The notes under the pieces were generated by a model that searched no databases, was not told the origin of the DNA, and saw nothing but the letters and a program-made list of their open reading frames with translations. The translations under genes were made by a program, and so were the position numbers. Below, piece by piece: positions 1 through 41,108 of a DNA stretch of 41,108 nt (positions within the stretch are counted from its first letter, which is position 1; every line of letters starts with the position of its first letter). The DNA is from Archaeoglobaceae archaeon (GTDB lineage: Archaea; Halobacteriota; Archaeoglobi; Archaeoglobales; Archaeoglobaceae), in NCBI GenBank assembly GCA_015520485.1, contig WAPX01000033.1, forward strand, positions 1-41,108. Reading direction: 5' to 3'.

Positions 1-23
1 AGGTAATACTTGGTGGTGGGAAT

Positions 24-1442
24 ATGGGTGTCATGAAGATCAGGACGTTTAAGGAGCCACCGGGTGCAAGAGCTGGAGGCGGAACCTATCGACCCGGAGA
101 GCTTAAAGGAATCGTTCAGATAAACCCGAAACACTGTGTCGGCTGCGACACGTGCAGAAGACTCTGTTCAGCAGGTGCGATAGAGGGAGAGTTCGGAGTA
201 ACTCACAGAATAAACCTGGACAAATGCATAATCTGTGGACAGTGTCTGGTCAACTGCCCGTTTGGTGCGATAGAGCAGATGAGTTTCGTGGACGAAGTGA
301 TGCAAAAGCTCAAAGACAAGGACACGCTCGTCGTGGCAATCATTGCCCCGGCAGTTAGAGTGGCCATTGCAGAGGAATTCGGTAAACCTCCGGGAACGCT
401 GACAGTTGGCAGGCTGTACAGGGCGCTGAACAAGGCAGGTTTCGTAATATACGAAAACAACTACGCTGCTGACCAGACAATAATGGAAGAAGCAACTGAG
501 TTGCTCGGAAAAATAGCCTACTGGATTCTCGGTTTAAAGAAGCTGGAAGTGGAGATATGGGGTAACAGGAAACTGAAGCTTGACAACCTCGAGCGCTTCA
601 AAGATGAGCCCTTACCTCAGTTCACGAGCTGCTGCCCGGCATGGGTGAGGTATGCAGAGCTATACTATCCCGCTGTACTTCCACACATCTCGAGCTGCGA
701 CTCCCCAATGCAGATGGCCGGCCCCACCGCCAAAACATACGGTGCTCTGAAAGTCTGGAAGCACGACCCGAGAAAGGTCTACACTGTTGGAATAATGCCG
801 TGCACGGCCAAGATATTTGAAGCTTCTCGTCCGGAGTTCTGTCACGCGTGGAAGTGGCTCAGAGAACACGGTTACATCCCAGAAGACACGCCTAAATTCC
901 CGGATATCGACGCCGTGCTTACTACGAGAGATTTAGCTGAGTTATTCAGAAGACTTGGCATAAACCTGATGGAATTTGAAGAATCTGAAAAGCCAAAAGA
1001 CTTCGAATGGTACAGTGGTGGAGGAACGATTTTTGGTACGAGCGGAGGAGTAATGGAGGCTGCGATGAGATTCGTCTATCACGTTCTGTCCGGTCAAGAC
1101 CCCAGCGCCTGCAGTCCAAAGTGGAACTTCAAGCAGGTCAGAGGATACACTCATCCAGTCGTTAAGGCGACCGTTCCAATACCTCTCAGACCGGAATTCA
1201 GAAAACTGGTCGGCAGTGACGTTTTCGAGTTGAAGGTGTGTGTTGTCAACGGTATCGGTACAGATGGCAGCCACATAAAGCCAATAATCGAGGATGTTGT
1301 GGCTGGTAGAAGCGAATTCCACTTCATAGAAGTAATGACCTGTCCGGGCGGGTGTCTGGACGGTGGTGGTCAGCCCGTCAATCCAATGGGCACTTCTTGG
1401 ATCGATCCCGTTCTGCCTCTACCTTTAAACATACCGCCCTAA
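24..1442 (+). CDS. hydA: [FeFe] hydrogenase catalytic (large) subunit
   Basis: Catalyses reversible H2 oxidation/proton reduction at a di-iron H-cluster. Residues 34-80 form a two-[4Fe-4S] ferredoxin domain (Cys38/41/44/48 and Cys68/71/74/78). The H-domain follows with the three family signatures: L1 TSCCPAW (201-207), L2 MPCTAKIFE (258-266) and L3 EVMTCPGGC then GGGQP (436-451). The four H-cluster cysteines are therefore Cys204, 260, 440 and 444, and the proton-relay Cys203 is also present. At 472 residues it is a compact enzyme with one N-terminal ferredoxin module. It has no signal peptide; the partner encoded just downstream carries a Tat signal, so export as a complex (hitch-hiking) is inferred, as in Desulfovibrio HydAB. 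The ATG is preceded by GGTGGTGGG. The window begins 23 bases upstream, so an earlier operon member cannot be excluded. Confidence 0.96.
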   Translation: MGVMKIRTFKEPPGARAGGGTYRPGELKGIVQINPKHCVGCDTCRRLCSAGAIEGEFGVTHRINLDKCIICGQCLVNCPFGAIEQMSFVDEVMQKLKDKDTLVVAIIAPAVRVAIAEEFGKPPGTLTVGRLYRALNKAGFVIYENNYAADQTIMEEATELLGKIAYWILGLKKLEVEIWGNRKLKLDNLERFKDEPLPQFTSCCPAWVRYAELYYPAVLPHISSCDSPMQMAGPTAKTYGALKVWKHDPRKVYTVGIMPCTAKIFEASRPEFCHAWKWLREHGYIPEDTPKFPDIDAVLTTRDLAELFRRLGINLMEFEESEKPKDFEWYSGGGTIFGTSGGVMEAAMRFVYHVLSGQDPSACSPKWNFKQVRGYTHPVVKATVPIPLRPEFRKLVGSDVFELKVCVVNGIGTDGSHIKPIIEDVVAGRSEFHFIEVMTCPGGCLDGGGQPVNPMGTSWIDPVLPLPLNIPP

Positions 1443-1456
1443 TAGGGGGTGATAAA

Positions 1457-1816
1457 ATGACCAGAATCTATGTTGAGAAACCAGCATCGGCAATAATCTC
1501 GAGGAGAACTTTTCTGAAGATTTTGGGAATCATAATAGCCGTTACTGCTCTGGGAGCTTACAAGTTAACGAACATAGTCCTTCAGAGAAACAAGTATATC
1601 AAGATGAGGCAGAAGGCCCAGTACAGGGACGACATGAGAGTCAGGCAAGAGTTTCATTTGGCTGCATGTTTTCAGAATCCAATGATAAAGAAGTTTTACG
1701 ACGAGTTTGCAGAACACCCGCTAAGCGAAGTTAGCGAAGCACTTCTGCATACCAAGTACGTGCCGAGGGTAAAAGTCTTTCCGGGAGAAATTCCAAAAGA
1801 GGTGTTGCTGAAATGA
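1457..1816 (+). CDS. hydB: [FeFe] hydrogenase small subunit with Tat signal
   Basis: A 119-residue protein matching the iron-hydrogenase small-subunit family. Residues 15-21 read SRRTFLK, a textbook twin-arginine motif, followed by a hydrophobic stretch (about 22-35). The C-terminal half keeps family features: an Arg/Gln-rich segment, FYDEFAEHP, and the LLHTKYVPR signature near residue 97. The start at 1457 was chosen because GGGGGTGAT lies 4 nt upstream; the same frame is open further 5' but only as read-through inside hydA. In bacteria this subunit wraps the H-domain and supplies the export signal for the whole complex. It lies 14 bases after hydA and overlaps the cytochrome gene by 4 bases, so the three are co-translated. 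Whether the signal is cleaved or stays as a membrane anchor is not decidable here. Confidence 0.9.
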   Translation: MTRIYVEKPASAIISRRTFLKILGIIIAVTALGAYKLTNIVLQRNKYIKMRQKAQYRDDMRVRQEFHLAACFQNPMIKKFYDEFAEHPLSEVSEALLHTKYVPRVKVFPGEIPKEVLLK

Positions 1817-2484
1817 AGGAGGATGCCGTTGTTTTAAGGCACCCGGCTTCGAGCAGAATCGTTCACATACTGCACATGATCTGCTGGACAGCCTTAGGGA
1901 TAACAGGATTTGCCGTGCGTTTCAATCTCGTCAATCAGGCTGTCAAAGCGGCATTCATGCACTGGCACATATACTTCGCAATCGTACTTACATTCACAAC
2001 AATAGGATACCTCGTCATAACACCGGACAGAGCATTTATGTTCCTGAAAGAAATTTTACACTGGGACAGAGACACAATAGCGTGGTGGAAAAATCTTGGA
2101 GGATACCCGTACAAGTTTTTCAAAATTGGAAAACCCGGATGTCCTCCGCAGACAAAGTACAACGCCGGACAGAAGCTCTTCGGACTGAGCGTTGTAGCGA
2201 GCCTGCTGATACTTGGTGTTACAGGCTGGAGTCTGTACTTCATTCGACAGGCACTTGGAAAGTACTGGGTGAGGTTGTTCTTTGAGGCGCACGTGTGGGT
2301 TTCGTTGCTTGTGACGCTGTTCATGATAACGTGCCACGTTCCACTGGTAATCTACAACCGGCCCGACTTCGTGGCGATGTTTAGACCGGGTGCTGGAGTC
2401 GTTCCATTAGAGTGGGCGAAGGAGCACAATCCAAAGTGGGTCGAAAGAGAAGTTGTTGAAATAAAGGAATCTGAAAAAATCTGA
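1813..2484 (+). CDS. b-type cytochrome subunit, hydrogenase/formate dehydrogenase gamma type
   Basis: A 223-residue membrane protein with four predicted helices (about 18-36, 53-70, 124-145, 158-178), the arrangement of the FdhI/HyaC cytochrome b561-like family. Candidate haem ligands lie within helices: His21, His50/His52 and the histidines of the AHVWVS...TCHVP segment in the last helix. It starts inside the last codons of the small subunit (ATGA overlap), so it belongs to the hydrogenase transcript. The inferred role is to carry electrons from an exported [FeFe] hydrogenase through two b haems to membrane menaquinone. A T-rich tract follows the stop. It is clearly not a fragment, but the number of haems cannot be proven from sequence. 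Confidence 0.88.
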   Translation: MKEDAVVLRHPASSRIVHILHMICWTALGITGFAVRFNLVNQAVKAAFMHWHIYFAIVLTFTTIGYLVITPDRAFMFLKEILHWDRDTIAWWKNLGGYPYKFFKIGKPGCPPQTKYNAGQKLFGLSVVASLLILGVTGWSLYFIRQALGKYWVRLFFEAHVWVSLLVTLFMITCHVPLVIYNRPDFVAMFRPGAGVVPLEWAKEHNPKWVEREVVEIKESEKI

Positions 2485-2530
2485 AAATATTTGATTTTAT
2501 TTTGTTTTATTCTGTTATTGTTTTGTATCG
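2485..2530 (+). terminator. T-rich archaeal terminator after the hydrogenase operon
   Basis: Directly after the cytochrome stop come repeated runs of T (TTTGATTTTATTTTGTTTTATT and similar). Archaeal RNA polymerase terminates at such tracts without needing a hairpin. This separates hydA-hydB-cytochrome from hydE. Confidence 0.6.
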
Positions 2531-2630
2531 TTTTCAGCTCTGCAGTTTAACCACTCGAGTCGTCAGCTCTTTTTTGCGGCTCCTGTTGCCTGTTATTCAG
2601 CAGTTCATTCTTCATCCTGAAGACCTTAAA

Positions 2631-2704
2631 CGTTAATTAACGGGGTTAAGATGTAAGATAAAAGTAAAGACGGGTATAAAGAAAAGGGTAAACGGTGGAA
2701 GGAC
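2631..2704 (+). promoter_or_regulatory. Promoter region of hydE with a 12-bp palindrome
   Basis: A perfect palindrome CGTTAATTAACG occupies 2631-2642. A TATA-like element GTATAAAG lies at about 2673-2681, roughly 27 bases before the hydE ATG, which would give a nearly leaderless message. GGTGGAAGGA just before the ATG could also act as a ribosome-binding site if an upstream start is used. The palindrome could be an operator; this is inference. The rest of the 220-base gap shows nothing else recognisable. Confidence 0.4.
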
Positions 2705-3739
2705 ATGGAGCTGACGAAACCGGACATTCTGCGTTATCTTTCTGTAGATAATGAGGATGAAATTCTCGAACTTTTCAGAATAGCCGACAGGATAAGAGAA
2801 AAGTTTGTTGGAAATAAAGTTTACCTGAGAGCAATAATCGAATTCTCGAACATCTGCAGAAACGACTGCAGGTACTGCGGAATAAGGAGGAGTGCGAGGA
2901 TCAGAAGGTATGCCATGAAACCCGATGAGATCGTGAGGTGTGCCCAGTACGCTGAAGACCTCGGATACGGTACCGTCGTTCTGCAATCAGGGGAGAATTC
3001 GCTGTACGACGATAAAATTGCTGATATAGTCAGGGCGATTAAAGAAACAACGAATTTAGCGATTGTCCTGTCGATAGGAGAGAAAAGCTACGAGCAGTAC
3101 AGAGAGTACAGACTGGCTGGAGCTGAAAGGTACCTGCTCAAGCACGAAACTTCGAATTCGGAGCTGTTTCACGAATTGACTGGGAGGAGTCTGGACAGAA
3201 GGCTTCAGTGTCTGAGATGGTTGATTGAGCTTGGATATCAGGTTGGATCCGGAAACATCGTTGGTCTGCCGGGCCAGACACTCGAGGATCTTGCAAATGA
3301 CATCGTAATGTTCAGAGAGTGGGACTTCGACATGCTGGGGATAGGTCCTTTTATACCGTGTTACGGCACACCTCTCGAAAACAATCCAGCAGGTGACCCT
3401 GTTCTGACACTCAAGGTTATAGCTCTGTCCAGAATAGCCACAAAAAACGCTCACATTCCCGCTACCACTGCTCTGAGAACGGTTATGGGTGATGATAAAT
3501 CACACGTAATTTTCAGATGTGGTGCAAACGTGGTTATGGGAAACGTAACTCCGCTGGAATACCGCAAACTCTACAGAATTTATCCCGGAAAGGTGTGCAT
3601 ATTCAAAGAGCCGGAGGAGTGGCTGAACGACATAAAGGAGCAGATAAAAGATGCTGGACTGAGGCCGAGTGGAGAAGCCGGACACAGTCTGAAAAAGACG
3701 TGGATTAAAAACTCGATGAAGCTGCTGAGTTTGGGGTGA
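2705..3739 (+). CDS. hydE: HydE, radical-SAM [FeFe]-hydrogenase maturase
   Basis: A radical S-adenosylmethionine enzyme of 344 residues that helps build the di-iron subcluster of [FeFe] hydrogenases. The Cx3Cx2C motif is C51-RND-C55-RY-C58, followed by the HydE-like GIRR and a barrel containing LQSGE, LSIGE, LKHET, GNIVGLPGQT, GIGPFIP and PATTAL. These fit HydE better than BioB or PylB, the closest alternatives, and the gene lies directly behind a HydA operon. It appears to have its own promoter. The other maturases, HydG and HydF, are not in the window; they must be elsewhere if the hydrogenase is active. Length is normal for HydE. Confidence 0.9.
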   Translation: MELTKPDILRYLSVDNEDEILELFRIADRIREKFVGNKVYLRAIIEFSNICRNDCRYCGIRRSARIRRYAMKPDEIVRCAQYAEDLGYGTVVLQSGENSLYDDKIADIVRAIKETTNLAIVLSIGEKSYEQYREYRLAGAERYLLKHETSNSELFHELTGRSLDRRLQCLRWLIELGYQVGSGNIVGLPGQTLEDLANDIVMFREWDFDMLGIGPFIPCYGTPLENNPAGDPVLTLKVIALSRIATKNAHIPATTALRTVMGDDKSHVIFRCGANVVMGNVTPLEYRKLYRIYPGKVCIFKEPEEWLNDIKEQIKDAGLRPSGEAGHSLKKTWIKNSMKLLSLG

Positions 3740-3781
3740 GGTTGCTGGCAGCACTCAAAAACTCGCTGAATTTATACGGAT

Positions 3782-3801
3782 AACTTCGAACCCGGGAAGT
3801 T
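3782..3801. repeat. Short inverted repeat at the left edge of the accessory island
   Basis: AACTTC (3782-3787) pairs with GAAGTT (3796-3801) around an 8-base loop. It sits between the end of hydE and the stop of the convergent gene at 3801, so it may be a shared terminator. The loop region also holds TTCGAACCC, identical to 9 bases of the T-arm of the tRNA at 12097-12170. Confidence 0.4.
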
Positions 3802-4510
3802 CAGTAAAACTTCTTCATAACTTCTTCGATCACGTCAGCCTCTTCTGCATGACCTTTTTCAATCAAAACCTCACTCTGTTTTTCAAGATATCTCACTACA
3901 CTTTCATCACTCAAATATCTAAACAGTCCAGTTCCCCATGCCATAGAGCCGTCGCTATTCCTGTAGAATTCCCAGAATCTCAACCTTGAATCTTTCGGGA
4001 TTTTCAAGGTATATTCGGGGTATCCTATGATTTTGGTTGCACCATAGCCGTCTATGTAATCATCCTTTATAACAAAGAAGCCGAATATGTACCTTGTGTC
4101 ACCGCGTTTGCCCGGATCAACAGTTGTGAACAGAGCGATTTTTCCGGGTGCAACATACCTTATCCTCCTACCAATTTTTTTCCTTGGTCCTCTGTGATTA
4201 ACTCCTGCCCCATATTCAGATTTGGAAAAAATCTCAGTTTCGTAACATGGATAAGGTGGAATTTCTTTTCTCAATCCCATCTCATACTGATAACACGGGT
4301 TCTCCGGCTGGGTACACACCATGGGAATTGCTTGATATATATGTTCCACCTTCTGCCAACCTTTCCGCAAGAACCTTCATAATCCGTATCGAGCCAGTTG
4401 CACTTGAATGCAAGATTTCCGTCAATAAACGGGCTTTTCGGGATCACTCGAGTTGATTCAGGGTTGCAGAATTTACATTTGTTTCGAAGATAGCCATGTT
4501 CGCAAAACAT
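3801..4510 (-). pseudogene. Cys/His-rich protein gene, apparently frameshifted
   Basis: Two overlapping reading frames seem to be one gene. The N-terminal part (from 4510) begins MFCEHGYLRNKCKFC, a zinc-knuckle-like Cys/His cluster, and runs in register to about 4375. The C-terminal part (stop at 3801, about 185 residues) continues in another frame with GWQKVEHIYQ and ends in an acidic helical tail. The second frame has a stop just upstream and only a TTG as start, while the first frame degenerates after the junction, so a single-base indel near 4365-4380 is the simplest reading. The beta-rich middle (RYVAPGKIALF, YIFGFFVIKDDY) resembles small nucleic-acid-associated domains, but I do not recognise the family. 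It lies 34 bases beyond the stop of the DUF6884-like gene, in the same direction. Confidence 0.5.
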
Positions 4511-4544
4511 AGTTATAGTTCCACTCCTTCTTTTATAGCTTTCT

Positions 4545-4961
4545 TCATGCCGAAATCATTGGACCCATCCCACCAAGACCCTTCAGCGGAGTTATAATTC
4601 TCTTTCCTGTAAAGACTTTCTCCACAACTTTAACGTACCTACTTCCAGCTACGACAACAATTTCATCGTACTTCGTTAATCCTTTCCGCTCAGCCTGTTT
4701 TCTGAGCTCTTCAACATTAATTGGATTAGTTCTTGGATCGTTGAATGTTACATTGTAGCTCTCCAGAATGATCTCGTCTGGAAACAGAAATCCATACTTG
4801 GCAGAGAGAATGACGTAAGAATCAGGATAGAATTTTTCAGCATATTCGATGCATGTCCTGGCAAAATTGCCGATGTAGACGTTTCTTGCTTTAACTGGTC
4901 CAGCATTCGGATTCTTATTCCATATTTTTAAACTCCCGCAAGGTACAACGCAGAGTTTCAT
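4545..4961 (-). CDS. DUF6884-like protein
   Basis: A 138-residue protein with the hallmarks of the DUF6884 group: an N-terminal CGSLKIW after the first strand, a helix ending YIGNF, and the central ILSAKYGFLFPDE segment, followed by an Asp/Asn-containing loop and a VVVAGSRYV strand. Family members are small, often carried on mobile DNA and of unproven biochemistry; similarity to nucleotide- or base-modifying folds has been suggested. The start overlaps the end of the AGOG gene by 4 bases (ATGA), so the two are translationally coupled. That coupling suggests a joint role with a DNA glycosylase. The family call is moderately sure; the function is unknown. Confidence 0.65.
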   Translation of the reverse strand: MKLCVVPCGSLKIWNKNPNAGPVKARNVYIGNFARTCIEYAEKFYPDSYVILSAKYGFLFPDEIILESYNVTFNDPRTNPINVEELRKQAERKGLTKYDEIVVVAGSRYVKVVEKVFTGKRIITPLKGLGGMGPMISA

Positions 4962-5722
4962 TCTACCACCTCTGCAATTTTCTCACCAAGCTCACTTAAA
5001 CCAAATCTGGAGAAATATTTCACAATTTCATGTTTTCTCAGCACCCCAATCTGCCATATCAGAGAGTCAAGATGAATCATGTTTATGTTGACTCTCTTCC
5101 TGATTCCTTCAAGAACCCGACTCCAGAATGCTCTTACATCGTTGTCATTCTCTACGCTGACACCAAGCCTTCTCGTAAACTCCCTAACCCTGTAATCAAC
5201 AGGAATCGGAATTTTTTCAAAGCTGAAGTTGCTCTCCCCAGCCATAAGAAGCGACATGCCGAGACATTTCATGGCAAAAACTATCGTTTTTGCATCCATC
5301 TTCTGGTTCATTGTACCGGCTAATTCGTGCCATATTCTGCTAAAGCTCTCTGCAACGTCCTCTGGTTCTGCATTCCAGAGTCTGGCTGCAAGCCTACTCG
5401 AAAGAAAGCGATTTAGTCTCTTCAGCTTTAAATCAGGCAGCCCCTCTCTGGCATAAAACTCTTTAAGCATGTCTTCCATCTCTTTCAGAGAAGTAGGGAC
5501 TTCTTTTTCCTCAAGCAAATCTCTAAGCTTGGGCCAGTAAGCAATCTCAGCCTTTCCTTTGAGCTGAAAGTCGTTCAAACCAGCAACAACCATCAAAACG
5601 GTAAATCTGCCGAATCCATTCTTTTCGAGGAATCCGTGCATGTGGTGCCATTCCGGCTCTTCTTCGACTATCCTGTCCCATACTTCAATGGGGATTTGGG
5701 CAAGCAAACCCTCAATACCCAT
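4958..5722 (-). CDS. AGOG-type N-glycosylase/DNA lyase (8-oxoguanine)
   Basis: A helix-hairpin-helix-superfamily DNA repair enzyme of the archaeal GO-glycosylase (AGOG) family, which removes 8-oxoguanine and cleaves the abasic site by beta-elimination. The two catalytic landmarks are visible: Lys145 in DAKTIVF and Asp176 in IPIPVDYRV. The family's C-terminal IHLDSLIWQIG (216-226) is also present. At 254 residues the length is normal. The start is supported by GAGGTGATGAGAA before the ATG. The gene is divergent from a CARF-winged-helix regulator with an 79-base gap, and its stop overlaps the DUF6884-like gene. It is intact, unlike several genes of the surrounding island, so it may be under selection or may not belong to the decaying element. 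Confidence 0.87.
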   Translation of the reverse strand: MGIEGLLAQIPIEVWDRIVEEEPEWHHMHGFLEKNGFGRFTVLMVVAGLNDFQLKGKAEIAYWPKLRDLLEEKEVPTSLKEMEDMLKEFYAREGLPDLKLKRLNRFLSSRLAARLWNAEPEDVAESFSRIWHELAGTMNQKMDAKTIVFAMKCLGMSLLMAGESNFSFEKIPIPVDYRVREFTRRLGVSVENDNDVRAFWSRVLEGIRKRVNINMIHLDSLIWQIGVLRKHEIVKYFSRFGLSELGEKIAEVVE

Positions 5723-5801
5723 TTCTCATCACCTCTACTACCTCACAGCATTCTGGCAGATAGCAAATTATTTCAGTCTTTTCACGATAACATCGATAAC
5801 A

Positions 5802-6578
5802 ATGAAAACAATTGAAAAAGTCCACATCATCCCGCTCGGATTTGAGAGGAGTGTGGCTGTTAAACCGATAAGGGTTCTTGGCGGGGTAAGGGCACATGTC
5901 ATAACGATAGGCGGAAAATTTGCGGAAAAGTACGAGCTCCATGAGAAGCAGAGATATTTTGAAAGGGCTGTAGTGGCTGATCTGGAGAAACTTGGACTGG
6001 AGGTAGAAGTTCATTATGCAGACCTTTTTGACTTCAAGATGGCTGTTGGAGCGATATCTGAAGTGGTGGTTGAAGAGAAGAACGCTGATAGAGAGGTTTA
6101 CCTCAATCTATCATCACACGGCAGGCTTGTGTCAGTAGCATCAGCTCTTGTTGGATGGTATCATGGAATTAGAATGTTCTATGTTTTCGCTGAAAGATAT
6201 GCGAGAGATGAAGAGGAAGAGAGAATATACGGCAGGAGTGTATGCGAGAAGCCAGTTATATTTGAAATTCCCAGCCTGGAGTTCGTCAAACTGAGTGAGG
6301 AGGAGAGATATGCTATTTCGCTTATCCATTCCCAAAGAGAGCATGGTAAAGACTACGTGAAACTACGAGATCTGTCAAAAAAGCTCGAAATACAGTTTCC
6401 GCACATTTACTCGTTCTCAGGCGAAGGGAGACGCAAAGAGCAAGAGCTGCTAAACAAAGTCAACAGGCGAGTTATCAGCAGGCTTGAGGCAAGAGGGCTT
6501 ATTGAAAGAGAGAAAGTTGGCAGAAATGTAATTCTCAGGCTAACTGAGCTCGGTGAGTTCTTTGCAATGCTGGGTTAG
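5802..6578 (+). CDS. CARF-like (DUF6293-type) winged-helix regulator
   Basis: About 258 residues. The N-terminal ~165 residues form a Rossmann-like CARF-type domain: it opens with VHIIPLGFER and has the ligand-loop-like strand VYLNLSSHGRLVSVASAL near residue 100. The C-terminal ~90 residues form a winged helix (LRDLSKKL, VISRLEARGLIE, LRLTELGEF). This is the architecture of DUF6293/Csa3-like regulators, which are thought to sense cyclic oligoadenylates or related nucleotides. The ATG at 5802 was preferred over an upstream in-frame ATG at 5640, because residues from the upstream start run back through the AGOG gene and do not look like protein. It is divergent from the AGOG/DUF6884 pair and is a good candidate to control it. 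Confidence 0.75.
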   Translation: MKTIEKVHIIPLGFERSVAVKPIRVLGGVRAHVITIGGKFAEKYELHEKQRYFERAVVADLEKLGLEVEVHYADLFDFKMAVGAISEVVVEEKNADREVYLNLSSHGRLVSVASALVGWYHGIRMFYVFAERYARDEEEERIYGRSVCEKPVIFEIPSLEFVKLSEEERYAISLIHSQREHGKDYVKLRDLSKKLEIQFPHIYSFSGEGRRKEQELLNKVNRRVISRLEARGLIEREKVGRNVILRLTELGEFFAMLG

Positions 6579-6676
6579 CCTCGTATAATCTGATAGCCAG
6601 CAAATTTTAATATGGTCAAGTTCTGGCTTTGGAAAGTTAACGCAGATTATTTTTCTCACCTATTTTAAATCACTGT

Positions 6677-6696
6677 ATTATACCTCGCAGTATAAT
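6677..6696. repeat. 7-bp inverted repeat upstream of the broken ATPase gene
   Basis: ATTATAC (6677-6683) and GTATAAT (6690-6696) form a perfect inverted repeat with a 6-base spacer, followed by a tandem TTCAATG pair (6696-6709). It lies in the AT-rich 239-base gap between the CARF regulator and the ATPase pseudogene and could be an operator. Nothing else is recognisable in that gap. Confidence 0.35.
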
Positions 6697-6817
6697 TCAA
6701 TGTTCAATGTTCCAATTTATCAACTGAATTGAAGTTAGATATGGCGTTTGGATTAAACAAAAAGAATAAATTCAGCTCTACGCAAAATTGACTTGTAAAA
6801 TCCTATGGGATGATAGA

Positions 6818-8216
6818 ATGTTAAAACTCCAGAAAATTGAGATTGAAAATTATGGAAACCTGCAAAAAGTTGATCTAAAAGACCTCAGACGACTAAACAT
6901 CCTGATTGGTCCAAACAACTCAGGAAAGACCCACATTCTAAAAGCTATAGAAGAATTGAATAACTTGCTGCTGCTATTAAACGTGAAAAGAATATATACG
7001 GGAGCATACACGGAGTGGACAAGGAGGAGAAATATCTTAAAAAAGAAGAGAACCGTGTCAAGATCGAATTTCATTTGATAGATTCAGCAAATAATATTTA
7101 CAAATTACTTTTAAAAGAAAAAGAGGATAAAATCCTAAGATTGGACAGACTTGAAGGTGATGAATCCAAAATACAACAGGAGTTAGAAAAAAAGAGGACC
7201 GATCCTGTATTGTCCCGAGGAAAGGCTACAAGGGTATCGTGAAAAGAAAATAGAAGAGTACATTACAGAAAAATTGGAAAATTCAGCTGAAAGCATATTA
7301 GCCGAATTTCTGAATAAAATTGATCCTAGGTTATCTAATATTGTTAAAATAGCGGATGAATATAGGATAGAAAGGGCATACGAAAGAAAAATTGGATGCA
7401 AAATCTCTGAGCAAGGTAGTGGAGTCAGATCAATAATTTGCTTAATGGCCGATATTTTATCATCGCCAGAGAAGGATATAATTTTTAATTGACGAACCGG
7501 AGCTTGGGTTAAATCCCGCGTCAAAACAAGCTCTTCTAGAATAGCTTTTGGAAAAGTCAAAAGAGAAACAGATCTTCATAGCGACTCATGATCCTTCATT
7601 TGTGAATCCTCTTTTGCTGAGCAAGGAAGACGTCTCAATTTATTTCTTTTCGGTGTATAAAGCAAATAGGGGAAAGAAACCATTTGTAAGAATAGACCCA
7701 AACCAAATAGAAGACCCAAACTCATTTGCTGGATTTATGCCTCATACCACAAGCCTTAAAGATATCCACCTTTATGTTGAGGGTGGCTCTGACGTCTATG
7801 TTTTTCAAGGTCTGCTTTACAGTTATCTAAAAAGCAAGGTATCAGCCGACTGGTACAAAATTTGGAATAAAGTGGGAATATATCATTTCCACGGTGATAA
7901 TTGGTCACATCTGCTTTACACTGTAGTGAAAGAACCTTATAAGGCGGTGGTGATATTAGATGGAGATAAAAAGGAAGATGCAAAAGAAAAAGTTAAAGTG
8001 TTTAATGAATATGGGGAAAATAAGATTTTTCCGAGGTTCGAGTTTTGTGAGTCAATTGATAACCTGAGTGAAAAACTAAGGGAAGATAACGTTTGTCCTG
8101 TTTATTGCTTAGAGAAGAAAGACTTAAGAGATTACTTTGAGGAACAATCCAAGGACGAAGTTATCAATGCTGCTTGGAATGGTAGAGTTCCAGATGAACC
8201 TTTACAGATTATTTGA
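6818..8216 (+). pseudogene. Broken AAA ATPase-TOPRIM (OLD/PARIS-like) gene
   Basis: One gene can be followed across several frames. It starts at 6818 (MLKLQKIEIENYGN) with Walker A GPNNSGKTH. The frame changes near 7010-7020, again near 7190-7200 in an A-run, and again near 7485 in a T-run. Then IDEPELGLNP (Walker B and D-loop) is followed by an in-frame TAG at about 7539 and the H-switch ATHDPSF. The last ~220 residues carry TOPRIM landmarks: YVEGGSD and VVILDGDKKED. This is the layout of OLD-family nucleases and of fused AriA-AriB-like (PARIS) anti-phage ATPase/TOPRIM proteins. Two lesions lie in homopolymers, so sequencing error cannot be wholly excluded, but an extra stop and other frameshifted genes nearby favour real decay. 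Confidence 0.75.
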
Positions 8217-8850
8217 AGGCATACTCTCCGGATACATTACATCAGGCGAACAAAAAGAAGAAGAACTCGTATTTTACGATGACTTTGAGGTGTTTAAGGG
8301 ATGGAATCAATATAGGGAAGGTAAAATTGAGCAATCAAGCAATGTAGCATATAAGGGCACACATAGCTTAAAGAAGTATAAATTTGGAGACCCTAATGGA
8401 GGATTTAAAAAACTACCAAAAAAGATTAATCGCAAAGAAGTGGAACGTATAATCTTTTCAGGATGGATATATCGGCCTTCTGAGCAAGTGGGTACAGAGG
8501 GGTATGTAGATAGATTAGCAATAGAAGATGAAAATTTCAACGGTTATGGATTTTTCGCGGGACATAACGGCAAGTTAGCTATTGAGAAAAGAGCTAAAGG
8601 TAACCCAGAAACACTAAAAGAGGTAGAATGGAAACCAATAGAGGAAGAATGGTATCAATTTAAATTTATTATAGGAAATGATAAATTGGACTTGTATATC
8701 TACAATAAAGAAGGAAACGAGGTAGGTAAGACAGAAGGTGTTGTGGGTGATGAATATGACTTATTTGATCGAGTTGTTGTGCACGGTGGATATGTATATT
8801 ACGTAGATTGTATTGAAGTTAAAGTAGTTAAATCACCTCTATCGCAGTGA
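8194..8850 (+). CDS. Jelly-roll (LamG/concanavalin-like) domain protein
   Basis: About 218 residues. After a short N-terminal helix (NLYRLFEGIL) the chain is a beta-sandwich of the LamG/concanavalin A type: FYDDFEVFKGW, SNVAYKGTHSLKK, IIFSGWIYRP, DRLAIEDENFNGYGF, EEWYQFKFIIGNDKLDLYIYN and a final VHGGYVYYVDCIEV. Such domains bind carbohydrates or other ligands. There is no signal peptide or membrane segment, so it looks cytoplasmic. The ATG at 8194 was preferred to an in-frame ATG at 8137 because the extra 19 residues are read inside the upstream TOPRIM gene. It overlaps that pseudogene by 23 bases and may once have been co-transcribed with it. Function unknown. Confidence 0.65.
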   Translation: MNLYRLFEGILSGYITSGEQKEEELVFYDDFEVFKGWNQYREGKIEQSSNVAYKGTHSLKKYKFGDPNGGFKKLPKKINRKEVERIIFSGWIYRPSEQVGTEGYVDRLAIEDENFNGYGFFAGHNGKLAIEKRAKGNPETLKEVEWKPIEEEWYQFKFIIGNDKLDLYIYNKEGNEVGKTEGVVGDEYDLFDRVVVHGGYVYYVDCIEVKVVKSPLSQ

Positions 8851-8897
8851 TGCATGCTACAAAGAAACCGAATGCGTAAACATGCAATACAAGAGGT

Positions 8898-9728
8898 TTA
8901 TCGTTTTCTCATCTCCCTAAACAAACTCGAACGCAGGAAATACAGCAGGATGAAAAAGACGTAGACAGGAGCATAGGCAACTCTCAAACGGTGTGCAACA
9001 ATTATCCCGAATCCAATCAGAATGACAAGTAGGATAGGAAATAGAGTTACCGAATCGGCCTCAAGTTTCAAACCCTTCTGATTCTCGAATTCAAACTCCT
9101 GCAAAAACTCAAGCAACTTTTGATTGCGAAGAGCTTTTCTCTCATCCTTCACTCCAGCGTACAGCCTCTCGATTTTTCCAGCCAAAATCAGCTCTCTCAG
9201 GAAAACTAAAGCCTGCTTCGATGTATTTTCAAAGTTGTCTATCGCCAGTGATATTCTTACATCAGACTGCACGATAGCCTTGAACTTCTCTGCATTAGTC
9301 GTCAATCCCTTTGCATTAATACCAGCGTAAAGCAGTATTGTTTTCAGGATATAGCTTGCTGCCGGATACGTTATGTAAACAAAATTTGCCTGATATGCGA
9401 GCTGCTTGAGCTTCAGCGTTTCCGTTATGCAGAACTTACTTTTGTCTTCGATATCAGATTCAGCCTCAGCTTCAATATTCACGGGAACACATGCTGGATC
9501 AAAAAGCTTCAGGATTTGTTCTCCCCTATTTGTAATCCTTGCCTTTCCCCCCTTCCATTCTATAAACCCCTGTTTCTTTAATTTCTCAAGCCTCCTGTAA
9601 AATGTAGCCCTTGAGAATCCCCAGTCCCTTCGATGAGTAAACATCGATGGGCTTTGCTTCTTCCTTGAAAGCTGTTCTGCTGAGATCCATCCCTCTTTTG
9701 GCAGGCAGCCTATTATTTCCTCTGGCAT
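8898..9728 (-). CDS. Winged-helix protein with C-terminal membrane segment
   Basis: About 276 residues. Residues 1-75 form a winged helix (WISAEQLSRK, FSRATFYRRLEKLKKQGFIEW, ARITNRGEQILKLF). A helical middle region follows (KLKQLAYQANFVYITYP, IDNFENTSKQALVFLREL). The last ~55 residues hold two hydrophobic helices (LFPILLVILIGFGIIV and YVFFILLYFL) and end in a basic tail. This suggests a membrane-tethered DNA-binding regulator. The ATG at 9728 was chosen because AAAGGTG lies 6 nt upstream; three upstream in-frame codons would overlap that site. The gene is intact and ends the minus-strand cluster. No specific family recognised. Confidence 0.7.
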   Translation of the reverse strand: MPEEIIGCLPKEGWISAEQLSRKKQSPSMFTHRRDWGFSRATFYRRLEKLKKQGFIEWKGGKARITNRGEQILKLFDPACVPVNIEAEAESDIEDKSKFCITETLKLKQLAYQANFVYITYPAASYILKTILLYAGINAKGLTTNAEKFKAIVQSDVRISLAIDNFENTSKQALVFLRELILAGKIERLYAGVKDERKALRNQKLLEFLQEFEFENQKGLKLEADSVTLFPILLVILIGFGIIVAHRLRVAYAPVYVFFILLYFLRSSLFREMRKR

Positions 9729-9733
9729 CAGCA

Positions 9734-9897
9734 TCACCTTTGAAGAGAGATAGCGGGATTATTCCTCCTGTTCTTGCGATAAGCCTGTCATGGCATTGCC
9801 TGCACAGATAGAGCCATTTTGAGAAGTCCTCATTTGCATACACGATCAATGGCTTTTCTTCGCTGCTCACACCGCATATCCTGCAGTGTTTTTCCAT
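9734..9897 (-). pseudogene. Small CxxC zinc-finger protein, probably frameshifted
   Basis: The frame starting at 9897 encodes CRICG and then LCRQCH, a four-cysteine zinc finger like those of small HNH-type proteins. In the annotated frame it runs on to 9586, overlapping the next gene by about 140 bases, which is implausible in this compact cluster. If the frame changes near 9785, the sequence becomes AYRKNRRNNPAISLQR and stops at a TGA (9736-9734) that overlaps the ribosome-binding region of the next gene, exactly where an operon stop is expected. I therefore read it as a ~54-residue gene with a one-base indel. No nuclease motif is certain. Confidence 0.5.
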
Positions 9898-10224
9898 GCC
9901 AAGACCTCGTACCTGCCTGGTGTTGCCTTCAGCTCTCTGGCTATCTTTTCCATCTCCTTCTGCTTTTCCTTAATCCAGAGCTTTAGATCATCGATTGCGT
10001 TGTTTGTTCTGAACTTTCTGACTTCCTTATCGTTCCATCTTGCAGATTCAGCGAGGATGCATTTGATTAGCGATGCACTCCTGCCAACCCCGTAGAGAGT
10101 TAGCCTGACGTAGGCTATATCGCCCATTCCAATGACGTTCGATTCGATCTTCGTAGTGAACATCGCTGTTTGGATCTATCTTTGCAAGGAATTCGTTGAT
10201 GTCATGGACAACCTCAACGAGCAT
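9867..10224 (-). pseudogene. Small island gene with a frameshift
   Basis: Starting from an ATG at 10224 with a strong GGAGGTGG upstream, the frame reads MLVEVVHDINEFLAKIDPNSD. It then degenerates, while the adjacent frame takes over near 10160 with FTTKIESNVIGMGDIAYVRL and continues for ~95 residues. That second frame has a stop shortly upstream and no ribosome-binding site of its own. A single indel near 10160-10170 joins the two into a ~119-residue protein with a helical, Lys/Glu-rich second half (DDLKLWIKEKQKEMEKI). The family is not recognised. Its end overlaps the start of the zinc-finger gene by 31 bases. Confidence 0.5.
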
Positions 10225-10555
10225 CGTTCCACCTCCTGTTCCAGGGCTTGCTGTTCAGCTCTGCAATTTCCTCTGCTGTCATGTCTTCGGGACGCTTGAA
10301 ATTCCCGCACGCTTGCCTGTTTGGATCTACGCGTTCGCCAGTAATCCCGCACCAGATTCTGCCAGCTTTGGTGGCTATGAATGCACAGTCAGAACATCTT
10401 GCCTCTGAGGACACGATTGCATCGTGGATCCTGTCGCAAAGAGATTCATACGGGCAGTTTTTGCAGTTGTAGTCGCACCACTCGGAGTGAACTACTATTC
10501 TCCTGATTTCACAGGTTTTCTCGTTGAAGTAAATCGTAAAATTGAGGATTTTCAC
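10214..10555 (-). CDS. Cysteine-rich small protein of unknown function
   Basis: About 113 residues with at least nine cysteines arranged in two clusters: CDYNCKNCPYESLC in the first half and CSDC...WCG...ACGNF in the second. Such spacing suggests zinc or iron-sulfur binding. The GTG at 10555 was chosen because GGAGG lies 8 nt upstream; a GTG at 10564 sits on top of that site. The start overlaps the stop of the upstream kinase gene (GTGA) and the stop overlaps the start of the next gene, so translation is coupled. Cysteine-rich proteins of this size are common in archaeal mobile elements. I do not recognise a family. Confidence 0.6.
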   Translation of the reverse strand: MKILNFTIYFNEKTCEIRRIVVHSEWCDYNCKNCPYESLCDRIHDAIVSSEARCSDCAFIATKAGRIWCGITGERVDPNRQACGNFKRPEDMTAEEIAELNSKPWNRRWNDAR

Positions 10556-11118
10556 TTCATCCACCTCCTTGCAAAGTTTATGTGACTCAAAACGAGATCA
10601 ACACGCCTGTCGACAGGAATGGCAGGAACGTAGAGGGTTCTGTAGGGAACCAATCTTGCGATAACGAATTCCTGGAGTTCTCTGTACGCTATGTCTGCAG
10701 TTCGAAAGCCGTCGTCGACGTCAGCGTTAACTGCCTGGCAGACGAAAAGCAGGTCGTACTTTCTTTCGAGTTCTCTTTTCCTGAATTCTTTAAAATAGCG
10801 ATTAAGTAAGCTGACGTCGTCGTGGTAAAATATCGCAAAGAAGAAGTTGTCGTAGATTGTTCTGTCCGTAAGCACAATGTCATGACTTGCTAACTCTTCG
10901 TCCTCCCTCTTCACCTGTTCCCTGAACACTTCAAGCTGGAACTTCGTTGGAGAGTACATTCTGATCTCTGCAAGGCTTTCAAAGCCGTATCGCTGCTTCC
11001 AATCGTTGAAGATGTCTCTTGCAACCTCTCTTACAACTCCGCAGTTAATTTTCTCAGCAATTGTGTCAACCAGTGTTGTCTTGCCTGAGCCAGAGCTGCC
11101 AGCAAAACCGATCAGCAT
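10552..11118 (-). CDS. P-loop nucleotide kinase/ATPase (AAA_28/NadR-like)
   Basis: A 188-residue P-loop protein. Walker A is GSSGSGKTT (7-15); the segment VREVARDIFNDW and the strand DIVLTDRTIYDNFFF are typical of AAA_28/NadR-like ATPases and viral nucleoside or nucleotide kinases. YDLLFVCQ is a further core strand and RTLYVPAIP precedes a helical C-terminus. Substrate cannot be told from sequence; NMN, nucleosides or polynucleotide ends are all known for relatives. It is intact, starts directly at the end of the broken clamp gene and overlaps the Cys-rich gene by 4 bases. The pairing with a clamp suggests a role in the element's DNA metabolism. Confidence 0.7.
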   Translation of the reverse strand: MLIGFAGSSGSGKTTLVDTIAEKINCGVVREVARDIFNDWKQRYGFESLAEIRMYSPTKFQLEVFREQVKREDEELASHDIVLTDRTIYDNFFFAIFYHDDVSLLNRYFKEFRKRELERKYDLLFVCQAVNADVDDGFRTADIAYRELQEFVIARLVPYRTLYVPAIPVDRRVDLVLSHINFARRWMK

Positions 11119-11829
11119 TATCTCACCTCGATGCGTGGGGCAATCAGGTAGAGAATCGTTATGGAGAATTCTGACTCGATTGAGATTCTGACTGGTAGAT
11201 CTGTTCCTATGGCTATTCTTACTGTATCGTCTTTATCTACAACCTTTGCCATCTCCTTCAGACATTCTAGGCTGAGCATTGTCCTTGCCTGTTCTCCTGC
11301 ATAACCCTCTGAGAAATCTATCCTGATGTCTTCGATGTCAACCTTCAGCAATCATATGGAATCCGTTCTCCTCTGCCAAAAAGATGACGTTATCAGCAAC
11401 CTTTGATGCCATTGAGGTAGCATTCTTGAACTCGTTGCCCTCAACAACGGTTTCAACCTTCAGATTTAGAACGGGAAGTTTTGGTTCCTGTTTAAGCGAT
11501 GTTGGATCAATCAAAGCCAAGCTGTAGACAGTTTTACTAGCCTTCAGCTTCAGGTTCTTGTCGCATTCTACCTCAACAAAGTCATCCTTTACAGCCTTCA
11601 GAACGTCGTTCAGCCTGCTGATGTTCAGCCCGATGACGCCTTCCTCAGCTTTGAATGCTTCGAAGTCTTCTTTCGGGATAAAGATGTCTGTAAGGCAGAT
11701 GTTGCCAGCATCGACAGCCCTGATAGCTATTCCTTCCTCACTTGTTCTTACCCTTGTTTCGTTAAGAAAAGCGTTTGAAGCCCTGATGACCTTCTTCAGC
11801 AGCCTTGTATTCACTGTAGCGCTAAGCAT
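11118..11829 (-). pseudogene. pcn: Sliding clamp (PCNA) gene, split by an internal deletion/frameshift
   Basis: Two frames together make a PCNA. The first (11829 to 11338) gives residues 1-163: MLSATVNTRLLKKVIRA, AIRAVDAGNICLTDIFIPK, ALIDPTSL and NGFHMIAEG. The second (from 11351 to 11118) supplies the end: DIEDIRIDFSEG, ARTMLSLECLKEM and the family-typical C-terminal LAPRIE. The frames cross at TTGCTGAAGGT (11341-11351), which can be read as IAEG in frame one and LLKV in frame two. Compared with ordinary PCNA about four residues are missing at the junction. The clamp would normally be a ring-forming processivity factor. This copy is divergent and sits in an integrated element, so it is probably an extra, viral or plasmid clamp. 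Confidence 0.8.
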
Positions 11830-12009
11830 TTCCTTTCACTCCTTCTTTTTTGCCCTCTTTCTCCTTCAGCACCTCAACAAAAAAGACAAGAGCAAGGACA
11901 TTCGCTGGTTCTTTCTCCTCGCAATCTCAGGAATGCCATCAAGCCATTCCCGAAGCTTTTCTCTTGTTTGCTTGTTCTCCACTACAACCTTCCCAACCAA
12001 ACCTAACAT
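11822..12009 (-). pseudogene. Small gene upstream of the clamp, frameshifted
   Basis: From the ATG at 12009 the frame reads MLGLVGKVVVENKQ and LREWLDGIPEIA, then becomes basic nonsense ending at a TGA. In another frame, entered near 11915-11925, the sequence continues naturally as EEKEPANVLALVFFVEVLKEKE and stops at a TAG (11824-11822) that overlaps the clamp ATG. A single indel would restore a ~62-residue helical protein coupled to the clamp gene. It is the first gene of the island when read from the tRNA. No family is recognised. Confidence 0.45.
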
Positions 12010-12096
12010 GTACTAATTGGAAAGAGAAAGGCTTGTGCTTGTAGGTGTACACGCCACTCTGAAAGTCATAGTAGGGCGTAGAACCGGAAATAGGAG

Positions 12097-12170
12097 TGCC
12101 GAGGGGGGGATTCGAACCCCCGACCTCCTGATTATGAGTCAGGCGCCCCAACCAGCTAGGCTACCTCGGC
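12097..12170 (-). tRNA. tRNA-Met (anticodon CAU), elongator or Ile2
   Basis: Read on the minus strand, GCCGAGG pairs with CCTCGGC in the acceptor stem. The anticodon arm is CCTGA-CTCATAA-TCAGG with anticodon CAT at 12136-12134, and the T-arm contains GGTTCGAATCC. The discriminator base is A and no CCA is encoded. There is no intron. It is not the initiator, since the acceptor stem does not start with AGC-type bases. A CAU anticodon could also belong to an isoleucine tRNA whose C34 is modified; the sequence does not decide. Its 3' end faces the decaying island, as expected for a tRNA used as an integration site. Confidence 0.9.
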
Positions 12171-12196
12171 TTTTCATGGTAGAAGTCATTGCACTG

Positions 12197-12210
12197 AATT
12201 ATATAGTTTA
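12197..12210 (-). promoter_or_regulatory. TATA box of the tRNA gene
   Basis: On the minus strand the sequence reads TAAACTATATAATT about 30 bases upstream of the tRNA 5' end, the standard distance for an archaeal TATA box. Confidence 0.55.
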
Positions 12211-12239
12211 CTCTCAACGCCGTATAAGCACCTGCAAAG

Positions 12240-12298
12240 GAAAGATTAATATACTATATTTAATAGCATGGCAGTGCACTAAAAAAGACTAAGGAGGT
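12240..12298 (+). promoter_or_regulatory. Promoter and Shine-Dalgarno site of alba
   Basis: AAAGATTAATATACTATATT at 12241-12260 holds a purine-rich BRE-like stretch and a TATA box. A start about 25 bases on gives a short leader containing AAGGAGGT at 12291-12298, a perfect ribosome-binding site 9 bases before the ATG. This fits a highly expressed chromatin gene. Confidence 0.55.
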
Positions 12299-12307
12299 TT
12301 AGAGAAA

Positions 12308-12580
12308 ATGGCCGAGAACGCAGTGTTTGTTGGAAACAAGCCGGTAATGAATTACGTGCTTGCAGTGTTGACCCAGTTCAACAGCGGCGTTAAGGAAGTA
12401 TCCGTTAAAGCAAGAGGTAGAGCCATCAGCAGGGCTGTCGACGTGGCAGAGATTGTCAGAAAGCGCTTTTTGCCAGATGTGGATGTTGCAGATATAAAGA
12501 TCTCGACCGAGAAGGTTGAGAGCGAGCAGGGAGAGGCAAACGTCTCTGCAATAGAGATCGTGCTCGTTAAGAAGGACTGA
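12308..12580 (+). CDS. albA: Alba, archaeal chromatin protein
   Basis: A 90-residue Alba-family protein that coats DNA and RNA in archaeal chromatin. The N-terminal signature [16 protein letters not shown] contains the conserved Lys that contacts DNA and is acetylated in some species. [21 protein letters not shown] follows as the second helix with its basic loop, and the dimer strands ([19 protein letters not shown]) end the protein. Length is normal. It has a clear promoter and an excellent ribosome-binding site, and a T-rich terminator follows. It is a stand-alone transcription unit beginning just beyond the tRNA that bounds the island, which marks the return to core chromosome. Confidence 0.96.
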
Positions 12581-12584
12581 AGAA

Positions 12585-12625
12585 AATCGTTTTTATTTTA
12601 ACTAATTTTATTCTTATTATTTTAG
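12585..12625 (+). terminator. T-rich terminator after alba
   Basis: Several T-runs (CGTTTTTATTTT, TTTTATTC, TTATTATTTT) follow the alba stop directly. The rest of the gap to 12744 shows no further feature. Confidence 0.55.
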
Positions 12626-12743
12626 ATTCTCATCTGCATTTTTTGCTCTTTTTCCGTATTCGTTCATTCTGAGTAAGGATTAAATACGTTAAACAATATT
12701 TAAAAATAAATTTAAGCTTTGATACTGATTCAGCAAAATCAAA

Positions 12744-13112
12744 TCAGAATATGTGGTGTCTGTGGTCAGGACAGGCGCTGTCGAGGCTCGCGGGCTGCAG
12801 CATTCCGTTGAGGAATGCGTTTATAGTCTCTCTCACAGTCCCGCTTGCCCCGGAATAGACCCTTATTCCAAACCTCTCGAATGCTATAATCGCTTTCGGC
12901 CCTAAATTTCCGCAGAGAACGACGTCAACCCCGGCACTTGCCAGAATTTCTGGAGGGGTGCCTGTACCTCCGAAGTGTTCGGATGTATTCGGTATCACGT
13001 ACACTTCCTTTGTTTCCGTATCGTAAATCGTAAACGTCGGGGCTCTTCCAAAGTGCATGCACACGAAGTCGTCGAGTCCACCTCTACCCTCAGTCGGAAC
13101 AGCAATCTTCAT
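12744..13112 (-). CDS. NifX/NifB-like dinitrogenase Fe-Mo cofactor domain protein
   Basis: About 122 residues with the ribonuclease-H-like fold of the NifX/NifB-C family (MTH1175-like): MKIAVPTEG, VCMHFGRAPTFTIYD, GTPPEILASAGVDVVLCGNLG, AIIAFERFGIRVYSG and ETINAFLNG. The C-terminus is His-rich (CPDHRHHIF). Such proteins bind Fe-S or Fe-Mo cluster precursors; most archaeal copies are not near nif genes and have unknown roles. The ATG at 13112 was preferred over one at 13118 because GGAGG lies 8 nt upstream of it. It lies downstream of, and in the same direction as, the Mrp-type Fe-S carrier, which supports a role in metal-cluster handling. Confidence 0.82.
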   Translation of the reverse strand: MKIAVPTEGRGGLDDFVCMHFGRAPTFTIYDTETKEVYVIPNTSEHFGGTGTPPEILASAGVDVVLCGNLGPKAIIAFERFGIRVYSGASGTVRETINAFLNGMLQPASLDSACPDHRHHIF

Positions 13113-13259
13113 GGCCATTACCTCCTTCAGAGTTTTTTGAATTTATTTTTGAATTATTATTTATTTTTTCCTCCCGTTCCATCCAACTGTTCGCTGACGG
13201 TTCACTCAAACCTAAACGATTTAATAAATAATTAAAACCTTAAACAATTAATAAAAACA

Positions 13260-14114
13260 TCAGCCCTGTTTTGATTTTTCTGCTTTTTTCCTCAGCTCTT
13301 CGAGTTTCTTTTCCGCTTCCTTCTTTGCCTTTTTGGCTTTTTCTTCCAGTCTCTTCAGCTCTTCCTTCACGGCTTCGAGGTTCTCCAGAAGGTCGTCAAC
13401 TATCTTTTCGAATATTTCTGCAGAAGGTGAGTCCAAGTCAACGAATGGTTTTCCGTCCTCTCCGCTTTTGAATATGCTCGTATCGAGGGGTATGCTTCCA
13501 GCAAAAGGAACGGCCATTTCAGCGGCGAGTTTCTTGCCTCCCCCAGCTCCAAAGACTTCTATTGGCTTTCCGCAGTGGGGACAGACCATTCCACTCATGT
13601 TCTCAATTAAACCTATCACAGGAATCCCTGCGTGTATTGAGAAGTTTATGGCCTTTCTTACGTCTTCGAGAGCTACGCTTTGAGGTGTTGTGACTATAAC
13701 ACTTCCATCCGGTTTTGCGAGCTGCACCATGCTTATCACTTCATCTCCCGTACCCGGTGGCAGGTCTATTACGAGGTAATCTATTTCACCCCAGTCCACG
13801 TTGTTCAGAGCCTCTTCTATAAACTTGTGCTTTATGGGACCTCTCCAGACGACTGGAGTGTCTCTGCTCGGCAGCATAAATCCCATGGAGAAGACCTTTA
13901 CCCCCTGAACGTCAATTGGTTTTATCTTGCCCTCTTTTGCGTCCAGCCCTCTGACCTCTTCCAAACCGAGAAGCTTTGGTACTGACGGCCCGTGAACATC
14001 GCAATCCAGCAAACCAACCCTGTAACCTTTCTTTTTTAAGGCGAATGCGAGGTTCACAGCAACAGTAGATTTACCGACACCACCTTTTCCGCTCATTACT
14101 ACAAGCTTTTTCAT
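13260..14114 (-). CDS. Mrp/NBP35-type P-loop ATPase, Fe-S cluster carrier
   Basis: A 284-residue SIMIBI-class ATPase that assembles and transfers [4Fe-4S] clusters. The deviant Walker A is MSGKGGVGKST (8-18). Further landmarks are LLDCDVHGPSVPKLLG, FMLPSRDTPVVWRGP and VIDLPPGTGDE. The cluster-binding CPHC lies near residue 178 in NMSGMVCPHCG. After the globular domain there is a Lys/Glu-rich tail of about 45 residues predicted as a coiled coil (KEELKRLEEKAKKAKKEAE). It is probably homodimeric in the cytoplasm. The NifX-like gene follows after a 147-base AT-rich gap with its own likely promoter. Confidence 0.94.
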   Translation of the reverse strand: MKKLVVMSGKGGVGKSTVAVNLAFALKKKGYRVGLLDCDVHGPSVPKLLGLEEVRGLDAKEGKIKPIDVQGVKVFSMGFMLPSRDTPVVWRGPIKHKFIEEALNNVDWGEIDYLVIDLPPGTGDEVISMVQLAKPDGSVIVTTPQSVALEDVRKAINFSIHAGIPVIGLIENMSGMVCPHCGKPIEVFGAGGGKKLAAEMAVPFAGSIPLDTSIFKSGEDGKPFVDLDSPSAEIFEKIVDDLLENLEAVKEELKRLEEKAKKAKKEAEKKLEELRKKAEKSKQG

Positions 14115-14172
14115 GAGGTTTGCTTTTCAGGACTGCTTATGAAAGTTTTGTTGTTTTTGCTTCCACCTAACG

Positions 14173-14209
14173 CGAGATTTTAATACCAGAAAAAATTACT
14201 GCTGGATGG
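14173..14209 (+). promoter_or_regulatory. Promoter of the DRG operon
   Basis: CGAGATTTTAATACC places a TATA box at about 14178-14186, roughly 26 bases upstream of the ATG at 14210. No ribosome-binding site is convincing, so the first gene is probably translated from a nearly leaderless message. Confidence 0.45.
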
Positions 14210-15286
14210 ATGGGCATAGAGGAGCAAATAAAAGCACTTGAAGAGGAGATTAAGAGAACTCCCTACAACAAGGCTACTGAACACCACATAGGAAGGCTGA
14301 AAGCCAAACTCGCAAGACTGAGAGAGGAAGCTGAAAAAAAGCAGAAAAAAGCTGGCCCACAGTTCTCCATTAAAAAAGAGGGTGACGCTACTGCTGTTCT
14401 CGTTGGCTTTCCTTCAGTTGGAAAATCGACTCTCCTCAACGCACTTACCGGTGCGAAAAGTGAGGTTGCCAGTTATTCGTTTACGACTTTAAAGCCTATA
14501 CCGGGAATGCTAGATTATAAAGGCGCAAAAATACAGGTTGTGGATGTGCCGGGTGTTGTAGAGGGGGCAGCGAGGGGCAGAGGGAGAGGTAAAGAAGTAA
14601 TCTCCGCTATAAGGAATGCTGACCTGATAATCGTGGTTTCAGACGTTTTCAGCGCTCACCAGATAGAGATCGTTAAAAAGGAGCTTTACGAGGGTGGAAT
14701 CAGGTTAAACCAGAAACCACCGGAAGTAGTGATAAAAAAGAAGGTAAGAGGAGGTATAAACGTAAACTCCACAGTTCCGCTCTCAATAGACGAGGAAACG
14801 ATAGTGGAGGTTTTGATGGAGTACAGAATACACAACGCAGACGTCATAATCAGAGAAGACCTGACGATAGACAGGTTGATAGACGCAATACAGGGTAACA
14901 GGGTGTACATTCCCGCCATCGAGGTTATAAACAAAATAGATCTGGTTGACAGCAGCTACCTTGAAGAACTCAGGAAAAACTTCAGAGAGGCCGTGTTTGT
15001 CTCAGCAGAAAAGGGTACAGGCCTCGAAGAGCTGAAGGAGAGAATTTACAGCAGGCTCGACTTCATAAGAGTTTTTCTCAAACCACCCGGTAAGAAACCC
15101 GAAAAAGAACCAATGGTGCTGAGAAGAGGTGCAACCGTGAGAGACGTCTGTGAAAGATTGCATAAAGACATGGTCGAGAATTTCAGATACGCTAAGGTGT
15201 GGGGAAAATCGGTTAAATTCGACGGGCAGAGGGTTGGAATAGACCACAGGCTTGAAGATGGAGATGTGCTGACTGTGTATTCGTGA
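14210..15286 (+). CDS. DRG/Rbg-family GTPase
   Basis: A 358-residue translation-associated GTPase of the OBG-HflX superfamily. A Lys/Glu-rich N-terminal hairpin (1-50) precedes the G domain: G1 GFPSVGKSTL, G2 SYSFTTLKPIPG, G3 DVPGVVEGA followed by the DRG-specific RGRGRGKE, and G4 NKIDLV. An S5D2L-like insertion lies between G3 and G4. The C-terminal TGS domain starts near residue 285 and ends GDVLTVYS. Length and order match archaeal DRG proteins, which bind ribosomes and the DFRP partner in eukaryotes. The next three genes follow with gaps of 11-17 bases, so this is the head of an operon. Confidence 0.95.
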   Translation: MGIEEQIKALEEEIKRTPYNKATEHHIGRLKAKLARLREEAEKKQKKAGPQFSIKKEGDATAVLVGFPSVGKSTLLNALTGAKSEVASYSFTTLKPIPGMLDYKGAKIQVVDVPGVVEGAARGRGRGKEVISAIRNADLIIVVSDVFSAHQIEIVKKELYEGGIRLNQKPPEVVIKKKVRGGINVNSTVPLSIDEETIVEVLMEYRIHNADVIIREDLTIDRLIDAIQGNRVYIPAIEVINKIDLVDSSYLEELRKNFREAVFVSAEKGTGLEELKERIYSRLDFIRVFLKPPGKKPEKEPMVLRRGATVRDVCERLHKDMVENFRYAKVWGKSVKFDGQRVGIDHRLEDGDVLTVYS

Positions 15287-15297
15287 AAGGTGGTAAA

Positions 15298-15510
15298 ATG
15301 ATACTCCTGACGTCACCTAAATGCGGAGAGTGCTTGAAGGCGAAGGAACTTCTCAGAAAAGCGGGAGTTGAATTTAGAGAGGTGTCAGTTACGACTGATG
15401 AAGGATTGAAGATTGGAGTTGCTTACAGCGTAACTCACGTTCCAGCCCTGATTGCCGGTAGGGTTTACGTTGGCATCGATGAAATAAAAGAGTTTGTGGA
15501 AAGCCTGTAA
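15298..15510 (+). CDS. Glutaredoxin-like thiol redox protein
   Basis: A 70-residue thioredoxin-fold protein: strand MILLTSP, then active-site C9-GE-C12, helix KAKELLRKAG, strand VEFREVSV, cis-Pro region THVPALIAG and a final helix. The CGEC active site and small size fit archaeal glutaredoxin-like or thioredoxin-like proteins. The start at 15298 has GGTGGT upstream; in-frame upstream codons belong to the end of the GTPase. A ferredoxin gene follows 12 bases later, suggesting a small electron-transfer pair, though partners are not shown by the sequence. Confidence 0.82.
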   Translation: MILLTSPKCGECLKAKELLRKAGVEFREVSVTTDEGLKIGVAYSVTHVPALIAGRVYVGIDEIKEFVESL

Positions 15511-15522
15511 CCGGTGGTGAAA

Positions 15523-15705
15523 ATGAAGGATGGCTACATAGCGGTTATGAACTGCAAGGGCTGCGGAATGTGCAGAGGTGTGTGTGAGAACAACGCCCTG
15601 ATATTCGAAGGAGAAAGAGTTGTAAGAATAGATTACGACAAATGCACACTCTGCATGAAGTGCGTTGAAGCCTGCAAAAATGGAGCCCTGATTTACGTTG
15701 ATTAG
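15523..15705 (+). CDS. 2[4Fe-4S] ferredoxin
   Basis: A 60-residue ferredoxin with two complete Cx2Cx2Cx3C motifs: Cys11/14/17/21 and Cys41/44/47/51. There is no proline after the fourth cysteine of either motif (CEN and CKN instead of CP), a slight departure from clostridial ferredoxins. The ATG at 15523 follows GGTGGTGAAA. It lies in an operon with a glutaredoxin-like protein and a DMT transporter. It probably carries low-potential electrons in the cytoplasm; a specific partner is unknown. Confidence 0.92.
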   Translation: MKDGYIAVMNCKGCGMCRGVCENNALIFEGERVVRIDYDKCTLCMKCVEACKNGALIYVD

Positions 15706-15722
15706 CACCGGTTCAGGATAAA

Positions 15723-16529
15723 ATGCGGATTAAAGACTGCTTTTACGTTGCTGCTGGAGCAGTAATGATGGGTTCTTTACCCGTCTTTGTCAGAAACATC
15801 TGTCTCAATCCTGTTGAGCTGTCCTTTTTCAGGCTGTCTGCTGGCTTTCTGTTCTTATTCCTGTTCATGCTGTTACTCGGAAGAAAGCCGGAGATAAACG
15901 ACTGGAAGCTCATAACTGTGATAACTTTTGTTAACGCGGCAACTATAGTTCTGTACATAGCTTCCATTCAGCTTACAAAGATTGCCACCGCAGCACTCCT
16001 TCTATACATGGCACCTGTTTACGTTGTACCCCTATCAAGGCTTGTGGGAGAAAGAGTTGATGCCAGAAGTTACCTGTCCCTCGCTTTGGGCCTTACAGGT
16101 TTGTGGTTCGTTCTGTCTCCGGACAGGTTTTCAAGAGGGTGCGTCTTCGGACTGTTTTCCGGGATGTGTTATGCTGTGTACTTCCTGCTGATGAAAAAAG
16201 CGAGGCTTGAAATGGACGCACTTGACATAACCTTTGCGTACCTTGCCATGTCTTCTCTCCTGCTGGCTCCATCAATCACTCTTGGACTGCCACATTCAAA
16301 CTGCTGGCTGTGGATTGCCGGTCTCGGATTGATTCCCACGGCTTTGGCTTTTACACTCTTTAACCACGGTATAAAGGGTTGTGGAGCTGGAAAATCCTCG
16401 ATTTCAGCTCTAATTGAGCCTGTTTCCGCTGGCGTTTTTGGATACGTATTTTTCGGGGAAGTTCTGAAACCCCTGCAGGCAGCTGGAGGAGCACTCATAC
16501 TGCTGGCTGTGGCGCTTCTTCTTCTCTGA
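15723..16529 (+). CDS. EamA-family (DMT) transporter
   Basis: A 268-residue membrane protein with ten hydrophobic helices in two homologous halves, the layout of the drug/metabolite transporter superfamily. Landmarks are SFFRLSAGFLFLF in the first half, TAALLLYMAPVYVVPLSRLVGER near the end of that half, and IPTALAFTLFNHGIKGCGAG then SALIEPVSAGVFGYVFFGE in the second. Such proteins export or import amino acids, nucleotide sugars or other metabolites; substrate cannot be assigned. It is the last gene of the DRG operon, 17 bases after the ferredoxin. Confidence 0.88.
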   Translation: MRIKDCFYVAAGAVMMGSLPVFVRNICLNPVELSFFRLSAGFLFLFLFMLLLGRKPEINDWKLITVITFVNAATIVLYIASIQLTKIATAALLLYMAPVYVVPLSRLVGERVDARSYLSLALGLTGLWFVLSPDRFSRGCVFGLFSGMCYAVYFLLMKKARLEMDALDITFAYLAMSSLLLAPSITLGLPHSNCWLWIAGLGLIPTALAFTLFNHGIKGCGAGKSSISALIEPVSAGVFGYVFFGEVLKPLQAAGGALILLAVALLLL

Positions 16530-16541
16530 CCTCTCCCGTTT

Positions 16542-16558
16542 TAACGTTTTAAACGTTA
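16542..16558. repeat. 17-bp perfect palindrome in an intergenic region
   Basis: TAACGTTT-T-AAACGTTA has 8-bp arms around a single base. It lies 13 bases after the transporter stop and about 95 bases before the TATA box of the next gene. It could be an operator or a terminator hairpin. The remainder of the 139-base gap is AT-rich and shows only the promoter noted separately. Confidence 0.45.
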
Positions 16559-16636
16559 CCGAATTCCTAACTGAATTAAATAATTAAATAAAAAAATTAA
16601 ATACATTCGTATTATTTTAAACATTAAAACAGCAAA

Positions 16637-16668
16637 GTTTAATAAACTTACGAAGACTACCTGTTATC
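16637..16668 (+). promoter_or_regulatory. Promoter of the PGF-CTERM gene
   Basis: GTTTAATAAAC at 16637-16647 is a good TATA box about 26 bases before the ATG at 16669, implying a nearly leaderless transcript. Confidence 0.45.
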
Positions 16669-17781
16669 ATGAAAGGAAATAAGATCGGGGTTTGCAAAAT
16701 CCTGCTCGCCATTGCAATCGCAGTGCTCACAGTTACATCAATCAACTCAGCCCTCGCTCTCAGCGCGAGTAACATAGACCTGATTTACTACAACTCCACA
16801 ACTCACAGGCCGGTATACGAGGTGCAGTTTCTCACAGTTCCCCTTGCCTACAATACTACGGGAAGTGGTACAAAGCTGGTAGTTTACGGGGCTGGCACAT
16901 CTTTTAGCATTCAGGTCACGAACTACGAAAGCAATGCAGGTGGAGTTATTGTAAAGCTCGTGAACGTTTACGACGGGACTGAGAGAGTTCTCGGATACCT
17001 CAATTCATCTGTCTCAACAAAGAAGTTCACGATATCCAACCTCTATCCCGGATACTGGAAAATAGTCATCGTCGGTACAGGTAACCTGCCGACGTGGGAT
17101 ATATCGAATGCTTCGGCTCCAACGAACGGTGGACCTCACGAGATCAAGATAGAGGGTAATCCAAAACTCGTGATTGGACTGCTCAACCCAACCAGAAACA
17201 TAGCGCTTGGAGATGTGGCAAAAATACTCGTAAAGGTAGAGGGGTTGTACGGGGAAACGAACGTCAGCGTTGAGGTGATCGGAAAGCACACGCTGAACTT
17301 CTTCAGAACTCTCGGCGGGTCAAACAGTACGTGGATACTGAATGTGCCTACAGACAGGCTCGGTATCGGTGAATACAGAGTTCTTGTCAGAGCTATAGGA
17401 ATAACCGGCAGTTTAACGTTTAACGTGGTTGGAGTTAACGTGACAAACGTTTCCGTTCAGTCAACCAACGCTACAAACGCTACAAACGCTTCGATGGTTT
17501 ACAGACAGAAGATGCACGTAAATGCCACAAACGCTTCTAGCGTCCCCGTCAACGTTTCGGTTAAAAACCGGGTTAAAAAGCTTAACGGAACGGTAAAGGT
17601 GAAAAACAAAAATGCTTTGACAAATAACACTGTAAACAGCACTGTAAACGCAAGTGCAGGCACGAACGTAACCGGCAATAAGACCGGCAACAAAACGGCA
17701 AAAACCAGAACACCGGGATTTGAAGCGGTCATAGCGGTTGCCGCACTGCTGGCGTTAGCAGTTAAGAGGAGAACTCGCTAA
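16669..17781 (+). CDS. PGF-CTERM surface protein
   Basis: A 370-residue secreted protein. An N-terminal signal peptide (about 1-31: basic start, hydrophobic ILLAIAIAVLTV, cut near ALA-LSA) leads into beta-rich domains (about 32-250). A Thr/Asn/Val low-complexity stalk follows (about 255-345) with many N-x-T/S sequons. The C-terminus is PGFEAVIAVAALLALAVKRR: the PGF tripeptide, a membrane helix and basic residues. That is the PGF-CTERM signal cut and lipid-anchored by archaeosortase A. The heavily glycosylated stalk suggests an envelope-anchored protein projecting from or contributing to the S-layer. The beta domain is not recognised. It has its own promoter and terminator. Confidence 0.87.
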   Translation: MKGNKIGVCKILLAIAIAVLTVTSINSALALSASNIDLIYYNSTTHRPVYEVQFLTVPLAYNTTGSGTKLVVYGAGTSFSIQVTNYESNAGGVIVKLVNVYDGTERVLGYLNSSVSTKKFTISNLYPGYWKIVIVGTGNLPTWDISNASAPTNGGPHEIKIEGNPKLVIGLLNPTRNIALGDVAKILVKVEGLYGETNVSVEVIGKHTLNFFRTLGGSNSTWILNVPTDRLGIGEYRVLVRAIGITGSLTFNVVGVNVTNVSVQSTNATNATNASMVYRQKMHVNATNASSVPVNVSVKNRVKKLNGTVKVKNKNALTNNTVNSTVNASAGTNVTGNKTGNKTAKTRTPGFEAVIAVAALLALAVKRRTR

Positions 17782-17808
17782 ATTACTTTACTTTTATTTT
17801 TGGCTTTA
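17782..17808 (+). terminator. T-rich terminator after the PGF-CTERM gene
   Basis: The stop is followed by TTACTTTACTTTTATTTTTGG, a series of T-runs typical of archaeal termination. Confidence 0.5.
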
Positions 17809-17842
17809 CATGCTGCAGTTAGTTTAGCGCGCTTTCGGACAC

Positions 17843-17876
17843 TGCTTTTATATACTCTCACCCGTGTATTGAACGT
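17843..17876 (+). promoter_or_regulatory. Promoter of the M42 peptidase gene
   Basis: CTTTTATATAC at 17845-17855 is a strong TATA box about 26 bases upstream of the ATG at 17877. No ribosome-binding site is present, so the mRNA is probably leaderless. Confidence 0.55.
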
Positions 17877-18929
17877 ATGGCCTCGAACTCATTTGCTCTT
17901 CTTGAGAAATTGTGCAACGCACACGGAATAAGCGGTTACGAAGACGAGGTAAGAGAGCTCATAAAGTCTGAGCTTGAAGGAGTTGCCGATGAGCTTCGGG
18001 TTGACAGAATGGGAAATCTGATTGCCATGAGAAGGGGCGATGAGAAGAAGGTAATGCTCGCCGCCCACATGGACGAAATAGGGTTCATGGTCAAACACAT
18101 CGAAGAAAAGGGCTTTCTCAGGATAACACCGGTGGGTGGCTGGTTCTCCCAGACAGTTCTGAACCAGAGAGCGTTCGTTCACACGAAAAATGGAAAAATC
18201 AGTGGAGTTTTCGGATGCAAACCCCCGCACATAATGAAGGACGAGGAGAGAAAAAAGGTGGTAAAGATAGAAGACATGTTCATAGACATCGGTGCTGAGT
18301 CGAGAGAGGATGCAGAGAACATGGGAGTCGAGGTGGGATCTCCTGTAACAATGGACAGAGAGCTTTCAAGGCTTGGAGAGAACAGAATTACGGGAAAAGC
18401 CATAGACGACAGGGCTGGCGTTTCCGCAGTTGTAGAGGTTTTTAAACAGGCTGAGTGTGAAGCCACTCTTTACGCCGTTTTTACAGTTCAGGAAGAGGTA
18501 GGGCTTAAAGGAGCGAGGACGTCAGCTTTCTCAATAAATCCAGACCTTGCAATTGCTGTTGACGTCTGCGTCGCAACGGACTTCCCGGGTGTAAACGTGA
18601 ATCAGGAAATAAACCTCGGAAAAGGCCCTGCCATAACTGTCGCTGATGCGAGCGGGAGGGGGTTAATAGCCCACAGAAATGTCCTCAGGCTTCTGAGAGA
18701 GACGGCCGAGAAAAACGGCATACCCTACCAGCTCGAGGTTGGAGAAGGCGGCACTACGGATGCTACTGCGATACACCTGACGAGAGAGGGCGTACCTTCG
18801 GGAGTTGTGAGCATACCGGCGAGGTACATCCATACCCCTGTTGAGGTAATAGACATGAGGGACTACAGAAACACTGTGGAGCTGCTGGTAAAAAGTCTGG
18901 AAAGGTGTGAGAAGTACATGAAATTTTAG
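17877..18929 (+). CDS. M42-family (TET-type) aminopeptidase
   Basis: A 350-residue dinuclear metallopeptidase of family M42, which in archaea forms tetrahedral dodecamers that trim peptides from the proteasome. The five metal ligands and the catalytic glutamate are visible: His64 (AAHMDEIG), Asp177 (KAIDDRAG), Glu206 as general base and Glu207 as ligand (VQEEVGLKGA), Asp229 (AVDVC) and His319 (YIHTPVEVID). Length is normal. It could be annotated as endoglucanase through an old family misnaming; the motifs support a peptidase. It is monocistronic with a leaderless promoter and a T-rich tail. Confidence 0.94.
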   Translation: MASNSFALLEKLCNAHGISGYEDEVRELIKSELEGVADELRVDRMGNLIAMRRGDEKKVMLAAHMDEIGFMVKHIEEKGFLRITPVGGWFSQTVLNQRAFVHTKNGKISGVFGCKPPHIMKDEERKKVVKIEDMFIDIGAESREDAENMGVEVGSPVTMDRELSRLGENRITGKAIDDRAGVSAVVEVFKQAECEATLYAVFTVQEEVGLKGARTSAFSINPDLAIAVDVCVATDFPGVNVNQEINLGKGPAITVADASGRGLIAHRNVLRLLRETAEKNGIPYQLEVGEGGTTDATAIHLTREGVPSGVVSIPARYIHTPVEVIDMRDYRNTVELLVKSLERCEKYMKF

Positions 18930-18962
18930 TTTTCGTTTTTAACTTTGTTATAATTTTGTTAA
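18930..18962 (+). terminator. T-rich terminator after the M42 gene
   Basis: TTTTCGTTTTTAACTTTG and TAATTTTGTT follow the stop codon directly. Confidence 0.45.
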
Positions 18963-19001
18963 CACTGTTTAATACTGGCTTGCTACTAAACTATTAAATT
19001 T

Positions 19002-20102
19002 TTGATTATACGTAAAATAATTGTTGTTAATGTTCATAATCATTACTCAGACGACAGATATATTACCGGTTTTTTCGATAAAATAGAGTTGGTGAGAAAG
19101 AACACTGACATCACAGAAATCAGCAGGAGCAATGGACTGAAAGGAGAGGTTCTCAGAGTAGTGGGCATGCTTATAGCGATAACAGTTCTCGGTACTGTGG
19201 GCTATCACGTTATTGAGGGGTGGGACTGGTTTGACTGCCTTTACATGACTGTGCTCACGATAACGACCACCGGATACAGGGAAGTCGGAAAGCTCAGCGT
19301 GCTCGGAAAAATTCTTTCGATGTTCCTCATGGTTTTTGGCGTTGCCACGTTTCTGTATTCCGTTGACGCTATACTCCCCATTCTTCTTGAAAGGAGGATT
19401 GAGAGGTGGAAGAAAGTGTTGGAAAAAATGGAAAATCACTGTATAATCTGTGGTTATGGCAGGATGGGTAAGGAAATGGCCAAGGAGCTCATAAAAGAGC
19501 TGAAAAAAGTAGTCGTTGTTGATTCCGATGCAACGAGGGTTGTCAGTGCCAGAGAGGACGGAATAATTGCAATTCAGGGCGACTGCACGGAAGAAGATGT
19601 GCTTGAAAGGGCCGGAATCAGGAGGGCAAAATGCATCGTGGCGTGCACGAACAACGACTCCATAAACGCCTTTGCAGTTATGGTTGCCAAGGACCTCAAC
19701 CCAAAGGTGTTTGCGATAGCAGTTCTGAGAACTCCGGGAGGCGAGAAAAAGCTCAAAAGAGCTGGAGCGGATATGCTTCTCTCACCCTACCACGACTCTG
19801 CCAGAAAAGTTTGCGTTGCCGTAACCCGGCCTACGGCCGCTGATTTCATAGAAATAATAGGAAAAATGGGCACGTTAATGCTCGAAAAAATGGAGTTAAA
19901 AAACGAAAAGTTCCATGGCATGTCCCTGAAGGAGACAAACATAAGAAAATTGACCGGCTGCATAGTGGTGGCAATAGAGAGGAATGGTGAAGTGATATTC
20001 CCGGATCCGGATACAAAGGTCTATAAAGGCGACATACTTTACGTTCTCGGGAAAGAAGACGGGTTGAAGGAGGCTTACAAACTTATAATTGGTAGTGAAT
20101 AA
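19002..20102 (+). CDS. RCK-gated potassium channel (TrkA-N/TrkA-C)
   Basis: A two-helix ion channel subunit with a cytoplasmic gating ring. The first helix (about 52-68) precedes the pore loop and the filter TITTTGY, then the second helix (about 103-127). RCK-N begins with HCIICGYGRMGKEMAKEL, an NAD-type Rossmann GxGxxG, and includes GDCTEEDVLERAGI. RCK-C forms the last ~85 residues. The layout is that of MthK-like channels; the filter is TTTGYRE rather than TVGYGD, a variant whose ion selectivity cannot be predicted with certainty. The start is uncertain: the first in-frame start is a TTG at 19002 that overlaps an AT-rich promoter-like stretch, and the true start may lie some tens of codons downstream. 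Confidence 0.87.
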   Translation: MIIRKIIVVNVHNHYSDDRYITGFFDKIELVRKNTDITEISRSNGLKGEVLRVVGMLIAITVLGTVGYHVIEGWDWFDCLYMTVLTITTTGYREVGKLSVLGKILSMFLMVFGVATFLYSVDAILPILLERRIERWKKVLEKMENHCIICGYGRMGKEMAKELIKELKKVVVVDSDATRVVSAREDGIIAIQGDCTEEDVLERAGIRRAKCIVACTNNDSINAFAVMVAKDLNPKVFAIAVLRTPGGEKKLKRAGADMLLSPYHDSARKVCVAVTRPTAADFIEIIGKMGTLMLEKMELKNEKFHGMSLKETNIRKLTGCIVVAIERNGEVIFPDPDTKVYKGDILYVLGKEDGLKEAYKLIIGSE

Positions 20103-20116
20103 AAAATGCTGAGGTT

Positions 20117-21331
20117 TTAATCGGGTTTAAACCTGAGTATGGCAGCTATACCACCAAAGGCGTTATAGAGCATAGCCCCCTCCTCGCTTTCCGTTGAAAG
20201 GAATTCGACCTTGGCTCCCGTGCTTTCCGCAAGTTCCGAGAGTTCGAGAACTATGTCTTTTCTCTCCACTTCTTCCATTGGAACACCACACTTATCGCAC
20301 ACGTGCTGGCTTTCTCCCCTGAATTTCAGCGTTATTTCTACTTCTTTTCCACACTTCGGGCATCGATACCTGACCCTTTCAAGTCTCAGGTCTTCGCTGA
20401 GCAGGAGCGTGTCAACGGCTCCGAGAGTTATGTACTTTCTCACCTCTTCCTCTCCGTAAGCAGCAAGCCCGTCTTTTACAACCTCTTTTAGAAATCTATT
20501 CATAAGTTTCTTTTCTTTCATTAAATCGAGTTCCTGCAAAACGTCTTCAGCCTTTTCAACGAGTTCGTATAGACCGCTCTCATCGGTGTAGCTGACGTCA
20601 AACAGTCCGACGATCTTTCTCTGCAATTCGTGGTGCAGGTAGTTGCCTTCGTAGAACTCCTCTTTGGTTGGAGAGGGTCCCCCGAGAAGAATTCCCTGCA
20701 GCTCGTCTTTGTACGGGAGTAAGGCTTCGGTCGCTTTTTCCCCCACCTTTTTGTAAAATTCGTGAATTGCTATCTCTCTCAACCTCTCAAACCTTACGCT
20801 GCTCTGACCACCCTGCCTGTGCTTTCCCGGAACCATAGAGGTTGCTCTGCTGAGTGCCTCTATCCTCCTGCCCTTCAGCAGTCCAATCGTGGCTTCTCTC
20901 CTGTCTATGACTATGAGCCCGTAGAGGTCTTTTTCCCTGAGCATCTCCTTTAACGGCTCCAGATAGAACGAGCTGTCGCAGTGGTACTTGTACAGCGGTA
21001 CGGGTTCAGGAGGTTCGATTATTTCAGTTATGTGTTTCTGCTTTCCGTCTATCTCCACCACGCCACTTATTATTACCATTCCGTGCTCCGGGGGTTTTTT
21101 GAACATCTTTAGCCTCTGAAGTATGGCTTCCAGCCCCGCCATGACGTTCGTTCTCGTCTGCTTTGACTTGATGTTGGACGCCTGACTGAGCTCGCTTCTG
21201 AGCTGGGAAGCAACGTCAGCTATATTCTTATCAGGGGGTATGTACAGCGTTATGAGCTCGGTACCCCTGCCCTTGAACTTCTCAAGTTCTTCGAGCTTCC
21301 TCTTGAATTCGTACTGCAGTTTTGAAGTCAT
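20117..21331 (-). CDS. prf1: Peptide chain release factor aRF1
   Basis: About 404 residues. This factor recognises all three stop codons and triggers peptidyl-tRNA hydrolysis. Domain 1 contains the stop-codon-reading NIKS (about 53-56) in the SNIKSKQTR helix. Domain 2 contains the catalytic GGQ (about 174-176) in HRQGGQSSVRFER. Domain 3 includes a mini-domain with two zinc-ribbon CxxC pairs, CPKCGKE and CDKCGVP. The ATG at 21331 was chosen over in-frame starts at 21340 and 21337, because GAGGGG lies 8 nt upstream of it. Intact and of normal length. It is convergent with the K+ channel, 14 bases apart. Confidence 0.96.
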   Translation of the reverse strand: MTSKLQYEFKRKLEELEKFKGRGTELITLYIPPDKNIADVASQLRSELSQASNIKSKQTRTNVMAGLEAILQRLKMFKKPPEHGMVIISGVVEIDGKQKHITEIIEPPEPVPLYKYHCDSSFYLEPLKEMLREKDLYGLIVIDRREATIGLLKGRRIEALSRATSMVPGKHRQGGQSSVRFERLREIAIHEFYKKVGEKATEALLPYKDELQGILLGGPSPTKEEFYEGNYLHHELQRKIVGLFDVSYTDESGLYELVEKAEDVLQELDLMKEKKLMNRFLKEVVKDGLAAYGEEEVRKYITLGAVDTLLLSEDLRLERVRYRCPKCGKEVEITLKFRGESQHVCDKCGVPMEEVERKDIVLELSELAESTGAKVEFLSTESEEGAMLYNAFGGIAAILRFKPD

Positions 21332-21492
21332 GAGCATCACCCCTCTGTTTTCCAGTTTCCCCGTTTCCCGGTATTTTCGAATGGCTACTTAAAAGCTACT
21401 TAAGAATTAGCTGCCGGGATTTGAAGGGCGAACTGGATAAGCTGAAATCTTACTGCGGATAACAATTAACATGAATTTAAATTAACTAAATA

Positions 21493-22659
21493 TTAGAAAA
21501 TTTTGTTCATAACGGGTATTAACGGCTCCGCCAGCCTCAGCTTAACAGGAATTCTGCTCCTCAGAATGTCTGCCATGTCCTTTTTCCCTATGAACCTGAA
21601 ATACCTGCACAGCCTTTCGTCCGTTCCAGATATTTTGTCCCACAGCTGTTTTATCCGGTAACTCCTCATCATGGTGCTGAAGAGTTTCTCTCTCCAGATT
21701 CTTTCGTACTCTTCGAGTTCCATTTCACCGTTGAAGTAACCGTTTATCACCCTGCCGGCAATGTCCCCCGCAACCATAGATACCGGAATTCCCGCTGCCA
21801 CGTGGCTCAGTATCATGCTCGCAGAATCTCCAACAAGCATTACTCTGTCAAAAACAGTTCTGTCGAGCGGTTTGTCGACCGGAGCAACTGCACCAATTTT
21901 GCCTGTTACCTTTGCCCTTTTGAGGTACTTTGAACTGTAGGGGTACTCCTTCACAAACCTGTCGAGAACTCTGTGTATGCTGTCCCCCTTCGTAAGGAAG
22001 CTCTGTCTGATTCCAACTCCAACGTTCGCAACTCCTTTTCCCTTCGGTATTATCCAGGCATAACCGCCGGGAGCTATTTTACTTCCAACGTACATGTAAA
22101 CTGTATCCTCCTCACACTCCACGCCCTCCATCACGTACTGTTTTGCTGAAGCTATTTCGTACTTCCAGACTCCGAGAGTTTTTGCAATTCTGGAGTTCGC
22201 TCCGTCGCTCGCCACGAGAACTTTCGCTTTAAGACTGTAGTCCTCCATCCTGTTCAGGTCTCTGAGTTTCAGGCTGTGGTTTTCAGGATCGTAACCCAGT
22301 ATTTTCGTTCTCTTTCTTATCTCATGCCCACTCTTTTCCGCTACCTCCGAAATGAACCTGTCTCTGTTTATTACGAGCATGTCAAACTCCACTTCCACGC
22401 TCTTGCCGTTCGGCACAACAAATTCAAACCTGCTGGTTTTGTTGCTGACGTACTTTTCCGGTATGTCAAAAATTGAGTAGTCCTCAAGGTCTGGCAGTAA
22501 GCTTTTCATCTCCTCTTTCGTGGGTACGAGCTCTCCGCACTCGACGGGATATCCGAGTTTTTCCCTTTTATCTATTCCAGCAACTCTGAGCTTTTTTGAG
22601 AGGGTCCTCAGGGTAAAAGCTCCTGCTATTCCCACTCCGGCAACTGCGACGTCGTACAC
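21493..22659 (-). CDS. Geranylgeranyl reductase family flavoprotein
   Basis: A 388-residue FAD-dependent reductase that saturates the isoprenoid chains of archaeal lipids or of menaquinone. The N-terminal dinucleotide fold reads VAVAGVGIAGAF with an acidic-type D35KREKLGYP loop, and the family motif with CGELVP (about 41-46) lies where the catalytic cysteine of GGR enzymes is found. Further landmarks are ASDGANSRIAK, GGYAWIIPKGKGVANVG and the second FAD motif VMLVGDSA...SHVAAGIPVSM. It is divergent from a CDP-alcohol phosphotransferase, another lipid gene, across a 208-base gap holding GTTAAC repeats. Exact substrate among the GGR paralogues is not decidable. Confidence 0.9.
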   Translation of the reverse strand: MYDVAVAGVGIAGAFTLRTLSKKLRVAGIDKREKLGYPVECGELVPTKEEMKSLLPDLEDYSIFDIPEKYVSNKTSRFEFVVPNGKSVEVEFDMLVINRDRFISEVAEKSGHEIRKRTKILGYDPENHSLKLRDLNRMEDYSLKAKVLVASDGANSRIAKTLGVWKYEIASAKQYVMEGVECEEDTVYMYVGSKIAPGGYAWIIPKGKGVANVGVGIRQSFLTKGDSIHRVLDRFVKEYPYSSKYLKRAKVTGKIGAVAPVDKPLDRTVFDRVMLVGDSASMILSHVAAGIPVSMVAGDIAGRVINGYFNGEMELEEYERIWREKLFSTMMRSYRIKQLWDKISGTDERLCRYFRFIGKKDMADILRSRIPVKLRLAEPLIPVMNKIF

Positions 22660-22702
22660 TCTCGCACCTCTGCAAAGTTTTGCTAACTGTGTTTTCGACC
22701 TG

Positions 22703-22767
22703 AGTTAACAGTTAACTGAGTTAACTTTGACCACCTCAGTTTTTTAGTTTTTCAGTCCAGTGTTAAC
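22703..22767. repeat. Cluster of GTTAAC motifs between divergent lipid genes
   Basis: GTTAAC, itself palindromic, occurs at 22704-22709, 22711-22716, 22720-22725 and 22762-22767. The first two form a longer near-palindrome AGTTAAC-A-GTTAACT. The cluster lies upstream of both the reductase (minus strand) and the phosphotransferase (plus strand) and could be a shared operator. This is pattern only; no known regulator is assigned. Confidence 0.4.
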
Positions 22768-22835
22768 TTACATTTAACTGCCGTCCGGTGCTTAACTTCC
22801 AACCCCTCAGGTAAAAAATTGGCGGAAAACTCGAA

Positions 22836-22867
22836 AAACGTTATAAGCTAACGGGAGAAGCGCCTGC
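22836..22867 (+). promoter_or_regulatory. Promoter of the lipid head-group/DHH/APS-kinase operon
   Basis: CGTTATAAGC near 22838-22847 is a TATA-like element about 25 bases before the ATG at 22868, consistent with a leaderless message. Confidence 0.4.
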
Positions 22868-23443
22868 ATGCTCAGCAAAATAAAGGCTTACACGACTGAA
22901 ATCCTCGACCCCTTCACGAAACTGCTCTGTTCTGCCGGAGTGAAACCGAATTACGTCACCTTTCTCGGTCTGATTACGGGGTTTACAGCTTCGTACTTTA
23001 TCGCAACTTCTCACTTCACCTTAGGAGCGATACTCATACTCCTCAGCGGATTTATGGACATGTTAGATGGAGCTCTTGCAAGAAATTGCGGAAAAGTGAC
23101 AGCTTTTGGTGGATTTCTCGATTCCGTGTTTGACAGATACGTCGATATAGCCGTGTTTGCAGCTTTGGGTTACTGCACGAAGAGATGGTTAGTTGCCATA
23201 CTGGCGATGAGTGGTGCTCTGCTCGTTAGCTACACGAGAGCGAGGGCTGAACACATAATAGACAGGTGCGACGTTGGAATTGCCGAAAGAAGCGAAAGGC
23301 TGCTCATAATCGTTGCTGGTTTGCTGAGCGGATACGTATGGCAGGCTGTGGCGGTTGTTGCCGTGCTCTCTCACCTTACGGCCATTCACAGGGTTGTCTA
23401 CACGAACGCGAGGCTGAAAAAAATTAAAAAACGCCGGCTTTAA
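22868..23443 (+). CDS. CDP-alcohol phosphotransferase (archaetidylinositol-phosphate synthase type)
   Basis: A 191-residue membrane enzyme of the CDP-alcohol phosphotransferase family, which transfers CDP-archaeol or a CDP-inositol unit to an alcohol in polar lipid synthesis. The family signature D-x2-DG-x2-AR-x8-G-x3-D-x3-D is visible as DMLDGALAR followed by GGFLDSVFD, binding the two catalytic metals. It has about six hydrophobic helices and a basic C-terminus (RLKKIKKRRL). The N-terminal KPNYVTFLGLITG is typical of the archaeal inositol-phosphate branch; other head groups remain possible. It is the first gene of an apparent four-gene operon and divergent from a geranylgeranyl reductase. 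Confidence 0.88.
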   Translation: MLSKIKAYTTEILDPFTKLLCSAGVKPNYVTFLGLITGFTASYFIATSHFTLGAILILLSGFMDMLDGALARNCGKVTAFGGFLDSVFDRYVDIAVFAALGYCTKRWLVAILAMSGALLVSYTRARAEHIIDRCDVGIAERSERLLIIVAGLLSGYVWQAVAVVAVLSHLTAIHRVVYTNARLKKIKKRRL

Positions 23444-23463
23444 AAAATAGGAAGGTGTTTAAA

Positions 23464-24456
23464 ATGAAAATGAAGGTAATAGTTCACCACTGGGACGCTG
23501 ACGGAATAAGTTCAGCGGCGATTCTCATGAGAGAGATCGGTAAAATGCCCGTGTTCTCTCCTCCAGTAGGTGAGTTTAGATTCGATGCAAGAATTGAAAG
23601 CGGCGTTTCTTCCTCGGAACTCGCTTACTTCGTTGATCTAAACATGCCAGAGGAAGTTTTGAAGTTAGCCGATTCGAACTTGCTGAAAAGGGCTGTTTTT
23701 ATAGACCACCACATACAGAAGCCAATAGTCCACGAAAAAATAGTTTACCACAACCCGCTGAGCAGGGGTGTTGCCTATCCATCCGCGAGCTTCGTTGTTT
23801 CCGAGATGTTCGACCACTCTTCGTACCTGACGCTTCTCGGCGGTTTGGGAGATGTTGGTGAAAGTCTTTTCGAAATGGAGGATTTTGGAGAGAGGGCGGA
23901 GAAAATTATGGAGAGCGAAGGTCTGGAAAAGAGAGACCTGATTGAAGCCGTGAGGCTCGTGGATTCGAACTACATGTGCGTGGACAGGTATGGGGTTGAG
24001 GAGGCTGCCCTTTTCCTCCGTAAAGCCGGGATAGACGACGTTTTGGAGAGAGAGGACTGGATTGAGAAGGCAAGAGAGGTGGAGGAAGAAATAAGCAGAG
24101 CTGTCAGTGAGGCAAAAATAAAAAATGGAGTTGCTTTTGTCAGCTTCTTTTCATCAAACGCAATCATATCAAAGGTCATCAGGGAAATCGTCTGGAAAAG
24201 AAAGGCAAAGCTGTGCGTTGCTGTAAACAAAGGATTTAACGGAAAGTACCAGATATACTTAAGGGTTGGAAAAGGTAACGAAAACGTGAAAAAGCTCATA
24301 GAGAGGCTGAGAGGTGCAGGCATTAACGCAGGAGGAAAAGCCGAAGTCTTCGGCTGTGTTTTTAACGCTGACGAGAGTGCGATGAAAAAAGCAATGGAGA
24401 TCATTAAGGACGGAGTCAGAGAAATGGGATTCGATTTATCAGAGGTGATGCGATGA
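23464..24456 (+). CDS. DHH-family phosphoesterase
   Basis: About 330 residues. The N-terminal DHH domain has HHWDADGISSAAIL (motif I), YFVDLN (motif II) and FIDHHIQKP (motif III, the DHH), with a Gly-rich GGLGDVG later. The C-terminal part includes a DHHA1-like region with RLRGAGINAGGKAEVFG. DHH enzymes of this size are manganese-dependent exonucleases or pAp/oligonucleotide phosphatases. The ATG at 23464 was preferred since GGAAGGTG lies 6 nt upstream; the in-frame GTG at 23455 is part of that site. It lies 20 bases after the phosphotransferase and overlaps the next gene by 4 bases (ATGA). With an APS kinase in the operon, pAp removal is a plausible role. Confidence 0.85.
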   Translation: MKMKVIVHHWDADGISSAAILMREIGKMPVFSPPVGEFRFDARIESGVSSSELAYFVDLNMPEEVLKLADSNLLKRAVFIDHHIQKPIVHEKIVYHNPLSRGVAYPSASFVVSEMFDHSSYLTLLGGLGDVGESLFEMEDFGERAEKIMESEGLEKRDLIEAVRLVDSNYMCVDRYGVEEAALFLRKAGIDDVLEREDWIEKAREVEEEISRAVSEAKIKNGVAFVSFFSSNAIISKVIREIVWKRKAKLCVAVNKGFNGKYQIYLRVGKGNENVKKLIERLRGAGINAGGKAEVFGCVFNADESAMKKAMEIIKDGVREMGFDLSEVMR

Positions 24457-25841
24457 CTGAAAGCTGCAAGAGAGTTTTCGTAATCGGACTGGATTCCGCT
24501 CCTCCAGAACTGCTGTTTGACAGATTCATCGACGACCTGCCAAACGTAAAGAGGATAGTGAAAGCATCAATTCACGGCGCGATGGCGAGCACGATTCCCG
24601 CCATAACCATTCCCGCCTGGATCTGCATGGCAACAGGAAAAACGCCGGGTGAACTCGGTTTGTACGGTTTCAGGCACAGAAAAGGCAACAGTTACAGTGA
24701 TATATGGATAGCTCACAGCCTCATGGTAAAGGAAAAGGCGATATGGGACTACATAGCCCCGAAGAAGTCTGTTTTAATAGGCATCCCTCCCTCTTACCCG
24801 CCCAAACCCGTTAACGGCTGGCTCGTCTCCTGCTTTATAACGCCGGACAGCAGCGTTAACTACACCTATCCGAAAGAATTCAAAAAAGAAGTGGAAAGCG
24901 TCGTTGGAGACTACATATTCGACGTCCCCTTCAGAAAGGACGACAGAGACAGCATAGTGGAGGGCGTCTGGGAGATGACGGAGAAGAGGTTTGAGCTGAT
25001 AAGGTACATGATTGAAAACAAGAACTGGGATTACTTCGAGTTCGTGGAAATAGGGCTTGACAGAATACACCACGCCTTCTGGAGATTTTTTGACGAAACG
25101 CACCACCTGCACGAAAAGGGAAAGTACGAAAAAGTGATACCCGAATACTATAAACTGCTCGATAAAGAAATCGGAAAGACAGTAAAGCTTTTAGACGAAA
25201 ACACGGCGATAGCAATAGTTTCCGATCACGGAATAAAAAAGATGAAGGGCTGTTTTGCCGTGAACCAGTGGCTGATAGAGGAGGGACTGCTGAAAGTTAA
25301 AAACAGAGAAAAACTGGAAAAACCGGGAATTAGGCTGGAGCAGCTCGACATCGACTGGGAAAAAACCGTGGCGTGGGCGTGGGGAGGATACTACGCAAGG
25401 ATTTTCCTCAACGTGGAGGGAAGAGAGGCAAAGGGTGTAGTAAAGAAATCCGAATACGAAAGTGTAAGAGATGAGGTTGCTGATGCAGTGAGAAGCATAA
25501 GGGGTATTGACGGAGAAAAATGGAATACCAAGGTGTTCTATCCCGAAAATATTTACCCCGTGTGCAGGGGTGATAAGCCGGATATGATGGTTTACTTCGA
25601 CAACCTGTACTGGCGCTCAGCCGGAACTCTCGGTTACGAAACGCCCTACCTGCTTGAAAACGATACCGGGCCGGATGATGCTGTCCACTCAGAATACGGC
25701 GTTTTCGCATTAAAACTTCCGGAAGGAACTGGTGAGGGCAGGGAAATAACCTGCAGCATATACGACTTTGCCCCGACAGTTCTCAGCCTGTTCGGCCTGA
25801 ACCCCGAAAAGCTGGGGCTGAGGGGGAATGTTCTGGTATGA
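24453..25841 (+). CDS. Alkaline-phosphatase-superfamily phosphodiesterase/sulfatase-like enzyme
   Basis: A 462-residue member of the type I phosphodiesterase/nucleotide pyrophosphatase group. Metal-site landmarks are Asp14 (GLDSAPP), the nucleophile Thr52 (ITIPAW), the GLDRIHHAF segment, SDHGIKKMKG and the C-terminal DAVHSEYG histidine. No signal peptide or membrane helix is seen, so it should act in the cytoplasm. Relatives hydrolyse phosphate mono- and diesters, phosphonates or sulfate esters, or transfer phosphoglycerol groups. The start overlaps the DHH stop and the stop overlaps the APS kinase start, giving tight coupling. The neighbours suggest work on nucleotide or lipid phosphoesters, possibly sulfated compounds. 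Substrate unknown. Confidence 0.85.
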   Translation: MTESCKRVFVIGLDSAPPELLFDRFIDDLPNVKRIVKASIHGAMASTIPAITIPAWICMATGKTPGELGLYGFRHRKGNSYSDIWIAHSLMVKEKAIWDYIAPKKSVLIGIPPSYPPKPVNGWLVSCFITPDSSVNYTYPKEFKKEVESVVGDYIFDVPFRKDDRDSIVEGVWEMTEKRFELIRYMIENKNWDYFEFVEIGLDRIHHAFWRFFDETHHLHEKGKYEKVIPEYYKLLDKEIGKTVKLLDENTAIAIVSDHGIKKMKGCFAVNQWLIEEGLLKVKNREKLEKPGIRLEQLDIDWEKTVAWAWGGYYARIFLNVEGREAKGVVKKSEYESVRDEVADAVRSIRGIDGEKWNTKVFYPENIYPVCRGDKPDMMVYFDNLYWRSAGTLGYETPYLLENDTGPDDAVHSEYGVFALKLPEGTGEGREITCSIYDFAPTVLSLFGLNPEKLGLRGNVLV

Positions 25842-26356
25842 GCTTCGTCGTATGGATTACCGGACCGAGTGGAGCCGGTAAAACCACTTTGGCAAATGCA
25901 CTGCACGAAAAGCTTGAGGAGATGGGATACACTGCAGAAGTCCTCGACGGAGACGGGATAAGGAGCAAACTCTATCCAGACCTTGGATTTAGCAGAGAGG
26001 AGAGGGAAATGCACAACAAGGTGGTCGTCCACTTTGCGGAAACCCTGGCGAGGAATGGAGTTATAGCCATAGTTTCCGTAATAGCTCCGTACAGGTCTTC
26101 GAGGGAGTACGCGAGGAAAGAGATAAAGAACTTCATGGAGGTGTACCTGAAATGTCCGGTGGACGTGAGAATTAAAAGAGATCCAAAGGGGCTGTACAAC
26201 AAGGCTCTGAAGGGAGAGCTGAAGGAGCTCACGGGTTTGGATGGGGTTTACGAGGAGCCCGAGAATCCTGAGCTCGTCCTGCACACGCACAGAATGAGTG
26301 TGGAAGAGGAAGTGGAGGCTGTAATAAGAAAGGCAAAGGAGATGGGGTTTTTGTGA
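25838..26356 (+). CDS. cysC: Adenylylsulfate (APS) kinase
   Basis: A 172-residue kinase that phosphorylates adenosine 5'-phosphosulfate to PAPS. Walker A is GPSGAGKTT (9-17). APS-binding motifs are LDGDGIRSKLYPDLGFSREE (39-58) and RNGVIAIVSVIAPYRSSR. The later RDPKGLYNKALKGE and GLDGVYEEPENPEL are close to canonical CysC. The dissimilatory sulfate pathway uses APS directly, so a dedicated APS kinase points to PAPS-dependent sulfation or assimilation. It is the last gene of the operon and ends 40 bases from the convergent cas3. Length is slightly short but complete. Confidence 0.92.
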   Translation: MSFVVWITGPSGAGKTTLANALHEKLEEMGYTAEVLDGDGIRSKLYPDLGFSREEREMHNKVVVHFAETLARNGVIAIVSVIAPYRSSREYARKEIKNFMEVYLKCPVDVRIKRDPKGLYNKALKGELKELTGLDGVYEEPENPELVLHTHRMSVEEEVEAVIRKAKEMGFL

Positions 26357-26396
26357 TTTTGTTTTTTGGATCGTATCTGATATTTTTATTATATAA
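26357..26396. terminator. AT-rich bidirectional terminator between cysC and cas3
   Basis: Between the two convergent stops the plus strand has TTTTGTTTTTTGG and TATTTTTATTATATAATT, and the minus strand has T-runs from the opposite side. It can end both transcripts. Confidence 0.5.
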
Positions 26397-28778
26397 TTAC
26401 AAAATATATATGCCGTTAACTCCTGCACTGTAATCAAATCCTATCTCGTAACTGTATGGATAGCAGCAAATCCAGTATGTTTTCGTTCTTTTATTTTTAT
26501 TTTTTGGAACCTCTACAGGGTAAAAACATCCTAAGCTTTCTTTTAGATCTCTCTGCAAATAATATAACGGTATTTTTGCCATATTTTCGATTTTGAGAGC
26601 ATCATTAGCCTTTTCTCTGTAGATACACTCGGGTATAACGTCAACATGCTGAATTTTTTCATCTCTTACTCTGAATATTCTCCCCGTTTCCTCATCAAAT
26701 GCAATGTCTTTCCACCTGTATCCAAAGATCGTGCATTCTATGAAGATAGACAACAAATTACTTGGTATATCGAATGTGTAATCTGCATAAACCCTGTCAC
26801 AAAACTCTTTAATGTTTCTGTAACTTATTGGCCTTTGGTACTCTCCTGTGAACAATTGCACTTTCCTGAGCAACTCTTCTTCGTAGGGATAACATTTTTC
26901 TGGTAAAAATATTTTTAAAGTATGCTCAATTTTATTTCTCCAGTTTTTACCCTTTCTGTTAAGTCTTCCAGCCCTCTGCCCGAGGGCATCTGGTGGGGCC
27001 AGTTCAGAATACATAATGTCACACGAAATGTCTAACGAAATTTCAATTACCTGAGTTGCAACCAGAATAAAGGGTTTGTTTTTGATTCTACTGTAAATTT
27101 CGTTCTCTTTTCTCACCCTATCGTTGTAAGTAAATTGAGAGTGATAGAGCATTATGTTTAGATCATCTATGTTTTTTAATTCATCTTTCAGCATTAAATA
27201 AAGCTGTTTTGCTCTTTCAACAGTATTTAAAATTACAAACTGTGTTAGCCCTTTTCTGTAGTTTTCTGCGATCTCAGTTATGACATCGTCACTAAATACT
27301 GAACTCTCATATAATTCAAGCTTGAACGGTTTGGATTCAAGACCCTCTTTATCAGTAATGTGTTTGTAGTTGCTATTCAGCTCTTTAAGCATAAAATCTG
27401 GTAAAGTTCCGGACATGAGTAAATGAGGGATGTCCATTTTTGTTAGTAACCTAAACAGTGTCAGCAGGTGCTCCAAGGTTAACTTCTCATAGTAGTGCAC
27501 TTCATCGAAAATAATAACAGCATTTTGTAAATTTCCCAGAGCAAAATCAGCCTGACTGAAACCCTTAACGAATGAGTATAGCAGGTGATCGATTGTCGTA
27601 ATTGTTATCGGTTTGAAAAAGATACTTCCTTTGAAAGTCTCGCCTCTTATTTCATCCAAGTCTTTTTCTTCCTCAAATTCCTCTTCTTTTTCTTTCTTTG
27701 AATCGTCCCTGAGTTTTATGAAGCTTCTTCCGTGATAAAGTCCAACGTTTTTCTCACCAAATATGGCTTTTAGTCTGTCATACATGGCATTGCTTGTTGT
27801 CTGTGTGGGCATTGCGAAAACGATCTTATTTCTTCTGTGTTTTTTCAGTGCATTCAGTGCCCATAGCAACGCTGCCTCAGTTTTACCTCTACCACACGGA
27901 GCAAAGAGTGTTACAAATTTTGGTGCATCAAGTAGATCTTTTTGGAATCTGTATAGATTTTTACCTCCAAGAATCTTTGTAATGGGGTCATTAACTTGCA
28001 GAACTGGAACATATTCGTCTGGATTTTCGAGAACACTGTCGAATAGTTTTTCTTCGCAGTCGTTGTCTTTTACAAATTTCGAGAAGTGGGCACTTGAGTA
28101 GTCATCGCATGTCTGAAGTATTGCAAATAAATAAGTAAATACTGATTTAATCCGTTCCCAGCTTTTACTCTCATTTACAAATCTATTTATTTTTTTAATA
28201 AAATTATTTCTAGCTGTGTCAATTACTTTTGGTCTTGGCCTCGACTCGTGAATTACGATATCAAGTTTATTGAATTCAAAAAACTCATTGAACCCGAGGT
28301 CTGTGTAGACTTTCGTGGCATTGTTCACGAACTTTTTTATCTCATCTACGAGAAAAGTGGGTCTCTCAAACCGATCGTGATCGCAATATATCTGGTCATA
28401 TAGCTGGGTGTGATGACCGAGAATTGCAGCAAGCTCTATTTGAACATCTATAATTGTATCTGTGAAAGACTCGTAAAGCAAAAAGAAGCCGTAGTAGGCA
28501 TGTGGGTACTTTTGAGATCTTTTGTTTTGCCTGATATTTCTCTGAAACTCTTTTGTCAGTTTTCCTATGTCATGGAGGTATACTGTTAAAAAGAGGTTTC
28601 TCAAGAACTTTTCTTGGTTTAACCCCCATCTTTCGCAGAACTGGGTGATTACGCTGTAATTTTGCCGGATGTACGCTTTGAGTATTTTAAGTGCATCTTT
28701 GGTGTGGCCTTCAAGGGTCTGGAAGTATTTTTCTCCGTTTTTAAGTTCAAGTTTGGCTAAAGCTGAAAAACAATTCAA
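26397..28778 (-). CDS. cas3: Cas3 helicase-nuclease (HD + DExH)
   Basis: A 793-residue type I CRISPR effector that unwinds and degrades target DNA recruited by Cascade. The N-terminal HD nuclease has His25, His69-Asp70 (YLHDIGKL) and His122-His123 (LGHHTQ). The helicase has Walker A APCGRGKTE (293-301), DEVH (425-428), SGTLP (456-460), ATQVIEISLDIS and QRAGRLNRKGK (motif VI). All catalytic motifs look intact. The TTG start, one base after the cmr6 stop, is supported by GGGAGG about 10 nt upstream. It is the last gene of the long Cas operon, separated from its type I partners cas5 and cas7 by the whole Cmr module. Confidence 0.95.
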   Translation of the reverse strand: MNCFSALAKLELKNGEKYFQTLEGHTKDALKILKAYIRQNYSVITQFCERWGLNQEKFLRNLFLTVYLHDIGKLTKEFQRNIRQNKRSQKYPHAYYGFFLLYESFTDTIIDVQIELAAILGHHTQLYDQIYCDHDRFERPTFLVDEIKKFVNNATKVYTDLGFNEFFEFNKLDIVIHESRPRPKVIDTARNNFIKKINRFVNESKSWERIKSVFTYLFAILQTCDDYSSAHFSKFVKDNDCEEKLFDSVLENPDEYVPVLQVNDPITKILGGKNLYRFQKDLLDAPKFVTLFAPCGRGKTEAALLWALNALKKHRRNKIVFAMPTQTTSNAMYDRLKAIFGEKNVGLYHGRSFIKLRDDSKKEKEEEFEEEKDLDEIRGETFKGSIFFKPITITTIDHLLYSFVKGFSQADFALGNLQNAVIIFDEVHYYEKLTLEHLLTLFRLLTKMDIPHLLMSGTLPDFMLKELNSNYKHITDKEGLESKPFKLELYESSVFSDDVITEIAENYRKGLTQFVILNTVERAKQLYLMLKDELKNIDDLNIMLYHSQFTYNDRVRKENEIYSRIKNKPFILVATQVIEISLDISCDIMYSELAPPDALGQRAGRLNRKGKNWRNKIEHTLKIFLPEKCYPYEEELLRKVQLFTGEYQRPISYRNIKEFCDRVYADYTFDIPSNLLSIFIECTIFGYRWKDIAFDEETGRIFRVRDEKIQHVDVIPECIYREKANDALKIENMAKIPLYYLQRDLKESLGCFYPVEVPKNKNKRTKTYWICCYPYSYEIGFDYSAGVNGIYIL

Positions 28779-28779
28779 A

Positions 28780-30012
28780 TTATACTAACCTCCCGTAGCC
28801 CAGACTCGTTTTAGCTCCAACACCGTGTTCCTTCAGAGCTTCTTTAAGGATTGCTGCGGCTTTATCGAGGAGAGATAAATCTGTTTCGTCGTTATGTGGT
28901 GCAATTGCGAACTGGAATTCAGTACCATCTGGAACAGTCAGGAAGAAGATGGGGTTCGGGCTGTGCCAGTCTCCCGGTGGTTCATTTCCTTGGTAATAGG
29001 GCTGATGGTGGGGGTTCATGATGTCGAGTTCCAGTACGGGTTTGCCTTTGATGGATGCTGGGTCGGGAAATGCGTCAAAGAAAATAACCGAGCCTTCCTG
29101 TTTTTGAGTTCCAAAAATTTTGCGGGCGTCACCAAATGTAACGCTTTTACCGTTCACTCCAAAACTGAAGTTTTCAAATTCTTTTGTTTTATCATCGTTT
29201 GGCTCTTCCAATAGCTTTTGAATTTTTCCAGCCAGTTCAAAAAAGTCATTTTCCGAAAATTTTGACTCAAGACGGCTGTAATTGTCTTCAACGAGTTTAT
29301 AGATGGTATAATGCTTCGCAACACCTTTCAAAGCTGAACCCGGAATGTAAGGAACTCCGTAGTTGCGATGTAAGCGAATGCTCGTTTCGTAAACGCTTTC
29401 GTCGCCCAAACCTACGATCAGGCGTGATCTCGTTTTCAGCTTAAATGTTTTAATTTCGAGATTGTTATACAATCCATCTAAGAGCTTTTCAAAAAATTGT
29501 ATATATTCATCGAAGATTTTTTTACTAATAAAAATATCAAAAACATTGTATTTTTCAATCTTGTCGAGATTTTCTTTAATAGATTTAACGATTGCGTTTA
29601 CCTCTTTTAACTGTTTTTTGTTATTTTTATTGAATAGCTTTTTTGCTTGATCTATTTTCTTAGAATCGATGCTGAAGACATTACCGTCTTCAACAAGGTT
29701 AAGAATATTTTTGAGGTTTTCTAAAACTTCTACTTTTTCGACTTTTTCGTTATCCTGTCCGTTAATTTCCACAATACCAATGAGTTTATTCAGACTATCA
29801 ATTAGCTTACTGATTTCTGCTTCAATTCGACTGTAATTTTTAAGTAAACTTACGGAAAATACTTTAGCTTTATTGGATGAATTCAATAAGGCACTTTCAT
29901 TAATGTATTTATCGAAGTAAAGTGATAAGTTTAGACTCCCATCTACTATAGCTTCTTTGAAGGCATACCACCCCAAACTTCTCAAGTAATAGTCTTGAAG
30001 AAAAACTTTCAT
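28780..30012 (-). CDS. cmr6: Cmr6, type III-B RAMP subunit
   Basis: A 410-residue RAMP (Cas7-like) protein that caps the backbone of the Cmr complex. The recognisable C-terminal ~220 residues contain RSRLIVGLGDESVYE, IPGSALKGVAKHYT (glycine-rich RAMP loop), FGDARKIFG, IFFDAFPDP, ELDIMNPHHQPYY and the final GVGAKTSLGYGRL. The first ~190 residues are Lys/Asn-rich and helical, much longer than in usual Cmr6 proteins, and are not matched to a known domain. The start overlaps the cmr5 stop by 4 bases. No frame break is seen, so the long N-terminus is real coding sequence. Confidence 0.92.
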   Translation of the reverse strand: MKVFLQDYYLRSLGWYAFKEAIVDGSLNLSLYFDKYINESALLNSSNKAKVFSVSLLKNYSRIEAEISKLIDSLNKLIGIVEINGQDNEKVEKVEVLENLKNILNLVEDGNVFSIDSKKIDQAKKLFNKNNKKQLKEVNAIVKSIKENLDKIEKYNVFDIFISKKIFDEYIQFFEKLLDGLYNNLEIKTFKLKTRSRLIVGLGDESVYETSIRLHRNYGVPYIPGSALKGVAKHYTIYKLVEDNYSRLESKFSENDFFELAGKIQKLLEEPNDDKTKEFENFSFGVNGKSVTFGDARKIFGTQKQEGSVIFFDAFPDPASIKGKPVLELDIMNPHHQPYYQGNEPPGDWHSPNPIFFLTVPDGTEFQFAIAPHNDETDLSLLDKAAAILKEALKEHGVGAKTSLGYGRLV

Positions 30013-30656
30013 TCTACATCACCCACTTCAAGCATAGCGTCTGCAAACCTCCTCATCCACTTCAACAGCTCAATCGTTTCCTTTGTCGCATGTAGAACGT
30101 CAAGTGAAGTCGTTTCGTCTTTCCTGAACCAATCAAGGACATCTTCAGCATTTTTGATTATACCGATCTCACTGTTCTTAAGCCAATCGTTTATAGCTGT
30201 GTACAAAATTAGATATGCTATTTTGTCGTGTTTCAAAACATCTAAAACTTGTTTTTTGTATCCATCGGCTTCACCATTTTTACAAGCGTTTTTGAATTCC
30301 CTTATAATCCCCGGAATCTTTTCCGGCTGCACACCGATTTTCGATATGTAGAAAGCCATAGTATTTCCCAAGTCATTCACTAAGATCATCGTGGGTGATC
30401 GACTTATATAAGATGACAATTTTTCTTCAAGAGTCTTTTGAAATTTGTTATCTAAAATATTCTTTTTCTTACCTTTTTTGTCAGTTCTTAGAACATCGAA
30501 TTCATCCTTCGTTAAACTAACGTTCGTTTTGCAAATAATTTTAAGTAGTTCATTTAATCTTGCAAGATTTTCCATATCCCTAAGCTCTACCACTTTCTTA
30601 AGTAGATCGTAAGCAAAGTTAGACCTTTTTTGTTCCAGACTCCGCAGAACGTTCAT
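30009..30656 (-). CDS. cmr5: Cmr5, type III-B small subunit
   Basis: A 215-residue helical protein. Cmr5 lines the inner filament of the Cmr complex beside the target RNA. Family landmarks are the N-terminal RSLEQKRSNFAYD, the PTMILVNDLGNTMAFYISK segment (about 108-126), AYLILYTAINDWL and the final ATKETIELLKWMRRFADAML. It is longer than the usual ~130-170 residues because of a Lys/Asp-rich segment (about 50-90). It overlaps cmr4 and cmr6 by 4 bases on each side. The identification is good because both conserved helices and the operon position agree. Confidence 0.9.
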   Translation of the reverse strand: MNVLRSLEQKRSNFAYDLLKKVVELRDMENLARLNELLKIICKTNVSLTKDEFDVLRTDKKGKKKNILDNKFQKTLEEKLSSYISRSPTMILVNDLGNTMAFYISKIGVQPEKIPGIIREFKNACKNGEADGYKKQVLDVLKHDKIAYLILYTAINDWLKNSEIGIIKNAEDVLDWFRKDETTSLDVLHATKETIELLKWMRRFADAMLEVGDVE

Positions 30657-31732
30657 GTTTCACCACCCCGAATTTTAGCATTAACGAAACCCTTACCAAC
30701 CGTTTCGTTACCTCCAATTTGCAAGTGACTGTCCACATTTTCAAGTTCTTTAGCCATTTTTTCAACGCAATCATCTAAACTACTACAGCCAAATGCCTTC
30801 ATTATTGCCATCTCATTTCTCCTTCTTTCCTTGTCATTCTTACCCCAAATCCTTGGTTTTCCAATCGTTATAAGTGAGTACAGCAGAGTATCGCTTGGTA
30901 AATACTCTTCGTACCACAAAGCACCTCTTTGAACTGTTCCAGTATTCGCGTCGATTTTGACTCTAGCGACGATTTCAGTCGTCGTAGTTACGAATGCCGT
31001 AAAAACATCATCGCTGACTATTACAAGCTTTTTATCTAATTTATCCTTGACGTTTTCTGGTAGAATTTCTTTAAGCAAATTTACTAAAGCTTTTTTATCG
31101 TTGTTGCTATTTTCTTTCTTTTTGTCATTGTTGTTAGCTTCAAGCAGTAAATCCTCAAGAACTACGTAATTTTTACTGTTCCTCTTGACTACAAGATCGC
31201 TTCCAAAAACTACGGCATTCGTTTCAGATAATGTCTGTTTTTCACAACTTCCGTTTTCTTCTTCGCTGTCATCTGTTAGCCTCTTAATAAATTTTCTGAC
31301 TGTTTCTATATTTTTGTTTCCTATATTTTTATTCTTGCTTTCTTCGTTGATTTCGTTAATTTTTGACATAAACTCGACATCTTCAACAAATCTCTCCAAA
31401 ACCAACGGACACGTAACGTAAGCAAAGACACCCTTCAAGCTCCTAACGGGGAACAGCAAAATCTTGGCGTCGCCGACGCTTATAGCTCCCGCATGATCTG
31501 ATGCTTTGTTGGTGTCGGGACCGAAAATAACCCTCGTTTTTTCTTTGTCGGTGTTATCAGTTTTTTCGTAAGCTCTCCTCAAAACACCCTTCAAACTCTG
31601 CCCCCAAATTACCGGAAACTGCGTATGCCTCTCCCTGTGTATCGGCAAATCCACGACACTAAGCTCCGCCCCGCTCCCCGCATGCACGGGCGTTATGCTG
31701 TATAAACCCAAAATAACAGCTTTTTCAAACAC
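30653..31732 (-). CDS. cmr4: Cmr4, type III-B Cas7-like backbone and RNA-cleaving subunit
   Basis: About 359 residues. Cmr4 forms the repeated backbone that cuts target RNA every six nucleotides. The N-terminal RAMP start gives [12 protein letters not shown], then Asp28 in VVDLPIHRE, the expected cleavage aspartate, and [13 protein letters not shown] (glycine-rich loop). [20 protein letters not shown] and [16 protein letters not shown] are also typical. A Lys/Asn-rich loop near residue 205-220 is an insertion. The GTG at 31732 was chosen over one at 31741, because GGAGG lies 8 nt upstream. The start overlaps the hepT stop, which places the toxin gene inside the coupled Cmr message. Confidence 0.93.
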
Positions 31733-32084
31733 GACTATCACCTCCTTCAGCTTCGTTCAACAACACCTCAAAAACAGGCTTAATTCTCGGAATGTCTTTC
31801 TTGACAGTTAGCCACACAACTTCCAAATCAACGCCAAAATAAGCGTGAATCAGCTTATCTCTCATGCCAGCGATAGACTTCCACGGAATTTCCGGATGTC
31901 TTTCCTTTAGCTCATTGGAGATGTTTTTAACTGCCTCACCGATTATCTCCAAAGCCCTTACAACCGCATATTGTGTCCTTACGTCTTCCAAGAAGTCATC
32001 GAAGTCCATACCTTCTACAAACTCCTCAATTCTTTCAATTGCGTTCAATACATCTCTGACGTAATCGGTATCACTTCTCCTCAT
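31725..32084 (-). CDS. hepT: HepT, HEPN ribonuclease toxin
   Basis: A 119-residue HEPN-domain (DUF86) protein. The catalytic R-x4-H-x-Y motif is Arg75-DKLI-His80-A-Tyr82 in [11 protein letters not shown], preceded by the helix [14 protein letters not shown]. HepT toxins cleave RNA; the MntA partner silences them by adding AMP to the motif tyrosine. Here the gene overlaps mntA by 4 bases and cmr4 by 8 bases, so the pair is embedded in the Cmr operon between csx1 and cmr4. Length and motif are intact, so the toxin should be active. Confidence 0.92.
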
Positions 32085-32380
32085 ACATACACTACCTCTT
32101 TTAAAACGAATTTTCTGATGTTGGGTTTTAAAGCTCGTTTCATGACCAAATCGACTTTAACACCCAAAAGTTCGGACAGATAGTTTTCAAGTTCCACGAA
32201 CTCCAACAACGTGGGCGTTTCTTCGAATTCCACCAGCACGTCAACGTCACTCGTTTCTTTTTGCTCTCCCCTCACGTAGGAGCCGAATAATCCGATTTCT
32301 TTAACCTTAAACCTTTTCTTCAATAGTTCTTTATGTTCAGATAGTATCTCCCTTATTCTGTTTAAATTAACGTCAGTCAC
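32081..32380 (-). CDS. mntA: MntA, minimal nucleotidyltransferase antitoxin
   Basis: About 99 residues. It has the nucleotidyltransferase signature GS-x10-D-x-D: GlySer followed ten residues later by DVD (FGSYVRGE...SDVDVLVEF). MntA enzymes transfer AMP to HepT and neutralise it. The GTG at 32380 was preferred because GGGGTG lies 6 nt upstream; a GTG at 32389 is in frame and would add three residues. It overlaps the csx1 stop and the hepT start. All catalytic residues are present, so the antitoxin should be functional. Confidence 0.9.
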
Positions 32381-33713
32381 CTCTATCACCCCACATGGAC
32401 TTAATCGACAGGTTCATTATTTCTTCAAGATCCCCGTAGGAAAGTGTCATTTTCCCGTTATCCAATCTTACGTAAATACGATCACTGATCAGCCCGGAAT
32501 GAGCTATGAAATCCCTCGGATCAATTTTATCTTTTCTATCGAAATTTTTATCTTTAGCAAAGTTATAAACGTCGAGATATAGCAATTTTTCTCCGCTTCT
32601 AAGCCTATCTCCAACCTCGCCATCCTTTTTACTCGCTTTTTTAACGACATCTCGTATCTGTCTAACGTCACGCTTGGTAATAACCTCCAACCGGGTAATC
32701 TTCTTAAAGATTAGCTCGATTAAACATTCCAAGTCATCTATCGAGACTTCAGTTTTAGGTAGTTCATGCTTGTTTGAGGCGTTTAAAACCCTTATCAAAT
32801 AGTAGATCTTTGACGATGTTTTAAAATCTTCAGATAAACATTTTTTACGTTTAACGTTTCCACTCTTAATCTCTATATTTCTCAAGAAGTTCTCTAACTC
32901 TTCATTAATAAAAGATTTTTTTAATTTATCGATTTCTGGATAGAACGTTGTAAAAACCAACGGAAAACCGTTTGTCAAGGAGCTTATAAAAGTAGCCAAA
33001 CTCCTATCCTTTACCTTTGAATAGATCGGCTTTGGTTGGACGAACCTATCTTCGACTACTCTTATACGAAGAACGGTTTCAGATACCACAGCATCTTTTT
33101 CTTCTTTGGAGAATCCCTGTGGATATGGTTCTGAATTTAAAACAACAAATCTGCAATTGTTTACAAAAGCTGCAAGACCGAGAAGGTTGTTTAAAGCTCT
33201 GTACAGGAGGGTTGGCATGAAATTTATTCCGTGCGTCAGATCGAGGTAGACTTTCATACTGCCGGTTGGCAACTCTTTAGAAAGTTTGTAAAGGGCGTAG
33301 TGATAGAAGTCAAGCATTTCCCCTTCGACTTTTATATTCTTGAACGATCCAACACCCGGTGCTACGACAATTTTTATTCTTCTACTATTAAGTAATTTTG
33401 TCATTTTTTCTTTCAAGCTCGAGTCAGATAGATTTGCAATTGTTTCTTTCTCCAAAAACCACTTAACTCTGTTTTCGACATCTTCTTTCACATCCGAGTA
33501 ATTAGAGAACGTTTTTTGATTTATATCGGGTTTTCCTTTAATTTTAATGTTTGCGAGTGTGTCGAGGGTAAATATTATCACCTCGTCTGGATTCAGAGAC
33601 TCAATTAAAATTGGAAGAGTGCTTGTACTCTCTAAACTATTGCCACCAAATTCATAAGTTATAGGCTCCCACTGAAACGGATTACCCCACGGAACGACTA
33701 AGATTTTCTTCGT
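32373..33713 (-). CDS. csx1: Csx1, CARF-HEPN ribonuclease, with a non-standard start
   Basis: A type III accessory ribonuclease switched on by cyclic oligoadenylate from Cas10. The CARF domain (first ~200 residues) includes the family N-terminus KILVVPWGNPFQWE, and DLTHGINFMPTLLYRAL as ligand loop. The C-terminal HEPN domain has the catalytic R-x4-H in DPRDFIAHSG. With a normal start codon (GTG at 33581) the first 44 conserved residues would be lost. The same frame stays open upstream to a TAG at 33716-33714, immediately followed by ACG at 33713-33711, exactly where the family has ATG (then AAG AAA ATC). I therefore call the start at the ACG: 446 residues, overlapping cmr3 by 32 bases. Confidence 0.82.
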   Translation of the reverse strand, partial: TKKILVVPWGNPFQWEPITYEFGGNSLESTSTLPILIESLNPDEVIIFTLDTLANIKIKGKPDINQKTFSNYSDVKEDVENRVKWFLEKETIANLSDSSLKEKMTKLLNSRRIKIVVAPGVGSFKNIKVEGEMLDFYHYALYKLSKELPTGSMKVYLDLTHGINFMPTLLYRALNNLLGLAAFVNNCRFVVLNSEPYPQGFSKEEKDAVVSETVLRIRVVEDRFVQPKPIYSKVKDRSLATFISSLTNGFPLVFTTFYPEIDKLKKSFINEELENFLRNIEIKSGNVKRKKCLSEDFKTSSKIYYLIRVLNASNKHELPKTEVSIDDLECLIELIFKKITRLEVITKRDVRQIRDVVKKASKKDGEVGDRLRSGEKLLYLDVYNFAKDKNFDRKDKIDPRDFIAHSGLISDRIYVRLDNGKMTLSYGDLEEIMNLSIKSMWGDRGD

Positions 33714-34785
33714 CTACCACACCCCCCATAAAACATAAACCGAATCCCAACTTTGCTAATTCCCCAAGCTTTAAATAAGGTTCATTACGTTCGATTTCTC
33801 CCTCAAACTCGACGAAATAAACACTGCCATCTGGAATAGCATATCTGTTGGGCTTTGGATTGTTTGTTGCGTAGTCCCAACCGCTGAAGGTTATAGGTTT
33901 ACCGATGAGTGGATAAACTCTTTTAATTTTTATATTTAATTTTTGATTTTCATTTTTAAGTTCTTCAATGCAATGGCTAATATCCCAACTAAAACAACCT
34001 TTACTGTCTTTAACCGAAAGCGGTGTTGCGATGTAGAGCTTAAACCTCTTTTCTCTGTTGATCTTTTCCTTTATTTCATCCCATGCATCTTCAAGTTTGT
34101 TCAACGGATTTTCGTCTTCGACCTTAAACTTCGAAAATCTACCTTCTCCACCCAACTTTATCAATCCTTTATCGCTTAACGACTCCTTGACACCCTCACA
34201 ACCATTACCCAACCAAACAGACAGCTTAACGTCTTTCTTAAACCTCAAAAATTCAACCTTGTAGAAATAACCCTCCTCAGTCGTTTTTGTTTCACCGAGC
34301 TTTATTCCAATTCTGCTTTCTTTTTCAAAGAGACCATCCGCTACCACATCCCCAAGCTCATCCTCGTTTAGTTCACCCTTGAGATATCTAACAAGGTTAT
34401 CGTAGCTCAGATAACCACCAACGCTCTTAAAGTGGATGTGCTTACCACCAAAGATCAACTTGCCATTCCAAACCTCCAAAGGTTTAACGAAAAAGTAACC
34501 GTCAACGTCTTTAGCTCTAGCTATGTCGAGCGGTGTGGTAAAAAATTCCTCATCCTTAAATAGAAAATTCCCTAAAATCTTGAAGTTTGGCTCATCTTTT
34601 TTAAAACCTACAAGTTCCTTAGCTTCGTCGGAAAAATTAGAATTAATCAAAATCTTACTCCTTATAGCTCCAGCTATAACCTGAGGGAGAGGAAAAACAC
34701 TCCTTGCCAGATGTCCTTCTCCAGCCATGAAGGGTTTAGACTCTCGGAAAAGTAAAACGTCGTTAGGCTCGATGATAATCTTCAT
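33682..34785 (-). CDS. cmr3: Cmr3, type III-B Cas5-like subunit
   Basis: About 367 residues. Cmr3 binds the crRNA 5' tag and pairs with Cmr2. The start MKIIIEPNDVLLFRESKPF and SVFPLPQVIAGAIRSKIL are diagnostic. PLIGKPITFSGWDY, RYAIPDGSVYFVEF and LAKLGFGLCFMGG mark the C-terminal half. The ATG at 34785 was preferred over 34800 because GGAGGTG lies 6 nt upstream. It overlaps cmr2 by 23 bases and csx1 by 32 bases. Length normal. Confidence 0.93.
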   Translation of the reverse strand: MKIIIEPNDVLLFRESKPFMAGEGHLARSVFPLPQVIAGAIRSKILINSNFSDEAKELVGFKKDEPNFKILGNFLFKDEEFFTTPLDIARAKDVDGYFFVKPLEVWNGKLIFGGKHIHFKSVGGYLSYDNLVRYLKGELNEDELGDVVADGLFEKESRIGIKLGETKTTEEGYFYKVEFLRFKKDVKLSVWLGNGCEGVKESLSDKGLIKLGGEGRFSKFKVEDENPLNKLEDAWDEIKEKINREKRFKLYIATPLSVKDSKGCFSWDISHCIEELKNENQKLNIKIKRVYPLIGKPITFSGWDYATNNPKPNRYAIPDGSVYFVEFEGEIERNEPYLKLGELAKLGFGLCFMGGVVDEENLSRSVG

Positions 34786-37700
34786 AGCTTTCACCTCCAA
34801 ACTCAGCGTCGCAATCGACTAAGATCTTCAAAAGAATAAATAATCCCTTTATCTGTTTCTTCAAGATCAAACCGTAGAGTCTTTCGTAGAAATCACAGTT
34901 GTTTTCCTTCAAGTATTCTCGCAAAATTGTCTTAAATTTATCGTATAATCTTCCACACGTAAGATTATTTTCACTAATTAGATTCAAAATCTCTAAGTTA
35001 ACTCTATTAAGGGACGATTTTTTGATTTTGTCTATAACCATTAAATCCTGTAAATCTGCGAAATCTTCCTTAGATACTTTAACTCTAACGTTCTTAGCTA
35101 AACTTATCACATCATCCACAAAATGCTCAACTTCTTCGCTTCCTTTGTAGTGTCTCGAAAACTCGTATTTCAGATACTCCCTTACGGCGTTTTCATCATT
35201 TGGTAGAGCGTCAATCTCTTGAGTAACATGGTAGATTATCCTCTTAGATAAGCTAGGTTCCTCATTTTTTTCAGAGTTTTTGATGAGTTCGACGGATTTT
35301 CCAAGCTTAGGAACAATACTCCAGTTGAATACAACCTCATTATAAGTTCCGCTTCTCGCCAAATATCCTATGGCAACGGCGTTCCTGCCCATCTCTTTGG
35401 CTTTCTTCTCCAGCTCACGAGCTTTGTCGAGTGCATCGTATAACGGATGTTTGTAGTAAACGATGAGTATGCCAGCACTCATGGTTTTAGCTGGAAGTAG
35501 TTCCCAGCCGTCCCAATCTTTGTTGAATTCGTTTTGGATGTCGTAAGCACATCTGAGGGTCGTATCAACGGGTAGCAAGGCTAAAACGTCGTCTCCTCCG
35601 GCGTAGATTAGCTCACCTCTGTGCTTTTCGACGATTTCGGGAACTTTGTTGATTGAGAAGTAAGCTAAAGCTCGGCTTATTGCCGCGTGGGTTGTCGGGG
35701 TGACGAGCCTTTTAGTTTTTTCGACTTTTTCTTTTGCACCTTGGGGCAGATATTTCAAAACCTCTAGGTGGAGATAATCAGCAACGCATTCCATTTCGTC
35801 GCCGATGAGCAGTTTACCCATGTTGTCGCCGTCCATTATCAGGATGGAGTAGTACTTCTCGAATTCACCAACTCGACTTTCAATTTCTTCTATGCTTTCT
35901 CTAGCGGTTTTTAGCAGGCTTTCGACATTTTTCACATATTTTACAATTTCGTCCTCGTCCAAACCCAACGTTTTGGCTAATGACTTTACACTACTCAAGT
36001 TTTCTTTATAGAACAAGTCCTCATCATGCTTTAATTTAAATCTGTCTAAAATTCTTCTTATTGCATTCCAATAAATATTATAATGTTCCAGAAGGTCTAA
36101 TTCCGAAGCACATTTTTTATTATACATAATATCGTAAAACGTGATTTTTACTCCCAATTCCTCAGATTTCGTAATGACTTTCTTCAACGCTACTTTTGAA
36201 ACTGACTCAAATCCCGCGTCTACATTCCACGGTTTTCCGTTTTTTCCCACATTTTTAAGCCACTCGTGGTAACACCTCTTAATCAGGCAGACAGGGCACA
36301 GATGTTCGTTCTTTTTGAACGTAAACGGCTTAGCATCTCGTATTTCAGATGGTTTAACATCTCCTATTACAGACCACAAGTGTCTCATTAAAACGTAGTC
36401 CTCACCGCCAATAGCCTCAAGCCCACCGCAAAGCGAACACTTGTACGCACTTCTTCCTTCCACCTTCTCGAATTTTCTCGATTCTATCCCCACAATTTCC
36501 TCCAGAACTTCAAACATCAAAGCGTACAAATCGAAAACGTTTGCTGGATGTGCTCCAAAGGACTTCAACATGCTTAACCAATCAAGATATTTCTTTTCAA
36601 CATTCTTTGGAAGGTTTAAACTTTTAACGAAGTTCTCCAAAGTTTCGTAGCTTTCCTCTTTGCTCTTACCACGTTCATCTAGTTCAAATGGAACCTCCAA
36701 AACCTCCAACGTGATTCGGAAGTAATTTTCAGCTAAGCGTTGGTAATACTCTTTCGATAGTTCACCGAGTTTTTCCAACGCTTTTTCGTACTTTTCTACA
36801 TCGTTCGTCCTGCCTTTCTTTTCCGCTTCCCCCTTCAGTTCCTTCAATTTGTCTTCAACTTTCTTTAAAATGCGGTCGTTGATGGCTCCCTCATCGCTCC
36901 AACAGTAGTTAAAGATCCCCAAAATCGTATCCCTAACAACCTTTTCAATTTTACATTTGATGTCCCCGATTTCTTGCTTCTTAAACCCCACTATCGCTAA
37001 AAATCTGTTGGGTATGTTCGCTATCTTCAGCTTGTCATCGAGGCTTTCTGGCTTGAGGTCATCAGGAACATCCTCGAACTTTTTCTCATACGAGTTATCG
37101 AAAAATGGCTGACCCCTGAGATGGGGAAAGATTATTGCATCTGGACCAAATTCATCGACGATAACTTTTACAGCCTGAAAAATCAGAAAGCTTAGCAGGT
37201 GGCTACCAGCCCACAGATCTCGCTCTTTTCTTGCGTTTTTTATGAAATCCTGAACCGGAGAGAGCTTGAACATGAGTAAAGCTGGTTTACGGCTTTCTTC
37301 AGACGCATTTTCAGCCTCGCTTTTGATTAGAGCACCGTATATGGCTGAAGTGGCGTCCGCATGGTCGAAAAGCATATGATCGGGGCTTAAAGTGTACGCT
37401 GTTAAGTTTACGAATTCTTCGGCAAGTTGTTTGCATGATTCTTTAGATTCACGATGTTTATTGAATTTTTCAGCCACTTTTTTCTTTAGAAGTTCTGGAT
37501 AATATCTCCATAGGGTGAAGTAGCTCTTTTCTGGATCGTCTAATTTTACTAGTTCGTTAAAAGCTTCCTTTTCAGCTTTTAAGAAGAGTCCAAGAATTTC
37601 GTTAAATTTTTCTTCGTATTCTTCTTCGCCAAAGTTGGTCGATAAATTCGGCAAAGTGGAAGTTATCAGGCTGTATTCTCTGATGTTTCCACTAATTGGG

Positions 37701-38002
37701 TGTCTTAATACGGGGACTCCAACCAGAATGTAGTTCCCGCCGTGTATTTTGTAAAACGTTGACGATAGCATTTTGCCGTCAACTTTTTCGAGGTCTATCC
37801 TTTGAAGAGATGATGCCATTAAATCTGATGTGAAAATTAACTTACCAACGCCTCTATCTTTCCTAAATTTCAATTCATCGCCAAGTATTTTATTCCTTCT
37901 TTTCTCATGATTCTGAATTTTAATAATCTTATCCGGCGGATCGTGCAAAAACGCTCTGATTTTGTTTTTCCAAAAATCGTCATTTCGCTCTGTCACAGCC
38001 AT
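34763..38002 (-). CDS. cmr2: Cmr2/Cas10, cyclic-oligoadenylate synthase of type III-B
   Basis: A 1079-residue large subunit. An HD-like motif, FLHDPPDK (His20-Asp21), lies at the N-terminus. The first palm-related region includes LSPVQDFIKNARKERDLWAGS (split here: SPVQDF at about 248-253). Zinc-binding cysteines are Cys522/525 and Cys569/572. The second palm has LIMDGDNMGKLL (721-732) and the catalytic GGDD at 802-805 in YAGGDDVLALL. With GGDD intact it should convert ATP to cyclic oligoadenylates on target RNA binding and so activate Csx1 and possibly other CARF proteins. The cmr1 stop is 11 bases upstream and a GGAG site precedes the ATG. Confidence 0.96.
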   Translation of the reverse strand: MAVTERNDDFWKNKIRAFLHDPPDKIIKIQNHEKRRNKILGDELKFRKDRGVGKLIFTSDLMASSLQRIDLEKVDGKMLSSTFYKIHGGNYILVGVPVLRHPISGNIREYSLITSTLPNLSTNFGEEEYEEKFNEILGLFLKAEKEAFNELVKLDDPEKSYFTLWRYYPELLKKKVAEKFNKHRESKESCKQLAEEFVNLTAYTLSPDHMLFDHADATSAIYGALIKSEAENASEESRKPALLMFKLSPVQDFIKNARKERDLWAGSHLLSFLIFQAVKVIVDEFGPDAIIFPHLRGQPFFDNSYEKKFEDVPDDLKPESLDDKLKIANIPNRFLAIVGFKKQEIGDIKCKIEKVVRDTILGIFNYCWSDEGAINDRILKKVEDKLKELKGEAEKKGRTNDVEKYEKALEKLGELSKEYYQRLAENYFRITLEVLEVPFELDERGKSKEESYETLENFVKSLNLPKNVEKKYLDWLSMLKSFGAHPANVFDLYALMFEVLEEIVGIESRKFEKVEGRSAYKCSLCGGLEAIGGEDYVLMRHLWSVIGDVKPSEIRDAKPFTFKKNEHLCPVCLIKRCYHEWLKNVGKNGKPWNVDAGFESVSKVALKKVITKSEELGVKITFYDIMYNKKCASELDLLEHYNIYWNAIRRILDRFKLKHDEDLFYKENLSSVKSLAKTLGLDEDEIVKYVKNVESLLKTARESIEEIESRVGEFEKYYSILIMDGDNMGKLLIGDEMECVADYLHLEVLKYLPQGAKEKVEKTKRLVTPTTHAAISRALAYFSINKVPEIVEKHRGELIYAGGDDVLALLPVDTTLRCAYDIQNEFNKDWDGWELLPAKTMSAGILIVYYKHPLYDALDKARELEKKAKEMGRNAVAIGYLARSGTYNEVVFNWSIVPKLGKSVELIKNSEKNEEPSLSKRIIYHVTQEIDALPNDENAVREYLKYEFSRHYKGSEEVEHFVDDVISLAKNVRVKVSKEDFADLQDLMVIDKIKKSSLNRVNLEILNLISENNLTCGRLYDKFKTILREYLKENNCDFYERLYGLILKKQIKGLFILLKILVDCDAEFGGESYEDYHRA

Positions 38003-38013
38003 TTGAACATCTC

Positions 38014-39486
38014 CTATGGATAAACTTTAATGAAACCTCGTTGTTCAAACCGCTTTACCACATCATTTTTCAACCAATCTATAAACCATTCATTATTGGT
38101 AGGTCGCCCATTTTTAGTGATTTGAATGATATTTTTATGGTCACGTTTTATTACGGCGAATTTACCTTCGTGAGAAGGTAAGAATTGATATGGTATAATT
38201 ACTACCATTGGTAGGTACTCTCCATTTCTTTTTTTAACTGTCAAAATTATGGATGATGCCCTGCGAGAGTATGGTTTTTTTGGATTCTTCTGATTGTGTC
38301 CTTCAATTTGAATTTTCCAATTCGAGAATATTAACGGTAATCCAAAGTAAAATCTTCTTTCATGTGTCTCTCTGCCTAAATCCTTTAAATCTTTGCCGTC
38401 CCTTACCACAACATGCGAGAAGTCTTTACAATTTGGATCATCTCTATCTGCAAATTTAAATCTAACACCTCCCTCATACCTCCGTCTAAGTTTTCCAATG
38501 CAGTTTTTACCTTTTTTAAGCTCACCAGCATAGATTTTTTCTAACTCCTGCACAGCTTCAAACCAGTTGTCTTTCGATGCAGTCGATTCCAAAACTACAA
38601 GTTCACATATATCCGGGTAAAGAGATACTCCACTACTCGAACCATTACAACTTAACCCGATCTTTTGACAGATACGCTTTATTGAGTTGTCCCAAAAACT
38701 ATTGGCAGCATCAATATTCTCCCAGTTAAGGGAAAATAGTCTTTCAATTTGCTCTTTAAATTCTGAGCTACGTTTCAGAAGTCTGGCCATAATACTTCCT
38801 GCTCCTTTTCTTGAGCGGAAACCGATACCTCCAAAATTTGATAAGAGCCATAAAGAAGATAATGCCAATTCAAAAGCATCCTTATCATAACTTTTTATCT
38901 TGATTTTAAAGGTAGTTCCAGCCGGATAATATTCCAAACGAATAAACCTATCTTTAAAAATTTCTTCTAGCTTACTAGGATAATGCACTCCCCTCTTACG
39001 GAGAATTGTTTCCATTTGGTATTGATCTCTAAATTTGTTACGAATGCCCTTTTCAGCCAAAATTTCATTAAGTGTTTCTTTTGCAACATCCTCAATTAGC
39101 ATTTTAATTGAAAAAAATAAGTAGTTTGGAATTTTCGATGTTTTTCCATCCGTATCTTCGAGAGAAATATCTGTCATTTTTGGTTTTAAAGTATTACCAC
39201 GAGCATCATATCTAATTCTACACTCAACTTTTTTAATATTATAAGGTTCTGGAACGTCAGATACTTCAACAACAACCCTACTCTTACCCCCAGTACTCCC
39301 AAAAACGTAATCCTCGACCTTCTTCAACCCAACAACATCATCACTAAAATAGCTCCCAGCCAGCGCCCTGAACCACCACCTCATCAACCCCTTAATCGAA
39401 GACGCCCTTATCTCCGCTTTTCTCTGATCCGCTCCCCTCATAAATATAGGCGTTATAGCTTCAACTTCAAATTCAGCTTTGTACAT
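38014..39486 (-). CDS. cmr1: Cmr1, type III-B RAMP subunit
   Basis: A 490-residue RAMP protein at the 3' end of the Cmr complex. Diagnostic features are EVEAITPIFMRGADQ and SSIKGLMRWWFRALAG at the N-terminus, VFGSTGGKSRVVVEV, LLSNFGGIGFRSRKGAGSI in the middle (the glycine-rich loop of the second RAMP half) and FYFGLPLIF. It starts directly on the stop of cas5 (TAAATG), the point at which the type I genes give way to the Cmr module. It is longer than many Cmr1 proteins but shows no break. Confidence 0.93.
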   Translation of the reverse strand: MYKAEFEVEAITPIFMRGADQRKAEIRASSIKGLMRWWFRALAGSYFSDDVVGLKKVEDYVFGSTGGKSRVVVEVSDVPEPYNIKKVECRIRYDARGNTLKPKMTDISLEDTDGKTSKIPNYLFFSIKMLIEDVAKETLNEILAEKGIRNKFRDQYQMETILRKRGVHYPSKLEEIFKDRFIRLEYYPAGTTFKIKIKSYDKDAFELALSSLWLLSNFGGIGFRSRKGAGSIMARLLKRSSEFKEQIERLFSLNWENIDAANSFWDNSIKRICQKIGLSCNGSSSGVSLYPDICELVVLESTASKDNWFEAVQELEKIYAGELKKGKNCIGKLRRRYEGGVRFKFADRDDPNCKDFSHVVVRDGKDLKDLGRETHERRFYFGLPLIFSNWKIQIEGHNQKNPKKPYSRRASSIILTVKKRNGEYLPMVVIIPYQFLPSHEGKFAVIKRDHKNIIQITKNGRPTNNEWFIDWLKNDVVKRFEQRGFIKVYP

Positions 39487-40134
39487 TTACAACACCACCG
39501 CTTCTTGGCCTTTATATTCAATTGCTTTAATTCTCCCCTTAACAGGATAAACAACAGGAATCGACACTGTCTTATACTCTACACTAAATGTCCTTCCAGC
39601 CCTCACAAACTTGTAAGGCAGTCTCTCAACAATACACCCATCGTAAACACCTTCAACAACACTCCACACTTCACTTGAGTCTACTTCTTCAACTTCTACC
39701 GGCTCAAAAACGTATACATCTACTAAATCGTCTGAACCACCAAGGTATAGAGGTCTTTTGGGATTCAAAAGAGCTGAATGTACTTCTTTAATTCTTTCAT
39801 CATCTCCAGCCAGAAATATTTCATAGCTAGGTTCAACCAAGAACTCTCTGAACATAGGCGAAGACGGGAAGATTCTCTGATAGTTCTTGCCAGTTCCCTT
39901 CAACTTCAGGATCTTTGCCATTTCTCTGCATTTTTCAAAATTCAGTGGTTTTATTCCAATTTTAAACCATTCTTGAACTCTCAGGTCGTCTCTGGGTAAT
40001 CCAAGGGCATTCGAAATCATACCTCTGATTGTAGTGTACGGTGGAACAAGATAAGTCAAAATAAGGGATGTAGACGTTGGCTCCCTAAATGTGGTAAAAT
40101 AAGGGCAATCAACTCTAAACTTCAGCCCGAGCAT
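39487..40134 (-). CDS. cas5: Cas5, type I-B Cascade subunit
   Basis: A 215-residue Cas5 of the I-B (Tneap/Cas5t) type, which binds the crRNA 5' handle in Cascade. The opening GLKFRVDCPYFTTFREP and YLVPPYTTIRGMISNALGLPR (glycine/arginine loop) are typical, followed by PSYEIFLAGDD, LYLGGSDDLVDVYVFEP and a C-terminal SIPVVYPVKGRI. It lies 12 bases after cas7 and touches cmr1 with no gap. No cas8 or cas6 is seen in the window. Confidence 0.9.
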   Translation of the reverse strand: MLGLKFRVDCPYFTTFREPTSTSLILTYLVPPYTTIRGMISNALGLPRDDLRVQEWFKIGIKPLNFEKCREMAKILKLKGTGKNYQRIFPSSPMFREFLVEPSYEIFLAGDDERIKEVHSALLNPKRPLYLGGSDDLVDVYVFEPVEVEEVDSSEVWSVVEGVYDGCIVERLPYKFVRAGRTFSVEYKTVSIPVVYPVKGRIKAIEYKGQEAVVL

Positions 40135-40146
40135 GTTGACCCCGTG

Positions 40147-41094
40147 TTATAGCGTTTGCTCACTCAGATACTTCAACGACTCTGTTATGGCCTCATTTGT
40201 GCTCTTAACTTCGACTTCGAGTTCTTCCAGTTTTGCTTTCACATCACTTTCGTTTTCAATAATACCCGGCAAGATACCAGCAATTATCTTTGGACTGTAT
40301 TCTTTAACATCATTAATCACTGCTTCAAGTCTCTCCAAATCCATAGCCCCATTACTCACACTCAGAGCCTTCTGCAGTCTGTGGGAGTACACATCTTGGA
40401 AAGCAATTAGAATTAAATCTGGCGTAAAATCTGTAAGCAACCTTGCCTGTTTTGAATAGTCTGATATATACCTGATGGCCTCGAGAACTTTAGATATTCT
40501 TTTCTTTCTTTCCTCTTCGTCCAGATAATACTCGATCTCAATAGTTCGACTCTTTTCATCGATTTTTTCTTCACCACCAACTCTTACAGCATCAACAGTA
40601 ATTCCGCACTTGTACAGGTTAACTCCAATTTCAACATTAACGATATCACCGCTCATTTCACCTTCCGCCATTTTGTGGCGCCTCGTTAGAAAATCTACAA
40701 CGGCATTATCCTCAAATGGCAGCAATCCCATTGCTGGTGAAACTTTAACTGGTGAAACTCTCGTGATAGCTCCACCCGGATGCCCTTCTGAATATCCCGG
40801 TAGAACAGTTCCCTTTTTTATCGTAGTCATGAATCCGAGCAAATCACATCCAATACATTTCTGAATGTTTCCGCATGTTTCTCCCTTATCATTGGGCACA
40901 CACATGTATTCGTTGTTGAGGTTCCTTCTTACCGCTTCTTTGATGTAGAACCTCATTGCCTGCCCTGAAACATATGGGTATTCTACACCATTCTTTTTAT
41001 ACTTTTTAACATCAATAAAGTTTGCTTCGCCTTCTCCTGAGTTCAGGTTGGTCAAATCGGTTTGAGACAACCATACAAGACTTATACACTTCAT
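40147..41094 (-). CDS. cas7: Cas7 (Cst2/DevR family), type I-B backbone
   Basis: A 315-residue Cas7 that polymerises along crRNA to form the Cascade backbone. The N-terminal [19 protein letters not shown] and [16 protein letters not shown] are diagnostic of the Cst2/DevR branch. [12 protein letters not shown] forms a small cysteine cluster together with CGNIQKC, and [20 protein letters not shown] follows. The C-terminus is helical and Glu-rich. A strong ribosome-binding site (GGGGGTGATAATAA) precedes the ATG at the very edge of the window, so an upstream gene, probably cas8 or cas6, is expected beyond it. Confidence 0.92.
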
Positions 41095-41108
41095 TTATTA
41101 TCACCCCC

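Follow-up and report, generated by a model that had tools for sequence, protein, structure and literature searches.

We consider it probable that three adjoining genes of an Archaeoglobaceae archaeon encode a membrane-anchored, outward-facing respiratory uptake hydrogenase of the [FeFe] type, which replaces the [NiFe] uptake enzyme of most relatives. The genes are located at the beginning of contig WAPX01000033.1; the whole stretch of DNA analyzed, 41,108 nucleotides, is referred to as the window. All three are encoded on the forward strand: hydA for the large subunit (24-1442, 472 aa), hydB for a small subunit carrying the motif SRRTFLK (1457-1816, 119 aa), and a gene for a four-helix membrane subunit of the cytochrome b561/FdnI type with two predicted hemes (1813-2484, 223 aa). 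A gap of 14 bases separates hydA from hydB, and hydB overlaps the cytochrome b gene by 4 bases. An earlier note, made from the letters of the window alone, had described the trio by its complete H-cluster cysteines, the SRRTFLK motif, the four-helix cytochrome b and the close gene spacing, and proved to be exact in each of these points. To this we add hydE, which adjoins the trio on the same strand (2705-3739) and encodes a radical SAM H-cluster maturase with the motif CRNDCRYC at residue 51. The contig edge lies 23 bases 5' of hydA, where an upstream gene is cut off.

HydA matches PF02906 with 225.9 bits (E 7.8e-67). Against the group A model TIGR02512 it scores 380.9 bits, which is under the curated cut-off of 405.95, and thus it appears somewhat divergent. 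The H-cluster ligands are Cys204 (TSCCP, residues 201-205), Cys260 (MPCTAK), and Cys440 and Cys444 (CPGGC), next to Cys203 as proton-relay residue and two four-cysteine ferredoxin motifs at residues 38/41/44/48 and 68/71/74/78. In an alignment with three congeneric homologues the H-cluster, relay and ferredoxin cysteines are invariant. HydA has no signal peptide of its own. Among solved structures, its best matches are without exception the periplasmic [Fe] hydrogenase of Desulfovibrio (E 1.5e-92), and its identity to the periplasmic HydA of Desulfovibrio desulfuricans is 43%. An AlphaFold model of HydA, built with four sequences, had a mean pLDDT of 46.3 and was too poor for use.

The HydA tree was constructed from 42 sequences under LG+C20+F+G4; for DdHydA, CpI and three further solved sequences, only the HMMER-aligned parts were used, and the set contained one Desulfovibrio HydAB sequence and no bacterial cytochrome-linked enzymes. 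Five archaeal HydA of the exported type, including ours, form one clade (100/100). Its sister is the periplasmic HydA of D. desulfuricans (100/98), and the formate dehydrogenase-linked HydA is found next to that pair (97/91). Hdr-linked archaeal HydA, to which we return below, constitute a separate clade (100/100). The stem between the exported archaeal HydA and the Desulfovibrio HydA is long, with 1.26 changes per column. Despite the sub-cut-off TIGR02512 score, HydA is therefore placed inside the group A set sampled in the tree. This placement and the full set of H-cluster cysteines led us to reject a group B identity. A Narf-like, non-hydrogenase identity is excluded in practice by the retention of all H-cluster cysteines, the tree itself having been computed without a Narf-like outgroup.

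The small subunit scores 54.3 bits against PF02256 (cut-off 24) and matches the small subunit of 1hfe (E 3.3e-4). Its twin-arginine motif occupies residues 15-21 (S15-R16-R17-T18-F19-L20-K21), and the single hydrophobic segment of the protein (residues 19-37) comes after the arginine pair. This pair is invariant in five of five HydB homologues; its surroundings vary, e.g., SRRALLK, KRRTLLK and TRRGLLK in relatives, and the region after the motif shows no strict A-x-A cleavage site. TatC is encoded in two copies in the genome. From these sequence features HydB probably carries the export signal and is a probable membrane anchor, and the hydrogenase complex is probably exported.

For the cytochrome b subunit, the score against PF01292 is 62.6 bits (cut-off 30.1), and four hydrophobic regions are present. 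Its only sequence match in the PDB, 1kqf_C (FdnI of E. coli formate dehydrogenase-N), is weak (E 1.6e-5). When its structural model, with a modest mean pLDDT of 65.6, was used in a Foldseek search, 1kqf_C was again ranked at the top (probability 1.00, TM 0.56-0.57), followed by the cytochrome b of E. coli hydrogenase-1. Four histidines (His18, His52, His160 and His175) are shared without change by four homologues; judged by position, they sit where two heme pairs would be, His18 being the only one column-aligned with its counterpart in FdnI, likewise His18. A stretch of 12 residues after YPYKF, present in four of four relatives, is missing here (window 2112-2131).

The same arrangement recurs within the family. 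Among 59 genomes of the class, hydA of the exported type was identified in three members of the same genus (G041, G042 and G044, 71-72% identity) and in one member of another genus (G036, 79-81% identity). All five carriers, including the present genome, encode hydB and the cytochrome b gene 3' of hydA. Chance is excluded for the Pfam matches (PF02906, PF02256, PF01292), and the gene order is the same in the four further Archaeoglobaceae genomes. The adjacency of hydE is also preserved in G044, in divergent orientation to hydABC, and there the trio, hydE, hydG, hydF and glyA are collected in one cluster. A search of 394 genomes sampled from the phylum yielded no additional hydA of the exported type; in one of them, G375 from another family, HydA is closer to a second, cytoplasmic type. 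Two peculiarities of G036 should be mentioned. Its hydA reveals a single-base deletion and its cytochrome b gene is split between frames (L053:8100-10692); these frameshifts represent either operon decay or sequencing error, and the operon may be dispensable there. The protein encoded just upstream of this hydA is HdrA-like, with an MvhD-like part fused at its C-terminus (L053:10608-12137).

The kinship of the genes does not follow that of the organisms. HydA, the second HydA, HydG and HydF of this genome are 79-87% identical to their counterparts in G036 versus 70-81% to those in the congeners. eRF1, encoded on the window contig, reveals the opposite pattern, sharing 91-98% identity with five congeners and 85% with G036. 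Because of this conflict, a transfer of the hyd genes between genera of Archaeoglobaceae is likely on the sequence evidence. A recent foreign signature was not found by composition, the GC3 of the hyd genes being close to that of eRF1. On a larger scale, a bacterial origin of the exported HydA is likely, and the thinly sampled tree fits it without proving it. A scan of a contig database returned mostly bacterial HydA with extended N-termini, which did not pin down a bacterial donor, and no cytochrome-linked locus of Syntrophomonas or Desulfotomaculum.

The genome (1.57 Mb, 99.96% complete, 0.4% contamination) encodes HydE, HydF and HydG. HydE reaches 317.5 bits against TIGR03956 (cut-off 254.6). 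HydG (480.9 bits) and two HydF (493.4 and 358.2 bits), all above their curated cut-offs, are located on a different contig, C59. The presence of these maturases and the position of HydA as sister to the Desulfovibrio periplasmic enzyme rather than in group B leave standing the earlier proposal of a genuine [FeFe] hydrogenase, for which hydF, hydG and a tree apart from Narf-like proteins had been named as decisive.

Further observations concern the maturation genes on C59. The first HydF (8426-9652), with the motifs CTH and HCGAC, is part of the series hydG-orf100-hydF-glyA (6608-10925). Between hydG and hydF, a protein of 100 aa is encoded (8127-8429), which is conserved in G036, G041, G042 and G044 and has no match among the NCBIfam families. 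The second HydF (15435-16694, in region 14029-16694) has no CxH motif, and its gene overlaps an aspA-like ammonia-lyase gene. Formation of the bridging ligand of the H-cluster has been linked to aspA and serine hydroxymethyltransferase (PMC11736057). In the window itself, a low-GC CRISPR gene cluster of type III-B (Cas3, RAMP proteins, Csx1, Cmr3, Cmr2) extends over 26397-39486.

With respect to respiratory partners, MqnC of menaquinone synthesis (489 bits, above cut-off) and DsrA (621 bits) were found in the genome, and methyl-CoM reductase was not. The organism is most simply read from these genes as a menaquinone-using, sulfite/sulfate-reducing archaeon. Predicted export and menaquinone coupling of the hydrogenase fit this setting, given the two TatC, MqnC and the FdnI-like cytochrome.

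What distinguishes this genome from its relatives is the lack of [NiFe] enzymes. PF00374, the [NiFe] large subunit, has zero matches in this nearly complete genome; it is present in 47 of the 59 class genomes, three congeners having 7-8 matching segments each. HypD, which takes part in [NiFe] hydrogenase maturation, likewise has no match here and is present in G041, G042, G044 and G036. Both are also missing in the congeneric G043 and G040, which are only 68% and 76% complete, respectively. The suggestion that the trio does a job usually done by [NiFe] enzymes is strengthened by this lack of both PF00374 protein and HypD.

The only other hydrogenase found in the genome is again an [FeFe] enzyme of 633 residues (C59:136-2037), which belongs to group A with 451.7 bits, above the cut-off. 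It has a fused small-subunit domain and is encoded in one run on the same strand with MvhD-like, HdrB, HdrC and HdrA genes (C59:136-6117); homologues exist in G036, G041, G042, G043 and G044. By gene context, this enzyme looks as if it replaced MvhAG in an Hdr bifurcating complex. Its motif TSCSP was considered as a sign of a lost ligand and this was rejected, as the solved HydA1 of Acetobacterium woodii has the same motif. The lineage thus appears, as far as gene content tells, to have replaced [NiFe] by [FeFe] enzymes in both respiratory and Hdr-linked roles. Three congeners keep [NiFe] enzymes alongside the exported [FeFe] hydrogenase, so that the latter is not a replacement in these. For the present genome, we lean towards a complete replacement, in which the exported, menaquinone-linked [FeFe] enzyme would have taken the Vht role and the cytoplasmic, HdrABC-MvhD-linked one the Mvh role, following entry into the Archaeoglobaceae and moves between genera.

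From these components we infer export, complex assembly, quinone coupling and the direction of catalysis as follows. HydA and HydB would fold in the cytoplasm, where the H-cluster would be built by HydE, the product of the next gene, and by HydG and HydF from the other contig. The folded complex would then be exported by the Tat pathway via the SRRTFLK motif of HydB, HydA being carried along, and would be held at the outer membrane face by the N-terminal helix of HydB and by cytochrome b. H2 would be split outside, and electrons would leave the H-cluster through two [4Fe-4S] clusters and reach menaquinone by way of two b hemes. The resulting redox loop would feed sulfite/sulfate respiration. 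Compared with the H+/H2 couple, menaquinone is a much stronger oxidant; since a respiratory sink is present as well, H2 uptake is favored over H2 evolution.

The same complex might also work mainly in reverse, with menaquinol driving H2 evolution in syntrophic growth. [FeFe] enzymes are generally known to be reversible. Such a role has been suggested for Syntrophomonas enzymes with an external orientation, and the closest described architecture, HYD-2, comes from a syntrophic H2 producer (PMC3582634). However, H2 formation from menaquinol is a steeply uphill reaction that requires reverse electron transport, and DsrA provides an energetically better sink for the electrons of H2. We regard the reverse mode as unlikely for this organism.

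Export could further be combined with a soluble or extracellular carrier, as in Desulfovibrio, where HydAB passes electrons to cytochrome c3; the cytochrome b would then belong to another complex. It is true that the closest relative of HydA, among solved structures and in the tree, is the soluble periplasmic Desulfovibrio enzyme, but in five of five genomes hydB is overlapped or immediately followed by the cytochrome gene, and HydB has retained a hydrophobic helix behind its twin arginines, which makes this arrangement quite improbable. A complex on the cytoplasmic face, with the RR motif as a mere part of the membrane anchor, would be in agreement with the varying motif surroundings and the lack of a strict A-x-A site. 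We hold it to be very improbable in view of the invariant RR pair, the two TatC copies and the bacterial counterparts, which are predicted to be exported (PMC4148979, PMC3582634). An assembly or binning artefact, i.e., a bacterial or chimeric contig in an archaeal bin, is suggested solely by the contig edge immediately before hydA, and was rejected with a negligible residual probability, as the same 41-kb contig carries an eRF1 that identifies the host as an Archaeoglobaceae archaeon, the trio recurs in four other genomes of the family, and GC and GC3 match those of housekeeping genes.

The outward-facing, menaquinone-coupled uptake hydrogenase preferred here has an architecture that is already known from bacteria; it is the host that is unexpected. 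For HYD-2 of Syntrophomonas wolfei, the description from the genome gives an external orientation and a co-encoded b-type cytochrome as the link to menaquinone; the catalytic subunit, Swol_1925, was detected in a membrane activity band (PMC3582634). Desgi_0926-0928 of Desulfotomaculum gibsoniae was likewise described from the genome as an outward-facing, membrane-bound [FeFe] hydrogenase, with a Tat motif (PMC4148979). Like the HYD-2 type, our locus encodes a catalytic subunit in the same operon as a Tat signal and a b-type cytochrome, a likeness drawn from descriptions rather than sequences. In contrast, both counterparts have bacterial hosts, and the Tat motif of D. gibsoniae resides in the alpha subunit instead of the small subunit. 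With HydAB of D. desulfuricans (1hfe), our enzyme shares separate large and small subunits as well as F clusters and H-cluster, and, with the Desulfovibrio type in general, a PF02256 small subunit, which here bears a twin-arginine signal; the D. desulfuricans enzyme, however, is soluble and has no cytochrome b. The four-helix b-type cytochrome is like FdnI of E. coli, a subunit that belongs to a molybdenum formate dehydrogenase and not to a hydrogenase. The predicted job, passing the electrons of outside H2 through cytochrome b on to a carrier in the membrane, is that of the [NiFe] uptake hydrogenases (Vht/group 1), whose active site and maturation are unrelated and which are absent from this genome. 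Archaeal [FeFe] hydrogenases were reportedly presented by Greening et al. in Cell in 2024.

As late as 2022, it was stated that archaea have no [FeFe] hydrogenases (PMC8924675), and their discovery is credited to that 2024 study (PMC11406978). Among 603 representative archaeal genomes from geothermal settings, a survey reported [FeFe] enzymes of group A in Micrarchaeia and Nanoarchaeia without naming Archaeoglobales; unlike the enzyme proposed here, those are tied to fermentative H2 evolution (PMC11094006). In the literature searched, which did not include Greening et al. itself, we found no description of an [FeFe] hydrogenase in Archaeoglobi, so that priority is uncertain. New in this study is a genome with neither [NiFe] hydrogenase nor HypD, unlike most relatives.

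A respiratory, exported and quinone-linked [FeFe] hydrogenase, as predicted here for the Archaeoglobaceae, a family mostly of [NiFe] carriers, widens the range of this chemistry. Congeners have kept both types, whereas [NiFe] hydrogenase and HypD have left no trace here, so that a single genus provides a natural before-and-after series in which the replacement of one hydrogenase class by another can be followed. Should the host share the thermophily of its relatives, this hydrogenase, along with the organism's own maturases, would also be useful as a source of heat-stable [FeFe] enzyme. If complete replacement holds true, the H2 respiration of this archaeon would depend on [FeFe] enzymes alone.
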